Source of the DNA: a virus
Virus record (IMG/VR): IMGVR_UViG_3300009508_000017
Location: 1 to 59,298 of that record
Strand: one strand, 5' to 3'
DNA: 59,298 bases
Under the pieces are notes generated by a model that worked only from the letters and a program-made list of their open reading frames with translations, was not told where the DNA came from and made no database searches. This document shows positions 1 to 59,298 of this stretch, piece by piece (within the stretch, counting starts at the first letter, position 1; every line of letters starts with the position of its first letter). A program made the translations under genes and the position numbers.

Positions 1-41
1 CATTCCATATCTATGTAACGCTCTAAGTATTTCTAGAACGT

Positions 42-446
42 TCATTTAACCGGATTGACGATAGTTGTACCGTCTGCTCTTTTGACGGCTTTTCCGTTTT
101 TCTTATGCACAGCGAACTTTACTGTTTTTGCTGTTTTGAAGTAATCTCCAATTGCGACGACTAAGGCTTTAACCTTAGCTTCGAGATTCCTGCTATTAGC
201 AGCAACCGCTGCTCTTGCTTCTCCAACTTCTTTAGGAAGTATCCCTAAAGAGCTTGCGAATATAATCGGTCCGATTGCATTCTCACCTGCATAGACGAGA
301 TGCTCGGCACCTTTCTCATTAACGAGCGCACATGCGTGATGTTTCCCTGCTGAATGAATCATTCTGTTGGTCTTCATCTTATGATTACCTCCTGTTTGAA
401 GTGTGGGTGCATTTGACCCACTGCTAGTTTTCTTTCCGAATGCCAT
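42..446 (-). CDS. Small basic protein of unknown function, head of the virion operon if the genome is circular
   Basis: A 134-residue, lysine-rich protein that I do not recognise. Its N-terminus is low in complexity (Gly, Ser, Lys, Asn). The centre, about residues 40-100, has an Ala-rich helical stretch, and the C-terminus is basic. There is no signal peptide or membrane segment. The start is an ATG preceded by a purine-rich aaggaaa. It lies alone downstream of terminator 560-599. If the window ends are joined, its stop is about 33 nt upstream of a possible ATG for the giant virion protein. That placement suggests a structural or packaging accessory role, which is inference only. Confidence 0.6.
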   Translation of the reverse strand: MAFGKKTSSGSNAPTLQTGGNHKMKTNRMIHSAGKHHACALVNEKGAEHLVYAGENAIGPIIFASSLGILPKEVGEARAAVAANSRNLEAKVKALVVAIGDYFKTAKTVKFAVHKKNGKAVKRADGTTIVNPVK

Positions 447-559
447 ATTTGGTATTTCCTTACATTGTTAATAATAATAATACACCTCTTACTTACTCCA
501 CTTACCCTCTCTCCCTATTACTAAGGCAGGTAATGATAGTTGAAAGCCACCAGCACCAT
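447..559 (-). promoter_or_regulatory. Leader of gene 42-446 with a conserved hairpin motif
   Basis: On the minus strand this stretch holds CAACTATCATTAC (542-530) and then a short hairpin, ATTAC / TGCCTTA loop / GTAAT. A closely related motif and hairpin occur at 9631-9643 and a third copy of the 13-mer at 3516-3528, each upstream of a leftward transcription unit. No clear -35/-10 pair was found here. A TTATTATTATT tract precedes the start codon. Confidence 0.4.
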
Positions 560-599
560 AAAAAAAGACAGACACACGCTGTTACACGCATGCCTGTCT
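560..599 (-). terminator. Rho-independent terminator of the leftward early operon
   Basis: Read on the minus strand, a roughly 13-bp stem (AGACAGGCATGCG paired with CGTGTGTCTGTCT, including G-U pairs) with an 8-nt loop is followed directly by a run of seven T. It lies just after the last small gene (607-765) of the 800-9547 leftward block and before the separate gene 42-446. Confidence 0.8.
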
Positions 600-606
600 C
601 TCTTTG

Positions 607-765
607 TTAGGTTGTTGTTTCTGTTGTTGTTTTACTCTTCTTTGAGAGGGCTTTTGCTAGCCAAGGAGTTTTGTTAATTCTCATTGTATTAACTGCTTCG
701 TTTCGTTTCTTTCCGTATCCAGCTACTCCTTCTTTTCTTTTTCGTTTTGTGTTTATGTTAGCCAT
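607..765 (-). CDS. Small basic protein, 52 aa
   Basis: An ATG (765-763) opens a 52-residue frame ending in TAA at 609-607. The product begins MANINTKRKRKEG, is very rich in Lys/Arg, and ends in a Lys/Thr/Ser tail. It fills the gap between the kinase-like gene and the terminator at 560-599, on the operon strand, which supports it being real. The composition suggests nucleic-acid binding, but no domain is recognised. Confidence 0.55.
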   Translation of the reverse strand: MANINTKRKRKEGVAGYGKKRNEAVNTMRINKTPWLAKALSKKSKTTTETTT

Positions 766-799
766 ATATCAATTTTGTTATGTTGTTATTGTATTAGTT

Positions 800-1570
800 T
801 TATGTTGTCACACTCCAAGCATGACCATTTTCATGAGCTTCTGCTATGTGGTCTTTCTTGTATTCTTGCATGGCATCGTCATCTTTTGGATGATAGTGCG
901 ATATGTGCGTAGGGCCTTCTGCTGAGTCATACGTATTGTCTACATAGTTACGATAAGCAGGCAGATCTAACACACGATGTGTTACACTTTGGCAATGATC
1001 GCAATCAGTGCTGTCGATAGTCAGTCCGATTTGTCCTAACCATACATATTTACCTAGATGTACTGTGTCTTCATAACCAAGAGCATGTGCTTTTGCTTCA
1101 TCATAATCATAATCAAATACGTTAGTTATTGTTTTAACGTAGTGACTAAGTATGTGACCAGGTAGCTCTAATAATGTTTGAGCTCTTAATTTAACTGCTG
1201 GCACAGCATGCTTTTGATTTGCTTGTCTTTGTTGCCAAGGTGCATCGAACTGCATTAGATGTAGCTCAGTGTCGTAGAACTTTGCTAACTGTAAGTATGG
1301 CATTATCTCCCACAATGTTAAGTTAGTGTTGTCTACAATAATGACATCTTTTTTCTCTCCTAATGCAGATGCATACTTATCGAAGCATTCGGAATGAGCA
1401 TTACATAGTTTATGATGATTGAACTTGTAATTAAACGATCCATCAATGAAGTAATCGTCTGCAGAACAGTATGCTAACGAGAGATAGTTTTCTCTACACC
1501 AGTCTTTAACTGCTACTGCATGTTGGCTCTTTCCTGCACCGCTTGTGCCTCTGTACATTATTATTTTCAT
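800..1570 (-). CDS. P-loop kinase, polynucleotide-kinase-like
   Basis: The protein has 256 residues. The N-terminal half is an AAA_33/PNK-type P-loop domain. It carries Walker A GTSGAGKS near residues 8-15, a CSADDYF segment near 35 as in PNK-like kinases, an AH..C element near 57, and VDNTN near 80 (Walker B-like). Family members phosphorylate 5'-OH nucleic-acid ends or small substrates using ATP; the substrate here is unknown. The C-terminal 100 residues are rich in His and Asp, contain a CDHC pair and are not recognised. Its start overlaps the upstream gene's stop as ATGA, so it is probably translationally coupled. A repair or anti-tRNA-damage role is possible but unproven. Confidence 0.7.
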   Translation of the reverse strand: MKIIMYRGTSGAGKSQHAVAVKDWCRENYLSLAYCSADDYFIDGSFNYKFNHHKLCNAHSECFDKYASALGEKKDVIIVDNTNLTLWEIMPYLQLAKFYDTELHLMQFDAPWQQRQANQKHAVPAVKLRAQTLLELPGHILSHYVKTITNVFDYDYDEAKAHALGYEDTVHLGKYVWLGQIGLTIDSTDCDHCQSVTHRVLDLPAYRNYVDNTYDSAEGPTHISHYHPKDDDAMQEYKKDHIAEAHENGHAWSVTT

Positions 1571-2019
1571 AATGTTACTTCTAAGTTATATACTAGTTTG
1601 AATACCTCTGCTGTTATTTGCATGACGTAGTTTGTTTTACTCAAGGCTCCTGGACCTTCAGGCATGTAGTCACCTTGTACACACAGGCTGTCTTGCCTTG
1701 TGTGTGGCTTACTAGAGTTCCATGTGTGGAATTGAATGTAATGCCATTTATCTTTTGTGAATCTCCAGTTTGCTTGGCCAGAAGTTAACCAACATATACA
1801 AGCATTATTCGGTAGTTCTGACATCAATGAAGATGCTTTGATTAACTTCACTGGATTTGAATCTACATTTGCAAAAGCTTTTTGCTTTTTGAAATATATA
1901 CTTAATCCGGTTGAATCTTCACATTCTTTTATCTGCCTAGCAATGGATGATAGTTCTGGACAAGGTATATTTACTGGCACATCAATGTATTCGTTTCGTT
2001 TTAATTTAGTATTTTTCAT
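1567..2019 (-). CDS. Unknown phage protein, 150 aa
   Basis: A soluble protein of 150 residues with no signal peptide, membrane segment or recognised domain. It has a mixed alpha/beta composition, with several Trp in the centre (WLTSGQANWRF, then KWHYIQFHTW). It overlaps its downstream neighbour by 4 nt and its upstream neighbour by 14 nt, as is typical of a tight early operon. The function cannot be inferred. Confidence 0.65.
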   Translation of the reverse strand: MKNTKLKRNEYIDVPVNIPCPELSSIARQIKECEDSTGLSIYFKKQKAFANVDSNPVKLIKASSLMSELPNNACICWLTSGQANWRFTKDKWHYIQFHTWNSSKPHTRQDSLCVQGDYMPEGPGALSKTNYVMQITAEVFKLVYNLEVTL

Positions 2020-2314
2020 AGTTTAGTTGTATGGATTCGTAATCATTAGGGTCAAATGTCGGAGACAAAGGTTGAGTTGCTTTGGCAAACTCTCTTGTAT
2101 TCTTGACATTTATTAATCTAGGCTGGTCAAAGCCTTTGTTTTTCATTGTATTGACAACATGAACAGCTAGGGCTTGAGTTGTTTGTCTAGTAGCTTCTTC
2201 TTCTACTTGTTCTCTGCCGGCATCGTATCCACACTTCCTTAATATTCGTTGTGCGGATACGATGCTTGCTTGTTCACGTGCTTTTTCACGCGACTCTTTA
2301 TTCTGTTTCTTCAT
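2006..2314 (-). CDS. Unknown charged protein, 102 aa
   Basis: The N-terminal 50 residues are strongly charged and helical (Lys, Arg, Glu, Gln), followed by a less ordered C-terminus. No domain is recognised. It overlaps both neighbours by 14-17 nt within the leftward operon, which favours a real, co-translated gene. Confidence 0.6.
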   Translation of the reverse strand: MKKQNKESREKAREQASIVSAQRILRKCGYDAGREQVEEEATRQTTQALAVHVVNTMKNKGFDQPRLINVKNTREFAKATQPLSPTFDPNDYESIQLNYEKY

Positions 2315-2792
2315 AAGTAATTCCCAGGTCTTGTGGTGTCCAATTCTTAGATAACTTACTTCTTAGTAGAACGTTTGACTCTCTTAGGTTAATGAATTCT
2401 TCAAAGCTAAGGTATGAGTTGCTGTTCTGTTCTTCTTTATCTAGTCGCTTTTCATGAGGATTTAATTCCTTCATGTGATGCACGATGTTACTTACTCCAT
2501 TGGTATATAGAGCACTTAACTTGTTGTCTACGGCAGGCACTATTTTGTATAGTATATCTGCTAATACAACGTCCTGTATTTTGAACTTGCTTGCTAGTCC
2601 TGGTTGTTGCTTGAGTCTACTTGAGAAGACCGCTGCTTTTTCCATCTTCTCTGCTTTTTTAGCAATGAAGCTGGCTTCGTTTAAAGATTCGTACGTACCT
2701 ATTAACCGTTCACCTGTATAGGTTTTGGTTTTTGGGTCATACATGGACAGTCTTATAACTGAATGTTTAGTTGTTTGTATTATTGATATCAT
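2298..2792 (-). CDS. Unknown phage protein, 164 aa
   Basis: The N-terminus (about residues 1-35) could form a beta hairpin (RLSMYDPKTKTYTGERLIG) and is followed by helices. No catalytic motif or membrane segment is visible. It overlaps the upstream gene by 26 nt and the downstream gene by 17 nt, so it belongs to the 607-3413 transcription unit. Confidence 0.62.
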   Translation of the reverse strand: MISIIQTTKHSVIRLSMYDPKTKTYTGERLIGTYESLNEASFIAKKAEKMEKAAVFSSRLKQQPGLASKFKIQDVVLADILYKIVPAVDNKLSALYTNGVSNIVHHMKELNPHEKRLDKEEQNSNSYLSFEEFINLRESNVLLRSKLSKNWTPQDLGITYEETE

Positions 2793-3162
2793 CTTTTAGT
2801 TCATCGAGGGTTTTACTTAGTTTTTCTGCGTATTCTTCTTTTAGTTCTATAGCTTTATTACTTATGCTATTTTCTGATTTGTATCCTTTGTTATCCATGA
2901 CACAGTCTGCTAGTAGCAGGACTATGTCTGATAGTTCTCTTAACAGGACTACGTCTGCTGCATCAGCGGCTTCATCTACGTCAAGCCCCTGATCCATAAG
3001 CCTGGCCATGTCATTGAAACATTTTCTTTTTAATGTCTCGCTGACCATTGCTGCTGCGAATATTTCTGGATGCTTACAGTCGCTTACCTTGTCATAGGCA
3101 AGTTCTATAACTTGTTTTATTGCATCTTCTTTGTCTTCTGAATCTTCTTTTATGTATACCAT
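2767..3162 (-). CDS. Unknown acidic helical protein, 131 aa
   Basis: This acidic, probably all-helical protein has an Asp/Ala-rich centre (DVDEAADAADVVLL, about residues 60-74) and a charged C-terminal helix. An all-alpha MazG-like or structural fold is conceivable, but no diagnostic EExxE/ExxD pair can be placed with confidence. Its start overlaps the upstream stop as TAATG, indicating coupling. Confidence 0.6.
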   Translation of the reverse strand: MVYIKEDSEDKEDAIKQVIELAYDKVSDCKHPEIFAAAMVSETLKRKCFNDMARLMDQGLDVDEAADAADVVLLRELSDIVLLLADCVMDNKGYKSENSISNKAIELKEEYAEKLSKTLDELKDDINNTNN

Positions 3163-3413
3163 TAGGCTGCTCTCCTTATATTTTGATTGTTATATTTCTT
3201 TCGTGCTGTGAATATTTTGCTCCACTCGTTTGCTATGTTTTTTACATAGACCACACCACCTACGCGTCTTGCGCATTGCTTGGCCCATTGTAATCCTTCT
3301 GCACTTTTCATGTATGCAACTTCATAGCCGCCTCTGATTATTGTTCCGTCGCTTAGTCTTTTTGCGTGTTTCTTTGAGGGATCTACGCCTTCCCTGAATA
3401 CGAAGTATGACAT
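3162..3413 (-). CDS. Unknown small protein, first gene of a leftward unit
   Basis: A basic protein of 83 residues with a possible small beta domain (GTIIRGGYEVAYMKS, GGVVYVKN). No family is recognised. It starts with ATG about 95 nt downstream of a sigma-70-like promoter (3509-3537) and leads the operon that runs to the terminator at 560. Confidence 0.6.
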   Translation of the reverse strand: MSYFVFREGVDPSKKHAKRLSDGTIIRGGYEVAYMKSAEGLQWAKQCARRVGGVVYVKNIANEWSKIFTARKKYNNQNIRRAA

Positions 3414-3508
3414 CGTTTTTCCTTTGGTTTATTGTTTCTGTTGTTTAATGAATTAAATAAGTATAATTCAAAAAATATATATAAAATTTACATACACTGT
3501 TCTAGTTT

Positions 3509-3537
3509 GTTATACGTGATGATAGTGGCCGGGGCAA
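3509..3537 (-). promoter_or_regulatory. Sigma-70-like promoter for the 607-3413 operon
   Basis: On the minus strand, TTGCCC (3537-3532), a 17-nt spacer and TATAAC (3514-3509). The spacer contains CCACTATCATCAC, a 13-mer shared with two other leftward leaders. The -35 lies inside the right arm of a GC-rich hairpin (3527-3560). The transcript would start near 3502, upstream of gene 3162-3413. Confidence 0.55.
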
Positions 3538-3560
3538 TGCGCTTGGGCACTACCCCGACC
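3527..3560 (-). terminator. GC-rich hairpin after rIIA, overlapping a promoter
   Basis: Minus strand: GGTCGGGG pairs with CCCCGGCC, and an inner GTGC/GCGC helix closes a CCAA loop. It lies just after the rIIA-like stop. No T-run follows, so it is not a standard intrinsic terminator. It may attenuate read-through, or act as a regulatory structure because its right arm carries the -35 of the next promoter. Confidence 0.4.
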
Positions 3561-3569
3561 GAGCTTTAG

Positions 3570-6098
3570 TTAGCTGGACAAGTATTTTACAATAGAATCT
3601 AGTATGTAAGTGTTTTCTCTGTTGTTGTATTGCATGTTATCTGCAATTGCTTTTTCATCTTCATCCTCGGCTAGTCTTCTACCTAGACCAAACATGTAAT
3701 CGTCAAGGATCCTGTCTTGATCGTTATATTCACCACCTTTATTTAACAATTGCTTCATTTCTTTTGCTATTACATTTAGCAAAGGCCAATTAGCTTTAAC
3801 TGTTTTTAGTGTTTTTAATACTAATGTTTTTGTTAAGGTGTTTTTGTTTGCTTTGTCTTTACACAGCTTAAGTATTCCTAGTTCTTTTGCTTGTATTAGA
3901 ATGCTTGCACATGGTTCTGAATACGCATACGAGATTCTTGCTAAGTCTGTTAGCAATTTGTATCTGGTAGACGATATCTTTGTTGATAACGATTTTTTTA
4001 TTTGAGTGAACACATAATTGAATTCATCAAGCAATTCATTAATAGACGAATGCCTTAGTCTAGTGTACTGCCAGTTATATCCTTTAGACAATCTGCCATC
4101 TAACGTTATGGAATCACGATGATCTTCGAAGCCAGGTTCTCGATATCTAGTACTTAAGATTTCTTTTAATCTTACATGATTGTCTAAGACATCACTTTTA
4201 GCATGCTCTTCTTTTATCTTTCTAGATAAGAGAGTAGCTGCAAACTCATATAGATTTATTGCATTAGGTAACTTATCAATTATCTTGTAGTGCTTTTTTC
4301 TAACACCGTATAGATCTGCATTTTTGAATGATAGTGCGTCATCAACCATATAAGCAGACAATGCTTTCTTTTCATCATCTGTTGCATATTTTATATATTG
4401 TTTTGCTATATTTATTATATGTTTAAGCCTGTCTTTTGAGATCTTTGCATCTGTTTGATTAACATTTGTAACATGTTTACTTTCAGGCGTTATTGCTGAA
4501 TGTCCTGACAGATACATACACAACACTGCTTTTGAAGAACTTATAGACACGTTACCTGCATCAATCCATTGATTAGTTTCCATTAGATAACTGCTACCTG
4601 TGTTCATTTTGAACAGTTCTACATGTGTAGTAGAATCTCTTGAGCTAATACTTGCTTGTGCTTTTGCTGGTTCATAATCCATTAGGTTGACAAGCTTGTC
4701 TTTAGCTATGAATGGCAGTCCGACTGTTTTTCTCATAACCTCAAGGCTGGACTTTATGTCTCTTGGGAACGCTATGATTTTCATCTTACTAGGTTCTTTG
4801 AATTCATTCATGAACGACTTGATTCTTTTAGTTACATTTGCTTGGCTGGTTCCATGGTCGAAGAACACAATATGTAATGTGTTGTTTTTCCAGGAATGAG
4901 GACCGAACCTGACGTAATGGTTATCGTTATCTGCAAACAGTTTGTCACTACCTCCGTGATATCTTTTTTCATAGTAGATATAGTCGATACCTTTTGCTAT
5001 CGGTATGTTGGTATTACATACTGAGTTATTTACTCTAGCAGAGAGTAAGTTGATCAATGAATTATCTAATTCTTGGATGACTTCACTGTATACTTTTTGT
5101 GCATCGAGATAGCACGGTATGTTGTTTACTGCATTTGCACTGTCGCTGAGTACCTGTTCTAAGATATCTTCTGCTGCCTTACTAATGTTAGTTATCGTTA
5201 GCTTGTTGTATTCTAACTCTTCTCTGTTTGAAGCGATACTGAGATCTCCAATGTCAAAAGAAATATGAAGACTACTTTCGTTAAGCATTGCTCGCATGGC
5301 TGACGTGATACCTGGTAGCTGCTGCGTGTTGATAGGATATCCTATGTTGCCCATGACTGCTACAGCACCTCTGTATTTGTTGAAATGCCAAGTGTTGTCT
5401 TTCTTGTAACGTTTGTACTTGGCTTCTTTAGTAATTACTTCAGGTAGTTTTAGACCATCGTCGCCCCATCCAATAATTTTTGGCTGTACTTTGCTTGTTA
5501 AGCATAGATTCCAGATTTCTGATTTGAACTGATCGATGTCATTTGTTGATACTCCGACTCCGATTTCTATACCTGTATCTTCACCTTGTTCTGCTAACAC
5601 AGGTGGTTGCATAACCTTTAACGTTCCAGTGTGTGATTCATCAATGATTGCTACATACACGGCTTTCATAATAGCATCGTCTTCTTTCCACCAGCTTGTG
5701 ATAGTAAATTGCGAACCGTATGCGAATGCAGCTTTACATCCGATACCTAATCCGCCTGTTAACTCATCTGTGTTTCTTTTAGTAGAACACCCGTACATTA
5801 CATACACTTCTTGGATCATCTCTTTTGATAACCCTGCACCGTAGTCTCTAACTTTGAACTCTGGTTTGGTTGTTGTAGGTAAGGTAACTTCAACACTTTT
5901 AGTAACATTGTGAGTCTTATGTTCATCTAATGCATTAGTAATATACTCACGAACTACTGCAGCTGGTTTGTTGGAATATATTTTACTACGCAACATCTCC
6001 ATAATGATTGGAGAATCTGCTGAACGAATACCGAATTCGGTGCTTTCCATATTGTAATCGCTTTGGATTACTGATCTGTTGTCTCTAACTAATTTCAT
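3570..6098 (-). CDS. rIIA: rIIA-like GHKL ATPase
   Basis: The protein has 842 residues with an N-terminal GHKL (Hsp90/MutL-type) ATPase domain. Visible motifs are EYITNALDEH (E51, N55; N-box), VRDYGAG (D85, G87; G1) and GGLGIG (115-120; G2). The surrounding sequence matches the T4 rIIA layout, and the next gene upstream resembles rIIB. T4 rIIA and rIIB are membrane-associated early proteins needed to exclude or survive lambda Rex; their molecular action is not settled. The remaining 600 residues are helical and unassigned. An AT-rich leader with a short hairpin (6125-6146) separates it from the rIIB-like gene. I am sure of the ATPase fold and fairly sure of the rIIA label. Confidence 0.82.
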   Translation of the reverse strand: MKLVRDNRSVIQSDYNMESTEFGIRSADSPIIMEMLRSKIYSNKPAAVVREYITNALDEHKTHNVTKSVEVTLPTTTKPEFKVRDYGAGLSKEMIQEVYVMYGCSTKRNTDELTGGLGIGCKAAFAYGSQFTITSWWKEDDAIMKAVYVAIIDESHTGTLKVMQPPVLAEQGEDTGIEIGVGVSTNDIDQFKSEIWNLCLTSKVQPKIIGWGDDGLKLPEVITKEAKYKRYKKDNTWHFNKYRGAVAVMGNIGYPINTQQLPGITSAMRAMLNESSLHISFDIGDLSIASNREELEYNKLTITNISKAAEDILEQVLSDSANAVNNIPCYLDAQKVYSEVIQELDNSLINLLSARVNNSVCNTNIPIAKGIDYIYYEKRYHGGSDKLFADNDNHYVRFGPHSWKNNTLHIVFFDHGTSQANVTKRIKSFMNEFKEPSKMKIIAFPRDIKSSLEVMRKTVGLPFIAKDKLVNLMDYEPAKAQASISSRDSTTHVELFKMNTGSSYLMETNQWIDAGNVSISSSKAVLCMYLSGHSAITPESKHVTNVNQTDAKISKDRLKHIINIAKQYIKYATDDEKKALSAYMVDDALSFKNADLYGVRKKHYKIIDKLPNAINLYEFAATLLSRKIKEEHAKSDVLDNHVRLKEILSTRYREPGFEDHRDSITLDGRLSKGYNWQYTRLRHSSINELLDEFNYVFTQIKKSLSTKISSTRYKLLTDLARISYAYSEPCASILIQAKELGILKLCKDKANKNTLTKTLVLKTLKTVKANWPLLNVIAKEMKQLLNKGGEYNDQDRILDDYMFGLGRRLAEDEDEKAIADNMQYNNRENTYILDSIVKYLSS

Positions 6099-6124
6099 TT
6101 AATTAATATTTATATTATATAGGT

Positions 6125-6146
6125 GTACCGTTTTGACCCACGGTAC
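6125..6146 (-). other. Short hairpin between rIIB-like and rIIA-like genes
   Basis: GTACCGT and ACGGTAC form a perfect 7-bp stem with an 8-nt loop in the 69-nt gap. It is followed on the minus strand by an AT-rich leader containing TATAAT before the rIIA start. No good -35 is spaced from that TATAAT. It could be a processing site or a weak attenuator. Confidence 0.35.
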
Positions 6147-6167
6147 CACAGGTTCTTTTCTTTTTAC

Positions 6168-7217
6168 TTAGCTGATATCGTCAGCAGTGGCTTCGTCTAA
6201 GAGATCACTTAGCTTCACGTCATCTACTTCGAACTCGATATCAAAGCCGGTATCTTCACCATTGACTTCTTCTAACAGATCAGTCCAACAGTCGGACCAC
6301 CACTGGCTAGCACCGAATTCGCTGTCTAGATATGATTTGGATACTTTTACATATCCATTTTCTTTCTGACTTTGAATGTAGTTACGAGCTTTGTACCAGT
6401 CATCGTGATACTGTTGTGTTTGTGATAGTTCTCCGTTCTCACTTTCTGATTCTGTCAGTTCGCCATCTTCATCGTTATAGACAGGAGCTGTAAGATAAGC
6501 ATCATTTCGTTGTTCTCTTGGTATCTCGCAAACAACTTGATACTTTGAAACTCTAAGCTTTTCGAACATCCCATCTTCCGGTACAGACACAGCGTCTGCT
6601 GGATCGTATTTAACAACCATAAGATGTCCGTCGTGACCTGCCCAACCATCTGCATAATCTTTACTACCTACATGGAAACCATGGGAGCATTGATTGTTGC
6701 AGTTGTCATCTACACCTCTTCTAGCCATGCTATTTACTTCTCCAGGTTTGTTACTGAACTTACCTGAATATTTATCCATGTAGTCATGTGCAACACCCTT
6801 GTAGCCAAGTACGCAGCCGTCTTCTGTGATAGGCATTTCTTTATGTTCGATAAACTTATACAGCTGTTCTCTCGAGTTTTTCGAGGGATTGTTGTACGTA
6901 TTTTCCATGAATTTTATATACATGGTTAGGTCAGCATGACCTGATGATATGATGTCCAGTAGTCTTTTGACTAAGCTTTCAGCAAGAACGTCTTCTTTAT
7001 AAAGAACGTTATTACCTTCTGCTTTTAGTAATCCATTTGATTGTTTTGCAATCATGTCCATGGGATTTAACATGCATTCGATGTCAGAATATTTCTTTTC
7101 CAAGATAGCTACTTTAATAGCTTGGAAGTTCATATTACCTGATGTGACGTGGTGCATCGTTCCGTTATAGAAGAAACAGATGCTTTCGTCGTTTATTATT
7201 GCTCCAGTTATGCTCAT
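6168..7217 (-). CDS. rIIB: rIIB-like protein
   Basis: A homologue of T4 rIIB by recognisable segments: VLGYKGVAHDYMDKYSG (about residues 136-153), a Met-Ala-Arg-Arg-x-Val-Asp stretch, NQCSHGFHVGSKDYA, and AVSVPEDGMFEKLRVSKYQVV. The C-terminal 100 residues are acidic. I place the start at the ATG at 7217, which overlaps the upstream stop as ATGA. A second in-frame ATG at 7232 would add five residues and overlap more. It precedes the rIIA-like gene in the same direction, the reverse of T4's rIIA-rIIB order. A partner role with rIIA is established for T4 and inferred here. Confidence 0.8.
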   Translation of the reverse strand: MSITGAIINDESICFFYNGTMHHVTSGNMNFQAIKVAILEKKYSDIECMLNPMDMIAKQSNGLLKAEGNNVLYKEDVLAESLVKRLLDIISSGHADLTMYIKFMENTYNNPSKNSREQLYKFIEHKEMPITEDGCVLGYKGVAHDYMDKYSGKFSNKPGEVNSMARRGVDDNCNNQCSHGFHVGSKDYADGWAGHDGHLMVVKYDPADAVSVPEDGMFEKLRVSKYQVVCEIPREQRNDAYLTAPVYNDEDGELTESESENGELSQTQQYHDDWYKARNYIQSQKENGYVKVSKSYLDSEFGASQWWSDCWTDLLEEVNGEDTGFDIEFEVDDVKLSDLLDEATADDIS

Positions 7218-7894
7218 AATATTTTTGCCCAATAATGGGAATTATTTTGATTTTGTGCTCGATCCCAATAGATACAACGAGCGATATAAGGTGGCACGTC
7301 TCTTTCTTGTGAGAGACGCAGCCAATAGTCTTCCATTCCATGATATAGGATTTTGCCTGGGGCTTTTTCCTTGTCATGACCATAGAGACCTAGGATATGT
7401 CGGTCTAAACAAACGACATTTGCGGTGAGAGGATTGCACATTTCCAGTGCAAAAGAAACTTTAGCGTAATTTATTTGTATTAGTTGTTTTGCTAAGTCGT
7501 CTCTTAATCCTCGGAGACACGTTGGTACATCTAGAAACAGCTCTTTGTTTTGATTAAAACTTATTCCGAAATGGAATATTCCAGCTGCTTTTTGATTCTG
7601 CATACCTCCGCGTGATAGTATTAGTTGGTGTGTTATTCTAAGTATGTTGTTCAGTGGTTGGTCTTTTAACAGACCGTATTGAACTACATTTTTATCCCAA
7701 GACGTGTGAACACTTGTGTATGCAAATACCCATCTGTTCTTTACTTCTTGTTCTGTCTTTGGTGCTTTCTTTTGCCAGTACTCAATTTGAGTGTTTACCT
7801 CATGTTCTTGAATACTTTCAAAGAAGTTACGCACACGCTTTTTCGATGTCTTCGATAGCGGTTTTATGTGTCTTCCCATAACCATTCCATCCAC
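7214..7894 (-). CDS. Possible HhH-GPD-like DNA glycosylase domain protein
   Basis: A protein of 226 residues. A central segment, about residues 127-171 (LRGLRDDLAKQ, AKVSFALE, VVCLDRHILGLYG), resembles the helix-hairpin-helix plus catalytic-Asp region of base-excision glycosylases, which read roughly LPGIG-K-A then D-x-H. D164 would be the catalytic Asp. The N-terminus is basic. The 68-nt overlap with the upstream gene is long; starting at the internal Met 6 shortens it to about 53 nt. The fold assignment is tentative; without structure prediction it stays a conserved phage hypothetical. Confidence 0.5.
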   Translation of the reverse strand: MDGMVMGRHIKPLSKTSKKRVRNFFESIQEHEVNTQIEYWQKKAPKTEQEVKNRWVFAYTSVHTSWDKNVVQYGLLKDQPLNNILRITHQLILSRGGMQNQKAAGIFHFGISFNQNKELFLDVPTCLRGLRDDLAKQLIQINYAKVSFALEMCNPLTANVVCLDRHILGLYGHDKEKAPGKILYHGMEDYWLRLSQERDVPPYIARCIYWDRAQNQNNSHYWAKIL

Positions 7895-8603
7895 GTGTTT
7901 TTCTTAATTTCTGCAGAGCTACTGAAGCTTTGCTACTTGCTGGCTGAGTGCCATGTAACAACAATCCAAACGATGGACCATCTACTCGAGCTAACGAGTC
8001 GTCATGATCTATTTCTAGATTAAGTCTTTTAGCTTCTTCTACAGAATACACTACCTTTGCATATTTAAGACCTAGGTCGTAAACATCGTTGTCCCACTTA
8101 CCACCTAATGAAGCATTAAGTACTAAGTTGGAAGGCAGTGTTTCGAGATGTTTGATCCACATTGGTATAGCTTTTGTGTAAGCATATATTTTCGTGAACG
8201 GAAACGTCTCACATATTTTTAACCATGATTCGAAGTATTTTATATTGAAGAAATCACCACCTACTCCGTGTCTAATGAACGGCGTTTGGTCGTGATTAAC
8301 TACATACTCGTCATGTATTGGTACAAGTGATTCATAAATCAGTTTGTACATTTCTTTTACTGTTTTTGCAGCACGAAGCTGAAGCAGATTTGACCAACGA
8401 TTCTTACGAAGAGCTGGAGATCTTGCTTCTTGGCTTGCAGCCCAACATCTGAACTTGGTGTCAGAGCCGTCTGTTATTTTACCAGTTATCTGATCTGCAC
8501 TACTCAAACAATCTTTTGCACCGCAACAGGTATGACCTGACGGAAGACTGAAATGAATAGTTCTGTCTGATAACTTTGCGTTACCTATTTGGAACTTAAG
8601 CAT
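7827..8603 (-). CDS. Conserved phage protein with Cys cluster and GDFF/YAYTK motifs
   Basis: The sequence pattern is one I recognise from conserved hypothetical proteins of marine phages: FSLPSGHTCCGAKDC (Cys 26, 27, 32), FRCWAASQEARSP (Cys 53), RHGVGGDFF (R111, H112, D117), then FESW and YAYTKA. The four cysteines and the conserved H/D could bind a metal. I do not know a characterised function. It overlaps both neighbours in the leftward operon. The gene itself is secure; the role is unknown. Confidence 0.68.
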   Translation of the reverse strand: MLKFQIGNAKLSDRTIHFSLPSGHTCCGAKDCLSSADQITGKITDGSDTKFRCWAASQEARSPALRKNRWSNLLQLRAAKTVKEMYKLIYESLVPIHDEYVVNHDQTPFIRHGVGGDFFNIKYFESWLKICETFPFTKIYAYTKAIPMWIKHLETLPSNLVLNASLGGKWDNDVYDLGLKYAKVVYSVEEAKRLNLEIDHDDSLARVDGPSFGLLLHGTQPASSKASVALQKLRKTRGWNGYGKTHKTAIEDIEKACA

Positions 8604-8802
8604 TTTTATTTGTTGTACACATGTAACAGGATTGTCCTTGGTCTGCTTGGAAGCGCATTACTTGGCTTACTGAACAAGTAGGACATTTAACCATTTCTCT
8701 ATTTTTTTTTACCGTTAGAGATGCGTTGAGAACTTCCCAAGGTCTTTCTTTAATTCCTCGGGTTGCATTACGCAGCAGCTCTCTGGCTTCTGCATATGAC
8801 AT
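8596..8802 (-). CDS. Small zinc-ribbon protein
   Basis: A 68-residue protein with two CxxC knuckles (CPTC about 39-42, CYMC about 58-61), typical of a zinc ribbon. The N-terminal half is a helix. Its ATG abuts the TAA of the upstream gene directly, and it overlaps the Cys-cluster gene downstream by 8 nt. Nucleic-acid or protein binding is likely; the partner is unknown. Confidence 0.6.
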   Translation of the reverse strand: MSYAEARELLRNATRGIKERPWEVLNASLTVKKNREMVKCPTCSVSQVMRFQADQGQSCYMCTTNKNA

Positions 8803-9159
8803 TTAAGCAACATCAAGTAGCGTTAGTTGCTTTTGAGAATAATCTGTTGAAGCATCTGCATGTATTATTGGATCGGGTGTGATCTCTGCTTTGATGCCGT
8901 AACATTTTATACTTGTGATAGTATCAAGGTTTACTGATCTGTAGTTCTCAGGTCCTCGTTTACCGGTCATTTCATATACAGTGAACTGACTATTGTCTAT
9001 TTTTGCTGAACCTCCAGGATTTATTCCTTTTGCATACTTACGCACGCGAGCTCTGCAGTTCATTATTCTTACATCACCATTCTTTTTGATGAATGTAACA
9101 CCGAAGATCTGGTTGCCCAGTGCTTTGATGATTTGTATTACTTTACTTCTATGTAGCAT
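8803..9159 (-). CDS. SH3-like beta-barrel phage protein
   Basis: This 118-residue protein matches the common 'SH3 beta-barrel fold' phage hypothetical. It has FGVTFIKKNGDVRIMNCRAR near residues 18-37, then FTVYEM, NYRSVNLDTITSIK. These proteins are widespread in T4-like and marine phages without a proven role. A GTATAACAAA sequence (9186-9177, minus) sits 20 nt upstream of the start and might be a -10 element, though no -35 is spaced from it. Confidence 0.65.
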   Translation of the reverse strand: MLHRSKVIQIIKALGNQIFGVTFIKKNGDVRIMNCRARVRKYAKGINPGGSAKIDNSQFTVYEMTGKRGPENYRSVNLDTITSIKCYGIKAEITPDPIIHADASTDYSQKQLTLLDVA

Positions 9160-9193
9160 GTTGTTATTTGTTATTATTTGTTATACAGAAAAT

Positions 9194-9547
9194 TTAATCG
9201 TCAAAACTCATATGATACAATTGGTACTCAAGATAACTTGAATCTTTTTCGGCATCTGCTTGGCTTTGCAGGAGGTCTTGCCCTTTAGGACCTTCGAACC
9301 AACCTTTTACTGCTTCGTCGAGCAGTTCTTCTAGCTCTGGTTTGGGCAGTACTACATCAGATGTTCTTAGAATATCTTCGTAATACACACAGTCTACGCC
9401 AAAATCATCATCCATAGGCGGATCCCAATACGTACCTTCTTGACCTTCGCTATGCACCGAGAATTCTAATTCACCGGATACATACACAACCTCATCAACA
9501 CCACCTATAGTCACTTTCAAGTCATCAATTTCAAACTTCATATTCAT
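9194..9547 (-). CDS. Unknown acidic protein, first gene of the leftward early operon
   Basis: A very acidic protein of 117 residues, rich in Asp/Glu in the centre and at the C-terminus, with a beta-rich N-terminus (FEIDDLKVTIGGVDEVVYVSG). No family is recognised. Acidity and early position would fit a DNA-mimic type protein, but nothing in the sequence proves it. The leader is very AT-rich and has no convincing Shine-Dalgarno site. Confidence 0.6.
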   Translation of the reverse strand: MNMKFEIDDLKVTIGGVDEVVYVSGELEFSVHSEGQEGTYWDPPMDDDFGVDCVYYEDILRTSDVVLPKPELEELLDEAVKGWFEGPKGQDLLQSQADAEKDSSYLEYQLYHMSFDD

Positions 9548-9643
9548 ACAAAACCTTTTTTTTTAATTAATTAATAAATAAATCTTCAAAAAATAATTAT
9601 AAAACTTACATCACTAAGGCATTTGCATCGGTGATGATAGTTG
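9548..9643 (-). promoter_or_regulatory. AT-rich leader with conserved 13-mer and hairpin upstream of 9194-9547
   Basis: Read leftward, CAACTATCATCAC (9643-9631) is followed by a CATCAC/GTGATG stem enclosing TGCCTTA, then TTTTATAATTATTTTTTGAA. The last part resembles the leader at 3455-3495 (TTTTATATATATTTTTTGAA), so the two leaders look duplicated. TTGGCC lies at 9652-9647, but no TATAAC follows at 17 bp, so the exact promoter is uncertain. Confidence 0.45.
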
Positions 9644-9696
9644 TTCGGCCAATACAAACGCTTGCGTATAACATGTGTCAAGTTTATTATACAGTC

Positions 9697-9924
9697 ATGC
9701 CCAGGAACTATGCCAAAGAGTATAAAAACTACCATAAAAAGCCTAAGCAGAAAAAGCGTAGGGCTAACCGCAACACTGCCAGGGCTAAGATGGTAAAAGC
9801 TGGTAAGGCGTCAAAGGGAGATGGAAAAGACGTCCATCACAAGAACCGGAACACTAAAGACAATAGGAGTAAAAACTTAGCTGTCATCTCCAAGAGGAAG
9901 AATCGGTCTTTCAAGAGGAAGTAG
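9697..9924 (+). CDS. HNH-type endonuclease-like small protein
   Basis: I choose the ATG at 9697, giving 75 residues that begin MPRNYAKEY; the frame is open further upstream but lacks plausible sequence there. The product is very basic and contains DVHHKNRNTKDNRSKNL (about residues 49-65), the betabeta-alpha-metal signature of HNH nucleases (HH...N...N). Short single-domain proteins of this kind are common in phages as free-standing HNH genes. It is the only rightward gene here and is convergent with the RHH gene 9877-10080, overlapping its 3' end by 48 nt. Confidence 0.65.
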   Translation: MPRNYAKEYKNYHKKPKQKKRRANRNTARAKMVKAGKASKGDGKDVHHKNRNTKDNRSKNLAVISKRKNRSFKRK

Positions 9925-10080
9925 GTTTTCGATCAAAGGCGGACGCTCGAGGCAAAGTCTCACATAAGCACTAAAACTTATATGAGCTTCAAAAGCCACC
10001 TTTACATGTTTTTTATGAAATTCTTTGGGCAGAGAAATATTCACACGAATCTGGGCGCATTTATCGTTTCTTTTTAACAT
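9877..10080 (-). CDS. Ribbon-helix-helix regulator A
   Basis: Within 67 residues, QIRVNISLPKEFHKKHVKVAFE AHISFSAYVRLCLE (about residues 9-44) fits an Arc/CopG ribbon-helix-helix fold: a beta strand, then helix A, then helix B. The C-terminus is Pro/Leu-rich. The ATG is immediately downstream of an inverted pair of AATATTGTTT/AGAAACAATA boxes (10081-10107), so autoregulation is likely. I infer that it binds the box array up to 10379 and takes part in the lysis-lysogeny decision. Confidence 0.65.
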   Translation of the reverse strand: MLKRNDKCAQIRVNISLPKEFHKKHVKVAFEAHISFSAYVRLCLERPPLIENLLPLERPILPLGDDS

Positions 10081-10379
10081 AATATTGTTTTTTATGGAGA
10101 AACAATAAGGTTTTTGGCAACCCCAAACCGCTGTTTTTCAGCAGTTTACGCACCAAGTACGCACTTAAATATTGTTTCTTGTTTTTTTTTAGTACTAAGC
10201 GTACAACAGAGAATTTACAATCACATTCCCCTACCTCCTCTTTTTATTATTATTATTATTATATTCATACATAAAAAAAAACAAGAAACAATATATGGCC
10301 TCTTGAGCCTTTGAATACCAACGACTTATGGAATATTGTTTTTCCTGAGAAACAATATTTTTGGACGAGAAACAATATT
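10081..10379. promoter_or_regulatory. Operator array of AATATTGTTTCT boxes
   Basis: There are seven copies of the box AATATTGTTTCT or its complement, some truncated. They lie at 10081-10090(+), 10098-10107(-), 10168-10179(+), 10284-10294(-), 10332-10341(+), 10348-10359(-) and 10368-10379(-). Three sets form inverted pairs. There is no gene of convincing length in this 358-nt gap. Such clustered palindromic boxes beside RHH genes are typical of cooperative repressor operators. Confidence 0.65.
10169..10294. repeat. 23-bp perfect inverted repeat with an 80-nt spacer
   Basis: Positions 10169-10191 and 10272-10294 are perfect reverse complements. Each arm contains one AATATTGTTTCT-type box plus a run of nine T or A. 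The spacer holds a TTATTATTATT tract. It could be a large operator pair supporting DNA looping, or a cruciform or long transcript hairpin. Confidence 0.75.
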
Positions 10380-10385
10380 TTGACC

Positions 10386-10416
10386 AAAAAAAAAGCTACC
10401 CTTGTGAGGTAGCTTT
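10386..10416 (-). terminator. Rho-independent terminator after RHH regulator B
   Basis: On the minus strand, AAAGCTACC (10416-10408), a 7-nt loop, GGTAGCTTT (10400-10392) and a T-run. The perfect 9-bp stem lies 23 nt past the stop of gene 10439-10690 and separates that gene from the box array. Confidence 0.85.
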
Positions 10417-10438
10417 GCCTAAATGTATAGAGCAAACG

Positions 10439-10690
10439 TTAGGCACGTTTAGTTAACAGGGCCTCCATTTCTTCTTTTAATTTCCGTACTTGAGCTAATT
10501 CTTGCTCAAGGACAGTCATGTCTAGTTCGCTTTGAAGAACTTCCTTGGTTCTTTTTTCCAGTTCAGCGACTATTCCCGACCTGATTATTTCGGACAGTGT
10601 CTTGTGTGACTTCTGCGATATATCGATTAACCTGTCATATAGGGGCTTGTCCAGCCGTACAGCACAAGTTACGTTTTTTACTTCATTCAT
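10439..10690 (-). CDS. Ribbon-helix-helix regulator B with coiled-coil tail
   Basis: This 83-residue protein has an N-terminal RHH domain (VTCAVRLDKPLYDRLIDISQ, then KTLSEIIRSGIVAELEKR, residues about 7-47) followed by a C-terminal amphipathic coiled coil (residues about 50-80). The coil suggests higher-order assembly. It has its own promoter (TTGACA-17-TAATGT) and terminator, so it is a stand-alone regulatory unit. Two ATTAGGGT direct repeats (10704-10711, 10729-10736) overlap the promoter and are candidate operators. A repressor role in lysogeny is inferred. Confidence 0.72.
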   Translation of the reverse strand: MNEVKNVTCAVRLDKPLYDRLIDISQKSHKTLSEIIRSGIVAELEKRTKEVLQSELDMTVLEQELAQVRKLKEEMEALLTKRA

Positions 10691-10703
10691 GTGTTATATA
10701 GAT

Positions 10704-10755
10704 ATTAGGGTTCCTTGAATAGCTCAACATTAGGGTAAAGTTTACACACTGTCAA
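10704..10755 (-). promoter_or_regulatory. Promoter and direct-repeat operator of RHH regulator B
   Basis: Minus strand: TTGACA (10755-10750), a 17-nt spacer and TAATGT (10732-10727). ATTAGGGT occurs twice as a direct repeat, 25 bp apart (10704-10711 and 10729-10736); the second overlaps the -10. This is the best consensus -35 in the control region. Confidence 0.65.
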
Positions 10756-10844
10756 CTCATGTTATGCATAAAAACGACACATAAATAGCTTACTGCTTAC
10801 ACACCAACGACTTAACGTTTATAAAAAAAACCACTTATTCATTC

Positions 10845-10873
10845 TTGCACCCCAATGTATTACATAGTATAAC
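10845..10873 (+). promoter_or_regulatory. Sigma-70-like rightward early promoter
   Basis: TTGCAC (10845-10850), a 17-nt spacer and TATAAC (10868-10873). The predicted start of transcription is about 10880, which is the A of the ATG of the next gene, so the transcript may be leaderless. It faces into the replication module and diverges from regulator B. Confidence 0.65.
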
Positions 10874-10879
10874 AAAACT

Positions 10880-11044
10880 ATGCACTCAGGAGACCCTAAG
10901 AAAGAACTACACAGGCAAGTCAATGTAAGACTAAGTTCAGAGTTGTTTTCAGAGGTAAGTAAGTTAGCTGACTCTGTCACTAGTTCCGTTTCTCAAATCA
11001 TACGAGAAGCTTTGATAAGGTACATCAATGGTAGGAAAAAGTAA
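10880..11044 (+). CDS. Ribbon-helix-helix regulator C, 54 aa
   Basis: ATG at 10880, TAA at 11042-11044. The product has a short polar lead (MHSGDPKKELHR), a strand QVNVRLS and two helices ELFSEVSKLADSV and VSQIIREALIRYIN, a textbook RHH pattern. It is the first gene after the rightward promoter and overlaps the next gene by 17 nt. With only about 6 nt between the -10 and the ATG it may be translated from a leaderless transcript. Its position suggests a Cro-like role, which is inference. Confidence 0.65.
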   Translation: MHSGDPKKELHRQVNVRLSSELFSEVSKLADSVTSSVSQIIREALIRYINGRKK

Positions 11045-11246
11045 GCCCGACGCCGAATCCCTTACGGCTTTCTTCGTTCTCGATGTTCTTACCCCATTGA
11101 GGAAACTCTATAATATAGCGTCCAAAGAGACCTGGCGTAAGCTCAGAGCCCAAGGCCTGAAGACCTACAAGGTAAGTGGGTTGGGTGTATGTATTAGACC
11201 ATCCGAACTCAAGCTCTATTTAGATGAGGCCTCTATACAGGAATGA
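11028..11246 (+). CDS. Small excisionase/MerR-like HTH protein
   Basis: In this 72-residue protein, NIASKETWRKLRAQGLKTYKV near residues 29-49, followed by IRPSELKLYLDE, matches the winged-helix layout of excisionase/HTH_17 proteins. The last part is the typical 'DLxxWL' helix. It could be the recombination directionality factor for the integrase or another DNA-binding regulator. It overlaps RHH C upstream by 17 nt and the resolvase downstream by 4 nt. Confidence 0.55.
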   Translation: MVGKSKPDAESLTAFFVLDVLTPLRKLYNIASKETWRKLRAQGLKTYKVSGLGVCIRPSELKLYLDEASIQE

Positions 11247-11680
11247 AAAGCTGTATTTTAGCCGTAGATCCAGGGGTTTCTGGAGGCATGGCGTATTACC
11301 GGGACGGGGAGATAACTCTTCGAAAGTTCACCGACGAAGACGAATTCATAAGTTACGTAAAATCGCATGGAGAATGCGAGCAAGCAGTCGTAGAACATGT
11401 ACCGAAGTATATAGGGAATCAGATGATGGCCTCTCACAGCTTTACACTGGGGTACAACATGGGTTTCGAAGTTGGAGCGATCAAGGGCTTGGATATACCG
11501 GTGGACCTCGTTCGCCCTCAGAAATGGCAAGGCTCGATTCCTGGACTGAAGGGGGTTACTGGACACAAGAGAAAGAAACTTTTAAAGGAACACGCGCAGA
11601 GACTGTATCCTGGCTTGAAGGTTACGCTAGCAACTGCGGACGCCCTACTAATTTTAAACCACTACCTAAAGATGACATGA
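11243..11680 (+). CDS. RuvC-like Holliday-junction resolvase
   Basis: This 145-residue protein fits the short phage RuvC/RNase H-fold resolvase family. Candidate metal-binding residues are D9 in AVDPGVSGG, E51 in VVEHVP and D133 in ATADALLI. PQKWQG and GHKRKK are the usual substrate-facing segments. It would cleave branched DNA before packaging or during recombination. It overlaps the upstream gene by 4 nt, and its stop overlaps the next ATG as ATGA. Confidence 0.85.
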   Translation: MKSCILAVDPGVSGGMAYYRDGEITLRKFTDEDEFISYVKSHGECEQAVVEHVPKYIGNQMMASHSFTLGYNMGFEVGAIKGLDIPVDLVRPQKWQGSIPGLKGVTGHKRKKLLKEHAQRLYPGLKVTLATADALLILNHYLKMT

Positions 11681-11919
11681 AAAAAAGACCAAAGAAAAAG
11701 ATGGGTACTTCTAAGTTCCCTGGCTACTCGGCTCCTCCTGAGCCCAGTGCTGACACCTACATTCCCAACTATAGTTGGAGACATACAATGAAGTCTGTTA
11801 AACCCGAAACCAATAAAAGCAATGTATCGCTATTTACTGTGGTTCTTAGGACTGTGCTTCGTGGGTACGGTCTTATTAAATCCTGCTTGTGCCGGATCGT
11901 CTGTACTAAAAAAGACTAA
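11677..11919 (+). CDS. Unknown small basic, proline-containing protein
   Basis: An ATG overlapping the resolvase stop gives an 80-residue product. The first 50 residues look genuine (basic MKKRPKKK, then PGYSAPPEPSADTYIP), while the last 30 overlap another frame with its own plausible small protein (11822-11959). No family is recognised. A shorter real product or a two-gene overlap is possible. Confidence 0.45.
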   Translation: MKKRPKKKMGTSKFPGYSAPPEPSADTYIPNYSWRHTMKSVKPETNKSNVSLFTVVLRTVLRGYGLIKSCLCRIVCTKKD

Positions 11920-11959
11920 AAACTCTGATAGTAGTTCCCATAAATGCTGTAAAGAGTAG
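11822..11959 (+). CDS. Tiny putative exported peptide, overlapping frame
   Basis: ATG at 11822 and TAG at 11957 give 45 residues. It begins MYRYLLWFLGLCFVGTVLLN, a short positive start and a hydrophobic stretch, then PACAGSS, with an A-x-A signal-peptidase-like site or a poor lipobox. The mature part would be small, polar and end in HKCCKE. It lies out of frame within the 3' end of the 11677 gene, an Rz/Rz1-like arrangement, but the host frame has no membrane segment. No Shine-Dalgarno site is visible. Confidence 0.35.
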   Translation: MYRYLLWFLGLCFVGTVLLNPACAGSSVLKKTKNSDSSSHKCCKE

Positions 11960-11996
11960 GGTTTCCGGTTTTTTTTCGGTTTTTTTGATTATTTTA

Positions 11997-12036
11997 TTCA
12001 CTTTCTGTGTGATAAGTGTATAACTAAGTGCTTATC
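11997..12036 (+). promoter_or_regulatory. Possible promoter and palindrome before the zinc-ribbon gene
   Basis: TTCACT (11997-12002), a 16-nt spacer and TATAAC (12019-12024). A GATAAG/CTTATC inverted repeat (12011-12016, 12031-12036) straddles the -10 and could be an operator. T-rich runs (11967-11990) upstream lack a clear stem. Confidence 0.4.
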
Positions 12037-12046
12037 TGTTAAACAT

Positions 12047-12385
12047 ATGAAATGTATTATTTGTGGTAAAAACAAGACGAACACCGTTGATTCACGTAAG
12101 AAGGAAAACTACGTACACCGCAGGAGGGAATGTCCACGTTGTGGAACAAGATTCTCTACTTCCGAGTACACCAACAAGCACATTATCGAGCTCCAAAAGT
12201 CTTATCGAGATCTCGAAGAAGAACTTGAAGGGCTTCAAGCCTGGAAAGAACTTGTGGAAAAACGTACCCACGGCTATTCGCTATGCGAAATCCCCGACCG
12301 TTCACTACAAGGGTCACCACAACTGCGATCCCGAAGTAGACGTAAGGCTGGCAGAGATGTGCGAGAAGGCGTTCGTAACGGGTGA
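12047..12385 (+). CDS. NrdR-type zinc-ribbon protein
   Basis: The N-terminus (MKCIICGK, VDSRKKEN, HRRRECPRCGTRFSTSE) is the NrdR zinc ribbon with two CxxC pairs (C3/C6 and C29/C32). The NrdR ATP-cone domain is absent. A helical/coiled segment follows (residues about 48-72). The last 40 residues read as low-quality sequence and overlap the frame that encodes a clear sigma region 4 (next entry). The true product may therefore end sooner or be joined to that domain by a frameshift. NrdR represses ribonucleotide reductase genes in bacteria; a DNA-binding role is inferred. Confidence 0.6.
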   Translation: MKCIICGKNKTNTVDSRKKENYVHRRRECPRCGTRFSTSEYTNKHIIELQKSYRDLEEELEGLQAWKELVEKRTHGYSLCEIPDRSLQGSPQLRSRSRRKAGRDVREGVRNG

Positions 12386-12572
12386 GCTTGAATGTAGAGG
12401 TTATACTCTTGAAGAGATAGGTAATTACGTTGGCATAAGTCGTGAAAGGATCCGCCAGATCCAAGACATCGCACTAAATAATCTAAGAGGTTATATAAAA
12501 CAGGCATTTGGATGGGAGTTAGATTTAAGAGATCTGCTTCGCAACACGGAGACGAACTATGACGACCTCTAA
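12251..12572 (+). CDS. Sigma-70 region 4 HTH protein, start uncertain
   Basis: YTLEEIGNYVGISRERIRQIQ, about 50 residues from the C-terminus, is a near-consensus sigma-70 region 4.2 helix-turn-helix. It is preceded by plausible sequence (RYAKSPTVHYKG, DPEVDVRLAEMCEKAF). The frame has no good ATG in the right place; TTG at 12251, shortly after GGAAAG, is one candidate. The other possibility is a +1 frameshift from the zinc-ribbon frame, giving one zinc-ribbon/coiled-coil/sigma-4 protein. It would recruit or redirect host RNA polymerase. Its 3' end overlaps the helicase start by 14 nt. Confidence 0.6.
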
Positions 12573-13878
12573 AGTAGAATTATATTCGTGGCAGAAAGGT
12601 CATGCACAAAAGCTCCACGATTCTTTATCTAAGTACGGGGTAGCAAAGGACGGCTCTGACACAGGCACTGGCAAGACTGTTGTAGCAGTTAAGGTAATCA
12701 AAGACCTAGGCCTAGCGCCCTTCGTCATTTGCCCAAAGGCTGTTATTCCAAGCTGGAGTCAGTGGGTCAAAGAACTCTTCCCCTACCTCGACCCTTCTCA
12801 AGTCGTACACAATTACGAAAAGCTAAAGGGAGGAAAGACTTTATATATCAAACGCAAGGGCAAGGGTTATGAGTGGCAGATCAATCGTGATAAGTTGGTC
12901 ATAGTTTTTGACGAGGATCATTACTGCAAGGGAGAAAAGTCTCTCAATTCTAAGATGCTTCGAGCAGCTAAGCGTCAGGGTTATAAGCTTCTATGTTTAG
13001 GTGCGACCTCATGTTCCTCTCCTCTCGACATGAAAGCCTTGGGTTATGCTTTAGACTTGCACGTCTCTTCAGATTTTTGGTCATGGTGTCAGCAAAACCG
13101 TTGCCGTCCAGGTCAGTGGGGTGGGCTCGAGTATTTTGGTGGAGATGAGCATAAGAAAAAACTGCATGACATGATCTATGCTAAAGGCTCACGTATTTCG
13201 ATTGCTGATCTACCGGCTGGCACCTTCCCTGACAATTTAGTTTCTCCAAACATATACGAGATGAAGAATGTCCATGACATAGATGTGTTATATGAGGACA
13301 TCATGGATGAAATAGAACAGTTAGAAGACGAGGAAGACGATCGGTTAGCTATTACTAAGATACTAGATGAGCGTAGAGAGATCGAACACTACAAGGTAGA
13401 TCTGTTTGCTGACTTGGCTCAGGAGTATTTGAAGGAAGGCAACTCAGTCGTAGTGTTTGTAAATTTCACCGACACTTTAGAACAACTTGCAGCGACCATG
13501 TCTTCTATGCACGATGTCAATCCCCTTACGGTCTATGGCGGCCAGAGTTCAACCATGCGACAAGCTAGTTTAGAACTATTCCAATCTAACAAAAGCAAGA
13601 TGCTTATCGCCACAATACAGAGTGGTGGTGTTGGAATTAATTTACACGATGTTCATGGTGGGCATCCAAGGCGAACGATAATGAGCCCTACCTTTTCAGC
13701 CATCGACATGAAGCAGGCTTTAGGTAGATGTTACCGCGCCGGAGGTATGACACCTGTAATACAAAATTTAGTCTTCGCTGCTAATACCGTAGAAGAATAC
13801 GTGTACCGAAAAGTTAAGGCGAAAATCAATAATATTGACCTAATTAACGATAGAGACGTGACACCATGTGGGATCTAG
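12559..13878 (+). CDS. SF2 DNA helicase (SNF2/DEAD-like)
   Basis: A helicase of 439 residues: Walker A SDTGTGKT (33-40), Walker B VFDEDH (117-121, a DEDH box), a GATSC segment (motif III region), a C-terminal helicase domain with VVVFVNFTD and IQSGGVGINLHD, and motif VI QALGRCYRAGG. The layout matches phage SF2 helicases that act in replication initiation or recombination. It overlaps the sigma-4 gene upstream and the 43-aa gene downstream. Confidence 0.85.
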   Translation: MTTSKVELYSWQKGHAQKLHDSLSKYGVAKDGSDTGTGKTVVAVKVIKDLGLAPFVICPKAVIPSWSQWVKELFPYLDPSQVVHNYEKLKGGKTLYIKRKGKGYEWQINRDKLVIVFDEDHYCKGEKSLNSKMLRAAKRQGYKLLCLGATSCSSPLDMKALGYALDLHVSSDFWSWCQQNRCRPGQWGGLEYFGGDEHKKKLHDMIYAKGSRISIADLPAGTFPDNLVSPNIYEMKNVHDIDVLYEDIMDEIEQLEDEEDDRLAITKILDERREIEHYKVDLFADLAQEYLKEGNSVVVFVNFTDTLEQLAATMSSMHDVNPLTVYGGQSSTMRQASLELFQSNKSKMLIATIQSGGVGINLHDVHGGHPRRTIMSPTFSAIDMKQALGRCYRAGGMTPVIQNLVFAANTVEEYVYRKVKAKINNIDLINDRDVTPCGI

Positions 13879-13997
13879 ATACAATCAAAGAGATTAATAA
13901 ATGTTTACCGCGTAAACATGACACCAAGCACATGTCGAAATTATGGCGTTATTTCGACGCATGGAGAAAGCATTTGTTTAACAAGAAAAAAAAATAA
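13866..13997 (+). CDS. Small basic protein, 43 aa
   Basis: An ATG inside the 3' end of the helicase gene opens a 43-residue frame ending in TAA. It is rich in Lys, His and Trp (SKLWRYFDAWRKHLF) and ends in a Lys run. It fills the gap between the helicase and the 13999 gene exactly, which favours a real gene. No function is recognised. Confidence 0.45.
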   Translation: MWDLDTIKEINKCLPRKHDTKHMSKLWRYFDAWRKHLFNKKKK

Positions 13998-13998
13998 T

Positions 13999-14310
13999 AT
14001 GGGATACTATAGAATGGAAGAAGAAAGCGAAGGAGGGGACGGAGAGTTCCACAAAATTTCTTTAAAGAAATTGGAAGACTTACCTCCCGAGATATACAAA
14101 GAGCTGGTCGAAAGATCGTTAGCTCTAGCTACTCGGATCAAGGAAAGATCTGACAAGCTAAAGTCTGTGATTGGAATCACAACTATAGAAGGCTCGGAAG
14201 CCGCAGAAGACGCGTTTTGGAGGACAGCTAGTATAGAACAGTTAGCTTTCTTCGAAATGCAAATCAACAATATACACACCTGTCTAGAAGACCTAATAAA
14301 CACCAAATAA
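13999..14310 (+). CDS. Unknown acidic helical protein, 103 aa
   Basis: I prefer the ATG at 13999 because the in-frame extension back to 13918 overlaps the 43-aa gene. The product begins MGYYRMEEES and is acidic, with long predicted helices (LEDLPPEIYKELVERSLALATRIK). No domain is recognised. It lies 1 nt from the next gene. Confidence 0.6.
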   Translation: MGYYRMEEESEGGDGEFHKISLKKLEDLPPEIYKELVERSLALATRIKERSDKLKSVIGITTIEGSEAAEDAFWRTASIEQLAFFEMQINNIHTCLEDLINTK

Positions 14311-14311
14311 C

Positions 14312-14632
14312 ATGACAAAAGAAAAAGAAAAAGAAGAAGAAGTAGGAGAAGAAGAGCTCTCTCGCTATGAGGAACTGGTAAAAGAACGTTTAGAACTTTT
14401 GAAAAAAGGTTTCGACGATTTCCCCAGCGTAGAAGGAGATGAAGAGGGTAATAAACTGCCAGGGTTTATAATGATGCACATCGCTCAGTTATATACTCGA
14501 CTGGATCTGACTCTTGGAGAGATGGAAGAAGTACAGACTAAGGTTCATACCCTTATTAAAGCTTCTCTTCCCGACATGTACGCCCAGGCAAAGGAAGACT
14601 TCGAAAAGGAGTTAGCTAAAGAGCCAGCATGA
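14312..14632 (+). CDS. Unknown acidic helical protein, 106 aa
   Basis: A Glu/Lys-rich helical protein with a very charged N-terminus (MTKEKEKEEEVGEEE). It may pair with its upstream neighbour, being similar in size and composition. It overlaps the nuclease N-terminal fragment by 4 nt (ATGA). The function is unknown. Confidence 0.6.
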   Translation: MTKEKEKEEEVGEEELSRYEELVKERLELLKKGFDDFPSVEGDEEGNKLPGFIMMHIAQLYTRLDLTLGEMEEVQTKVHTLIKASLPDMYAQAKEDFEKELAKEPA

Positions 14633-14892
14633 GCGGACCTGACGCACATCATAAATTGGGCCCCTCTACACTTAAAAATGTAGAGGTGTGCCCAGGCTTC
14701 AGAAGTACCAACGAGGACAATGTATTTACAATTGAGGGTACTAAAATGCACGAAGCTGCGGAAACAGAAAACTTTACAGGCTTGGAGGAAGAACAAGAAG
14801 TCATGGTAGCTAAAGCGCTAGCATACAAGCAAAGCCTTGAAGATAAAGATTCCGAAACAATATTAGAACAAAGAGTAACAATAAGATTATGA
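14629..14892 (+). CDS. DUF2800/RecB-like nuclease, N-terminal part (split gene)
   Basis: An 87-residue product with the N-terminal signature of phage DUF2800 proteins: HHKLGPSTLKNVEVCPGF, IEGTKMHEAAE, then EQRVTI. In intact homologues this runs directly into the GTVD... DYK catalytic core. Here a TGA stops it and the core continues in another frame from 14921. Either the gene is broken, it is made as two subunits, or there is an assembly frameshift. The Cys at about 21 would pair with the later Cys cluster in an Fe-S/Zn site seen in AddB/Cas4-like relatives. Confidence 0.6.
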   Translation: MSGPDAHHKLGPSTLKNVEVCPGFRSTNEDNVFTIEGTKMHEAAETENFTGLEEEQEVMVAKALAYKQSLEDKDSETILEQRVTIRL

Positions 14893-14920
14893 TTTTTAAA
14901 ACAATAATACTGATAGTAGT

Positions 14921-15769
14921 ATGAACGCAGATTTAATTACTGAGATATTTGGGACTGTTGATGTAACCGTTCTCAAAAAAGCCAAAGAGCATGTCGACAT
15001 AGCTGACTATAAGTTTGGTAGAACTAGGGTAACTCATGCCGAGGAAAACATCCAAGGACATGCTTACATGGTAGGGACCTTTGACATGTACCCTTGGGCT
15101 AAAACGGTAACCGTACACTTCATTACTCCACGCCTAGACGAGGTAACAAAGCACACATACCATAGGAAAGACCTTGAATGGCACCGGCTTAGAGTAAAAG
15201 TAATTATTGAAAGAGCCACAGAGCCCGAACCTAAACTGAACCCGAGAACTGAGGTGTGTAGGTTTTGTAAAAACAAAGTCTCATGTCCAGCCCTTCACGA
15301 CCAACTATTACCGCTTGCTAAAAAATATGACTCCAACAACTTTGCTATTGATCTCCTTAAGAATTACAGCCCATCAGCTGTGGAAGACCCTCAAATATTA
15401 TCTCGTATGCTTGAAGTCGCTCCCGTCATGGAGGCCTGGGCGAAAGCAGCTAAGGCGAAGGCGTTGGAAATAGCTACTGAAACTGGTGATGAAATTCCAG
15501 GGTATGAAGTAAGATATAAAAACCCAGCAACAAAGATCAAAAATACACAGGAAGCTTTTGATGCACTTGAAGAACATTTCAATGCTGAAGAATTCATGGA
15601 AGTTTGTGATGTGAGCATAGCTAAGTTGGCTAAAGCACTTTCAAACAAACTACCTAGAGGTGAGAAGAAAAGCGCAAGGCCCACTATTGAACTGGCATTG
15701 ATGGCTAAAGACATCATCCCAAAAGACGATGATGTAGATAAATCACCATATTTAAAGAAAGTTAGTTGA
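14921..15769 (+). CDS. DUF2800/RecB-like PD-(D/E)XK nuclease, catalytic part (split gene)
   Basis: This part of 282 residues carries the nuclease core: GTVDVTV (D of motif II, residue about 14), DIADYKFGR (D-x-D-Y-K; motif III) and ENIQGHAYMVG (the Q-x-x-x-Y type motif). C-terminal Cys residues (CRFCKNKVSCPAL, about 108-120) could bind a cluster. In phages such proteins sit beside an ssDNA-binding protein and PolA, as here, and act in replication/recombination. The start ATG lies about 28 nt after the N-terminal fragment's stop. Confidence 0.7.
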   Translation: MNADLITEIFGTVDVTVLKKAKEHVDIADYKFGRTRVTHAEENIQGHAYMVGTFDMYPWAKTVTVHFITPRLDEVTKHTYHRKDLEWHRLRVKVIIERATEPEPKLNPRTEVCRFCKNKVSCPALHDQLLPLAKKYDSNNFAIDLLKNYSPSAVEDPQILSRMLEVAPVMEAWAKAAKAKALEIATETGDEIPGYEVRYKNPATKIKNTQEAFDALEEHFNAEEFMEVCDVSIAKLAKALSNKLPRGEKKSARPTIELALMAKDIIPKDDDVDKSPYLKKVS

Positions 15770-15794
15770 CGCATTGCCAACTACAACGTATAAC
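15766..15794 (+). promoter_or_regulatory. Sigma-70-like promoter for the SSB/PolA genes
   Basis: TTGACG (15766-15771), a 17-nt spacer and TATAAC (15789-15794), followed by AAATTAGAACA. GTATAACAAA-T/C-T-A/C-GAACA recurs at 18736-18753 and, on the minus strand, at 3515-3498. It leads into the ssDNA-binding-like gene at 15841. Confidence 0.7.
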
Positions 15795-15840
15795 AAATTA
15801 GAACAAATCAATTTCCTATATAACAAAAAGAAAAAAGACA

Positions 15841-16578
15841 ATGAGTAAAGACACAATGAGTATCGACGAAGCAATAGGCACAGAAGAAATAGTAACAGGA
15901 GCTCCTTCGGGAACCCTCCAAACTATGACTAATGCCGGAGTAGTGGGACAGGTAGATCGTGAAGACGTTCGCTTCCCAAAGATTCAAATAGTTCAAGGGG
16001 TTGGACCTCTTAGCGAGCGTGATGAGTTCAAAAAAGGTGACATCATCCTTGATGGTGAAACTCGCATCGGCGGAAACGGTGATGGGGTTGAGATCACAGT
16101 TCTCCAGATTGGTAAGCAGTTCGAGGAGGTAGTCCCTTATGACGGTGACGACATCCCTCGTATTGTTGACACGAAGGAGGAGGTTCTAAAACTGGGCGGA
16201 ACAACTGAAGGTCATCGTGACGGTGGCAAGTGGGTTGGACCGACATGGAGAGCTATAGCAGATGCAATGGTTTGTATCGAAGCTCCTAAAGGTATCGACA
16301 AAGACCAGCTGGATGTAGCGTTCCCTTTCGAAGCTCCTAAATCAAAAGGTAAGTTTACCTTTGCTCGATGGGTGATCAAAGGTGTGGCTTACAAGTCAGC
16401 TGCCGTTGAGATATTCTCAGCAGCTTCTATGTACTACCGTGACGGATTGCGCAAAGGTACTTTTCGGGTTGATACCACGAAGAGAACCTTTGGTCCCAAC
16501 ACTGTTATGGTACCTACCGTACGTAAAGGTAAGCGTAACGACCCTGAGTTTTCTTCTTGGTTAAGCGAGTTCGCTTAA
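15841..16578 (+). CDS. Probable single-stranded DNA-binding protein
   Basis: A 245-residue protein beginning after a low-complexity lead, with RFPKIQIVQGVGPLSE and FKKGDIILDGE (about 44-75), a pattern I associate with phage ssDNA-binding (DUF2815-like) proteins. The centre is beta-rich, and the C-terminus (FSSWLSEFA) has an acidic/aromatic end like other SSBs. The gene order nuclease-SSB-PolA supports the call. It has its own promoter (15766-15794) and a terminator-like hairpin follows (16591-16628), so it may be made at a high level. Confidence 0.6.
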   Translation: MSKDTMSIDEAIGTEEIVTGAPSGTLQTMTNAGVVGQVDREDVRFPKIQIVQGVGPLSERDEFKKGDIILDGETRIGGNGDGVEITVLQIGKQFEEVVPYDGDDIPRIVDTKEEVLKLGGTTEGHRDGGKWVGPTWRAIADAMVCIEAPKGIDKDQLDVAFPFEAPKSKGKFTFARWVIKGVAYKSAAVEIFSAASMYYRDGLRKGTFRVDTTKRTFGPNTVMVPTVRKGKRNDPEFSSWLSEFA

Positions 16579-16590
16579 TCGTGTTCATTG

Positions 16591-16628
16591 GGGAGTCGGG
16601 TTTCATGGGGTATGTTAGCCCGGCTCCC
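16591..16628 (+). terminator. Probable terminator after the SSB gene
   Basis: GGGAGTCGGG pairs with CCCGGCTCCC (one G-U) around an 18-nt loop, then TATATTTTC. The tail is only partly T-rich, so termination may be partial and let transcription continue into polA. Confidence 0.6.
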
Positions 16629-16639
16629 TATATTTTCAT

Positions 16640-16867
16640 ATGAGACCAGAAAAAAAAGCAAAAGCTTTTAAAAAAGTTCACGAACTTAGCAAGAACGTGG
16701 GCATAAGTAGAGCAGTAAAAGCTGTCGGTGGCGTCAGTCGCTATGGCTATTATAAGTGGTTAACCCGCCACGGCTTGAAACCTATATCACGATTTAATTT
16801 ACAGCATGACCAAGAAGACCAAGAAGAAACCAATAGTCTGCGCATTCGACACGGAGACGGAGTATGA
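16640..16867 (+). CDS. Small HTH-like protein upstream of polA
   Basis: A 75-residue basic protein. Residues about 18-42 (SKNVGISRAVKAVGGVSRYGYYKWL) look like a simple helix-turn-helix of the kind found in transposase or regulator N-termini. Its 3' end overlaps the polA start by 62 nt, and the last 20 residues may be only shadow. The gene is plausible but not certain. Confidence 0.45.
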   Translation: MRPEKKAKAFKKVHELSKNVGISRAVKAVGGVSRYGYYKWLTRHGLKPISRFNLQHDQEDQEETNSLRIRHGDGV

Positions 16868-18725
16868 CCCCAAACACTCAATAGTAATACAAGGAACACG
16901 ACAGTACGTAGAGGACGAGAGATTCGAATGTTATCTCTGTACCTTTGCTAATGATGATTTTACAGAAGGGGCTCACCCGAAAGACATAGATTGGTTTAAG
17001 TACCAAGACGCCACCTTCATTTGCCACAACGCTTCGTTCGATGAAGCAGTGTTTATATCCATGGTTGAGAGGGGTATAGTACCAAAGATAAGAGTTACTT
17101 TTATCTGTTCAGCAGATATGACTACCTATTTCCAATTGCCCAGAGCCCTAGCCCAAGCGGTCAAAGTCGTATTCAAACACGACATGCCCAAAGAGATGAG
17201 GAATTGGATGAAGGGAAAGACATGGCAGGATGCTGTGGATGCAGGGAAAGACGAGGAGCTGATGAAGTATGGTATCGACGATGTCATATGGACATGGAAG
17301 TTGTACAAAAAACTGTACAAGAAGTGGCCGGAGATGGAGAGAAGACTTTCTACAATAAATCGTGAGATGTGTTGGGAAGGCCTCCCTATTGACGTGCCTG
17401 CTTTGAGAAAAGCTCTCAAGAAGATGGACAAGCAGATATGGGAGATCACTCAGAGGATGCCCTGGCACGATCAGGTAGACCCCGACACAAAGAAACCCTA
17501 TGCCTTGACTGGTAAGAAAGGTCTTAACACTTACCTACAGAAGGAAGGGCTCCCAGTTATTAAGTCCACAGCAAAAGATTCAACCGAGTGCGATGAGTGG
17601 ATAAACGATTTTGGTATCAGGTGTTCTTATGTATCTGATTTTCAGACCTTGGTGAGGATTAAGAAACACCACGCTACTCTCAGGAAGCTGATGGACAGAG
17701 TGGACGACAGGTTTCGATTCTCGTATTCGCTATTGCAATACGGTGTCCCCTCGACTCAGCGTTGGAAAGGTGCTGGAGGTTGGAATGTTCAGAACGCTTT
17801 TCCAAAGGAAGTTAAATATGGAGTAGACATCCGTGCCATGGTAAGAGCTCCCAAGGGGTACAAACTTATAGTCTCTGATCTCGGAAACATTGAACCTCGC
17901 TGTGCTGCAATGATCTGTGGCGACGCCGAGGCTTTGGCTGCTTACTTTAAAGGCTCGAATCCTTATCAATACCATGCTGAGGAAACCATGAACTGGACGG
18001 GAGGAGAGGTCAAAAAAGAAGACCCCCTACTCTACAGTTTGGCGAAAGAGAGGGTGCTCTCTCTAGGGTACGGCGTTGGTTGGGTTAAGTTTTTAGATCG
18101 GGCCAGACAGTTTGGTTTTGGTGGAGTGTTTGACAGAGAGTATGACAAGTTTGACGAGAACAACTTTATACGCTTTCTAGAAAACGTACCTAGTCAAAAC
18201 CACATAGTCGACATGTTTGACGTGGCAGACGAATATGAGAAGAGGTGCATGGTCAATGCTTGGTTCCAAGTAATGGATTATAGAAAGAAGTCTCCTCTAA
18301 TCACGGCACTTTGGAAGGAGCACTCGGAGAACTATGCCAAGGCTTCCTCTTCAGACAAGACTTACGAGATCCCACTACTTAGTGGAAGGTCAATCAAGTT
18401 TTTTAAACCAAGGGGAGAGTTGCAGGGAATTTCAAGCAAGCATGTAGAGGGTGGTAAAGACCGTCGTCGTGAGTACGGCGCGTCTCTTTATCAGAAGTCA
18501 GTACAAGCCACTGCTCGTGATGTTTTTGCCTTCCATTTGGATCGCTTGCACGAGGAAGGCATTAAGGTTATCATGCATGTCCATGATGAAATTGTTGCTG
18601 AAGTGAAAGAGGATGAAGTAGAAGAGAAAGCAAAGCTAATTGAGGAAGTAATGACCACCTCTCCACCTTGGGGCAAGCTTCCATTAGCATCTGACTGCGT
18701 AATTGCGGATAAATATTTTAAATAA
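16806..18725 (+). CDS. DNA polymerase, family A, with 3'-5' exonuclease
   Basis: The 639-residue protein has both domains. Exonuclease: FDTET (D15, E17), HNASFD (N75, D79) and YGIDD (Y155, D159). Polymerase: motif A SDLGNIEPR (D358, in place of the usual DYSQIELR), motif B LAKERVLSLGYG (K414, L418, Y422) and motif C HVHDE (H593, D594). The residue equivalent to E. coli Phe762 is Leu418; in marine virus surveys Leu at this site has been linked to temperate phages, in keeping with the integrase. The position matching Arg754 appears to be Tyr410. It copies the phage genome with the primase-helicase and SSB-like protein. Confidence 0.93.
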   Translation: MTKKTKKKPIVCAFDTETEYDPKHSIVIQGTRQYVEDERFECYLCTFANDDFTEGAHPKDIDWFKYQDATFICHNASFDEAVFISMVERGIVPKIRVTFICSADMTTYFQLPRALAQAVKVVFKHDMPKEMRNWMKGKTWQDAVDAGKDEELMKYGIDDVIWTWKLYKKLYKKWPEMERRLSTINREMCWEGLPIDVPALRKALKKMDKQIWEITQRMPWHDQVDPDTKKPYALTGKKGLNTYLQKEGLPVIKSTAKDSTECDEWINDFGIRCSYVSDFQTLVRIKKHHATLRKLMDRVDDRFRFSYSLLQYGVPSTQRWKGAGGWNVQNAFPKEVKYGVDIRAMVRAPKGYKLIVSDLGNIEPRCAAMICGDAEALAAYFKGSNPYQYHAEETMNWTGGEVKKEDPLLYSLAKERVLSLGYGVGWVKFLDRARQFGFGGVFDREYDKFDENNFIRFLENVPSQNHIVDMFDVADEYEKRCMVNAWFQVMDYRKKSPLITALWKEHSENYAKASSSDKTYEIPLLSGRSIKFFKPRGELQGISSKHVEGGKDRRREYGASLYQKSVQATARDVFAFHLDRLHEEGIKVIMHVHDEIVAEVKEDEVEEKAKLIEEVMTTSPPWGKLPLASDCVIADKYFK

Positions 18726-18765
18726 ATTAATAAATGTATAACAAACTCGAACAGAAGAAAACGAT

Positions 18766-19335
18766 ATGATGATTGGATTAGTGGGAAAAGCAAGAAGTGG
18801 CAAGTCAAGTGTAGCAAACGTGTTGGTAAGAGAGTACGGCTATTTACAATACGCTATGGCAGGTGCAATAAGAAAAGGAATATTAGCAGCTCTACCTTAT
18901 GTGGAAGCTAACTATTTACATGAGGATAAGGAAGAAATTATTCCGTTGTTGGGGGTTACTGGAAGGAAACTACTACAGAGCTTCGGACATAATTGGGGGA
19001 GAGCAAATAATGAAGACACTTGGGTCAACGCTCTTAGTTTTGAATTAGACTTAATGAAGGTCGATCACCGCAAGGTAGTGATTGACGACATACGGTACGA
19101 GAATGAGGTCGATTGGATAAAAAGTAAGGGAGGTATGATTATTGGGGTTGATAGACCCTTCTTAGAAGACGAAGGGAGTTCTTGCTGGCGCACTCACCCC
19201 TCAGAAGCAGGCATAGATCCTACAAAAATTGATCACTGGGTAGCCAACATCTCACCGATAACTACTGACCTAGAATGTGCCGTAAGAGCCGTGATGGAAC
19301 GCCTACTCGATCCCGAGCTTGAGGTGGTTCAATAA
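18766..19335 (+). CDS. Deoxynucleoside monophosphate kinase
   Basis: The 189-residue protein resembles T4 gene 1. It has Walker A GKARSGKS (7-14), TGRKLLQSFGHNWGR near residues 65-79 and the VVIDDIRYENEVDWIKSKGG segment (about 105-124), with a family-type HPSE later. It would phosphorylate dNMPs to supply dNTPs for phage DNA synthesis. GTATAACAAACTCGAACA lies 23 nt upstream of the start. Its TAA overlaps the ATG of the next gene. Confidence 0.82.
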   Translation: MMIGLVGKARSGKSSVANVLVREYGYLQYAMAGAIRKGILAALPYVEANYLHEDKEEIIPLLGVTGRKLLQSFGHNWGRANNEDTWVNALSFELDLMKVDHRKVVIDDIRYENEVDWIKSKGGMIIGVDRPFLEDEGSSCWRTHPSEAGIDPTKIDHWVANISPITTDLECAVRAVMERLLDPELEVVQ

Positions 19336-21437
19336 TGGTTTTTACGATAGATAATTTAAGAGGTCAGGTAGTCACTCCCAAAGAGCCGTGGAGTATATGG
19401 CAAGATTTTAAAGTACCTGAGTTTGACGACCCACTGAAATTGAAAAAGTGGGCTAATCAAAAAGAGACTAAGTACCTTGCCTATTCGACGTTTTCTGGAG
19501 GCGACGAAGCACAGAGAGTAAAGTCTGGAAACACTGCTACTCGTATGATGGGTGTGGTTGCTGACTACGATTGCGAGCTAGACTCTGACGAGTTTAAGAA
19601 ATGCTTAGACAGAGCGATGGATCTCGACCACTCACCGCAGTGGATCAGTAGGTCTTGCAGTGGTGGACTGCACGTGTTGTGGTTCTTCGAAGTCCCTGTT
19701 CTATGTCACACAAACGACGGCACCATCAGGTTCCTCAAGAGATTGGGTAAGGAAATAAAAGCTGATAGTATTGCACCGTCTATGGACTGGGGAGCATTCT
19801 TAGATCCTAGTAAATATTATTTATTAGGGCACGACTGGGTTCAGATTTCAAAAGAAACCGTGAGCACAAAGGAATTACACCTATGGCAATATGAATCTAG
19901 CGTTACCTCGGATTTCCAAAAAGAGGCCACAGAGATTCCATTAGAGGTAGTAAAACAGGAAGTGGATCGGCAATATCCAGGACAATGGAGAGGTGCTTTT
20001 GAGGAACGCTCGAGAGGTAAGAGGTTTTGGGACTCAGGTGCTAGTAACGAAAGTGCAGCTGTTGTATTCAAGACTGGCATTAGATGTTTCACAGGACCTC
20101 AGCCATTTGTTTCATGGAAGGAGATATTAGGTAATAAATTTGTCTCTAAATTTGAGTCAGATCGCATAGGAGCTGCTATAGAAAAATACCACTTTGACGG
20201 GCAGAACTATTTGGTTAGAAAAGATGATGGGGGTTACACGATCGCTGGTCCTAGGGAAGCACAGCTAGCGCTCAGAGCAGACCACGGGCTTAAGAAAACA
20301 GCAGACAAGGGTGATAATCTCTCAGAACTGGAGAAGGGTCTTAATCTTATCCACAAAGAAAAGAGAGTAAAAGCTGGCTTGCCTTTCTCAATGAGGAAAG
20401 AGCGTATAATAAAGTACGAAGGTAACTTTTATTTTAACACATCAATTGTTAAATGTCTCGAGCCACACCCTGAGCCCTGCGCCTGGGGTGAAGGATTCCC
20501 AAAAATTGCCCATTGGTTTGAGGTCATCTTTGGAGAGCAGTTGAAGCATCAACTAAGCTGGTTACATTATGCGTACGCAAATGCGTACAAAGGTAAGCCT
20601 AAGAAGGGGCAAGCACAATTCCTTGTCGGAGGTGTGGATACTGGTAAGACTTTATACAACCAGCATTTACTTCCTCACATCTTTGGAGGACAGCAACCGG
20701 CTTCAGCTTATCTCACTGGAAAGAGTGATAATTTCAACGACTATATGTTCGAGAAATATCTGTGGACGATCGATGATACAACTCCTACAGCCAGTCGTGC
20801 TTTTAGAAACACCTTTACAGGTAAGATCAAAGAGCATGTGGCCAACAGTGAGTTTTTAATGAACGGAAAGAACAAGCAACCTGGACGGGCTCAGTGGTTA
20901 GGTAGAATATCAATCACGCTCAATGATGACTCTACCAATCTTAGAATCTTGCCAGATCTTGACATGTCAATTCGTGACAAGCTGATGATTTACAAGATGA
21001 CAAAGTACGAAGAATTCACTGAGGAATTCTTGGATCAGGTCATGGCTGAAGCTCCTTGTTTTTGCAGATACCTACTTGATTACAAGATACCTGACGAACT
21101 GTTCGACCTACGTTTCGGAGTCAAAGCTTACATAGACAAGTCAATAGAAGAAGTCGTATCCGCAGACAGTCAATGGTCAGCAGTTGCCGATTTACTGAGG
21201 ATCTTTAAGGAAGTTTACTACGACAAGAACAATTCCGAGGAGACCGACTGGGCTGGAACACCTTCAGACCTATTATTGAGACTCTCTAAGATTGAAAAGG
21301 CTCAGATCCTAATTAAGGACATGACCCCTAACCGATTGGGTTGGGGCTTGAGACACCTAGAAAAAGCAGGCTGCGACTGGATAGGACGTAGTTGTAAAAA
21401 AGGCAAGAACGAGTGGGTGATAAAGAAAGCCATATAG
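19335..21437 (+). CDS. Primase-polymerase/D5-like SF3 helicase
   Basis: A 700-residue two-domain protein. The N-terminus is archaeo-eukaryotic primase-like, with VADYDCE (D77, D79) and SCSGGLHVLWFF (S109-H113). The C-terminus is a D5/SF3-type helicase: Walker A GGVDTGKT (about 431-438), Walker B YLWTIDDTT (about 475) and a sensor-like WLGRISITLNDD (about 530). It would prime and unwind DNA for PolA. Its 3' end overlaps the next gene by 25 nt. Confidence 0.82.
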   Translation: MVFTIDNLRGQVVTPKEPWSIWQDFKVPEFDDPLKLKKWANQKETKYLAYSTFSGGDEAQRVKSGNTATRMMGVVADYDCELDSDEFKKCLDRAMDLDHSPQWISRSCSGGLHVLWFFEVPVLCHTNDGTIRFLKRLGKEIKADSIAPSMDWGAFLDPSKYYLLGHDWVQISKETVSTKELHLWQYESSVTSDFQKEATEIPLEVVKQEVDRQYPGQWRGAFEERSRGKRFWDSGASNESAAVVFKTGIRCFTGPQPFVSWKEILGNKFVSKFESDRIGAAIEKYHFDGQNYLVRKDDGGYTIAGPREAQLALRADHGLKKTADKGDNLSELEKGLNLIHKEKRVKAGLPFSMRKERIIKYEGNFYFNTSIVKCLEPHPEPCAWGEGFPKIAHWFEVIFGEQLKHQLSWLHYAYANAYKGKPKKGQAQFLVGGVDTGKTLYNQHLLPHIFGGQQPASAYLTGKSDNFNDYMFEKYLWTIDDTTPTASRAFRNTFTGKIKEHVANSEFLMNGKNKQPGRAQWLGRISITLNDDSTNLRILPDLDMSIRDKLMIYKMTKYEEFTEEFLDQVMAEAPCFCRYLLDYKIPDELFDLRFGVKAYIDKSIEEVVSADSQWSAVADLLRIFKEVYYDKNNSEETDWAGTPSDLLLRLSKIEKAQILIKDMTPNRLGWGLRHLEKAGCDWIGRSCKKGKNEWVIKKAI

Positions 21438-21856
21438 TAAATATCTCTCACAATTTAATTCAAGGTGTAAGATACGAGCATCTTTTCGTAGCCGAAGCCT
21501 TAGGAAAAGAAATGGTACCGTCTCAACCGGTCGTTGCCATGCCCTGGGATTATCTAGTAACTCGGCTAGATAATCTCCAGACATTACGGGTACAAGTAAA
21601 AGGAACGAGGTGTCAGTTAAAAAACAACGGTTGCACTCGTTTTCAAATAACTGCAAAAACAGGTAGTTCTAAAACAGAAATGGTAGACTCGAGGGTAGTG
21701 GATGTCCTTAGTTGCTACGTAGAACCTTACAAGTGTTGGTACAATATTCCAATGACTGCATTGAAGGGAAAGGCAATCTGGCTTTATCCACAAAATAACT
21801 CTAGCAAAGGCCAATATGAATGTTGGCGCCATGACTGGTCATTTTTTAGAACTTAA
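21413..21856 (+). CDS. PD-(D/E)XK nuclease-like protein
   Basis: This 147-residue protein has a pattern of small PD-(D/E)XK endonucleases: YEHLFVAEALGKE near residue 20 (E), MPWDYLV near 45 (D) and LRVQVKG near 59 (the E/Q-x-K strand). The variant Gln in place of Glu occurs in the intron-endonuclease-like group. It could be a Holliday-junction-type or host-DNA nuclease. It is convergent with the integrase and overlaps its 3' end by 4 nt. Confidence 0.6.
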   Translation: MGDKESHIVNISHNLIQGVRYEHLFVAEALGKEMVPSQPVVAMPWDYLVTRLDNLQTLRVQVKGTRCQLKNNGCTRFQITAKTGSSKTEMVDSRVVDVLSCYVEPYKCWYNIPMTALKGKAIWLYPQNNSSKGQYECWRHDWSFFRT

Positions 21857-22989
21857 GCCCAGCGCTTAATTATCTTATCTGACAGTATGATATCTGCGTA
21901 ACTGTCGCTAGTAGTCTGAGGATTTGAATGCCTCAAACATTTCTGAGCTTTATACAGCGAATCAGTTGTCGCTAAAAAAGCACCATAGAGTTTACGACAT
22001 TCGTGTAATGGTGAATTCCTCGTCCAGCCCAAAGCCCTAAGATCAGCGATCAGAGGTTCGAAGGCAGTGTCTATTGTCTTAAAAGTATCGAGATTACAGT
22101 TAATAAGGTAGTCGATTCCGTCTGCTCTAGCATAAACTCTTTGAGCCCATTTTGCTGTTAGATGGGTAGACCCCGACTTCCCTTTTGGATCAAACTTTTT
22201 ATCGGGTTTAATTTTTATTATGTTCTGTTCATCTCCCGACAGATCAAACCATTCTCTACGGCAGTGAGCGATCTCACTCCTTCTCATACCTCCATGCAAA
22301 GCTAGAGCCAACATGGTAAATTTAACATTACACTTTAAATTTGCAAGGTAGTCGTGCGTATCAAGAATTAACTTTTCGGAAGGCAGTGTGTAGAAAATCT
22401 GTACCTTTTTAAACTTCTTAAGTGCTTGCATGTTTGGAACCCAGCTCATGTCTAAGTCTTTATAAATAGGCATTGCTTCTTCGGACACCAGAGACCTTGC
22501 ATTAGTAAGTACAGAATTGATTGTTCGTTTCCTTGCAAGGATGTCTTCTTCTTCTTCAACACCGTCAAGCATCTTCCTAGTGTAAGAAACATAGCAAGCG
22601 TTCCAGTTGATTGCACAGCTGGGGTTTTTCTTACCCAGACCCACCTTCACTAATCGTCTTATGGCGCTTGCATATGAAGAGACAGTCCTAGGTTTTTTTT
22701 CAAGGATGTCCTTATTTGCTTCAAAAACTTTAATTAACTCCTCTACAGTAGGAACGTTTCCATAGTGGATTTTATTAGGATTAAACTTGGCAACCGCGTC
22801 TTCTATTTTGTTGAAGACACAGAACGCATCTATTTGATCTGCTAATGTTTTTGCAGTAGATAGCAGAGGTCCTAAATTGAAATAATATTGTTTTCCGTTT
22901 TTCTTTTTTCTAAAGTTCCAGTATTTTTGATCTTCACTGGTTTTAAATATTCTATTGTTCCTTGGAGTGGTCTTTCTTATGTAACCCAT
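21853..22989 (-). CDS. int: Tyrosine-recombinase integrase
   Basis: A 378-residue integrase with the full catalytic set: R236 in GGMRRSE, a Lys near 264-271, H329-x-x-R332 in LHECR, H354 in LRHSNPQTT and the nucleophile Y364 in DSYAD. The N-terminal 90 residues form the arm-binding region and residues 75-185 the SAM-like core-binding domain. It recombines attP (23094-23150) with a host tRNA-Tyr gene. It is transcribed away from attP from a TTGGCC-17-TATAAC promoter (23033-23005), the usual int-attP arrangement. Confidence 0.93.
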   Translation of the reverse strand: MGYIRKTTPRNNRIFKTSEDQKYWNFRKKKNGKQYYFNLGPLLSTAKTLADQIDAFCVFNKIEDAVAKFNPNKIHYGNVPTVEELIKVFEANKDILEKKPRTVSSYASAIRRLVKVGLGKKNPSCAINWNACYVSYTRKMLDGVEEEEDILARKRTINSVLTNARSLVSEEAMPIYKDLDMSWVPNMQALKKFKKVQIFYTLPSEKLILDTHDYLANLKCNVKFTMLALALHGGMRRSEIAHCRREWFDLSGDEQNIIKIKPDKKFDPKGKSGSTHLTAKWAQRVYARADGIDYLINCNLDTFKTIDTAFEPLIADLRALGWTRNSPLHECRKLYGAFLATTDSLYKAQKCLRHSNPQTTSDSYADIILSDKIIKRWA

Positions 22990-23004
22990 TATTAACTCTT
23001 TTAC

Positions 23005-23033
23005 GTTATACAGTAATAGACCATATTGGCCAA
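23005..23033 (-). promoter_or_regulatory. Integrase promoter
   Basis: Minus strand: TTGGCC (23033-23028), a 17-nt spacer and TATAAC (23010-23005), with the int ATG about 16 nt downstream. It lies inside the left arm of attP, so integrase or an accessory factor bound there could autoregulate it. Confidence 0.55.
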
Positions 23034-23093
23034 TATACTTTAATTGTCAACTCCTTAGCGTATAACAACACTATATATTGTGGTATCATATCA

Positions 23094-23150
23094 GACTGTA
23101 AATCCGCCCGCTTCGCGCGTTCGTCGGTTCGAATCCGACCCCTACCACCA
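23094..23150 (+). other. attP core: 3' half of a tRNA-Tyr (GTA) gene
   Basis: From the anticodon loop (CTGTAAA) the sequence runs through a class II variable arm, a perfect T stem-loop (GTCGG TTCGAAT CCGAC), the acceptor 3' strand CCCTACC and the discriminator A plus CCA. The matching 5' half (GGTAGGG, D arm) is absent and the upstream anticodon-stem strand does not pair, so this is not a functional tRNA gene. It is the identity block that would restore the host tRNA on integration. GTATAAC motifs flank it on both sides. Confidence 0.85.
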
Positions 23151-23253
23151 TTCTTTAAGTCTTGTTAATTAATGACTTGCAGTAAGGGTGACATTGTTAT
23201 ACATTAAGTTATACGTTATTTAAATAACCCTTTTGTAACCTTTAAATTTAAGT

Positions 23254-23505
23254 ATGAAAGATTGGCTAGATACTCAGAACAGAATAGAAAAAGACCTATT
23301 AATAGAGTTAGGCAGGCAGTGTAGAGACCTACTTGACCTATTAATGCCTCAAATTAGATTGGCTGCTTTAGAGAACGATAATAAAACCTCGGTGACGATT
23401 AACCTAGACTTTGATTTAAGTTCTGGAGTTGCAGTTAAAGGGGAAGGCTCTGTTACTTTTCCGGCCAAAAAAGCCACTATTGAACTTGAGCTGTCTGAAG
23501 AGTGA
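23254..23505 (+). CDS. Unknown small protein, 83 aa
   Basis: The N-terminal half is helical (MKDWLDTQNRIEKDLLIELG) and the C-terminal half is beta-rich (SVTINLDFDLSSGVAVKGEG). I do not recognise it. Its TGA overlaps the GTG start of the next gene, so the two form a coupled pair facing into the convergent virion operon. Confidence 0.55.
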   Translation: MKDWLDTQNRIEKDLLIELGRQCRDLLDLLMPQIRLAALENDNKTSVTINLDFDLSSGVAVKGEGSVTFPAKKATIELELSEE

Positions 23506-23846
23506 GTCGAGTTCTAAAAAAAATAGGTTTAACTAGGCAAGAGGTTCGTGACACGATTGGTTTTCCTCAAGAACCTTCTGTAGACGGGTGTCGAATTGTT
23601 ACTAATAATTATCTTTGCGGAACCGATCAAAAAAGAATACGTCGAAGGATGAAAGAATATACGCCATATGTTGTAGCAAGATATCTCGAAGGCTGGCATC
23701 CTGGAACGATATCCAGACTGTTAGGTGTTTCAGAAGAATCGGTCAGAGGTACTTTAAGGAAAACAAAGGTCTTTAATAAAAAGAAACCTGGACGTCCTCC
23801 TAAGTCAGAGTCTTCCCTTCAAGGAAGCCAATCGAAAGGTCGGTAA
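23502..23846 (+). CDS. HTH protein with AT-hook-like tail
   Basis: A 114-residue basic protein, GTG start overlapping the previous stop. Residues about 63-88 (RYLEGWHPGTISRLLGVSEESVRGTLR) form a helix-turn-helix, and KKPGRPPKS near 95-103 is a GRP AT-hook-like motif. It could be a late-gene regulator or a small-terminase-like DNA-recognition protein; nothing in the sequence decides. Its 3' end overlaps the end of the nozzle-like gene by 47 nt on the opposite strand. Confidence 0.55.
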   Translation: MSRVLKKIGLTRQEVRDTIGFPQEPSVDGCRIVTNNYLCGTDQKRIRRRMKEYTPYVVARYLEGWHPGTISRLLGVSEESVRGTLRKTKVFNKKKPGRPPKSESSLQGSQSKGR

Positions 23847-25530
23847 GCACCCAGTCGTAATCTACATGGCTAGCTATGTAGATCCGAACCCTTACTCTCC
23901 TACTCCTTAGGTTCATAAAAGTTTTTATTTGTTCTTTACCAAATAGAGTTCCTCGAGCCCGTCCTTTAATTAAAGAACCTTCTCCTTGAGCGTAAACCCA
24001 AACATGCCCGTAAGAACCTCCTTGAAAAGTTAGCCCGATTTCATGAATCTGTTTTACTAAATGTGGGCCTCCTAAATCTTCGTAAGAAGTCTCTATTACT
24101 GAAAGGTAAGAGTTTTCGAAATAGATAGGATCGGTTTGTATTGTATTTCCAGGAGCGGAATCAGCCATAGCACTGCTGTAGGTTCTTCCGTTGGAGTTAA
24201 AGGAGTTACCAGACGGAGAGAAAGAAACACACATACCTCCAGGGTCTGTGTTGTCAGGACTTTCCCACGGATCGAAAAGAGGAGAGTCGAGCTCCCTAGC
24301 TTCTTTCATTTGCTCCATGTCGCATGATAGTAGTTGATTGTTTTCTGAAACTCCGAGTAATATTGAAGTGTCCCCTACTGATGTGACTGATGTGAGTCTT
24401 GGATATAAAACTGGTCCAGCTAAAGCGTTTTGTATGTCAGAGTAATAGAATCCTTGGAACCTACCTCCGTCATTCTCTTCTGACTCTTGTGCAGGCATGT
24501 AAAAATTATACAAACCACTAAAAGTTTCATACGCTGAGAAGGAACCTTCTATGTTTCGGTCTACGGTCTTATCCCAGAGCCCTTTGGCCTTTGCAGTGAC
24601 CTGTTCGACATCCGAAAAGCTGGGCTTGTTCTCTGGCCCACGTCTAGCGGAACTGTCTTTATATACCTGACCATCTACACCTAAATAATAAGGCTGTATG
24701 ATTGCAGACCCAGCCACGCAGTTTGGATTAATAGCACCTGAGTTAGCAGCAGCAGTGGTCTGCTCAACCCTAAAGCCAGTGCTCGCTTGCTGTGTTTCTG
24801 CTTGAAATAGTAAGACAACTCCAGCGTCCGTGTGTACGACAACATAGTTTTGATAAGTACTTAGAGCTGTAATCTTAGTAGCATTGGTTGCTAGAATATC
24901 AACAACAGACATTTGAGTAGAGTAGATACCTTCTTTTAAAGGGTCTTCTGTATTCGTAGGCTCTGATACATAAACTCTAAGTGGGTTCTCTGCATTTCCT
25001 GCTGCATAGATACATTTATTAAGACCTATGACAAACATGCTACAGTTTGGAAAAGGAGTGACTTCTAATTTATATATGTCTTCAATATCTGCTGAAAGGT
25101 CTTCTACGACCAACGGTCCAGCACCTTCTATTATTTTTTTTTGGTCTACCCCATTACCAACAATTGCTCTCCGTGACCCAACATCATTTATATAAGCTGG
25201 AGTGTCTACAGTAAGTACCGTATGTTGCATGCCAATTAAATCGCCCAATCTTGAAGGGACAGGGTTTTCATTTGTAAAAATCTTAGTGGAATTTACTATT
25301 CCATCCACTGAAGTGAATGCATACTTATTAAACTCATCGTCCTGTGCAGTTATTACGTGACTCCCCACCTCTGGTATTACCATGGGAAACACATTATCCC
25401 ACCTCGGTGCTGATCGCACAGAGCCCACTGCCCCGAGAACTGCACCTTCACACAAACGAAGCGTTCCTCTGTCTGTATCCTGCCGATGATTCTCTATTCC
25501 AGTAAATGTAGGTATTCTATAATGCTTCAC
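23800..25530 (-). CDS. Tail nozzle/stabilisation-like protein
   Basis: A 576-residue beta-rich protein. The N-terminus (RLCEGAVLGAVGSVRSAPRW, about 27-46) and repeated short strands (ALSTYQNYVVVHTDAGVVLLFQ, about 216-237) resemble podoviral nozzle/gp10-type propeller proteins that close the tail tube. It starts with GTG overlapping the upstream stop and is the last gene of the leftward virion operon. The family call is by resemblance of layout only. Confidence 0.5.
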   Translation of the reverse strand: MKHYRIPTFTGIENHRQDTDRGTLRLCEGAVLGAVGSVRSAPRWDNVFPMVIPEVGSHVITAQDDEFNKYAFTSVDGIVNSTKIFTNENPVPSRLGDLIGMQHTVLTVDTPAYINDVGSRRAIVGNGVDQKKIIEGAGPLVVEDLSADIEDIYKLEVTPFPNCSMFVIGLNKCIYAAGNAENPLRVYVSEPTNTEDPLKEGIYSTQMSVVDILATNATKITALSTYQNYVVVHTDAGVVLLFQAETQQASTGFRVEQTTAAANSGAINPNCVAGSAIIQPYYLGVDGQVYKDSSARRGPENKPSFSDVEQVTAKAKGLWDKTVDRNIEGSFSAYETFSGLYNFYMPAQESEENDGGRFQGFYYSDIQNALAGPVLYPRLTSVTSVGDTSILLGVSENNQLLSCDMEQMKEARELDSPLFDPWESPDNTDPGGMCVSFSPSGNSFNSNGRTYSSAMADSAPGNTIQTDPIYFENSYLSVIETSYEDLGGPHLVKQIHEIGLTFQGGSYGHVWVYAQGEGSLIKGRARGTLFGKEQIKTFMNLRSRRVRVRIYIASHVDYDWVLTDLSIGFLEGKTLT

Positions 25531-25667
25531 TTGTTTATCTTAGCTCCTTTCTTGTATGGTATCAATCGGTTGAGTATTTCCTGACGTTGCTTACACCCAC
25601 CACACGGCTTGATTCCAAGTTTATCCATTATTTTTTTAACGGTATCTCCTGCTCCTTTACTTTTCAT
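25527..25667 (-). CDS. Small conserved protein with GxCxxCxxR motif, 46 aa
   Basis: The ATG at 25667 overlaps the previous stop (ATGA) and the TGA overlaps the next GTG. The product has GDTVKKIMDKLGIKPCGGCKQRQ then LNRLIPYK. This CGGC-KxRxExLNxxxPY pattern is one I know from small conserved phage proteins next to structural genes. It may bind zinc; the role is unknown. Confidence 0.65.
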   Translation of the reverse strand: MKSKGAGDTVKKIMDKLGIKPCGGCKQRQEILNRLIPYKKGAKINK

Positions 25668-28039
25668 TCCTTATGTCGTGCTATTAGTGGTGGGCAAAGA
25701 ACTGGATCGAAAGGAGTGTCGCAGTCCGGATCTATATCAGATATTTTGAAAAGCTTCGGTCTACTTTTATCTCCATCGAGATGCCAGTTCCCAATAGGGC
25801 TGGCTCTGTCTTCTTGCTTTTCTTTCAAATCTCTTGAAAGAGGGAGAGGGGCTGGTGCATTGTCATCATCACGCAGGTTATAAAAATGATTATTGTACTC
25901 AAAGTCGCGTCCATACTGGTCCGTGTTGTGGTTAAAGGTCTTGTTTCCTCCGTTTACATATGTGAAGACCCACTCGTCGTCATCTAATTTAAGGGTTATA
26001 CTGGATAGAAGGTCTTCTGGAACTGGAGTATCTATATAACTACCGTCCTTCCATCTCTCTAGGAAGGTTGCAGGGTTTTCATGTTGAGCTTGCCATTGTT
26101 GATTGGTAAAACTCCAATCCATTCTAACAACACCTCCACGTGGATAGGTTGCACCATCTGCGTCTAGTGCGTAAACCCAAAGACGTAAGTTCGGACATGT
26201 GTCTGGAGGCATATGCTCACAGCGTTTTTTAGGAGCACTGAAGTTAAAAGGCTGATCTCCTAACCAATCAGTATCGTAAAATTTAGTGTGTACTGCCCAT
26301 TTATATCGTGTGGGAGTGCCCCCTATAGATTCATAGTCAGAATGCTGAGATTGAAATATTGGCATTCCCCCCAACTCTTTTCTGGGTTGGACTTGTGTAA
26401 AATTTGTTTCCTGAGGAGATTTATTAAAGTCTTCTATAAGAGTTTCTAAAATATCAATATCATTCTCATTATCTGAAAATAGGATTTTTTCTTTTAACTC
26501 GTGTTTTACATAGGCTTCAGAGTCATTCTTCAAACTCCTGTAATAAGTATCTGGAACTTCTTCATAGTATTTTGTTAAATGCCCAGAAACAGAAAAAGGC
26601 CCGTACACCTGTTCACACCCCACCACATATAAACCCCATCCAACAGAGAAGTTATCAGGGTCTGGTACCTGCGTGTAGTTTACGGACATCTTAGCAAAGA
26701 GGTTTGCATCATCTACAGTTCCATTAGTCTGGGGCCTAGCTACACTGTCTTCTGCTTCATATTTATGTGGAATGTGGATTCCTAAATGTAGTACAAAACA
26801 ATATGAGTTGTGACTTACGGGTACTAGGCCGTTGTTTTCTATAAAACCATCCGCTATCCAATATGCGTCATCTGGCATACCCTTAAAATTACCACTCCAG
26901 GTGTTGGTTGGCCCAGTTACCCAAACGTCAGACGGCCATACCTTCTTCATAGTCTTTATTGTTTCACTACCAGATGATGACTTGATGCCTTGGGACTGCG
27001 CGAGCCCGTCCCAGGTACGCCATGCGGAGCCAAGTCCGTTACCATACCCCATAAAGCCATGTTTTATAGATGAATAGCCAGTAGTATCTTCGTCTAATGT
27101 AACTCCATCTATGATTAAATCAGCCGGGCTAAAGAAGTCGCAAGTTGAGATAAACGAAGTAAAGTCTAAATTCTCGTCGTCTAATGTTATTTTATTCTGA
27201 GATGAAAGTACTGCACTTCGAGGTCCTGAAAATCCGCCTCCCAAATATCTTTCATTCCTATTATAATCTGTCTGGTATTTTCTTTCATCCGACAGGCCAA
27301 TTCTTTTATTTAAAAAATAACTATTTCCAATAAATAAACCATTGTCCCTGTTATTAGTTAGTTGAACATTAAAATGCAGACTGTAGTTTAGTTCTAGGTC
27401 AGTTCCTAAAAACCAGGGGTTCCCGTAAAATTGATTGCCTCTTTGTCTTATAACAGACTGCGTATTCCTCATCCAATATTCATCAGATCCAGGATTGCTG
27501 TAACTGTCACTTCCGCCCGCATCTGAGAAGCTTCCATTATCGGTGCTATTAAAAAGAAGCCAGTCAGTTGTCTTTATGTGTGAAGTGCTGCTGTGAGAGT
27601 ATGTCTTACTCGTAGTAAGGCTATAACTAGACCAGTAGCTGTTGCCGTAAGAAGGAGGCCCTTGGGACCAGCTCTCGGAAAACGACTGTGAGTAGGAGTG
27701 GTTGAAATCTCCCCAATTACCGACCCCACTAACTGTTCCAACAAAACACGTACAGTAAGAAAGCCCACCGGAATCGCACCCGATAGGAACAAGTTCTAAT
27801 TTTAAATCCTGATCTCTTATCCCAAGTTTTTTAGGCAGTATAACAGCTGCTATGTCTGTAGGAGTTCCAATTGCAGACAGTTCTAACTTTAAAGGCTGGT
27901 CTCTTGTCCCAAGTTTTTTTGGTAGTTCTATTGAAGCCGTTTTACTACAGGTAGAGCCGTAATCTACAAGCTCCATGCGTAAGTCCTGATCTCTTATCCC
28001 AGGTTTTTCAGGTAAGATGACCTCTTCTGAAACTTTCAT
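25664..28039 (-). CDS. Large virion/tail protein with triple N-terminal repeat
   Basis: A 791-residue protein. Residues 1-85 hold three repeats of about 28 residues with the pattern ILPxKxGxRDQxLKxEL. Next comes a Ser/Tyr-rich low-complexity stretch (about 100-180) and then a long beta-rich region with many aromatic residues. It is probably a fibre or tail-surface protein. The repeats may be an oligomerisation or virion-attachment module. The start overlaps its upstream neighbour by 1 nt. Confidence 0.55.
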   Translation of the reverse strand: MKVSEEVILPEKPGIRDQDLRMELVDYGSTCSKTASIELPKKLGTRDQPLKLELSAIGTPTDIAAVILPKKLGIRDQDLKLELVPIGCDSGGLSYCTCFVGTVSGVGNWGDFNHSYSQSFSESWSQGPPSYGNSYWSSYSLTTSKTYSHSSTSHIKTTDWLLFNSTDNGSFSDAGGSDSYSNPGSDEYWMRNTQSVIRQRGNQFYGNPWFLGTDLELNYSLHFNVQLTNNRDNGLFIGNSYFLNKRIGLSDERKYQTDYNRNERYLGGGFSGPRSAVLSSQNKITLDDENLDFTSFISTCDFFSPADLIIDGVTLDEDTTGYSSIKHGFMGYGNGLGSAWRTWDGLAQSQGIKSSSGSETIKTMKKVWPSDVWVTGPTNTWSGNFKGMPDDAYWIADGFIENNGLVPVSHNSYCFVLHLGIHIPHKYEAEDSVARPQTNGTVDDANLFAKMSVNYTQVPDPDNFSVGWGLYVVGCEQVYGPFSVSGHLTKYYEEVPDTYYRSLKNDSEAYVKHELKEKILFSDNENDIDILETLIEDFNKSPQETNFTQVQPRKELGGMPIFQSQHSDYESIGGTPTRYKWAVHTKFYDTDWLGDQPFNFSAPKKRCEHMPPDTCPNLRLWVYALDADGATYPRGGVVRMDWSFTNQQWQAQHENPATFLERWKDGSYIDTPVPEDLLSSITLKLDDDEWVFTYVNGGNKTFNHNTDQYGRDFEYNNHFYNLRDDDNAPAPLPLSRDLKEKQEDRASPIGNWHLDGDKSRPKLFKISDIDPDCDTPFDPVLCPPLIARHKE

Positions 28040-28446
28040 TATTCCTTAAAGTCGTCGGGAGCAGGGTCTTGTTCATTTAACTCACCGTCACGGACTGGGA
28101 CGGTGACTTTAAGTATTACTGTAGTGTCTCCTTTATCTAGGCCTGCAATGATGTCACCATGGGTTGGTTGTTGAACATTCCCATCATCAAAATACTGTGA
28201 ATCAACCAATCTCTGTGCAAAATCCTGAATGGTATCGTCTCCCCACAAATACCCTTTTCCGTCATCATTTCCAGTCTTCCAAGGATTAGGAGGGGAGTCT
28301 TGATCGCTAGAGTTTAGCCAAATAATGACAGGGTCTCTTTTTAAAGTAGGAGACCCTCTTCTAGCTAGAGACCCCATTCCAAAAGGAACATCTTGAACTT
28401 TTCCTGCTGGGGATATTCTTTCCCCTGGGATTTCATCATTTATCAT
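28039..28446 (-). CDS. Unknown virion-operon protein, 135 aa
   Basis: A Pro/Asp/Gly-rich protein with a beta-strand C-terminus (TTVILKVTVPVRDGELNE). No domain is recognised. It sits between two large tail proteins with 1- and 4-nt overlaps, so it is likely a minor tail or adaptor component. Confidence 0.55.
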   Translation of the reverse strand: MINDEIPGERISPAGKVQDVPFGMGSLARRGSPTLKRDPVIIWLNSSDQDSPPNPWKTGNDDGKGYLWGDDTIQDFAQRLVDSQYFDDGNVQQPTHGDIIAGLDKGDTTVILKVTVPVRDGELNEQDPAPDDFKE

Positions 28447-31400
28447 AATACAGGCTTAGCGTTAGCAGAGACTTCTTGTTGATGATATACGTTAAAATCC
28501 TTTGCCGTGTATATTAAATCGGTACTTGAAGCGAATACCTTGTTGATAGGAGTCCACGCATTGTAAGCGTCTCCCTCTTTTTCCAAATCACAAAAAAGAA
28601 CAGTAGATCCTTGAAATTTATCTCCATCCCTAGGAACTGCTTTTGAAAATCCTTTACTTACATAGTTTCCTCCACCACCTGTAAATGAATAGTCTTTTAC
28701 TCTATCCCTAAAACCAACAGTCATACTTAAAGAGGCTGATGGTTGCGTGTATGAAAGTGAATTTGATCCGGGAACCTGTACGAGTTGGTGTTTAATCTTA
28801 CACCATAGAGGGGTTGTTTTTGGAGGAATTTCGATAACCCCTTCTTTCCGTCTATCAATAACTCCAGGGCAGGAGAAATTCCTAACCTCATATGTATACC
28901 ATGTTTTTGCTTTAAAAGTTGCTCCTGTAGTGGTGTGTTTATCGATAGTAATAGCTGCCGCACCTTCAGGTACGATTATGGTTTCCTTCTTATGACTTAC
29001 TTCATCTCCCCTGGGTGCAACTTTCGTGCCCCATGAAACTATTTCATGAAAGTCCACACCAAGTCTATGATATGTGCGATCACTTATTGTCTTTCCATCT
29101 ACTTCGCTCCAGAGCTCGTATGCTTTTGTTTTCTTTACATAAAAACCTTCTACTAACTGTGTGGTAGATCCGAACGCATCATTCATGTCAGGATTTTCTA
29201 CAACTGAAGTAGTAGTAGTTACTTTACTAATACCGTTTTCAAGAGTTACAGACTCCCCTTCGAGCTTGTTCAGAGTATATTCTGTTTGAGTCTCGAGCGG
29301 GTCATCTAATGATGGGTGAATATGTGCTTGTATACTTTCAAAATCACCGATCCCTCCACCTATACTTGTTGTCTTAGTTACCTTAACTGCACCACTTCCA
29401 ATAAAATCTATAACTGTATCTTCCTTATCGCTTGGCTCAAATTTCGGTTCGCTTGTTACATACAAGCTTTCACCAATTTGAGAGTAAGATCCTCCTAAGT
29501 CAGGATCTATGGCTGTTGGGCCAGCTTCTACACTCCTAGTCGTTGTAAGCTTATACCATTTCGAATTACTTACATCCTTTGCTTGATAGCCAGCTTGACT
29601 TTCAGTAATAGTTACATTTCTAAATACATCTTCAGCAATTTGTTCAGAAACTCCTCCAATATTGGGTGGAGGGGTGATCGCAGCGTTACTGATTAATGTG
29701 GTACTGGTTCTTTTCTTACCAGTAGAATAGCTAACAGATATGTCGCTGTATTGAGCGGCTTCGACTTCTGTTTTACTGTTCCTAAAAATGTTATCAGCTA
29801 ACTGCTCATTCTTTCCTCCAGAATTTCCTAATGCTTTAGTACCTCCGTCTATTGATGTTTCAGTAGTCCTGACCACTCCTCTAGAGTAGTTTATATTTTT
29901 GTCTGCATAAATAGCAGCTGCGACATCTACTTTAGTGTTTCTAAAAATGTTATCAGCTATTTGTTCTATTTTTCCACCCGAGTTACCAAGGGTTCCTTTA
30001 GATCCAACACTTGTTACAGACTTTCTTAATACTCCTCCTGAGTAAGACTTAGACTCGTCTTCATATTGAGAAGCAGATACGTTAACCGTAGTTATTCTAA
30101 ATATATTACTTGCAAGTTGTTCTACCCTGCCTCCAGAGTTACCTACACTTTGTGATGCGCTTCCTATAAAGGTCTGTGTTTCTTTTTTAACACCTCCTCC
30201 ATAGTTAATGTTTCTATCTGTATAAACAGAAGCAGAGATGTTTTTAGTAGCGTTTTTAAATATTACATTACCTATTTGCTCACTAGAACCTCCTGAATTT
30301 CCTAATGCTTTTGCACTACTGTCTATGGTAGTTTCCCTAACAGTTTTTATTCCAGATCCGTAAGTGGTGTCTTGAGAGCTTAAATGTGCCTTGTCTATGT
30401 TGATCGTAGTGTTCCTAAAGACATCTACTGCCAGCTGAACTACCGCACCACCGTCTGCATAACTGTTAGCACTGGTCTTTCCAATCTCAGTGGTTGATAT
30501 TCTTTTTACCCCACCTCCAAAACTTTTAGAAACTTCTTTTGAAAGAGTAGGCTCTATATCTGTTGCAGCTCCGATGTAGTTTCTGCCGTCTAACCATTTT
30601 ATAGACCTACCTCCAGCAGCGTCTAAATTTGGATAGTTATGGTTGATCTTAGATCTTGTAGTGCTGAAAATACCACTAGAATAGTTAGACTTAAAATCTT
30701 CTTTTGTAAGGTTTGCTACTTTTAATTCATACTTGGTTTTTTGATAGCCCTGTTCTTCAGAGGTAACAATGTTAACAGCTTCTCTTGGAGGAACGGTAGG
30801 CCCTAAAATTACATGGGTTTGGATAGAAAAAAGGCCTTCTTCTCTCTCCCCTACCTGTATAGACCCGCTTCCTTTTGCAAACTTTTTAGTTACTGCGGCA
30901 TATTCTTTGTATGTATGGTCTCTGTGAGACACTTCAACATACCCAGGAGGAGTGTTAGCCGCATTCCAGGCGTCTCCCAAAGAAGTACGGCTTATGATAG
31001 TAAGGTTACCGTTGTGAAACTCTTCCTCTTTATTATCAATTAATGTAAGAGCTTGATCTGTGGTTGAAATTGAAAGGATTTTATATCCGTCTTTTTCATC
31101 TACTTTTCTTTTTAGTTCGTTTGCCTGTAGGTTGGTGTCTACAAATGTCGTGTCAGGAAACAGCCTTACGGTTTCAACAACCGTAGCTAGTCCCTCTTTT
31201 CTTTTTGTTGTAGAGATAAGCCCAACGCCCTTTGCAAAAACTTTTGTGATCGCAGGGTAAACATCGTATCGATGTTTTCTTATAGAGACCTCTACAAAAT
31301 TAGCAGGAGTGTTTGTAGCGTCCCAAACTGTGCCCAATTGCATAAGTGTCTTTATTACAAGAGCACCGTTATTTTTTGTATCTGTCTTTTCTTCAACTAG

Positions 31401-32771
31401 ACCACTGTCTTCGGTTGTGGTAGAAGCAGTTAGTTTTTGGTAACCGTCAAGAAGTTCTACCTTTCTAGTAAGCTCGCCAGCTTGAATTGAGATCGGGAGT
31501 GCGGGAACTGGAGGGTGGAGAGATACAGTCTCGTTTACTATAGCAAACCCAACCTTTTTTTCAGTTTCAGAAATTGTTCCATTACCTCTGGCAAAAGTTG
31601 ATGTGAAGACGTCGTATTCACCAGTAGTATTTTCTCTTTCAGTGACCAAGACATAAGGCCCAAGGCTAGAGTTGTCTCCAGCGGGATAAACAAAACTAAG
31701 TACGTCTAAAGCGTCAGGAGCTATTCCGTAAGAGATTGCTTTTGCCACCTCTAACTTATGGTTAGGTTTTTGTCCGTGTTTGTATTGAACGTCTACATCT
31801 ACCACACCGTTATCGGTATTTACTACTACGCCCCGTATGGTATGTAATTCCCAACCGTCTTTTTCTTCCTTACCTTCAAAAGTCCTTCTCGTAAAAGCAG
31901 GTATGTCGGCTGCTGGAACTGCTCCATTTTCTCCTGTAATGTATTTTACAGTAGTTACCTCAACTGTGTTTGGAGGCTTACCTTTAACCTCTGCATCTAC
32001 TGACAATAGCCCTTCGCCCTTTGCAAAAACGACTGTCTGTACGGTCTTCCCTAGTTGGCCAAAATCTTGATTACCTGGGCCTTCTTTTTCATCAACTCTA
32101 AACCAAGATCCGTTTCCAGGACCTTCTGTGTTGGGAGGACTAGGGATATCTACAACTGATCTAAGCGTACGTACTTCCAGCCTGTGATTCGGGTACTGGC
32201 CGTATTTATAAGACACACTTTCTGAGAGAACACCGTCTTCAAAATAAACTTCTGTAAACTGTGTAAAGACTTCATTTTTTTCAGATTGAATTGTTCCAAG
32301 GTAGCACACAGAGCCTGCCACGTTTATGGTAACGACTCCTATTCTCCCTGCCGAGTAGTGAGCTTCATGAGGGTTCTTTACAATAAATACTTTAGTGACC
32401 GTGAGTCTGTCTTGAGCACCCCTAACGATCTTTTCGGAACCTATCTGCACTGGTTCATTGCTTGCATCGAGTTCTTGATAAACTCGAGTGAGGCCAGCTT
32501 CATTCATGCTCTGGCCAGGAGTAATGGATTGCTCTACTAGATATGCTCCAGTTACTTCAGAATTTGTTAAACCTCCGTTGGTCAGGTCTTGAGTGATCGT
32601 AGCATCGTACTCCACATCAGCAGTTCCGTAAGGAAGGAATACTTGAGCCTCAACATTACCTTCAGTTACCGCAGATCCTTGTACAATGTATGTCCTTGTA
32701 ATACGACGAAGACCGCTTGAGTCTCGGTCTATCTTCGGCCTACCAGTTAATCTGATTACTGCGTCTGACAT
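28443..32771 (-). CDS. Repeat-rich giant tail/fibre protein
   Basis: This 1,442-residue protein is built of two sets of repeats. About residues 270-680 hold imperfect units of 110-140 residues (F-A-K-G-x-G-x-I-S ... G-Y-x-K). About residues 740-1110 hold six or seven units of 50-55 residues (LGNSGG, EQIADNIFRN, YxGGVxRxxxTxI). All are beta-rich and Thr/Ser-rich, as in fibre shafts. The C-terminus, about 1110-1442, is not repetitive and may be the tip or attachment domain. No enzyme motif is visible. Confidence 0.6.
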   Translation of the reverse strand: MSDAVIRLTGRPKIDRDSSGLRRITRTYIVQGSAVTEGNVEAQVFLPYGTADVEYDATITQDLTNGGLTNSEVTGAYLVEQSITPGQSMNEAGLTRVYQELDASNEPVQIGSEKIVRGAQDRLTVTKVFIVKNPHEAHYSAGRIGVVTINVAGSVCYLGTIQSEKNEVFTQFTEVYFEDGVLSESVSYKYGQYPNHRLEVRTLRSVVDIPSPPNTEGPGNGSWFRVDEKEGPGNQDFGQLGKTVQTVVFAKGEGLLSVDAEVKGKPPNTVEVTTVKYITGENGAVPAADIPAFTRRTFEGKEEKDGWELHTIRGVVVNTDNGVVDVDVQYKHGQKPNHKLEVAKAISYGIAPDALDVLSFVYPAGDNSSLGPYVLVTERENTTGEYDVFTSTFARGNGTISETEKKVGFAIVNETVSLHPPVPALPISIQAGELTRKVELLDGYQKLTASTTTEDSGLVEEKTDTKNNGALVIKTLMQLGTVWDATNTPANFVEVSIRKHRYDVYPAITKVFAKGVGLISTTKRKEGLATVVETVRLFPDTTFVDTNLQANELKRKVDEKDGYKILSISTTDQALTLIDNKEEEFHNGNLTIISRTSLGDAWNAANTPPGYVEVSHRDHTYKEYAAVTKKFAKGSGSIQVGEREEGLFSIQTHVILGPTVPPREAVNIVTSEEQGYQKTKYELKVANLTKEDFKSNYSSGIFSTTRSKINHNYPNLDAAGGRSIKWLDGRNYIGAATDIEPTLSKEVSKSFGGGVKRISTTEIGKTSANSYADGGAVVQLAVDVFRNTTINIDKAHLSSQDTTYGSGIKTVRETTIDSSAKALGNSGGSSEQIGNVIFKNATKNISASVYTDRNINYGGGVKKETQTFIGSASQSVGNSGGRVEQLASNIFRITTVNVSASQYEDESKSYSGGVLRKSVTSVGSKGTLGNSGGKIEQIADNIFRNTKVDVAAAIYADKNINYSRGVVRTTETSIDGGTKALGNSGGKNEQLADNIFRNSKTEVEAAQYSDISVSYSTGKKRTSTTLISNAAITPPPNIGGVSEQIAEDVFRNVTITESQAGYQAKDVSNSKWYKLTTTRSVEAGPTAIDPDLGGSYSQIGESLYVTSEPKFEPSDKEDTVIDFIGSGAVKVTKTTSIGGGIGDFESIQAHIHPSLDDPLETQTEYTLNKLEGESVTLENGISKVTTTTSVVENPDMNDAFGSTTQLVEGFYVKKTKAYELWSEVDGKTISDRTYHRLGVDFHEIVSWGTKVAPRGDEVSHKKETIIVPEGAAAITIDKHTTTGATFKAKTWYTYEVRNFSCPGVIDRRKEGVIEIPPKTTPLWCKIKHQLVQVPGSNSLSYTQPSASLSMTVGFRDRVKDYSFTGGGGNYVSKGFSKAVPRDGDKFQGSTVLFCDLEKEGDAYNAWTPINKVFASSTDLIYTAKDFNVYHQQEVSANAKPVL

Positions 32772-32772
32772 A

Positions 32773-33780
32773 TTACCACCCGAATCGTTTTTTCAACCTA
32801 ATAGGTCTTTTCTTTTGACTACTGCCAAACGACTTGAGCCTGTTCCTTGCATTCTCAGCAAGTTTAAAGACGATCTCTTTGTTGTCTCCACTGTACCTTG
32901 GATCTGAAAGAGCAAGGGTAGCAGAAGCTAAAGGAAATAAAATGTCCCACACGATGTTTCCAGGAAGTCTAGCAACGTCGTCATCATGGGTAAGTTCTAA
33001 GGGTAGGATGTTAGCCCTCATCCTTATTGGCTGTTTTGTATCAGGCAATGGATATACGCAAAAACGATTCCTCAAAGCTTTTTTATCTAAATCAGTAGTG
33101 TCTATTTGTTCTGAATATACTTGCAAGTCAGAACTGTCTACATAGTACCAAAGCGGACGGTCTACATGGAAGTCTCTGCCCCTAGAAGCTATGCTGGGGA
33201 CGTTTCCGTAATGCTGAGAAGGGTAAGGCATGAAGTCCGCCGCATAAGAGGCTCTCATTTCTATTTCCTGCTCCTTGCCGTGCATGGCAGACAGTTTACC
33301 CCAGCCTACTATTTCAGGGCTGTCACATACATCTATTACTTCACGATCTAACTGATATGAAGAATGGTATATAGTTGCAGGTTTTTGCCCAGTGCCGTTT
33401 GACCAAGGAATTAAAGTCTTAATGTCGTCGTTTTCAATTTCTGCAATAACATAAAACTCTTTCTCTATTTCAATATAAGACCCTACATATTTAGGATCTA
33501 CAGGGTCGTCTAAGGTTATTACATTAAATCCATCAGTACAGGTTGCTATTGTTTCTTTTTTAGCAGGCAGTTCAAACCCGTAATTAGCAACAGACCATTC
33601 GGGTCTACCTCCATCAATAGGAGCGTAGCATTCTCTATATGCTTGATTTATGTATATACCGACTCTTTGTTGATCTATGGGAGACAAGTCATCAACACCG
33701 TCTGCTCCGTAAAGAGTAGCTAACTGATCTTTAAGGTTCCTAAGGGTCGGCGAAACTCCGTATGTTAAATTTTCTGCCAT
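32773..33780 (-). CDS. Head-tail connector/adaptor-like protein
   Basis: The 335-residue protein starts with a helical segment (PTLRNLKDQLATLYG, then SPIDQQRVGIYINQAYREC), the pattern of podoviral gp4/gp11-type adaptors that sit under the portal. The middle is beta-rich and the C-terminus is basic (KKRPIRLKKRFGW). Position between capsid and tail genes fits. A 48-nt gap separates it from the upstream gene. Confidence 0.5.
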   Translation of the reverse strand: MAENLTYGVSPTLRNLKDQLATLYGADGVDDLSPIDQQRVGIYINQAYRECYAPIDGGRPEWSVANYGFELPAKKETIATCTDGFNVITLDDPVDPKYVGSYIEIEKEFYVIAEIENDDIKTLIPWSNGTGQKPATIYHSSYQLDREVIDVCDSPEIVGWGKLSAMHGKEQEIEMRASYAADFMPYPSQHYGNVPSIASRGRDFHVDRPLWYYVDSSDLQVYSEQIDTTDLDKKALRNRFCVYPLPDTKQPIRMRANILPLELTHDDDVARLPGNIVWDILFPLASATLALSDPRYSGDNKEIVFKLAENARNRLKSFGSSQKKRPIRLKKRFGW

Positions 33781-33828
33781 GTCCCTATGCTACATTGGTA
33801 AGATTACTCTTGCCAACGGTTGTAAAAT

Positions 33829-34200
33829 TTACTGCCCAGAACCTAGCTTGTATGCATTTATCATTCTAGATAAAGATCTTTCTTTGTCCTGAGGAAGTAC
33901 TTCTATACCTAAGCCTCTGCAGATTTCTTTTAATTCTATTAGAGTTTTACCATCTAATGCTTCTATTTCTTTTTTTTCTACTGCTTCTGAAGTTTCAGAA
34001 AATACAGGAGTGAAGAAATAAGGATATCTCTGGCTCTGAGATTGAAAGATATCTTGAATATCTCTAGTGTCATCCGTTTCATGTATGTAGCCTTTTCCAG
34101 AGCGTTTTTTAAATGCAAACTTCTTTCCAGAAGGCCCACGTACTTGAATTGTACTATTACCAACCGTACCGGTTGTTTTTCCTACCATTTTGATTTCCAT
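33829..34200 (-). CDS. Capsid-proximal protein with SAP/HeH-like C-terminus
   Basis: A 123-residue protein. The C-terminal segment (ALDGKTLIELKEICRGLGIEVLPQDKERSL, about 81-110) resembles SAP/HeH/Rho-N helix-extended-helix modules found in phage head proteins. The N-terminus is a short beta domain. It follows the capsid terminator and is likely a head or connector accessory. Confidence 0.5.
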   Translation of the reverse strand: MEIKMVGKTTGTVGNSTIQVRGPSGKKFAFKKRSGKGYIHETDDTRDIQDIFQSQSQRYPYFFTPVFSETSEAVEKKEIEALDGKTLIELKEICRGLGIEVLPQDKERSLSRMINAYKLGSGQ

Positions 34201-34226
34201 AATTTTTTGTTTAAGGGTTAAAAAGA

Positions 34227-34254
34227 AGGGGCTCCCCCCTAAAGAGGAGCCCCT
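34227..34254 (-). terminator. Strong hairpin after the major capsid gene
   Basis: Minus strand: GGGGCTCC and GGAGCCCC plus a closing A-T form a 9-bp stem with a 10-nt loop, then TTCTTTTT. It ends the capsid transcript, at least partly, before gene 33829-34200. Confidence 0.82.
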
Positions 34255-34280
34255 AAAATGAAGCTAGCTTCCGCTAATCA

Positions 34281-35783
34281 TCAGGTTGAAGCCAGACCAG
34301 GGACCTGACGAACCATTTTGATCAATTGAAGACCAGGAATACGACCATTCGTATCCTTGTAAGCAGCCCATCCACGAACACCTTGCATGCCGATAGCATT
34401 TAAGTGTGCGTCGTTTCCGCTATTAGCGAAATCGTCATAATGGAAGATTTGCTCAGCATCGACTGCACCTTTGGCGTAGTAGAGAGCATTTTTACCCATC
34501 ATGAGACCGTAACAGATTGGAGTACCGTTTGAGTCAGCAGGAACAATTAAATCTCCTGGACCAAATGCAACAGTACTTGCTAAAGCAGAGATACCATTAG
34601 CACCAGCAGTGAATGCAGTAGCTTGAACATTTACAGCATTGAGCCTAGAACGATCTGCTTGCATAGCAGTATACGTGTAGTGTTTAACACGTCCACGCTG
34701 AGGACCAGTCATCTTGATTGCCAAGAAATCATGGGTACCAGCAGCGTCATCCCACTGAGTATCACCAGAGATAAGATCGAGATTGGCATGATGCCAATTT
34801 GCGAACCAATCACCAGTTCCAGCTTGTCCAACAGTTTGCGCACCTGCGCCAACAGTTAGAGCATCACCAGTCTGCAAGTAGTACACAGGAGCCATTGGAC
34901 TTCCTTGACGACCATTTGCAGTGTCGACGATGTTATTGTGAGAATAAACCATAATGTTATCCCACATTGCATATTCACCACTGTAGAGCTTATTGTCTCC
35001 AGAACGAACGTCTGCATTGTAGATAGCATTTAAGTAATCTGTGTCACCACGAAGAGGACGAAGTCCAGCGTCAGGAGCAAAGAATAGATAACCTGGAATC
35101 TCATGTCCGCTTTTTGCATCGGATTTAAGATTTGTAGGCTCACCACCAACGGCAATAAGACGTTGTTTCATGTGCTCAAGTAAGTCTGTTGACAGACCAT
35201 CAGCTGCATAACTAAGAAGTCCACCTATTGAACCATAAGAGTCCAAGGTGTTTGCTTCTCCAGCTAAGATACAGGTTTGACGTGCAACATAGAGACTGTC
35301 GTCTTGTTCCTTACGGGCATACCACTCAGACATAACTTCCGAAGAAAGTTGGTCAAGGGTCTTGCCTGTGAAACGCATAAGTTTAAGAACTTGCGTCCAG
35401 GATACAGCGTGACGAATTAAGTCAACTTCAACTGGGAATGTTCCGAATTTCAGAGATTCGGTGCTGTTCTTGAGGATTGCTTCCCCGAGTACACCTTGTC
35501 CACGAATTGGAGCAACAGTTGTGAAAGTTACCTTGTCAGATCCTCCAGCAGAGAGATCACGTTTTTCAACGATAGGTTTACCGCTGCCTTCTCCTCCGAT
35601 GAAGTCTTTGAGGACGTTTTTTTCCCGTGCATCTCTTTTTACGAGCTCAGACCAAATCTGAGTGCGCAAGTTTGCATCTTGGGCTATAGTTCCTGCATAG
35701 GAAGAAGCGTTAGAAATAAGGTCTACGTTTGTAGCACCTCCGAGTTGATAGTTGGCGGGAACTCCGCCTAAGGTTTTAGCCAT
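34281..35783 (-). CDS. Major capsid protein (N4-gp56-like)
   Basis: A 500-residue protein with features of the N4-gp56/DUF4043 capsid family. These are a coiled N-terminal arm, then VTFTTVAPIRGQGVLGEA with LKFGTFPVEVDLIRHAVSWTQ (about 85-137), then mixed alpha/beta HK97-fold sequence. It directly follows the scaffold gene and is followed by a strong terminator, so it can be made in excess. The leader has no Shine-Dalgarno site and is AT-rich. Confidence 0.85.
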   Translation of the reverse strand: MAKTLGGVPANYQLGGATNVDLISNASSYAGTIAQDANLRTQIWSELVKRDAREKNVLKDFIGGEGSGKPIVEKRDLSAGGSDKVTFTTVAPIRGQGVLGEAILKNSTESLKFGTFPVEVDLIRHAVSWTQVLKLMRFTGKTLDQLSSEVMSEWYARKEQDDSLYVARQTCILAGEANTLDSYGSIGGLLSYAADGLSTDLLEHMKQRLIAVGGEPTNLKSDAKSGHEIPGYLFFAPDAGLRPLRGDTDYLNAIYNADVRSGDNKLYSGEYAMWDNIMVYSHNNIVDTANGRQGSPMAPVYYLQTGDALTVGAGAQTVGQAGTGDWFANWHHANLDLISGDTQWDDAAGTHDFLAIKMTGPQRGRVKHYTYTAMQADRSRLNAVNVQATAFTAGANGISALASTVAFGPGDLIVPADSNGTPICYGLMMGKNALYYAKGAVDAEQIFHYDDFANSGNDAHLNAIGMQGVRGWAAYKDTNGRIPGLQLIKMVRQVPGLAST

Positions 35784-35825
35784 TGTATTGTATAATTAAG
35801 TGTTTGTTAGAAAAAACACACTAAT

Positions 35826-36824
35826 CTATCTTAAAGGTGCTCGTTGGCCGTTTGACTGTCCTAAATATTGATAAAGTTGTTCATTAGACAGCTGGGTGAC
35901 ATCACTAGCAGATTGATTAGTGTTTACCGGTTGTGCCGTGCTCCCAGAGGTTAAAACTCTAGCCTGATTTCCGACAGAGGGAGGAAGTTGTTGAGAGGCT
36001 TGCTGTACCACTTGCTGTTGCATGTGGGGTTGCTTGCCTTTTATATTTCCGAATTCCCTTGCCATCAACTCAGGCCATTTTGGCGACTGAAAGATTGGCG
36101 AATAGTCAGGGTTATTTGAAGCCTGGGTTACGAAATTATCAAACTCTTTACGATAAAGTGAATTATTATCGTTAAGATCTGGGTATTCGGAAACTGCCTT
36201 CTCCCTACTCTCCGTCGACTTTTGTCTCTGGGTGGTTTTGAACTCTGCTTGCATACGATCTTCAGCAATAACCTGACGGGTTTCAATTTTCTGAATATTT
36301 AGTTCTTTGTTCATTATCTCTCGCTGAAGCGAAAGAGCCTGAACGGTGTCTAAATTTTCAGAAGCTTCTTCAACCTGTTTGGTTAAGTCGTCGATCTCTC
36401 CACGGATTCCGCTAATTTGATCTACCTGTTCCTGATTAGGGTCTCTGGGAGGTTCCGCAGAGGGCTGGACTGGTTGGGAAGTTTCAGACTGTCCATAGAT
36501 GATATTCGCGGCTGCTTGAAAAGATCCATCAAACCCCTCGCTTCGATATAAATCGATAACTTGTTGGTCTTCGTTACTTTTCGGCCGGATTCTCCTCTTG
36601 GCGAGTCTTTCCTCTTCCGTTCCCTGTTCAACAGGTGTTTCTATAACTTCTGCCGTTTCCATTGGAGGGTTCGCCCCCTCTGGTTGGGTCTCGAGATTAA
36701 GCTCCTGTTGGGGAACCTGGCTCTCGGTCTGCGCTGCTAAGAAGTTTCGGAGGTCGTTTGTAGACGCGTCCTCTACTGCTGGTGTATCTTGGGGGGAGTC
36801 AACCACCCCGGTTTCGTTTTCCAT
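35826..36824 (-). CDS. Scaffolding protein
   Basis: A 332-residue acidic, Gln/Glu-rich, low-complexity protein. Residues about 130-200 form a coiled coil (IRGEIDDLTKQVEEASENLD) and the C-terminus is Gln/Ser-rich. Size, composition and the place just before the capsid gene identify a scaffold. It would be absent from the mature virion. Confidence 0.75.
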   Translation of the reverse strand: MENETGVVDSPQDTPAVEDASTNDLRNFLAAQTESQVPQQELNLETQPEGANPPMETAEVIETPVEQGTEEERLAKRRIRPKSNEDQQVIDLYRSEGFDGSFQAAANIIYGQSETSQPVQPSAEPPRDPNQEQVDQISGIRGEIDDLTKQVEEASENLDTVQALSLQREIMNKELNIQKIETRQVIAEDRMQAEFKTTQRQKSTESREKAVSEYPDLNDNNSLYRKEFDNFVTQASNNPDYSPIFQSPKWPELMAREFGNIKGKQPHMQQQVVQQASQQLPPSVGNQARVLTSGSTAQPVNTNQSASDVTQLSNEQLYQYLGQSNGQRAPLR

Positions 36825-36860
36825 GAACTATGTATAACAAAGTTTACGGATGTTTTCGAC

Positions 36861-36875
36861 CGGTTGTATTATTTT
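36861..36875 (-). promoter_or_regulatory. Repeated AT-rich motif upstream of the scaffold gene
   Basis: CGGTTGTATTATTTT (plus strand) occurs here and again, identically, at 38365-38379. Each lies just downstream of a leftward stop and upstream of the next gene start (scaffold and Fn3-like). Read leftward, AAAATAATACAACCG could be a late-promoter -10 region. No matching -35 was found. Confidence 0.4.
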
Positions 36876-37146
36876 AACACTTCCACCTGGCTCTAGCGGC
36901 TTTGCCTCTCTCACCGTTCCAGCTCTTAGATCTAGCGCAAAATGCTTTACGTCGTTTTGCTGCTTTTCCACCTTTTTTGACTTTACCTGTAACGGCAGTC
37001 TTGAGTTTAGATCCAGGGTTGGCTTTGCGATACGCAGCCACTCCCTTCTTCGTCATGCCGGCTCCAGCCTTAGCGGTGCGGTAGTTAGCTCCCTTACCTT
37101 TAGTGGTTTTAGGGATCCGTTTACTGGGCTTCCTTTTAGTAGCCAC
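36874..37146 (-). CDS. DUF6321-like basic protein
   Basis: A 90-residue, very basic protein. AGAGMTKKGVAAYRKANPG, SKLKTAVTGKVKKG, AAKRRKAFCARSKSW and the ending RARWKC match the DUF6321-type proteins common in marine phages. The two Cys are conserved in that family. No function is known; a nucleic-acid or capsid-packing role is conceivable. It has a GTG start. Confidence 0.75.
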   Translation of the reverse strand: MATKRKPSKRIPKTTKGKGANYRTAKAGAGMTKKGVAAYRKANPGSKLKTAVTGKVKKGGKAAKRRKAFCARSKSWNGERGKAARARWKC

Positions 37147-37282
37147 CTTTTTTGCCGGTCACTTGACCTGGTTTTTTGGGCTTCCCGCTAGAAGCTTTCT
37201 CGGAAATACACTTACCGATCTTTTGACATGTTTTTGGGTTAATACATTTACCCCCTGGTGCTGAACATCCTTTTTTACTCAT
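37136..37282 (-). CDS. Cys-rich mini-protein, 48 aa
   Basis: The ATG at 37282 overlaps the previous stop (ATGA) and the TAA overlaps the DUF6321-like start by 11 nt. The product begins MSKKGCSAPGGKCINPKTC and has four cysteines spaced as C-x6-C-x5-C-x4-C, then a Gly/Lys tail. It may bind a metal or form disulfides. The coupling on both sides supports a real gene. Confidence 0.65.
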   Translation of the reverse strand: MSKKGCSAPGGKCINPKTCQKIGKCISEKASSGKPKKPGQVTGKKGGY

Positions 37283-37533
37283 TTTAAGTTATTGCTGCGG
37301 ACTGTTATGATTAATTCGTCCAATTTTTTAAATATTTCTGAAAGATTTGCATCAATGCGTTTTACATTAGAATACAATTCCTGATTTTCTTGTCCCTGTT
37401 TAGCCATATCGACTCTAAGATTATCAATCTTGACTTCATTGTCTCGGATTCTTCCGGTCATATATTTCATTATAAATCCGAATAGACCGAGAACTATACC
37501 AAGTAAGATATCAACTATGTCGTATGCACTCAT
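37279..37533 (-). CDS. Small membrane protein, holin/XhlA-like candidate
   Basis: 84 residues: a hydrophobic N-terminal segment (IVDILLGIVLGLFGFIMKYM, about 5-24) and then a charged coiled coil (about 28-75). One N-terminal membrane span with a coiled coil resembles XhlA-type lysis accessories or spanin-like inner-membrane subunits. No endolysin was found nearby, so the lysis role is inferred. It overlaps the upstream membrane gene by 4 nt. Confidence 0.55.
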   Translation of the reverse strand: MSAYDIVDILLGIVLGLFGFIMKYMTGRIRDNEVKIDNLRVDMAKQGQENQELYSNVKRIDANLSEIFKKLDELIITVRSNNLK

Positions 37534-37940
37534 TTTCCGGCTGCTTGTCCAAAGTAAAAAGAAGATACTGCTAAAAATACGGTTCTGTTTTCTTTAACTA
37601 ATAAGTACCCGTCTACTTGATGGTAAGAAATCTTATCCTTACCTCCAATAAGACCAAAAAGCCATTCTCTTGACTGTTCGTTAATTTCAACGAAAGTCGG
37701 TACAGAAAAGAAAGAAGCCAAGAAGGGAAATCCTATGACCGCTAGAACTACGCTTATAACAATAAAACGTCGTACTACGACACCCCCTCGCGAGGCAGCT
37801 TTGTCAGCACTTTCGTCTGACGCTTTTTGAGCACTTATCGCTCGCTTTAGGGCTTCGTCCTTAGCCTTGCGACTTTCGGCCATAAATCTAAAGACAAAGC
37901 CCAAAGCAGACGAGGCCCCCATTACTAGGAGATCCGTCAT
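37530..37940 (-). CDS. Membrane protein, holin candidate
   Basis: A 136-residue protein with a short N-terminal hydrophobic stretch (LLVMGASSALGFVFRFM), an Ala/Lys/Asp-rich helix (about 22-52), and a clear membrane span FIVISVVLAVIGFPFLASFF (about 59-78). A soluble C-terminal tail follows. It pairs with the coiled-coil membrane protein; together they are the only lysis-module candidates seen. This pair also occurs in other podovirus-like genomes near DUF6321 genes, as far as I recall. Confidence 0.55.
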   Translation of the reverse strand: MTDLLVMGASSALGFVFRFMAESRKAKDEALKRAISAQKASDESADKAASRGGVVVRRFIVISVVLAVIGFPFLASFFSVPTFVEINEQSREWLFGLIGGKDKISYHQVDGYLLVKENRTVFLAVSSFYFGQAAGK

Positions 37941-37950
37941 GCGATTAAAA

Positions 37951-38304
37951 TCAGGTAATTGTTATTGCGCCAGCAGCGGAAGTCGTTGCAGATTTTCCGA
38001 TACCGTTTTCTGCCTCTACTCCGTAGATATAAGTTCCAGCGTTAGATTCTTCGTACTGAACAGTAAAAGAATTCGTTGTAGAAGGATCGGCAGTTGGAGC
38101 TGCTCCAACGAAAGCTGCGGATGCGGTTGAGTCTACTACTCCAGAAGCGATGTCCCAAATAGAGTTAGTAGTGTTCCAAGTAACTGTAGCAACTGCTTCG
38201 GTGGCAGCGGCACTTGTTACTGCTGCTCCGTCTGCGGAACGATAAATTGTGAAAAGATCCTCGTTGTCCGAGTTGTCTGTAAATGCGATTTGTACTGTAG
38301 CCAT
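37951..38304 (-). CDS. Fn3/Ig-like virion protein
   Basis: A 117-residue beta-sandwich-like protein with a fibronectin-III-type pattern (IAFTDNSDNEDLFTIYRSAD at 6-25, GTYIYGVEAENGIGKSA near 90-106). Such small domains often decorate capsids or fibres. It lies just after the fibre gene and its upstream gap carries the repeated AAAATAATACAACCG motif. Confidence 0.6.
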   Translation of the reverse strand: MATVQIAFTDNSDNEDLFTIYRSADGAAVTSAAATEAVATVTWNTTNSIWDIASGVVDSTASAAFVGAAPTADPSTTNSFTVQYEESNAGTYIYGVEAENGIGKSATTSAAGAITIT

Positions 38305-38378
38305 GATAAAATAAGGTTAATGGTTAAGACTATAAAATAACACCTAATGCCCTCTTTTGAGGATCGGTTGTATTATTT

Positions 38379-41300
38379 TTAAAAGAAAGTTTTTATCGTC
38401 ACATCCGAAAGCCTAGAGCCTATATAGTATAACGAGGTGTCTATAATTAGATCTGAACCATTTGTAGGATTACTGGCAGTATGAAAAGTTACATAATCTT
38501 CAACTTCTTCTATTACTTCATAAAAGTAACCCCTAGGAATAGCTGTTGACAGGTAAGAGCTTGCAGCTGAATTTTCTTTCCTTAGCAGAGGCTGTCCTGA
38601 TCCTGAAATTCCCTCGACAAGAGCGTAGTTTCCCTGAACATAATACACTCCTGCACCGGTTGAGAAAGAGTTTTTGATAAGCACCTTTTGACCAATGGTC
38701 AAAGCATCATTTGGCTGTTCCACGTCAACGGGTTGTTTCTTTTGATACTGGATTTGATTGCTTGCGGAATAATGTCTAATTCTAAGCCAATCACCTGCGG
38801 TCAAATAGTGTGCACCCGTGCTAGGAAATCCAGGAGCATTAACTGATCCGTTACCATTTACTGAAAGCCAATATGGTTGAAAATTTCCAAAATCTACGTC
38901 TTTGTAAGTAAGTCCTACCTCAAGGGACTTCCCAAGAACTACCTGGAACTGAGTATACCCGTCTCTGTTACCTGACATTGTTTGAGCTGAAGAAGCTCCA
39001 GTATTGTAACCATTAGGGCCAGCAGTTTTCTCAATACCTCCTCCTGGGTAAGTGGTGACGACACCAGCGGCTTTTACTCCTTCAAAGAAAGAAACAGAGT
39101 TTATTGTTCTACCATTAAAGCAGAGGACTTTTAAACCGTAAATAAGAGTTCCAGAAGGCACTTCAACGCTTGCAGTATTTATGCATGTACAGTTCTGAGT
39201 ATTGTTTGTTCCAGTAGAACCTGTCCAGGGCAATGTAATCGAATTTCCAGTCGAAGTAAGAGCAGCTACTTGAAGTATTCCAACATCTGCATAAGGTCTT
39301 TCGAACACTACGGTGTAAGTTCCTGCTCCTACTGGAGATGAAAACATTTGCTTGATAACTATATCTGTATTATAGCCTGTTAAAAACCCTGAATAGAGCC
39401 CTACAGTGTCTGCGGCTCCGGTTACCTTAGTCCAACCTACTGGGGCTTCAAAAGGTGAAGTACTCGGAGGAGTAGCGTATTCCCATTTTGTCCCACGATC
39501 AGACATATTTACCCATTCCCAATTTCCTGTGTTTTGATTGCTTGACCAATAGGGATAATCCCGTGGGTCATTTGGGTCTTCCATCCTTTGAAGTGCTCCA
39601 CCCCCTCCGCCTCCGACTCCATGTAAAACAGTGCCAACAGGAAATACGATGCTTGGGTCACCTAAAGCAAATGGATCCAAGACAATTATGTTCACAGGAG
39701 CATCCCCTGCTCCACCATTTGTCCCATCGTTTTGAGGGTCTGCCACGATTTGCTGGACAGCATCAAGTGTTCCGTTTACTAACAGCTCTGAGCCCTCTCT
39801 AATATATTCCTTGTTTTGCCATCTTACTGGTTCGTCGTAAATAAAATCGGCTGTGGGTGGGAAAGTTGCATATGGAAATGCTCCTACTCTTATTGGAGTT
39901 CTGGGTGCATTTGGAGTGAGAAGACCAGTGATAGTAGTGTTGACTGCGGCAACTGCATTTGGGGCAGTATTTATAATAGGTATTTGAGGCGCGTTTGGAT
40001 CGTAAGATACAGTAGGTACCAATGTCTGGTTCGGTCCTACGAACAATCCAATTACTGGTGCTTGAGGCGCAACTGGTGTTGCTAATACTACTGGCACTTG
40101 AGGAGCGGTAGGTCTTGCGGACACTCCAATCACAGGTGCTTGAGGCGCACTTGGTGATTTTGTTATATAGAATATAGAGTTGAGTGTTGGTGCTGCTGGG
40201 TTTGAAACAGAAGTTACTGAAGAAACCTGGCCAGGTCCATGAGCTACGAGCACCTGGTCTACTGCACCTGGTTTTCCTCCAACTGTGATTGTCTGAGGAG
40301 TGTTTGGAGAGTTCTGTACCGTAGGAACCAGTGTTTGGTTTGGCACTCCCACTACAGAAACTGTCTGAGGAGTGTTTGGAGTGTGAGATACCACAGGAAT
40401 TTGTGGAGCTGAGGCACTTTCCCCAGAAGTCACTATTTGCGGTGCTGAAGGTGATTTCTGTATAACAAGCAAACCCTTTAAGGTTGCTGCATTTGGAGAA
40501 TGTTCGACAGTTACAAGAGCTGGCATTCCCACAGTTACTACCGAAGTCAAGAACTGAGGAGCGTTTGGTGCGAACAACATTAGTTGCGTACTTACAACTG
40601 CTGGAGCTCCTGGATTTGTTTCTATTACCTGAGGAGCGTTAGGAGAAACTGTAATAACAGGTGTAGTAACAGCGACTGGTTTGCTTATTGCGGTTACAAT
40701 CGCTGGAGCTTCTGGTATGTGGTCTACAGATATTATAGAGATACTGTTCGGAGCTGTAGAAAGAACAGGAACTTGAGGAGCCACAGGTCTTGCTCCAGCT
40801 GTTACAACTTGAGGCGCATTCGGGTTGTGAGAAATGACCGGAATTCCTGGTCTTGAAAGGAGTTTTATTGTTGTTACGATACCTACAGGTTGAGGTATAG
40901 TAGAAACTGTTATTGGAGCTACCTGATTTGGAGCGGTTACTATAGAAGCTACAGGAATCTGTACTGCAACAGGAGGGGTGTGTATTATTCGATCTATAAC
41001 AGGAGCGTTTGGATCGCTTACTATTACAGGTATCGTAGTCTGATCTGGAGACTTGGAAAGAGTTACGGTAGAGACTCTGCCTGGAGAATGTTCGGATGTA
41101 ACTAATTGAGCTGCATTCGGGTCGTGCTCTATGGTTACAGATACAACTCCGTTTGGTTCTGATGCAATACCTACAAATGCAGGAGCCAATGGGGGTCTTG
41201 TAATTCCTCGGTATAGACTGTAATCAGAAGCTAAAGGAGTGTTTGCAAACTCAACGTATTCCCATGTAGATCCCCTGTCACTAAGTTCAAATATTTGAGC

Positions 41301-42068
41301 AGTTTCAGTTCCACCTATTAAGCCGTCATCTGTTTGTAAAAGATCAAACGGACCTCCTGTGGAAGAAAGGTATTTCTGAATTTTAACGATTTCGTTCTCG
41401 TATCCGAGAGGATAGTCTGGTTCGTTTGGTGAGTTCGCAAATCCAAAAGGTACGAGAATTGAGATGTAATCTGTTTGCACAGAGGAGTATCTCCAAAGTC
41501 CGATATGAGGAGCATTGTTTTCGTAAGCTTCTGCCTGAGTAATTGTGACTGCGTTTGGATCGCTTTGAACCGTAATGCTTGCAGGCATAAGAACATTGTT
41601 TCCAGAACTGACAACAAGAGGTTTGTTGGGCTGGTGTTCGACAGTAATAGCAGGTGCATTTGGACTTTGAACCACTGTTGTAACAGCGGGAGCTTTTGGG
41701 TCTTGCCCAACGACCACTACCCCAGGAGCAATGGGATCTGTTATAACACCAATGGGCTTTGGTTGACCAGGAGTGTTATTAATAACAGGTGCTAGTGTTG
41801 CATTTGGATCTACTGAAATGGTAACAGCAGCTGCATTTGGACTAAATTGAATTGCAGGAACGAGAGGCTGATTAGGCTGAAAATTTACAAGGACTCCATA
41901 TTTTAAAGGAGGTCCTGGAAGAAAAGGCCCAGCATATCTGGGAGGAGCTCCAAGAGGATCTACTTTACCAAAAGGTTTTACCCTATCGGAAAGACCAGCT
42001 AGCTCATCCCCGTAGGGTAATATTCGATCTACCAGACCGTCTACTTTATCTTCCAAGGGTGCAATCAT
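38379..42068 (-). CDS. Tail fibre with PNAP tandem repeats
   Basis: A 1,229-residue protein. Residues about 60-180 and 280-740 contain dozens of imperfect repeats of 12-18 residues built on xPNAPxVxTV. An insert at 180-280 carries SDRGSTWEYV, and SDRGTKWEYA recurs near 865. The C-terminal 450 residues are non-repetitive, beta-rich and include two Cys (CTCIN), probably the receptor-binding end. The repeats also occur in the 1,813-aa neighbour. A Pro-rich extended shaft is likely, function inferred. Confidence 0.65.
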   Translation of the reverse strand: MIAPLEDKVDGLVDRILPYGDELAGLSDRVKPFGKVDPLGAPPRYAGPFLPGPPLKYGVLVNFQPNQPLVPAIQFSPNAAAVTISVDPNATLAPVINNTPGQPKPIGVITDPIAPGVVVVGQDPKAPAVTTVVQSPNAPAITVEHQPNKPLVVSSGNNVLMPASITVQSDPNAVTITQAEAYENNAPHIGLWRYSSVQTDYISILVPFGFANSPNEPDYPLGYENEIVKIQKYLSSTGGPFDLLQTDDGLIGGTETAQIFELSDRGSTWEYVEFANTPLASDYSLYRGITRPPLAPAFVGIASEPNGVVSVTIEHDPNAAQLVTSEHSPGRVSTVTLSKSPDQTTIPVIVSDPNAPVIDRIIHTPPVAVQIPVASIVTAPNQVAPITVSTIPQPVGIVTTIKLLSRPGIPVISHNPNAPQVVTAGARPVAPQVPVLSTAPNSISIISVDHIPEAPAIVTAISKPVAVTTPVITVSPNAPQVIETNPGAPAVVSTQLMLFAPNAPQFLTSVVTVGMPALVTVEHSPNAATLKGLLVIQKSPSAPQIVTSGESASAPQIPVVSHTPNTPQTVSVVGVPNQTLVPTVQNSPNTPQTITVGGKPGAVDQVLVAHGPGQVSSVTSVSNPAAPTLNSIFYITKSPSAPQAPVIGVSARPTAPQVPVVLATPVAPQAPVIGLFVGPNQTLVPTVSYDPNAPQIPIINTAPNAVAAVNTTITGLLTPNAPRTPIRVGAFPYATFPPTADFIYDEPVRWQNKEYIREGSELLVNGTLDAVQQIVADPQNDGTNGGAGDAPVNIIVLDPFALGDPSIVFPVGTVLHGVGGGGGGALQRMEDPNDPRDYPYWSSNQNTGNWEWVNMSDRGTKWEYATPPSTSPFEAPVGWTKVTGAADTVGLYSGFLTGYNTDIVIKQMFSSPVGAGTYTVVFERPYADVGILQVAALTSTGNSITLPWTGSTGTNNTQNCTCINTASVEVPSGTLIYGLKVLCFNGRTINSVSFFEGVKAAGVVTTYPGGGIEKTAGPNGYNTGASSAQTMSGNRDGYTQFQVVLGKSLEVGLTYKDVDFGNFQPYWLSVNGNGSVNAPGFPSTGAHYLTAGDWLRIRHYSASNQIQYQKKQPVDVEQPNDALTIGQKVLIKNSFSTGAGVYYVQGNYALVEGISGSGQPLLRKENSAASSYLSTAIPRGYFYEVIEEVEDYVTFHTASNPTNGSDLIIDTSLYYIGSRLSDVTIKTFF

Positions 42069-42334
42069 CTAAACATGTCAGGGTGGCGTGCTTTAGTTTT
42101 TTTAGCAGCCCTAGACAAGTTTGCCTCAGCAATCTTTGTAGGAGACATTAAATCAAGAGCGTTAAGCACTGCTTTTAAATTAAGAGTTTCTTGGTCAGAA
42201 GTGTCTGCTTTTAACATTTTAGTTAAATATCTTTCCTTTTCTTTCTGGAAAGCTCTTTCAATAATCTGAAAGGACTCACTATTAATGAGCCTTTTCATAT
42301 CAGAAAGATTGTCATATATTATAATGTCGCTCAT
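42065..42334 (-). CDS. Small helical virion-operon protein, 89 aa
   Basis: A charged helical protein (QIIERAFQKEKERYLTKML, then LKAVLNALDLMSPTKIAEAN). It overlaps fibre genes on both sides by 1-4 nt. It could be a fibre chaperone or adaptor; no family is recognised. Confidence 0.55.
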   Translation of the reverse strand: MSDIIIYDNLSDMKRLINSESFQIIERAFQKEKERYLTKMLKADTSDQETLNLKAVLNALDLMSPTKIAEANLSRAAKKTKARHPDMFR

Positions 42335-45300
42335 TAAAATGCGTGTGATGTGGTTGGTAGTCTGTACCAGGAGTTGTCGCTAGCACTGAAAGTAATTACT
42401 ACCCCGTCTCGTTTTACAAAAACAGTACCCGAATCGTCTACAAATTCGATTTTACTGTCTCCATAATCTACTCCACTTACGGAATCGACTCCAGAAGGTA
42501 TTGCTGCAGAAATTTCAGTTAAAGTCGGGTCGGTAGCTAAAGGATTTCCAAAAGATCCTGCTGATCTCCAATTGCTGTACAGATCACAAGGAGCTTGAGG
42601 GAAGTTGATAACACCTACAGTTCCGTCAACATACAATATTCCAATAGTAGTAACATATCCGTTTTGATCGGAGGCTGTCGGTACAGAAGTGTTGTCTGCG
42701 TAATCATGGACACTTTTTCCTGAGTTGTGGTCTGTGCCTATGCGGAAACATTTCTTAATTGGTACAGCAGTGTCTATGGAGTCACCAACACCTGCTCCGG
42801 TAAAATGTATTCCCCAATAGAGAGGTCTAATGACAGACTTTTCTATAAAGGCTCCTCCTGAATCCAGTTCGTCATACCAAGTCATTATAGGATGCCATAC
42901 GAACCTAAAATTCATGGGTCCGAAGACTCCTGGATTCAGTTTACCACTATAGTCGATAGTGGTCGCACCTCCTGTAGAACCTGTGTAGCCTCCTGCAAGA
43001 ATTGGAGTAGGATTTCGAAGATTTCCTCCTGGGGCCCAGGCAGTCCAATGGTTCCTGCCCATGAAATAGAGTTTTTTGTCTGACTTGTAGAAAAGATTAA
43101 ACTCATGACCACAATAGAAGGTGTGCATTCCTGAGATGGCATCATTAGTAAGTACCTGGAATGACGAGCTGCTTCTTGGGGAAGAGAGGTAAGTGTGGTA
43201 ATTAGAGCCTGTACCAGATCCAACACTTCCAAAACCTGAACTGGTGCTTGATCCGTGAAGGTTCGTACCTTCTTGAAAAAGCATACTGCCTCCAGAGAGT
43301 GCAAAATACTGTTTATCCCAGCCTATCGTGTTATCGGAAGGCTTTCCCCCGTCTATTAATTTTAATGGAGAGGTTGTATCCCAATCGACTCCTTGTGCGC
43401 CCAGACCGGTCGTTCCGCCCGCAGATCCCGCCACATCTTGTAAGCAGTTGTAATGACCTATGAACCAAAGGTCGGTTTTCAGTCCTGTGTTTCCGTGACT
43501 AACAATGAAAATACCCTGTTGTTTTGCAGTACCTCCTTTATCTTCATGTGAAGTTACTTGTATTATACCGTTATATGCAGTTGGCATAGAAGTGTTGTCG
43601 ATATAGTTTGAAGTATCTACCCAAAATGCTTTCAAGGAACTGTAGTTAGGGTCATCTGGAGTATTAGAAGCTGAAGTTGCGTTTAATACTAGATCTCTAC
43701 TGAGTAGAGAATTAGAAGAGGTTTTTGGAGCTGTTGAAAATATTTTATTCTTATAAATTTCCCAATGATTTTCAGAACTAAATCCTGGAGAAACTCCGTA
43801 AACTACGTCATTAGTTTCATGTCCAGCAAAAGCTCTTTTAATCGGAGTTGCTCCACCGAATATGTATGGTTCGGTATCTGAATGTTGATACGAATTACCA
43901 GGGTCGGTCACGGAATGATCAGAAATAGTTTTATTAGTCAGTGTTGCTCTTATTTTTGCACCGCTACCAGTGTTTTGTTCTGAAATTAAAATAGCTGGAA
44001 GGTATTCATACTCTGCTCCTGCCACATCTACCTGGATGTCGTTTTTAGACAATCCTCCAGCTGCGGCAGTGGCGAAAGGACTTGCTGTCTTGGTGCTGGA
44101 CATTTCGGCAACTGTAACTGCAGTGGTGTTTTCAACTGGAGGGCCTGAAAGGCTAGAGTTGTTTGGAGCTATGTCTGCATTATCTCCAACCCCGTCACCA
44201 TCGGTGTCAGCTGATTCGGAAGCATCCAGTGGAAAGGCATCGGCAGTATCAAGTACGCCGTCGTTGTCATCGTCGGTGTCGAACTCATCGTCTATGCCGT
44301 CTCCGTCGGTGTCAGTCCCAGATGCTCGATTTGGATCGAGTGGGAAACTGTCGTTTGTGTCAAGTACTCCATCACCGTCGTCGTCAGTGTCTGAAACATT
44401 GAATGTACCGTCGTTATCTGTATCCAGTCTGACCAATAGTGTGAAATTCTGACCATGTATGTAATCGCCAGTAGCGTCGTTTATAGCTTTAACGGATATA
44501 TAGTAAAGACCTTCAAACTTAGCAAAGGGATCATCAGGAAAAGTAAAAGAAGTAGTGGTTGTGTCGAATTTATCTGAGAACAAGGTAGAGCCCCAACTGC
44601 CAGGATTACTGGTATAGTTAGATGCATTACCACCGTCTCCATAACATCGAACTAAGACTTCGTATCGATCTGCACCTCCTACAGGGTCCCAGGAGAATAC
44701 AGTACCCACAGGGTTGTGTGCTTCTGCATCTAAACTGGTGTCTGCTGGAGTTAGTCCAGTACTTGGTATTGAATAGTTGCCTGGCGGGTCTGCAACTGCA
44801 TCCGTCAATTTGTAAACAGCTAAAGGTAAGTTGTTATCTAGCCAATTGTTGGGGATCGACCAGGTTCCAGAAGAACTGTTTAACATGCCTGAAACTGATT
44901 TATCTTTCCATGCAAAGATTCCGCCTGCTCTAAAATTGTCACCAGACCTGGAAAGGTAGGCTTCTTTAGGTTGATAAACATTACTATACCAGTTATTCGG
45001 GTCTGTAAATGAAATGAAATATAATGCCGACCCACCACCTGAACTTGTTTGAAGATAGCCTGATTTATATCTTCCCGCTACAATTCCTTCAGGGAACCCA
45101 ATATCTGTATATAATGGAGCAGATCCGTAATTAGTTCCATCGTCGTTCGTAGCTGTAAAAGTGTGAGTTCCTGCAGGCATATTAGTGTTGCTATCCCAGC
45201 CACTACCGCCAACCGTTAACGTAAATGAAGTGATTTGATTGTTCGAGTCCTTAGTGTAAACAGGATTTAAAAGGTTCTGAAGAGTTGTGGTTTGATGGTC

Positions 45301-47775
45301 TTGATAAAAAAGGACACTGTAGGGATCTGAGGTATCAATCGAGTATTCAAACAATTCTTGCTGGTGAGAACTCCATGTCCAGTTGGGGTTTTCATCCAAA
45401 TCTGCGCTGATGATTGGAAACCTGTCTGAATCTATAACCATTCTTTGGGTTGGGACTAGAGAGCTGTCATTTACGATTTTTTGTTTAAATATCTGCTGTA
45501 GTTGATCTCCAAAATAATAAGCAGTTAGGTCGTAACTGGTTCCAAGTTCTGTATTTAAATCATCAGTGTAGTCGTCTCTGTTACCTCCAGCGTTTCCTGC
45601 GGATGAGTAATCTGATGAAACGGTATAAGAAACGACTCCAGCCTCGGATAGAGTAACTGTGGTTTCAGTAAATCCTAAGATATCCTGTGGTTGGCCTTCG
45701 TAGTATGCTTTATATGCATAATTCCAATTGTAAAAATTAGGAAGCGCCTGAGCGTTTGGTGCAAGCGGGAATCCTGAAGGTTGGAGACTTCCTCCGAAAG
45801 TAATGTCTGTAGAATCGTAATAGTAAGTTACTCCATCTATTACTAAACTTTGAACATTGTTTAGAGCAGTTGAGGCTTGATATAAAGGGTAGTAATAACC
45901 TACTCCGTTTGTTCCGTCATTACCATATACCATAAAAGGCTGGTTCATTAATTGGTTTGTGACAGTGCTTGGAGCTTCTGGATCTTTCCCTACAGTCGTA
46001 GAAGTGATCGAATTCGGATCGTGTTGGACGGTAAAGTTATTAACGACTCCAGGATCTGCCCCTACGGTTGGTGTAGAAACTGCACTTGGATCGTGGGCTA
46101 CAGCTAAAGTGCTTATTGCATTCGGGCTGTGGCTTACGCTAGGAATTGAAACTGCAACGGGGAGGTCTTTTTTACCTCCTATTAAAATGTATCCTGGAGG
46201 CAGTGTGATCGTACTTCCAGGGATTGCCACCGTTTCGTCACCAGTAAGCGGATTCCAAACGACGTAAATATCGTCAGTTGATACGCTTCCAGGAACTACA
46301 ACAGTTTGCGAGGTTGAAGAGTTGTTCTGTATAACAGTTAAGTCGTTGTCTCCAACTGAAAGAAGTATGTCGTCGGGTTCACCGTTACCACTAGCTCCAC
46401 CTATTATTATAGTTCCTGTAGGATAGAGGTTAAGTGTTCCTCCAATTTGGAACCCTCCACCTGTTTGTATTTTAGGAACACCTGTTATAATGAATCCTCC
46501 TGGAGGTATCGTGATCGTTGTTCCAGGAGCTATGATAGTAGTAAGCCCTGTCGCAGGATCGTAAAGCCCTGAAACCAGAGGCATTCCGGGTACGGAGGTA
46601 GCAGGAACTGTATGTTCTTGGCCAGTGCCTGCTGGGTTTTTAGTGATGTCTATATCCGCACCACTCCCACCATCACTAAATCCTGCGAGATCATCAAGGA
46701 ATGTTTTCAGTTCTCCTGTGATTGGTATTGTGCTACCTCCTACGGTGATTCCAGTTCCATTATCTAAAAGAGTTTCTGATCCACCTTGAAGTTCTAGATC
46801 GTCCGAGATCCCATCTCCGTCTGTGTCGGATAAAGTAGTTCCCACATTTGAATCAAGGGGATCTAAATCGTCTCCATCTAAAATTCCATCGTTGTCATCA
46901 TCAGGATCGCCTGAATCAATAATTCCATCACCGTCTGTGTCTGGCTCTGTGTCGTTTCCGGGATAGTCAGCATCTATGATGTTCGGTATTCCGTCTCCGT
47001 CTATATCGTCATTGTTGGTGTTTACATAGTTCACTCCTTGAGGAGATCCAGTTCTGTCAAGGGTGTTCCAGTTTGCAATAACTCCTCCCTGGCCTTGAGG
47101 CCCAGTATCTCCCTGATATTGATATACGGGAAGCCCGTTTATGAGTAAATTGCCATTCCCGTCTGAGCTGACAGTTGCGGTCATAGGAGGCACTGCGTTT
47201 ATCGTGCCTTGAACTTTAACCAGTGGCCACCCACTTCCACCATAGTTAGGTGGCTGTCCTGCAACGTCTCCACCAAAAGTGTAAACAGTTCTTGGCTCTT
47301 CTGTGCCGGTTCCGCCAGCCAAAGTAACAACTATGAAAGTGTTTCCGAGGGCGTCTGTTATAGTAGAAACTATAGTGTTTTTAACAAAGTTAGGATCTTG
47401 AGAGTCCATGACACCATTACCTGTAGAATCTTGATCGGAATCTACTGGGCTGGGCGAGCTTTGAGGAACAAGTTCATTACTAGGTATTAAGAAAGATCCA
47501 GGAGAGCCAGCAGCAATAGAGGTTGTGGTGTTGATAACAAACCTAGTTTTTCCGTCTTGGCCTACTTCAACTACTGCTATTCTTTTATTTCCTTCTGGGA
47601 CTGAAGGCACTGCCCAAGAAGCCGTATTTCCTTTACCTGGAGGGGTAAGCCTGTTGGTAGGTGTGGTGACTCCGTAAACCAGAGTAGATCCGAGATCTAG
47701 AAGATAGACTAAATACTCAGAAGAATCTACGTCTTCTGAGAGTTGTAACCAAGAAACTTTTATATGCTGTGCCAC
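42334..47775 (-). CDS. Giant adhesin/fibre with Ca-binding type-3 repeats
   Basis: A 1,813-residue protein with a GTG start. An Fn3-like N-terminus (1-75) is followed by a first block of DxDxDG thrombospondin type-3 repeats (about 257-330), PNAP-type repeats (about 538-608), and a long beta region. An Fn3-like domain (about 1018-1115) and a second block of type-3 repeats (about 1117-1202) follow. The C-terminus, about 1300-1813, has RCC1-propeller-like strands (FALSGGSMLFQEGTNLHG). The Asp-rich repeats bind Ca2+ in other proteins and would stiffen the shaft in seawater-like calcium. It is probably the main host-binding fibre. Confidence 0.68.
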   Translation of the reverse strand: MAQHIKVSWLQLSEDVDSSEYLVYLLDLGSTLVYGVTTPTNRLTPPGKGNTASWAVPSVPEGNKRIAVVEVGQDGKTRFVINTTTSIAAGSPGSFLIPSNELVPQSSPSPVDSDQDSTGNGVMDSQDPNFVKNTIVSTITDALGNTFIVVTLAGGTGTEEPRTVYTFGGDVAGQPPNYGGSGWPLVKVQGTINAVPPMTATVSSDGNGNLLINGLPVYQYQGDTGPQGQGGVIANWNTLDRTGSPQGVNYVNTNNDDIDGDGIPNIIDADYPGNDTEPDTDGDGIIDSGDPDDDNDGILDGDDLDPLDSNVGTTLSDTDGDGISDDLELQGGSETLLDNGTGITVGGSTIPITGELKTFLDDLAGFSDGGSGADIDITKNPAGTGQEHTVPATSVPGMPLVSGLYDPATGLTTIIAPGTTITIPPGGFIITGVPKIQTGGGFQIGGTLNLYPTGTIIIGGASGNGEPDDILLSVGDNDLTVIQNNSSTSQTVVVPGSVSTDDIYVVWNPLTGDETVAIPGSTITLPPGYILIGGKKDLPVAVSIPSVSHSPNAISTLAVAHDPSAVSTPTVGADPGVVNNFTVQHDPNSITSTTVGKDPEAPSTVTNQLMNQPFMVYGNDGTNGVGYYYPLYQASTALNNVQSLVIDGVTYYYDSTDITFGGSLQPSGFPLAPNAQALPNFYNWNYAYKAYYEGQPQDILGFTETTVTLSEAGVVSYTVSSDYSSAGNAGGNRDDYTDDLNTELGTSYDLTAYYFGDQLQQIFKQKIVNDSSLVPTQRMVIDSDRFPIISADLDENPNWTWSSHQQELFEYSIDTSDPYSVLFYQDHQTTTLQNLLNPVYTKDSNNQITSFTLTVGGSGWDSNTNMPAGTHTFTATNDDGTNYGSAPLYTDIGFPEGIVAGRYKSGYLQTSSGGGSALYFISFTDPNNWYSNVYQPKEAYLSRSGDNFRAGGIFAWKDKSVSGMLNSSSGTWSIPNNWLDNNLPLAVYKLTDAVADPPGNYSIPSTGLTPADTSLDAEAHNPVGTVFSWDPVGGADRYEVLVRCYGDGGNASNYTSNPGSWGSTLFSDKFDTTTTSFTFPDDPFAKFEGLYYISVKAINDATGDYIHGQNFTLLVRLDTDNDGTFNVSDTDDDGDGVLDTNDSFPLDPNRASGTDTDGDGIDDEFDTDDDNDGVLDTADAFPLDASESADTDGDGVGDNADIAPNNSSLSGPPVENTTAVTVAEMSSTKTASPFATAAAGGLSKNDIQVDVAGAEYEYLPAILISEQNTGSGAKIRATLTNKTISDHSVTDPGNSYQHSDTEPYIFGGATPIKRAFAGHETNDVVYGVSPGFSSENHWEIYKNKIFSTAPKTSSNSLLSRDLVLNATSASNTPDDPNYSSLKAFWVDTSNYIDNTSMPTAYNGIIQVTSHEDKGGTAKQQGIFIVSHGNTGLKTDLWFIGHYNCLQDVAGSAGGTTGLGAQGVDWDTTSPLKLIDGGKPSDNTIGWDKQYFALSGGSMLFQEGTNLHGSSTSSGFGSVGSGTGSNYHTYLSSPRSSSSFQVLTNDAISGMHTFYCGHEFNLFYKSDKKLYFMGRNHWTAWAPGGNLRNPTPILAGGYTGSTGGATTIDYSGKLNPGVFGPMNFRFVWHPIMTWYDELDSGGAFIEKSVIRPLYWGIHFTGAGVGDSIDTAVPIKKCFRIGTDHNSGKSVHDYADNTSVPTASDQNGYVTTIGILYVDGTVGVINFPQAPCDLYSNWRSAGSFGNPLATDPTLTEISAAIPSGVDSVSGVDYGDSKIEFVDDSGTVFVKRDGVVITFSASDNSWYRLPTTSHAF

Positions 47776-47778
47776 TTT

Positions 47779-49821
47779 TTATACCCTTTGTTGAAATTGA
47801 TTTTGACCTTGAGGATTGCTGTTACCCATACCTTGAACTTGAGCATCTACTCCGTTTTTGGCTTCAGGAACTTGCCCTCCACCTGAGCTTTCACCCGATC
47901 CACCTTGAGCGTCAGCCATAAGCTTGGCTTGTTCTGCTTGTTGTTGTGGATCTGCTGGAGCTTCCTGAGGCAATAGTTCGTCTGAATTTTCGAATCCCAT
48001 AGCATCTAGTATGCGTTTTAACATAGGTCTGACAAACGGTCGTATTTCCGGAGGGTAGTTAAAAAAGCGTTCTTGTACTTGAAGTGCTAGGTTTGCTTTT
48101 TCTATAGCCCTCTGCCCTTGGTCCTGAGATAAAACGACTATGGCATTAATTTCTAGCTTTCTTGCCATTTCTGGAGTCATTGTTGCAAGGGCGGAAACCT
48201 CTCCTTCCATGTATTCAAACACTTCTTCCTGATCCATCGTGGCTATCGAAAGTTTGACCATCTTGGTTAGGTGGTTTTCTAAACCCTTGACTATACGTCT
48301 CATCCAACGTCTTCCTATTTTGGAAGCTTCGTTGAGAGTCGCTTCGACACCTGTAGCCGTGTTGGCCGGAGCAAGAGCTTGATAATCGCCTTGCGCAAGA
48401 TTACTGACACCCAGCCAGAGCTGAACCATACCAAATACAAAATCAATAAGCTCTTGTGTCTTAGCGTCTGCGGCTGGTATCTGAGCAAACTCAATAAAAT
48501 CTGCAAGCTGATTTTGTTCTTTAAGTTGGAATATTTTTCCCGCATGTATCTCAATATCATCTGGCTCATCCTCTACTGCTTGGGGATGTACCGCTATAAT
48601 AGGGTTAGCTGACATCTCGTTTCTATAGGATTCGCTGTTGAATTGACGGTCTATATACTCCTGATAAATGTTTATTTTTTCAGGTAAACTTGGACCCCAC
48701 CAGTTATTTTTAGCTTTTCCGATAGCAACAGCTGTAAAAGGTATTCTATTGTCTGGAGTTACTTTAGCTACATATTCGTAAAAAATTGCAGTCTTTGACT
48801 CTGGCTCAATAAAAAGGCAGAAATCTTGAGGCACTCCTGTTCCAAGGACATCTCTTTTTATCCAACATTCAACCACTTGAATCTTTGGATTTTTTAAATT
48901 GTCAAAACTAAGGTCTTCTTTGTAATTTTCGTTAGCTTCAGACTTAGTTCTACCATTAGCATCTTTTTTAATAATTGCTAAGAATTTTTCGAAATCAAAC
49001 CACCCTCTTTCAAGGAACATTTCTTGAGCCCAACCCGTGTCTTTGTCATACAATTCGGCAATAAAATCAGCATCCTCGATGTCTTCAACATTTGAAGGTG
49101 CTAAAAACCTATCGCTGTCAATAATCCTAGATCTTGGGCCAGAGTATTTAACTTCTCTTGCAGGAACGCCTTGTGGGAAGTCTTCAAAAGTATGAACATT
49201 AGGGTCTAAGAAAAAAGAAGGGTCATCTACTAAAGATAAAGTAGGAGTTCCGTCAGGTCCCATAGCTTGTTGAAACTGTGCGTTTCCTTCAACTACTGGG
49301 CCCATTCCAGGTAACATCTCGAAGTCTCCGTCTGCATTATTAAATAACGCTTTTTTATCAAAGTCTAGCCATTCAGAAACGACTTCTTCATATGTGACTT
49401 TAAGAATAGCTGCCCTTTGAATAAAAAGATGCATATAGCATTCCTCTAGACGCTCTCTCGTCTTGGCCATCTTCTCCAACTTCCAATGGAAGTACTTGTC
49501 AAACATATCAGCCATTCCTTGGTCTTGAGCTCCCTGAGGAACAAACTTAAAATAAGGAGACGTTCCAGTTATTTCGTCTTCTGCCCTAGCTAAGAAATGG
49601 TCTACTACTAAACTAGTTAAAGGTATCGGAACATTAGAACGATCGTAAATAGAATCATTATTTGCTCTGTCATTCCTTTCATTGTTGTAAACATTCCATG
49701 CACCCTTATCTACATCGATTCGCTCTTTGTTGTCTGTCTTGAGCTGTTCTATTCTGTCGCATGCATATTCAACAAGTTCTTTTTCCTGTTCTTCGTTTAG
49801 TATAAAATTAGTTGATTTCAT
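47779..49821 (-). CDS. Portal protein
   Basis: A 680-residue protein of podoviral portal type. It has an N-terminal helical part with VPIPLTSLVVDHFLARAEDE (about 64-83), a central wing with NNWWGPSLPEKINIYQEYIDRQFN (about 365-388) and a C-terminal Gln/Pro-rich tail. It forms the dodecameric gate for DNA packaging. Its ATG overlaps the giant gene's stop (TAATG). No terminase gene is next to it, which is unusual. Confidence 0.8.
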   Translation of the reverse strand: MKSTNFILNEEQEKELVEYACDRIEQLKTDNKERIDVDKGAWNVYNNERNDRANNDSIYDRSNVPIPLTSLVVDHFLARAEDEITGTSPYFKFVPQGAQDQGMADMFDKYFHWKLEKMAKTRERLEECYMHLFIQRAAILKVTYEEVVSEWLDFDKKALFNNADGDFEMLPGMGPVVEGNAQFQQAMGPDGTPTLSLVDDPSFFLDPNVHTFEDFPQGVPAREVKYSGPRSRIIDSDRFLAPSNVEDIEDADFIAELYDKDTGWAQEMFLERGWFDFEKFLAIIKKDANGRTKSEANENYKEDLSFDNLKNPKIQVVECWIKRDVLGTGVPQDFCLFIEPESKTAIFYEYVAKVTPDNRIPFTAVAIGKAKNNWWGPSLPEKINIYQEYIDRQFNSESYRNEMSANPIIAVHPQAVEDEPDDIEIHAGKIFQLKEQNQLADFIEFAQIPAADAKTQELIDFVFGMVQLWLGVSNLAQGDYQALAPANTATGVEATLNEASKIGRRWMRRIVKGLENHLTKMVKLSIATMDQEEVFEYMEGEVSALATMTPEMARKLEINAIVVLSQDQGQRAIEKANLALQVQERFFNYPPEIRPFVRPMLKRILDAMGFENSDELLPQEAPADPQQQAEQAKLMADAQGGSGESSGGGQVPEAKNGVDAQVQGMGNSNPQGQNQFQQRV

Positions 49822-52800
49822 TATAGTGCGATTCCCATATCTCTTGCCATGCCGATAGAGCGACGTTGTATATTATCACGCATATCCTCGAGTTTATCCA
49901 TCTGTTGTATTATGCGTTCGTCCTTTTGGTCTTGTTTTTCAAGAGCTTCTCTTCTCCTTCTGTACATCTTCATTGCATTTTCACTAGCTTCAAAAGCTTT
50001 AATTATCTTTAAGTAGTGCGAGTTAGATTTTAAGAATTGCGCCTTGTCTGCAGGATCCATGGAATCTAGAGATGACTTTGCTTGTTGGGCTCTGGTTTTT
50101 AGCGAGTTGTATTCGTTGTATGTTTTAAAAGAAGAGCCTCTCATCTTAACTATACCTTTTACTACAGGAAGCTGCATTTCTTGAGGATCATCAGTAAACA
50201 TGTTTAATGTACTCATGAACCCTGTGGCTAAAGAGCCTCCGAGGAAATCAGTCCACCATTGAAGTCCTGATCCACTCCAGCCTCCTCCGAGAGTAAGGGA
50301 TTCTGTTCCAACATATTTAAGAGGATCAGAAAAAGTCATCATTGAAAGTAAGTTTCCAGGGACTACGTTGTTGCCTCCGGCCGCAGAGTTGATTCCATCA
50401 GATATATTTTTATAAATCTGTGGAGTGTTCCTCTTAGATAGAATTGAGGGGGATGCAGTTTCAGATCCAGAGAATTCTTTGTATACAGTGTTTCCATTCC
50501 ACTGCTCATTCATTCCAATTTGGAACAGCCCTTGAAGCGCTGGAACGGGGACAGATTCAGACAGACTGGTTGGTGCATATGGAGAATAGGTCTGAGACAT
50601 AACTTTTACGAACTGTAGAGAATCTTTTACAATGTCTCTACCTCCAGTCATTAATTGCTTTGAAAGGAAGTCGCCCATAGCCCAAAGCCCATGAGGTCCA
50701 TAGCCTATGGGTACTGTTGTATGTCCAGGAGTTTTGTCATCACTGAACAGTGAGTGGGGCACGACAACACTAGTATATCTTGCGTGCTCGGAGACGTCGT
50801 CAAAATACGTGCTTTTATCGTCTTCTTCGTCATCGTCTCTACCTGTAAGAGCTCTCATCAACAAATTGTATGCAAGGCTGTATCTAATAACTTTTCCTCC
50901 AAGTACAAGAGATGACTGTAAGCCTCTCTTTTTAAGAGACTTTGCAAACACTCTATTACCTTGCACACTTGGGTTGAAGAACTGGATAAGTACTCCTAGT
51001 TGCTGAGACCAAGTACCTCTTTTATTAAAGTCTACGGTTACGTTTCTGGATGCAGGGATGAGTGTTTTTATGTCTATCCCCTCCTGAAGACCGTGCATAA
51101 TAACCCTAGCACGTAAAACATTTTCCAAAGAGGTGTTAAGGTTGTCCACAAAGGAAGTCATAACACGAATTGGTTTTACTATTTTGCCTCCCTTTCTTGG
51201 TGTTTTAGAAGCTTTTTCGTTTTGCTTCAGTAGTTCTCTTATTTCATTAAATTTATAAAAAGCAGTCTTTCCGCCCAGCTTTTTGAGAACGTGATAAGCG
51301 GCTCCCATATCTGATTTAGCTAATTGGAAAAGCGAATCATTATCCATCTCCGCATAGCCGTTTGGAGCCTTACCGTATTCGTCTAAAGATTTCTCATAAG
51401 CAAAAATATCTCCAGCATGTTTGTGGAAGTTTATTGGGTTAGCTACCTTGTTTTTTATAACCTTAAGCTCTGAATCTGAATCAAGATTAAACCAGGCATT
51501 GGTTACATCACGAAGCGGGTTCCTTAACCAAAACTCGGGACTGTAGGAAGTTCTTATCTTAGAAAGATATTTTGTAGATATGTTAACCGTTGAAAGGACT
51601 TGACCTAGCTGTTCGTAAGTCATGTTTTTAGCAGAAGAGGCAAGTAGATTCCCCTGTTCTGTGTCTGCAAACATAATGACTTTTGGCCTTCCGTCTTCTC
51701 TTACAAATAGAGCACGTCCAGAATCTAAAACCTCAGCAGAAAACTTCATCTCCTGTATGTCGAAGAGGGTTTCCCCATCGCTGTTCTCTATAAGTTTTGA
51801 GGTCATTTTTATTCCCTCTTTCGGTTCTCTGAAAAGAACATCGTAGAGCTTTCCAGCTGCGGAATCTTTGTTCTCAATTTTTGCATTAAGAAGTTCTGTA
51901 TGCACTTGATTAATTGCTTGTGCTGACTTTGCTCGTGTAGACCTAATGACAGCATCTTGATACCCTTGAGTAGTGTGAGCAAAGATAGTAAGTGGATCAG
52001 CCAGCATTGACCTACCTGTAGCGCTTTTTTGATAAACAGCTCCGTGTGGCATGTCAAAACCACGACCTTTTGCATCACCTGATCCAAGTAAGTCGTGCTG
52101 TTCTTCTTGCCTCGCATACTGATCTTCCATTCCCAAGAATCCTTGTAAGGGAAGTCTTCTAAAAGTTCCAAAATTAAGCCCCTCTATGGTGTGCAAGTCT
52201 TTGTCGTATCCTTTACTTGCTACAGTTGCGGCAGCTTCCATTCTTTCTTTAGATTTCTTGTCTAACATCTCAGCCTCGTACTGCAAATCCAGAGACTTTT
52301 TATGCATGTCAAACATCAGTTTTACTGGGTTGTTCCGATGTTTAATAAACTTTACCAAGTCTGGTTTTGTTTCAAGATCCTGAATTATCTTTTTAGCTTC
52401 CTTGTTGGACATTCCAGAGCCTGTGTCAGCTCCTTCGTCATCTACCAAAGCTTCTTTTCCTAGGTCTTGTCTGCTTTTTCTAATAGCTGCATTTGCTTGC
52501 GGTGCTACTAAAGCATACATGTAATAACCAATATCTTCCAACTCAGCTTTTGAGTCGTAAAGAGCGTCAGAGATAGGATTGATGTAAGCCCTTTGCCCTT
52601 CGTCCAGAAGGTCACCAGCAACGCCCATTTGAGAGTAGAAAGTGTCGTAAAGCCGAAGACGTTTTGCATCTTGTCCTTTTTTATCGTAACCAAGCTTTTC
52701 TATTATATGTTCTTGTGCTTGCATCCAAGGACCGAACTGTTCGACTAGTTTTCCATAAACACCTGTAAACTTTTTAGGACCTCTTTGCCCAATATTTATA

Positions 52801-55800
52801 TCAAGCTCATTTGGCGGAGTCACTGGGTTCTTGGCTTTTTCTCTCCACTCAGTGTATTTGGATGTAAAGGAAGAAGCTAGTTTACTAAGAGCGTTTAGTG
52901 AACCAGGTCGTGAGAACATTTTAGATTCGTAACTTCCTAAATAGTTATCTTGTTCGTGAGCCGTTCCTACATCCTTATCACGGTTTACACTGTCGAAACT
53001 ACCAAAAGCATCTGAGGTGTCAGAACCAGGACTCGCTTCGGGGTCTACAACTTCTCCCTCTGTATTTTCCTGTTCTGTTCCGTCTTCATTAAACCCTTGT
53101 TCGTCCACTCCCCTATTCACTTGGGCATCTTTTATTGTCTTCGCTTCTGATGCCGCCATGTCTTCTGCACTGGTTAGCTGTAGACCTCCCATATTAAATA
53201 CAGCATCTTGCAAGGCTTGTAGCTTTGCTTGCATGTATTTTGAATTGGGCTTTTTCATGTCGCCCATGATGTTGTTGTAAAACTCGTTGTCTGATTCTAA
53301 ATAGAATAGATTCTTAGCAAACTTTGATTGCATTTGTAATTGCTTGGCTTCCGCAGAAGCCATGTCCGTGTTTTCTAACTGAGAGAGAAGCTCGTTTATT
53401 GTTTCTAATCTGGCTTTATCTCCTTTTTCAAAAGAAAGGAAGCTCTCTTGTTCAGCCTGCCTGAAAGTCGATTCAATTTGAGACTCGTCATATATAATTT
53501 CCAGCCTGTAAGGAAATGCAAAAGTGGTTTCGGGCTTCTCTTTTTCGGTTTCGTTATCTTTAGATTCTTCTTGTTTACCCTCTTTATTATCCTTCTGTGC
53601 TTTTTTGTAAGCGGGCCATCTAACCTCTAAACCACCAATATTTCTAGGAGCGTTTTCTTCTTGATTTGTAAAGTCTGAGAAAGACCACTTTGAATGCTTG
53701 GAATCGCCAATGCTTTCAGATCTCTTCATGTTTTCATCAACATGGACTCGTGCATATGCGGGAAATGCTTTCCTTATTGTTTTTCCTTTGTCGTCTTTTT
53801 CAGCCGGAATCACTCCAACCTTGATGACCTGTCCGTGTCTATATTTTTTCTCTAGAGTTGCTACATAAAGACTCTCCTGTGCTTGGTTTTGAATTAAAGT
53901 ATTGATTGCGTCGATGTCTTTTTTACCAAGTCCTTTTTTTTCAGCTACTACCGGCTTCATCTTCTTTGCTTGGTCGAGCCTGAAAGAAGCAACGTAGTTT
54001 AAAAGAACTTTGGTGCTAAGAGGGATTTTAGACTCTCTGTCTGTTACAACTTGAGCGAGTCTTTCCTTTAAGTAAGCAAGTTCACGCCTAACCCCGTAGC
54101 TTTCTCTAAGTTCTTTCTTGTCTAAGAATTTAATTTGTTTTTCGAGGCTTTCTTGTGCTTTTTCTAAGGCGCCACTCTCTTCTAGCTTATTTAGTAAGAT
54201 GTCAGGTGCATGAGTGATATACTTTAATAGAGCAATCCCACCTTGAGCATCGGCGTAGTATTTATTGTGCGATCCATCGAGTAAGCCGATGTTTTTAATA
54301 CCGCCCATTTCAATAATAGCTTGCACGAGCTGGCGAGCAGTTAATTTTAGAGAAGATAGGTTTGTTATAGTTTGGGAAAGAGAAATGTCATTTCTTACTT
54401 TTCCACCAACAGTTCGGCCAACCTCTTCTTCTGGTTTTATATAGTTCGAATAAGCGTATTCACTTAGCAGGCTATTATTTACCTCTTCTGAGACCTTGTA
54501 ATACCGGCCATTTTTGCCGAGTTTTTCGAAAGAACCTTTTTCGTTAATCTTTATAATTAATTCTTTTCCCTCTTTCACTAGAGTGGTTTCCATAACTTCG
54601 TTGCCTTGGAACCATCTAAATCTCCAGTCTTTAAGGTTAGTGGATTTCCCTTCTCTAAAAGATTTTAAAACCTCGAGTTCAAGCTCAAGCTCTTTTATTC
54701 CTTCATTGACTGCCAAGGTATTTTTTCCGCTATCTTTAAGCTTTTCAATTAAAGCAATCTTACGATCCTTTATGTTTTCTACTTCACTGTGATAAATAGT
54801 TACCTTCTTAGAATCGTTATGAGCACGTTTTTTGCTTCTTGTAAAACTGGAGTGTCTTTCAAGTACTCCTACGATTTGGTTAATGTCTGCTTCTTCCCTA
54901 ACCCAACCTTGTTGAAGGTGCTGATTAAAAATTTCTTGGATATCTTTAGCTTCCTGAGAGCTGATGTCTATGTTTCTTTTAGCAGTGTATGTGTATCCAT
55001 TTATGTGGATTTTTTCTCTAGCTGCTATGATCACTGCATCGTTTCTTGCAAGAGATGCTTTTACTTCATTGACAAATTGAGTTCCAGAAACAGCTTCCTT
55101 TATATAAGCAGTTCTAGGCACCTCTAATTCTGGGTTCCAAAAGACCCTGACCTTTCCTGATTCATCTTTGGGCAGTTTTGTTCTAGTTCCCTTCAGCAGC
55201 TTGGTTCTAGATACGGGGTTAACAGTAACTTCAAGACGGCCGTCCTTGTTGTACCTTTTCTTTTCCTGAGCAATCTCTCCTTCTAAATGATTTCGGACAT
55301 CGTGGTGGATCTGTCTGTTGTCTTCAAAATTCATCTCGATAGCCCGTCTAACAACATCGGATTTTTCGCCGTGTAGATCTAAGGCCATTGGAAGTCCGGT
55401 CGATTCAGCAAGCCTACGGTTTTCCGCCTGTTGTTCGTCCCAAATCTTTTTATACGCGGGAGTGTTTAAAATTGTTTTTAGATCGTCTATCCATCTACCT
55501 TTGTACAGGATCCCTCTTCTGCTCGGTGGAAGTCTGAGATCTCCGTCAGCAAGCATTTCGACGTACTCTTTTCCGAGATCCATTGCCCAATCTAATCCGT
55601 TTGGATCGTAGTCATTAAAAGCTTGTTCCGTTTCTTTCCTCCTATTTACACGCAAGACAGTGTCAACAAGGGTGTCTATGATTTTTTTATCAGAAGTTGG
55701 GGTTAACTCTCTAACTCCTAACTTCATCCTTGCATCCGCTCCTTTTGCGGCCTGAACACTGGCAGTGTTGTAAGGATCAAACATCTTTCCGGTGGTGTAT

Positions 55801-58800
55801 CCACCTTTTAGGGCATCTTGAAAAGCCTGGTTTTTTCCACTTAATGCAATCTCTTCGTGCATTCTTTGGAGAACGTGTCTGTATTCCTGCGTGGTAATAG
55901 ACTGAGGAACGGGGCCTCCAGAAAGAAAAGTATTAATTGGACTTGTTGGATCTAGTGTAATGTCTAGCCCTTCAAGCATTCCTGCTTGGTTCTTGTATTT
56001 AGGCTGCATTGAGGATAAATCCGAGTGGCTCATCTCAAAACCATAAATTTTTTGTAGCTTAGCTAATCTTTTTGTTAAGAGTTGTAAGTTTTGTAGTGCT
56101 TCTTTCCTCGCTTCATCAGTTAGAGGAATTGTTCCCTCTTCAACTAAAGGAAAAACTTTAGATCTTACTAGGTTCTTTCCTACTCTCTGAACCCTGTAAC
56201 TAGCAGGGCTTGCATATGCTAAGATGTCAAAGGCTTTGTAAGAATTTACAGTAAAACCATCTTTAGCACTGTATAACTCTCCTCCAAAATAAAACTTTTC
56301 TCCCTTTTTAAAGAAAACATCCTTTGCAAAGTTCTTTGGAGCAACCCTTCCACTGTCTAACCCGTCTTGAATAGTATTTATACTTTCTATGAGTTCTCTT
56401 TCTGTATAAAGTGCATAATCAAGAACAAACCGGTCGGTGTTGTTGTACCTAGAACCTCCCACCATTTCTGTGTCTATTTCACCCATTCTTTCTGCTATTC
56501 TAGAATTCGTTAAATTGATAGCTAGGTGCGTTGAGGGTAGGAGTTCTGTCTTTTGTATGGAAGGTTCCGTGTCCATAATCTTCCTCCTGTCAGCTGTAGA
56601 AACTCCTAATTCTGACTCCAGGTCAGCAAATGTTACATTTTTCCTTAACTTTTTATCTTTTGTCAGGCTTCTGATAGCTTGCCATACTTTTTTAGTCTGG
56701 ATGTCGTTCTTTTTCGCAGCCAGGTTAGCAGCAGTAGTGTTAGATAGTTTAACAAGAGATTGCTTTTTACCTGGTGCTTTTTCTAAACCTAAGGCTTTGA
56801 GGATTTCTTTTTGCTTTTGCTCAAACTCAAGCATTGCTGGAAGTTTCTGCACTCTTCTTCTTCTGGAGTTCTTGTTCCTTTCAGCAAATTTTTCATATTC
56901 TGTAATCAGACCATAAACACCGTATTTCTTTTCAAGATCACTTTTCTTTTTCGGGTCATCTTTTACTTCATCGCTAAGCCTCGTATACACCCCACTCATA
57001 CGGCTAATTTTTTCTAAAAGAACCGCAGTCACAGTAGCACCTTCATCTATTTTAAAGTAAGAAGATTCTTTTGGACCGTATTGTGTTTGAATAGTCTCCC
57101 CTGCACGCATCATTGCAAGAGCACTGAGTATGCGGGCTTGATAGACGTTGTAATCCTGGCCGGTCTCACGTTGAAATTCGGCAGCGTTTTCGGGAAGCAT
57201 GTTCCAATCAAAATTGTCTGCTAGTTTAGCGAGCTCTTGTTTTCCATTTATGGTAAAAGTGCCTTTGCTTTCGCCCTTAGCATAAACAACATTTAACTTA
57301 TCAAAAGAAGCTAAATCTGAAAGTGTAATCATGTCTCCTGGCTTGCCGTCTCTACTTGCAATCCTGAGATCTCCAAAATTGATTCCTTTTAGTTTTTTGT
57401 CGTCTGGTTTAAAGTTAATGAGAACTGGAGTATTTCTTATGTCAATGAGCTCAGTTGCAGCTCCCATAGAACCTTTTACTTCTCTTATGTTTTCTACTTT
57501 CTTAACACCTGTTTCAATTCTTTCTCTAGCTCTAGCGATGTTATCTCTAGTCTTTCTGTTCTTAATCCCAGTTATCTTTTGAACTAGTGGCTTAAGATTC
57601 TCTACATCATTTATTAAAGCCTGTGCTTTTTGAACATTTTTAGAAGTCTGGCCTTTTCCACCAGGTTCTTTTACTAGCCAATCCAGTTTAGGAACAAAAC
57701 CAGTAATTTCTTCGTTAGAGTCTAACTCTTTTAACACAGGGCCGCTTAGAAACTTAGATAGAGCTTTTGAAACTTCTTCTATTTCCGTATCTTTAGAGAC
57801 CGTTAAAGTGTCTGTAAGAAAATCTTCCAACTGTCTGCCTGTGCCTAATGCGTCTTTTTCATCAAGTTTAAAATTACCAAGAGCACTCTTTAAAGAAGTT
57901 ACCGTTTTAGCGATTCCTTCAGAAGAATCTACAGTACTTTCTTCCTCCATGTCTTTGATAAGCTTTCTTTCAGCAGCAACTCCGGCTTCGAGGCTCTCCA
58001 TTTTATCCTGTAAGAGTTCGACTTTCTTACCCATTTCTTCATTGCCGTACATTTCGTAGGCTTCTTCTATTGATTTTATATCAATAGAATCTGAATCAGA
58101 AAGAGCGCCTCTAGCCCTGCTAAGGGCAGCGTCTGTTAGTGCAGTAAGGCCAGCTTTGTCTGCAACCATTTCAAAGATTTCTTCTGTAGTTACCCTTCCT
58201 TTTTTCTGAAATAGCTTTTCAACATCAGGTAGTAACTCATTTAATAGCTCTTTATCGCTAGTTTCTATGATCTTTTTCACAGCCCTATCAACGTCTTTAA
58301 AACTCTTCCCTTGTTCTTTTAGGAGTTTGTTCGTTCCTTCGATATCGGCTATTATTTTTAAATTCCTTTGCTCGGAATAGTCGACCTCTTCATTTGGGTC
58401 TGCTACCTTTTGGCCTGCTCTGTTCTTAGACGTCTTTGGTTTAAAGGTGTCTGTCTTGTTGTCATACTTTTGACCAACATTAAAATCTAGTTCTTCCTGT
58501 GCAATTCTTTCGTCAGCAGCTTGTTCATAGCCAGTTGTGGTGCTTTTGTAATCTTCTTGAAGCTGTACTGCTTCTGCAATTGAATAGATTTCGCCTTTGA
58601 AGCGTATGTCCTTTGCTCCTCTAGACTCGGTAGGAGCGGCTGCCTTGATAGCTTTCTCTAACTTTTTTTGGTTTTGTAAAGCATCTATGTAAGTACTTTC
58701 TGCAGGCTCTCCCTTTAAACCGGTAGGGTCTGTCTTTAAACTTTTGAGCTTCTGTTTTCTGTCTGACTTGGCCATCTCATTGAGGATGATCCTTTTACGA

Positions 58801-59298
58801 GTTGCTCGCTGTTCTTCAGTGTACGCTTGCGGCTCGCTCGGACCCTTTCCAAGTCTTTCTTTTCTTATCCTGGAAGTGCCTGTTTCAATAGCTTGTTCTA
58901 CATCTTGGTCCTGGAGTAATCCGAGATCGTCGTCTGCGTTTACTGGAGGTTTTAAGCGGTATGCTTCTCCTAGAGGAGAAAACTGATCAGGAGTTGCTGT
59001 GATTTCAACTCTGTCTTTTAACATGGCATCGGTGTTTAAAACCATACCTATGTCTTTTAAAAATTGTTCTTCGCTGAGAAGTTTATTCCTCATACTACCT
59101 AAAGCATTATAGTCACTTTGTTGGGATCTTCGATCTGCTTTACCAGGTCCTTTATAGACCAGTTGGTTGTTTGGACTTACTGCAAATTGCATCCACTCTA
59201 AAATCTGAGCATCCATGTCTTCTGGAGCTGTTTTCTCTGAGCGAGTGCCTGTGTCTCCGTCCTGCATTGGGATGCCAGAAACGTCTTCTCCAACTGGC
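49821..59298 (-). CDS. Giant polyvalent virion protein with LPD38-like C-terminus (5' end open)
   Basis: At least 3,148 residues. The C-terminal third has the pattern of the LPD38-type 'large polyvalent protein' domain: PEFWLRNPLRDVTNAWFNL (about 2580-2600), VTVDFNKRGTWSQQLG, FFNPSVQGNR, then PIGYGPHGLWAMGDFL. The N-terminal two thirds are helical and charged with no recognised enzyme motif. Such proteins are packaged or injected and may carry several effector domains. The frame stays open to the window edge with no good start or Shine-Dalgarno site at the first ATG (59267). Joining the window ends gives an ATG at 8-6. Residue numbers here count from the ATG at 59267. Confidence 0.8.
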   Translation of the reverse strand, partial: PVGEDVSGIPMQDGDTGTRSEKTAPEDMDAQILEWMQFAVSPNNQLVYKGPGKADRRSQQSDYNALGSMRNKLLSEEQFLKDIGMVLNTDAMLKDRVEITATPDQFSPLGEAYRLKPPVNADDDLGLLQDQDVEQAIETGTSRIRKERLGKGPSEPQAYTEEQRATRKRIILNEMAKSDRKQKLKSLKTDPTGLKGEPAESTYIDALQNQKKLEKAIKAAAPTESRGAKDIRFKGEIYSIAEAVQLQEDYKSTTTGYEQAADERIAQEELDFNVGQKYDNKTDTFKPKTSKNRAGQKVADPNEEVDYSEQRNLKIIADIEGTNKLLKEQGKSFKDVDRAVKKIIETSDKELLNELLPDVEKLFQKKGRVTTEEIFEMVADKAGLTALTDAALSRARGALSDSDSIDIKSIEEAYEMYGNEEMGKKVELLQDKMESLEAGVAAERKLIKDMEEESTVDSSEGIAKTVTSLKSALGNFKLDEKDALGTGRQLEDFLTDTLTVSKDTEIEEVSKALSKFLSGPVLKELDSNEEITGFVPKLDWLVKEPGGKGQTSKNVQKAQALINDVENLKPLVQKITGIKNRKTRDNIARARERIETGVKKVENIREVKGSMGAATELIDIRNTPVLINFKPDDKKLKGINFGDLRIASRDGKPGDMITLSDLASFDKLNVVYAKGESKGTFTINGKQELAKLADNFDWNMLPENAAEFQRETGQDYNVYQARILSALAMMRAGETIQTQYGPKESSYFKIDEGATVTAVLLEKISRMSGVYTRLSDEVKDDPKKKSDLEKKYGVYGLITEYEKFAERNKNSRRRRVQKLPAMLEFEQKQKEILKALGLEKAPGKKQSLVKLSNTTAANLAAKKNDIQTKKVWQAIRSLTKDKKLRKNVTFADLESELGVSTADRRKIMDTEPSIQKTELLPSTHLAINLTNSRIAERMGEIDTEMVGGSRYNNTDRFVLDYALYTERELIESINTIQDGLDSGRVAPKNFAKDVFFKKGEKFYFGGELYSAKDGFTVNSYKAFDILAYASPASYRVQRVGKNLVRSKVFPLVEEGTIPLTDEARKEALQNLQLLTKRLAKLQKIYGFEMSHSDLSSMQPKYKNQAGMLEGLDITLDPTSPINTFLSGGPVPQSITTQEYRHVLQRMHEEIALSGKNQAFQDALKGGYTTGKMFDPYNTASVQAAKGADARMKLGVRELTPTSDKKIIDTLVDTVLRVNRRKETEQAFNDYDPNGLDWAMDLGKEYVEMLADGDLRLPPSRRGILYKGRWIDDLKTILNTPAYKKIWDEQQAENRRLAESTGLPMALDLHGEKSDVVRRAIEMNFEDNRQIHHDVRNHLEGEIAQEKKRYNKDGRLEVTVNPVSRTKLLKGTRTKLPKDESGKVRVFWNPELEVPRTAYIKEAVSGTQFVNEVKASLARNDAVIIAAREKIHINGYTYTAKRNIDISSQEAKDIQEIFNQHLQQGWVREEADINQIVGVLERHSSFTRSKKRAHNDSKKVTIYHSEVENIKDRKIALIEKLKDSGKNTLAVNEGIKELELELEVLKSFREGKSTNLKDWRFRWFQGNEVMETTLVKEGKELIIKINEKGSFEKLGKNGRYYKVSEEVNNSLLSEYAYSNYIKPEEEVGRTVGGKVRNDISLSQTITNLSSLKLTARQLVQAIIEMGGIKNIGLLDGSHNKYYADAQGGIALLKYITHAPDILLNKLEESGALEKAQESLEKQIKFLDKKELRESYGVRRELAYLKERLAQVVTDRESKIPLSTKVLLNYVASFRLDQAKKMKPVVAEKKGLGKKDIDAINTLIQNQAQESLYVATLEKKYRHGQVIKVGVIPAEKDDKGKTIRKAFPAYARVHVDENMKRSESIGDSKHSKWSFSDFTNQEENAPRNIGGLEVRWPAYKKAQKDNKEGKQEESKDNETEKEKPETTFAFPYRLEIIYDESQIESTFRQAEQESFLSFEKGDKARLETINELLSQLENTDMASAEAKQLQMQSKFAKNLFYLESDNEFYNNIMGDMKKPNSKYMQAKLQALQDAVFNMGGLQLTSAEDMAASEAKTIKDAQVNRGVDEQGFNEDGTEQENTEGEVVDPEASPGSDTSDAFGSFDSVNRDKDVGTAHEQDNYLGSYESKMFSRPGSLNALSKLASSFTSKYTEWREKAKNPVTPPNELDINIGQRGPKKFTGVYGKLVEQFGPWMQAQEHIIEKLGYDKKGQDAKRLRLYDTFYSQMGVAGDLLDEGQRAYINPISDALYDSKAELEDIGYYMYALVAPQANAAIRKSRQDLGKEALVDDEGADTGSGMSNKEAKKIIQDLETKPDLVKFIKHRNNPVKLMFDMHKKSLDLQYEAEMLDKKSKERMEAAATVASKGYDKDLHTIEGLNFGTFRRLPLQGFLGMEDQYARQEEQHDLLGSGDAKGRGFDMPHGAVYQKSATGRSMLADPLTIFAHTTQGYQDAVIRSTRAKSAQAINQVHTELLNAKIENKDSAAGKLYDVLFREPKEGIKMTSKLIENSDGETLFDIQEMKFSAEVLDSGRALFVREDGRPKVIMFADTEQGNLLASSAKNMTYEQLGQVLSTVNISTKYLSKIRTSYSPEFWLRNPLRDVTNAWFNLDSDSELKVIKNKVANPINFHKHAGDIFAYEKSLDEYGKAPNGYAEMDNDSLFQLAKSDMGAAYHVLKKLGGKTAFYKFNEIRELLKQNEKASKTPRKGGKIVKPIRVMTSFVDNLNTSLENVLRARVIMHGLQEGIDIKTLIPASRNVTVDFNKRGTWSQQLGVLIQFFNPSVQGNRVFAKSLKKRGLQSSLVLGGKVIRYSLAYNLLMRALTGRDDDEEDDKSTYFDDVSEHARYTSVVVPHSLFSDDKTPGHTTVPIGYGPHGLWAMGDFLSKQLMTGGRDIVKDSLQFVKVMSQTYSPYAPTSLSESVPVPALQGLFQIGMNEQWNGNTVYKEFSGSETASPSILSKRNTPQIYKNISDGINSAAGGNNVVPGNLLSMMTFSDPLKYVGTESLTLGGGWSGSGLQWWTDFLGGSLATGFMSTLNMFTDDPQEMQLPVVKGIVKMRGSSFKTYNEYNSLKTRAQQAKSSLDSMDPADKAQFLKSNSHYLKIIKAFEASENAMKMYRRRREALEKQDQKDERIIQQMDKLEDMRDNIQRRSIGMARDMGIAL

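Follow-up and report, generated by a model that had tools for sequence, protein, structure and literature searches.

A divergent pair of ribbon-helix-helix genes as a candidate lysogeny switch in an uncultured phage clade

Genes and sites at the locus

The window, by which we mean the entire 59,298-base IMG/VR virus record, carries a compact regulatory locus between leftward early genes (rIIA/rIIB and those following) and rightward early genes (RuvC, helicase, polymerase, and primase), the position that a sequence-only reading had correctly given it. The three small ORFs which that reading had described are present: P1 on the minus strand (9877-10080, 67 aa), P2 also on the minus strand (10439-10690, 83 aa), and P3 on the plus strand (10880-11044, 54 aa). 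Its proposal that they encode three dissimilar ribbon-helix-helix (RHH) proteins holds up, through Pfam for P3 and through profiles of relatives, AlphaFold models, and Foldseek for P2 and P1, whose models retrieved almost exclusively RHH structures.

P3, a candidate autoregulator, opens the rightward early operon and is a minimal, Arc-like RHH protein with a QxNxR strand. It matches Pfam RHH_1 (E = 1.2e-5; 25.5 bits, cut-off 20.5), and its profile aligns with P22 Arc, placing QVNVR on QFNLR (E = 1.6e-4; hhalign probability 51%). Matches of the same profile to RNase HI were treated as spurious. P2, the candidate maintenance (prophage) repressor, gave only weak Pfam matches when searched alone (MatP_C RHH, 0.026; RHH_1, 0.19) and matched the PHROG "transcriptional repressor" at 3.2e-5, and its 14-row profile matched the solved RHH protein ORF56 at 1.8e-7. 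The AlphaFold monomer model of P2 (pLDDT 92) shows two helices after the N-terminal strand region and a long C-terminal helix, and its Foldseek list consists mostly of RHH folds. Profile and predicted fold both place P2 in the RHH superfamily.

P1 is the least secure of the three, with profile and model pointing to a CopG-like RHH protein. Alone, it had no family match in Pfam and PHROG searches. Compared with the P3 profile, the 6-row profile of P1 gave a match at 7e-7, and its own best PDB matches are RHH proteins (ORF56 and CopG) with sub-threshold E values. The AlphaFold model has a pLDDT of 71 overall and of 84-89 over residues 11-40, with the N-terminal strand unassigned in the monomer. 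Its Foldseek matches were CopG, Arc, and ORF56, with probabilities up to 0.99 and an E value of 0.2, which is nonsignificant, as expected for so short a domain.

P2 and P3 are divergently transcribed. By eye, a promoter-like TTGCAC-17-TATAAC (10845-10873, plus strand) ends 6 nt before the P3 ATG, so that the P3 transcript is probably leaderless. A second promoter-like site, TTGACA-17-TAATGT (10727-10755, minus strand), also recognized by eye and below the threshold of the promoter scan, precedes P2. Two ATTAGGGT repeats (10704-10711 and 10729-10736) lie in the P2 leader and promoter and are operator candidates. An intrinsic terminator (10392-10416, minus strand) directly follows P2, which is therefore probably monocistronic. 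Neither gene has beside it the toxin gene that a type II toxin-antitoxin operon would contain: the terminator comes next after P2, and downstream of P3 lie an ORF of 72 aa with no family match (11028-11246, plus strand) and then a conserved RuvC-like resolvase, named by sequence motif and position (11243-11680, plus strand); in relatives, P3 is followed by RuvC.

Two further neighbors were observed. An HNH endonuclease-like gene (9700-9924, plus strand) is a conserved companion of the locus and unusually so, at 62-82% identity, where helicase, polymerase, and primase reach about 39-50%; the G018 copy is inverted and occupies the expected place of P2. Beyond RuvC, an NrdR-like zinc-ribbon ORF (12047-12385, plus strand) overlaps a sigma-70 region-4 ORF (12063-12572, plus strand) by more than 300 nt. 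Both motifs were detected in nine loci, the window among them, and in each the sigma ORF is read in the +1 frame with respect to the zinc-ribbon ORF; in six of the nine, the sigma frame begins to be open 4 nt downstream of the zinc-ribbon ATG. This pair represents either overlapping genes or programmed +1 frameshifting.

Conservation of the locus across an uncultured clade

Relatives were drawn from viral contigs, with 80 related loci for each of three alignment queries (portal, helicase, and primase). Single-protein scans with P2, RuvC, and polymerase, by contrast, yielded no relatives. In tblastn against 50,697 phage records, portal, helicase, and P2 had 0 matches, that is, no isolated phage carried a detectable homolog of any of them, and the clade is therefore essentially uncultured. 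The window belongs to this clade of integrase-bearing, mostly marine phages. Several relatives have lengths of 67-71 kb; in G007 and G018, genes run on from one contig end into the other, so that these records are near-complete circles. Terminal repeats were looked for in the window and none were found. A second, overlapping record, 99.8-99.9% identical to the window over 7.6 and 5.3 kb, reaches 8.2 kb beyond its right end, through a terminase-like gene. At that end, the 3148-aa ORF of the window (49821-59267) is the C-terminal part of a larger protein; its counterpart in L005 has 3620 aa, in a frame that there also leaves the contig end.

The P2/P3 pair is conserved in this clade. In 13 representative loci, window included, P2 (minus) and P3 (plus) are divergent, with P3 upstream of RuvC and opening the replication operon. 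The search for the full trio among relatives thus recovered the pair, but P1 only in a minority and in another arrangement: P1-like genes occur only in the window, G015/G023/G038, L137, L130, and L136. P1 of the relatives is found beyond the HNH gene, from which it diverges, whereas the window P1 converges with the HNH gene and overlaps it, so that P1 has moved or is another gene. P1 is accessory to the locus. G039 (L211 and L291) has, divergent to P3, an ORF of 126 aa that is itself diverged; its N terminus is RHH-like, and the P2 profile did not detect the ORF.

The P2-P3 intergenic regions share short motifs. GTATAACA is present in 7 of 12 nonredundant regions (0.2 expected) and TTAGGGT in 6 of the 12 (0.26 expected). 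In L132/L133, TGYATAAC is found near P2 and again as two copies, spaced by 21 bp, that cover the P3 -35/-10; in the window, where the shared motifs are less regular, GTATAACA lies at the P3 -10. We regard these motifs as operator candidates, but they overlap the promoters, of which they may instead be elements, and promoter conservation alone could account for part of the sharing.

Between P1 and P2 lies an iteron-like array of AAACAATAT (10081-10379), whose seven copies, some in each orientation, surround an AT-rich core; the P1 gene starts inside this array. AAACAATA occurs 7 times in these approximately 290 bp, whereas none of 500 shuffles of the region had more than 4. The array also contains the 12-mer ACCAACGACTTA (10317-10328, plus strand), of which the window holds a second copy in the P2-P3 intergenic region (10803-10814), and a related 14-mer, (A)TCAACGACTTATG, is conserved in the arrays of relatives. 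Arrays were found near P3 in all lineages examined, each with its own repeat: AAACCATA in G007, G015, L129, and L289; AAAACTACA in L127; AAAACGTAA in G018; AGGGTAACA in G039; AAGCACCA in G040; CCTAACCAC in L293; and CCCAAAAG in G037, the weakest array. Since they persist in phages without P1, P2, or integrase and vary by lineage, they are best read as replication-origin iterons. A replication origin is more likely here than operators of P1 or attachment-site arms. The earlier description of each gene as lying beside its own promoter or operator-like repeats was thus right in that the repeats are real, but they are not operators specific to P1.

Two other roles for the array were considered and rejected. 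P2 appeared to be a possible binder, because the D-to-N change in the window P2 at a predicted DNA-facing strand residue seemed to track the change from AAACCATA to AAACAATA; L127, however, has D together with AAACTACA, and phages without P2 keep their arrays. A role as attP arm sites of the integrase was set aside because arrays are also present in the integrase-less G037 and G040.

Integrase and the search for a CI/Cro-type repressor

The statement that the phage has an integrase is borne out by a tyrosine integrase gene (21853-22989, minus strand), whose six catalytic residues (R236, K269, H329, R332, H354, and Y364) are invariant in 11 aligned relatives. Judged from these residues, the integrase is catalytically intact, as expected of a temperate phage. 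Next to it and divergent to it lies a gene for an HTH_23-like protein (23502-23846, plus strand), which is also present in integrase-less relatives. The segment made up of the integrase and two small divergent genes (21853-23846) is inverted in the window and G041 relative to other integrase-bearing relatives. An invertible element was considered and not supported: the best flanking inverted repeat reaches only 79% over 24 nt, like other pairs in the region, and orientation follows lineage.

Our searches agree with the sequence-only reading that no CI/Cro-type repressor is visible. HTH_3 was matched in none of 11 clade records (the window and ten relatives), against 14 of 14 genomes used as positive controls, so that the window record yielded no standard repressor of this type elsewhere in its sequence either. 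Pfam scans of the small window proteins gave no classical repressor, and a by-eye reading of the ORFs listed for the 8.2-kb extension found no obvious one.

P2 was seen only together with an integrase, and no record known to lack the integrase has P2. G037, which lies near the window in the helicase tree, has neither and is the sole case of P2 absence inside the P2 clade; G018 and L293 have the integrase and lack P2. A tree-based test of P2 against integrase contained one informative independent pair only, and the association, resting on this one event, is suggestive and not statistically established. P3 is retained without a whole integrase in G037, G040, and G039 (where the integrase reads in two pieces); it is thus not specific to lysogeny and looks like an early autoregulator.

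A portal-alignment scan of one genome from each of 84,980 prokaryote species returned three MAG contigs and no clear prophage. Among contigs with portal matches, L109 (CALIKS010000014.1; portal 83% identical) belongs to a MAG titled "uncultured archaeon," and others were assigned to bins of Gammaproteobacteria and Flavobacteriales.

A proposed RHH switch, its rivals, and known systems

The explanation that we prefer, and to which we give about an even chance of being right, is an Arc/Mnt-like divergent RHH pair, with P3 as autoregulator, P2 as probable maintenance repressor, and P1 as an accessory protein. It builds on what was observed: folds by profile and model, a conserved divergent layout with motifs in common, no match to a CI/Cro-type protein, and an array in every lineage examined. 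In this reading, two divergent RHH genes would make up a regulatory region that separates the leftward from the rightward early operon. P3 most likely binds its own promoter region and damps early transcription, as Arc and Cro do. P2, transcribed leftward out of the intergenic DNA that it shares with P3, most likely keeps the rightward promoter off; it is the best candidate for the prophage repressor and, in integrase-bearing phages, would be the maintenance repressor. P1 would be an accessory RHH protein, its gene starting inside what is probably the replication origin. We infer the pairing of proteins with sites, the repression, the lysogeny, and the origin function in this scheme.

The three-protein lysogeny circuit originally suggested is not supported by the comparison with relatives: P1 is a minority gene and rearranged, P3 persists in integrase-less phages, and the array is independent of P1, P2, and integrase. 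The broader idea of a lysogeny switch fares better, since the switch-like divergent P2/P3 region is conserved, but two relatives have an integrase without P2 and no convincing prophage emerged from the one scan of prokaryote genomes. An RHH-run lysogeny switch in the clade of the window is therefore plausible, and a candidate infect-or-hide switch built without the usual repressor type is credible but unproven. That the whole tailed-phage clade would decide between lysis and lysogeny with an RHH-only divergent pair, P2 for maintenance and P3 as a Cro/Arc-like early repressor, and with no HTH repressor, is a proposal that we put forward tentatively and somewhat doubt.

P2 and P3 might instead only set the level and order of lytic transcription, with the use of the integrase, if any, controlled elsewhere. 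We consider this unlikely, while granting it a real chance. It would accommodate both the retention of P3 in G037, G040, and G039 and the integrase-bearing G018 and L293 without P2, and RIIA/RIIB with the full replication set suggest a strong lytic program; it fits less well with a P2 that has its own promoter-like site and terminator and is found only with an integrase, and with the conservation of a catalytically intact integrase in most of the P2 clade. Lysogeny could also be decided by a non-RHH regulator, for example, the HTH_23-like protein, a small HTH-like ORF (16640-16867), a WYL_2-like ORF (8803-9159), or an RNA. These ORFs are DNA-binding-like, and the first is divergent to the integrase, but it is also present in the integrase-less G037 and G040 and so does not track lysogeny, and none of the candidate genes lies at the early-operon boundary; we find such a decision quite improbable.

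Control of replication or partition by the RHH proteins, with P1 or P2 binding the array in the manner of CopG/omega-type plasmid regulators, seems to us very improbable. The array does separate P1 from P2, its 8-bp boxes stand in tandem like those of RHH box arrays, and the top structural neighbors include plasmid copy-control proteins. Against this, arrays are present without P1 and P2 in G018, G037, G039, G040, and L293, and their sequence varies by lineage while the strand residues of P2 stay constant; L127 and L132, for instance, both have (I/V)TCAVR in P2, with arrays of AAACTACA and AAACCATA, respectively. With short direct and inverted repeats clustered about an AT-rich stretch, a lineage-specific sequence, and a clade-wide presence, the array, a putative origin, resembles known iteron origins.

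For the preferred Arc/Mnt-like pair, the closest parallels come from systems in which RHH regulators of lysogeny are already known, namely, an archaeal virus and, as secondary immunity repressors, P22. In P22, mnt and arc are divergently transcribed, and the phage also has a classical C2/Cro region, of which no counterpart was found in the clade records searched. The arc and mnt genes of immI control ant (PMC2629481). The present locus shares with immI a compact, immunity-type organization around a pair of small RHH regulators. P3 has nearly the length of Arc (54 against 53 aa) and its QxNxR strand, and P2, at 83 aa and with a helix at the C terminus, is about as long as Mnt. The P2 profile did not align significantly with Mnt (probability 0.2%, E = 0.32), no ant-like Pfam match was found among the window proteins scanned, and the genes after P3 are the RuvC-like resolvase, helicase, and replication genes, so that the operon controlled here would be replication and not ant. 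With the Mnt homolog and the antirepressor missing, the locus would work like immI but is not classed as a member.

In the Sulfolobus spindle-shaped virus SSV1, the small RHH protein F55 is reported to keep the virus lysogenic through repression of the early promoters and of its own promoter (PMC5569661), showing that an RHH protein can do what we propose for P2. F55 is a single RHH protein of an archaeal virus, acting on tandem ATAGATAG boxes, whereas here two RHH genes share a divergent bacterial-type promoter region and lysogeny is putative. The layout itself recalls lambda-type cI/cro, with divergent regulators between the early operons, one of which opens the rightward operon; the regulators here are RHH proteins, with no CI/Cro-type HTH protein found. 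A switch of this kind would explain why repressor-based searches fail to recognize such phages as temperate. If the proposal is correct, an RHH-only pair placed where the main early operons meet would amount to a counterpart of cI/cro that evolved independently and would show the divergent-switch layout rebuilt with a different DNA-binding fold.
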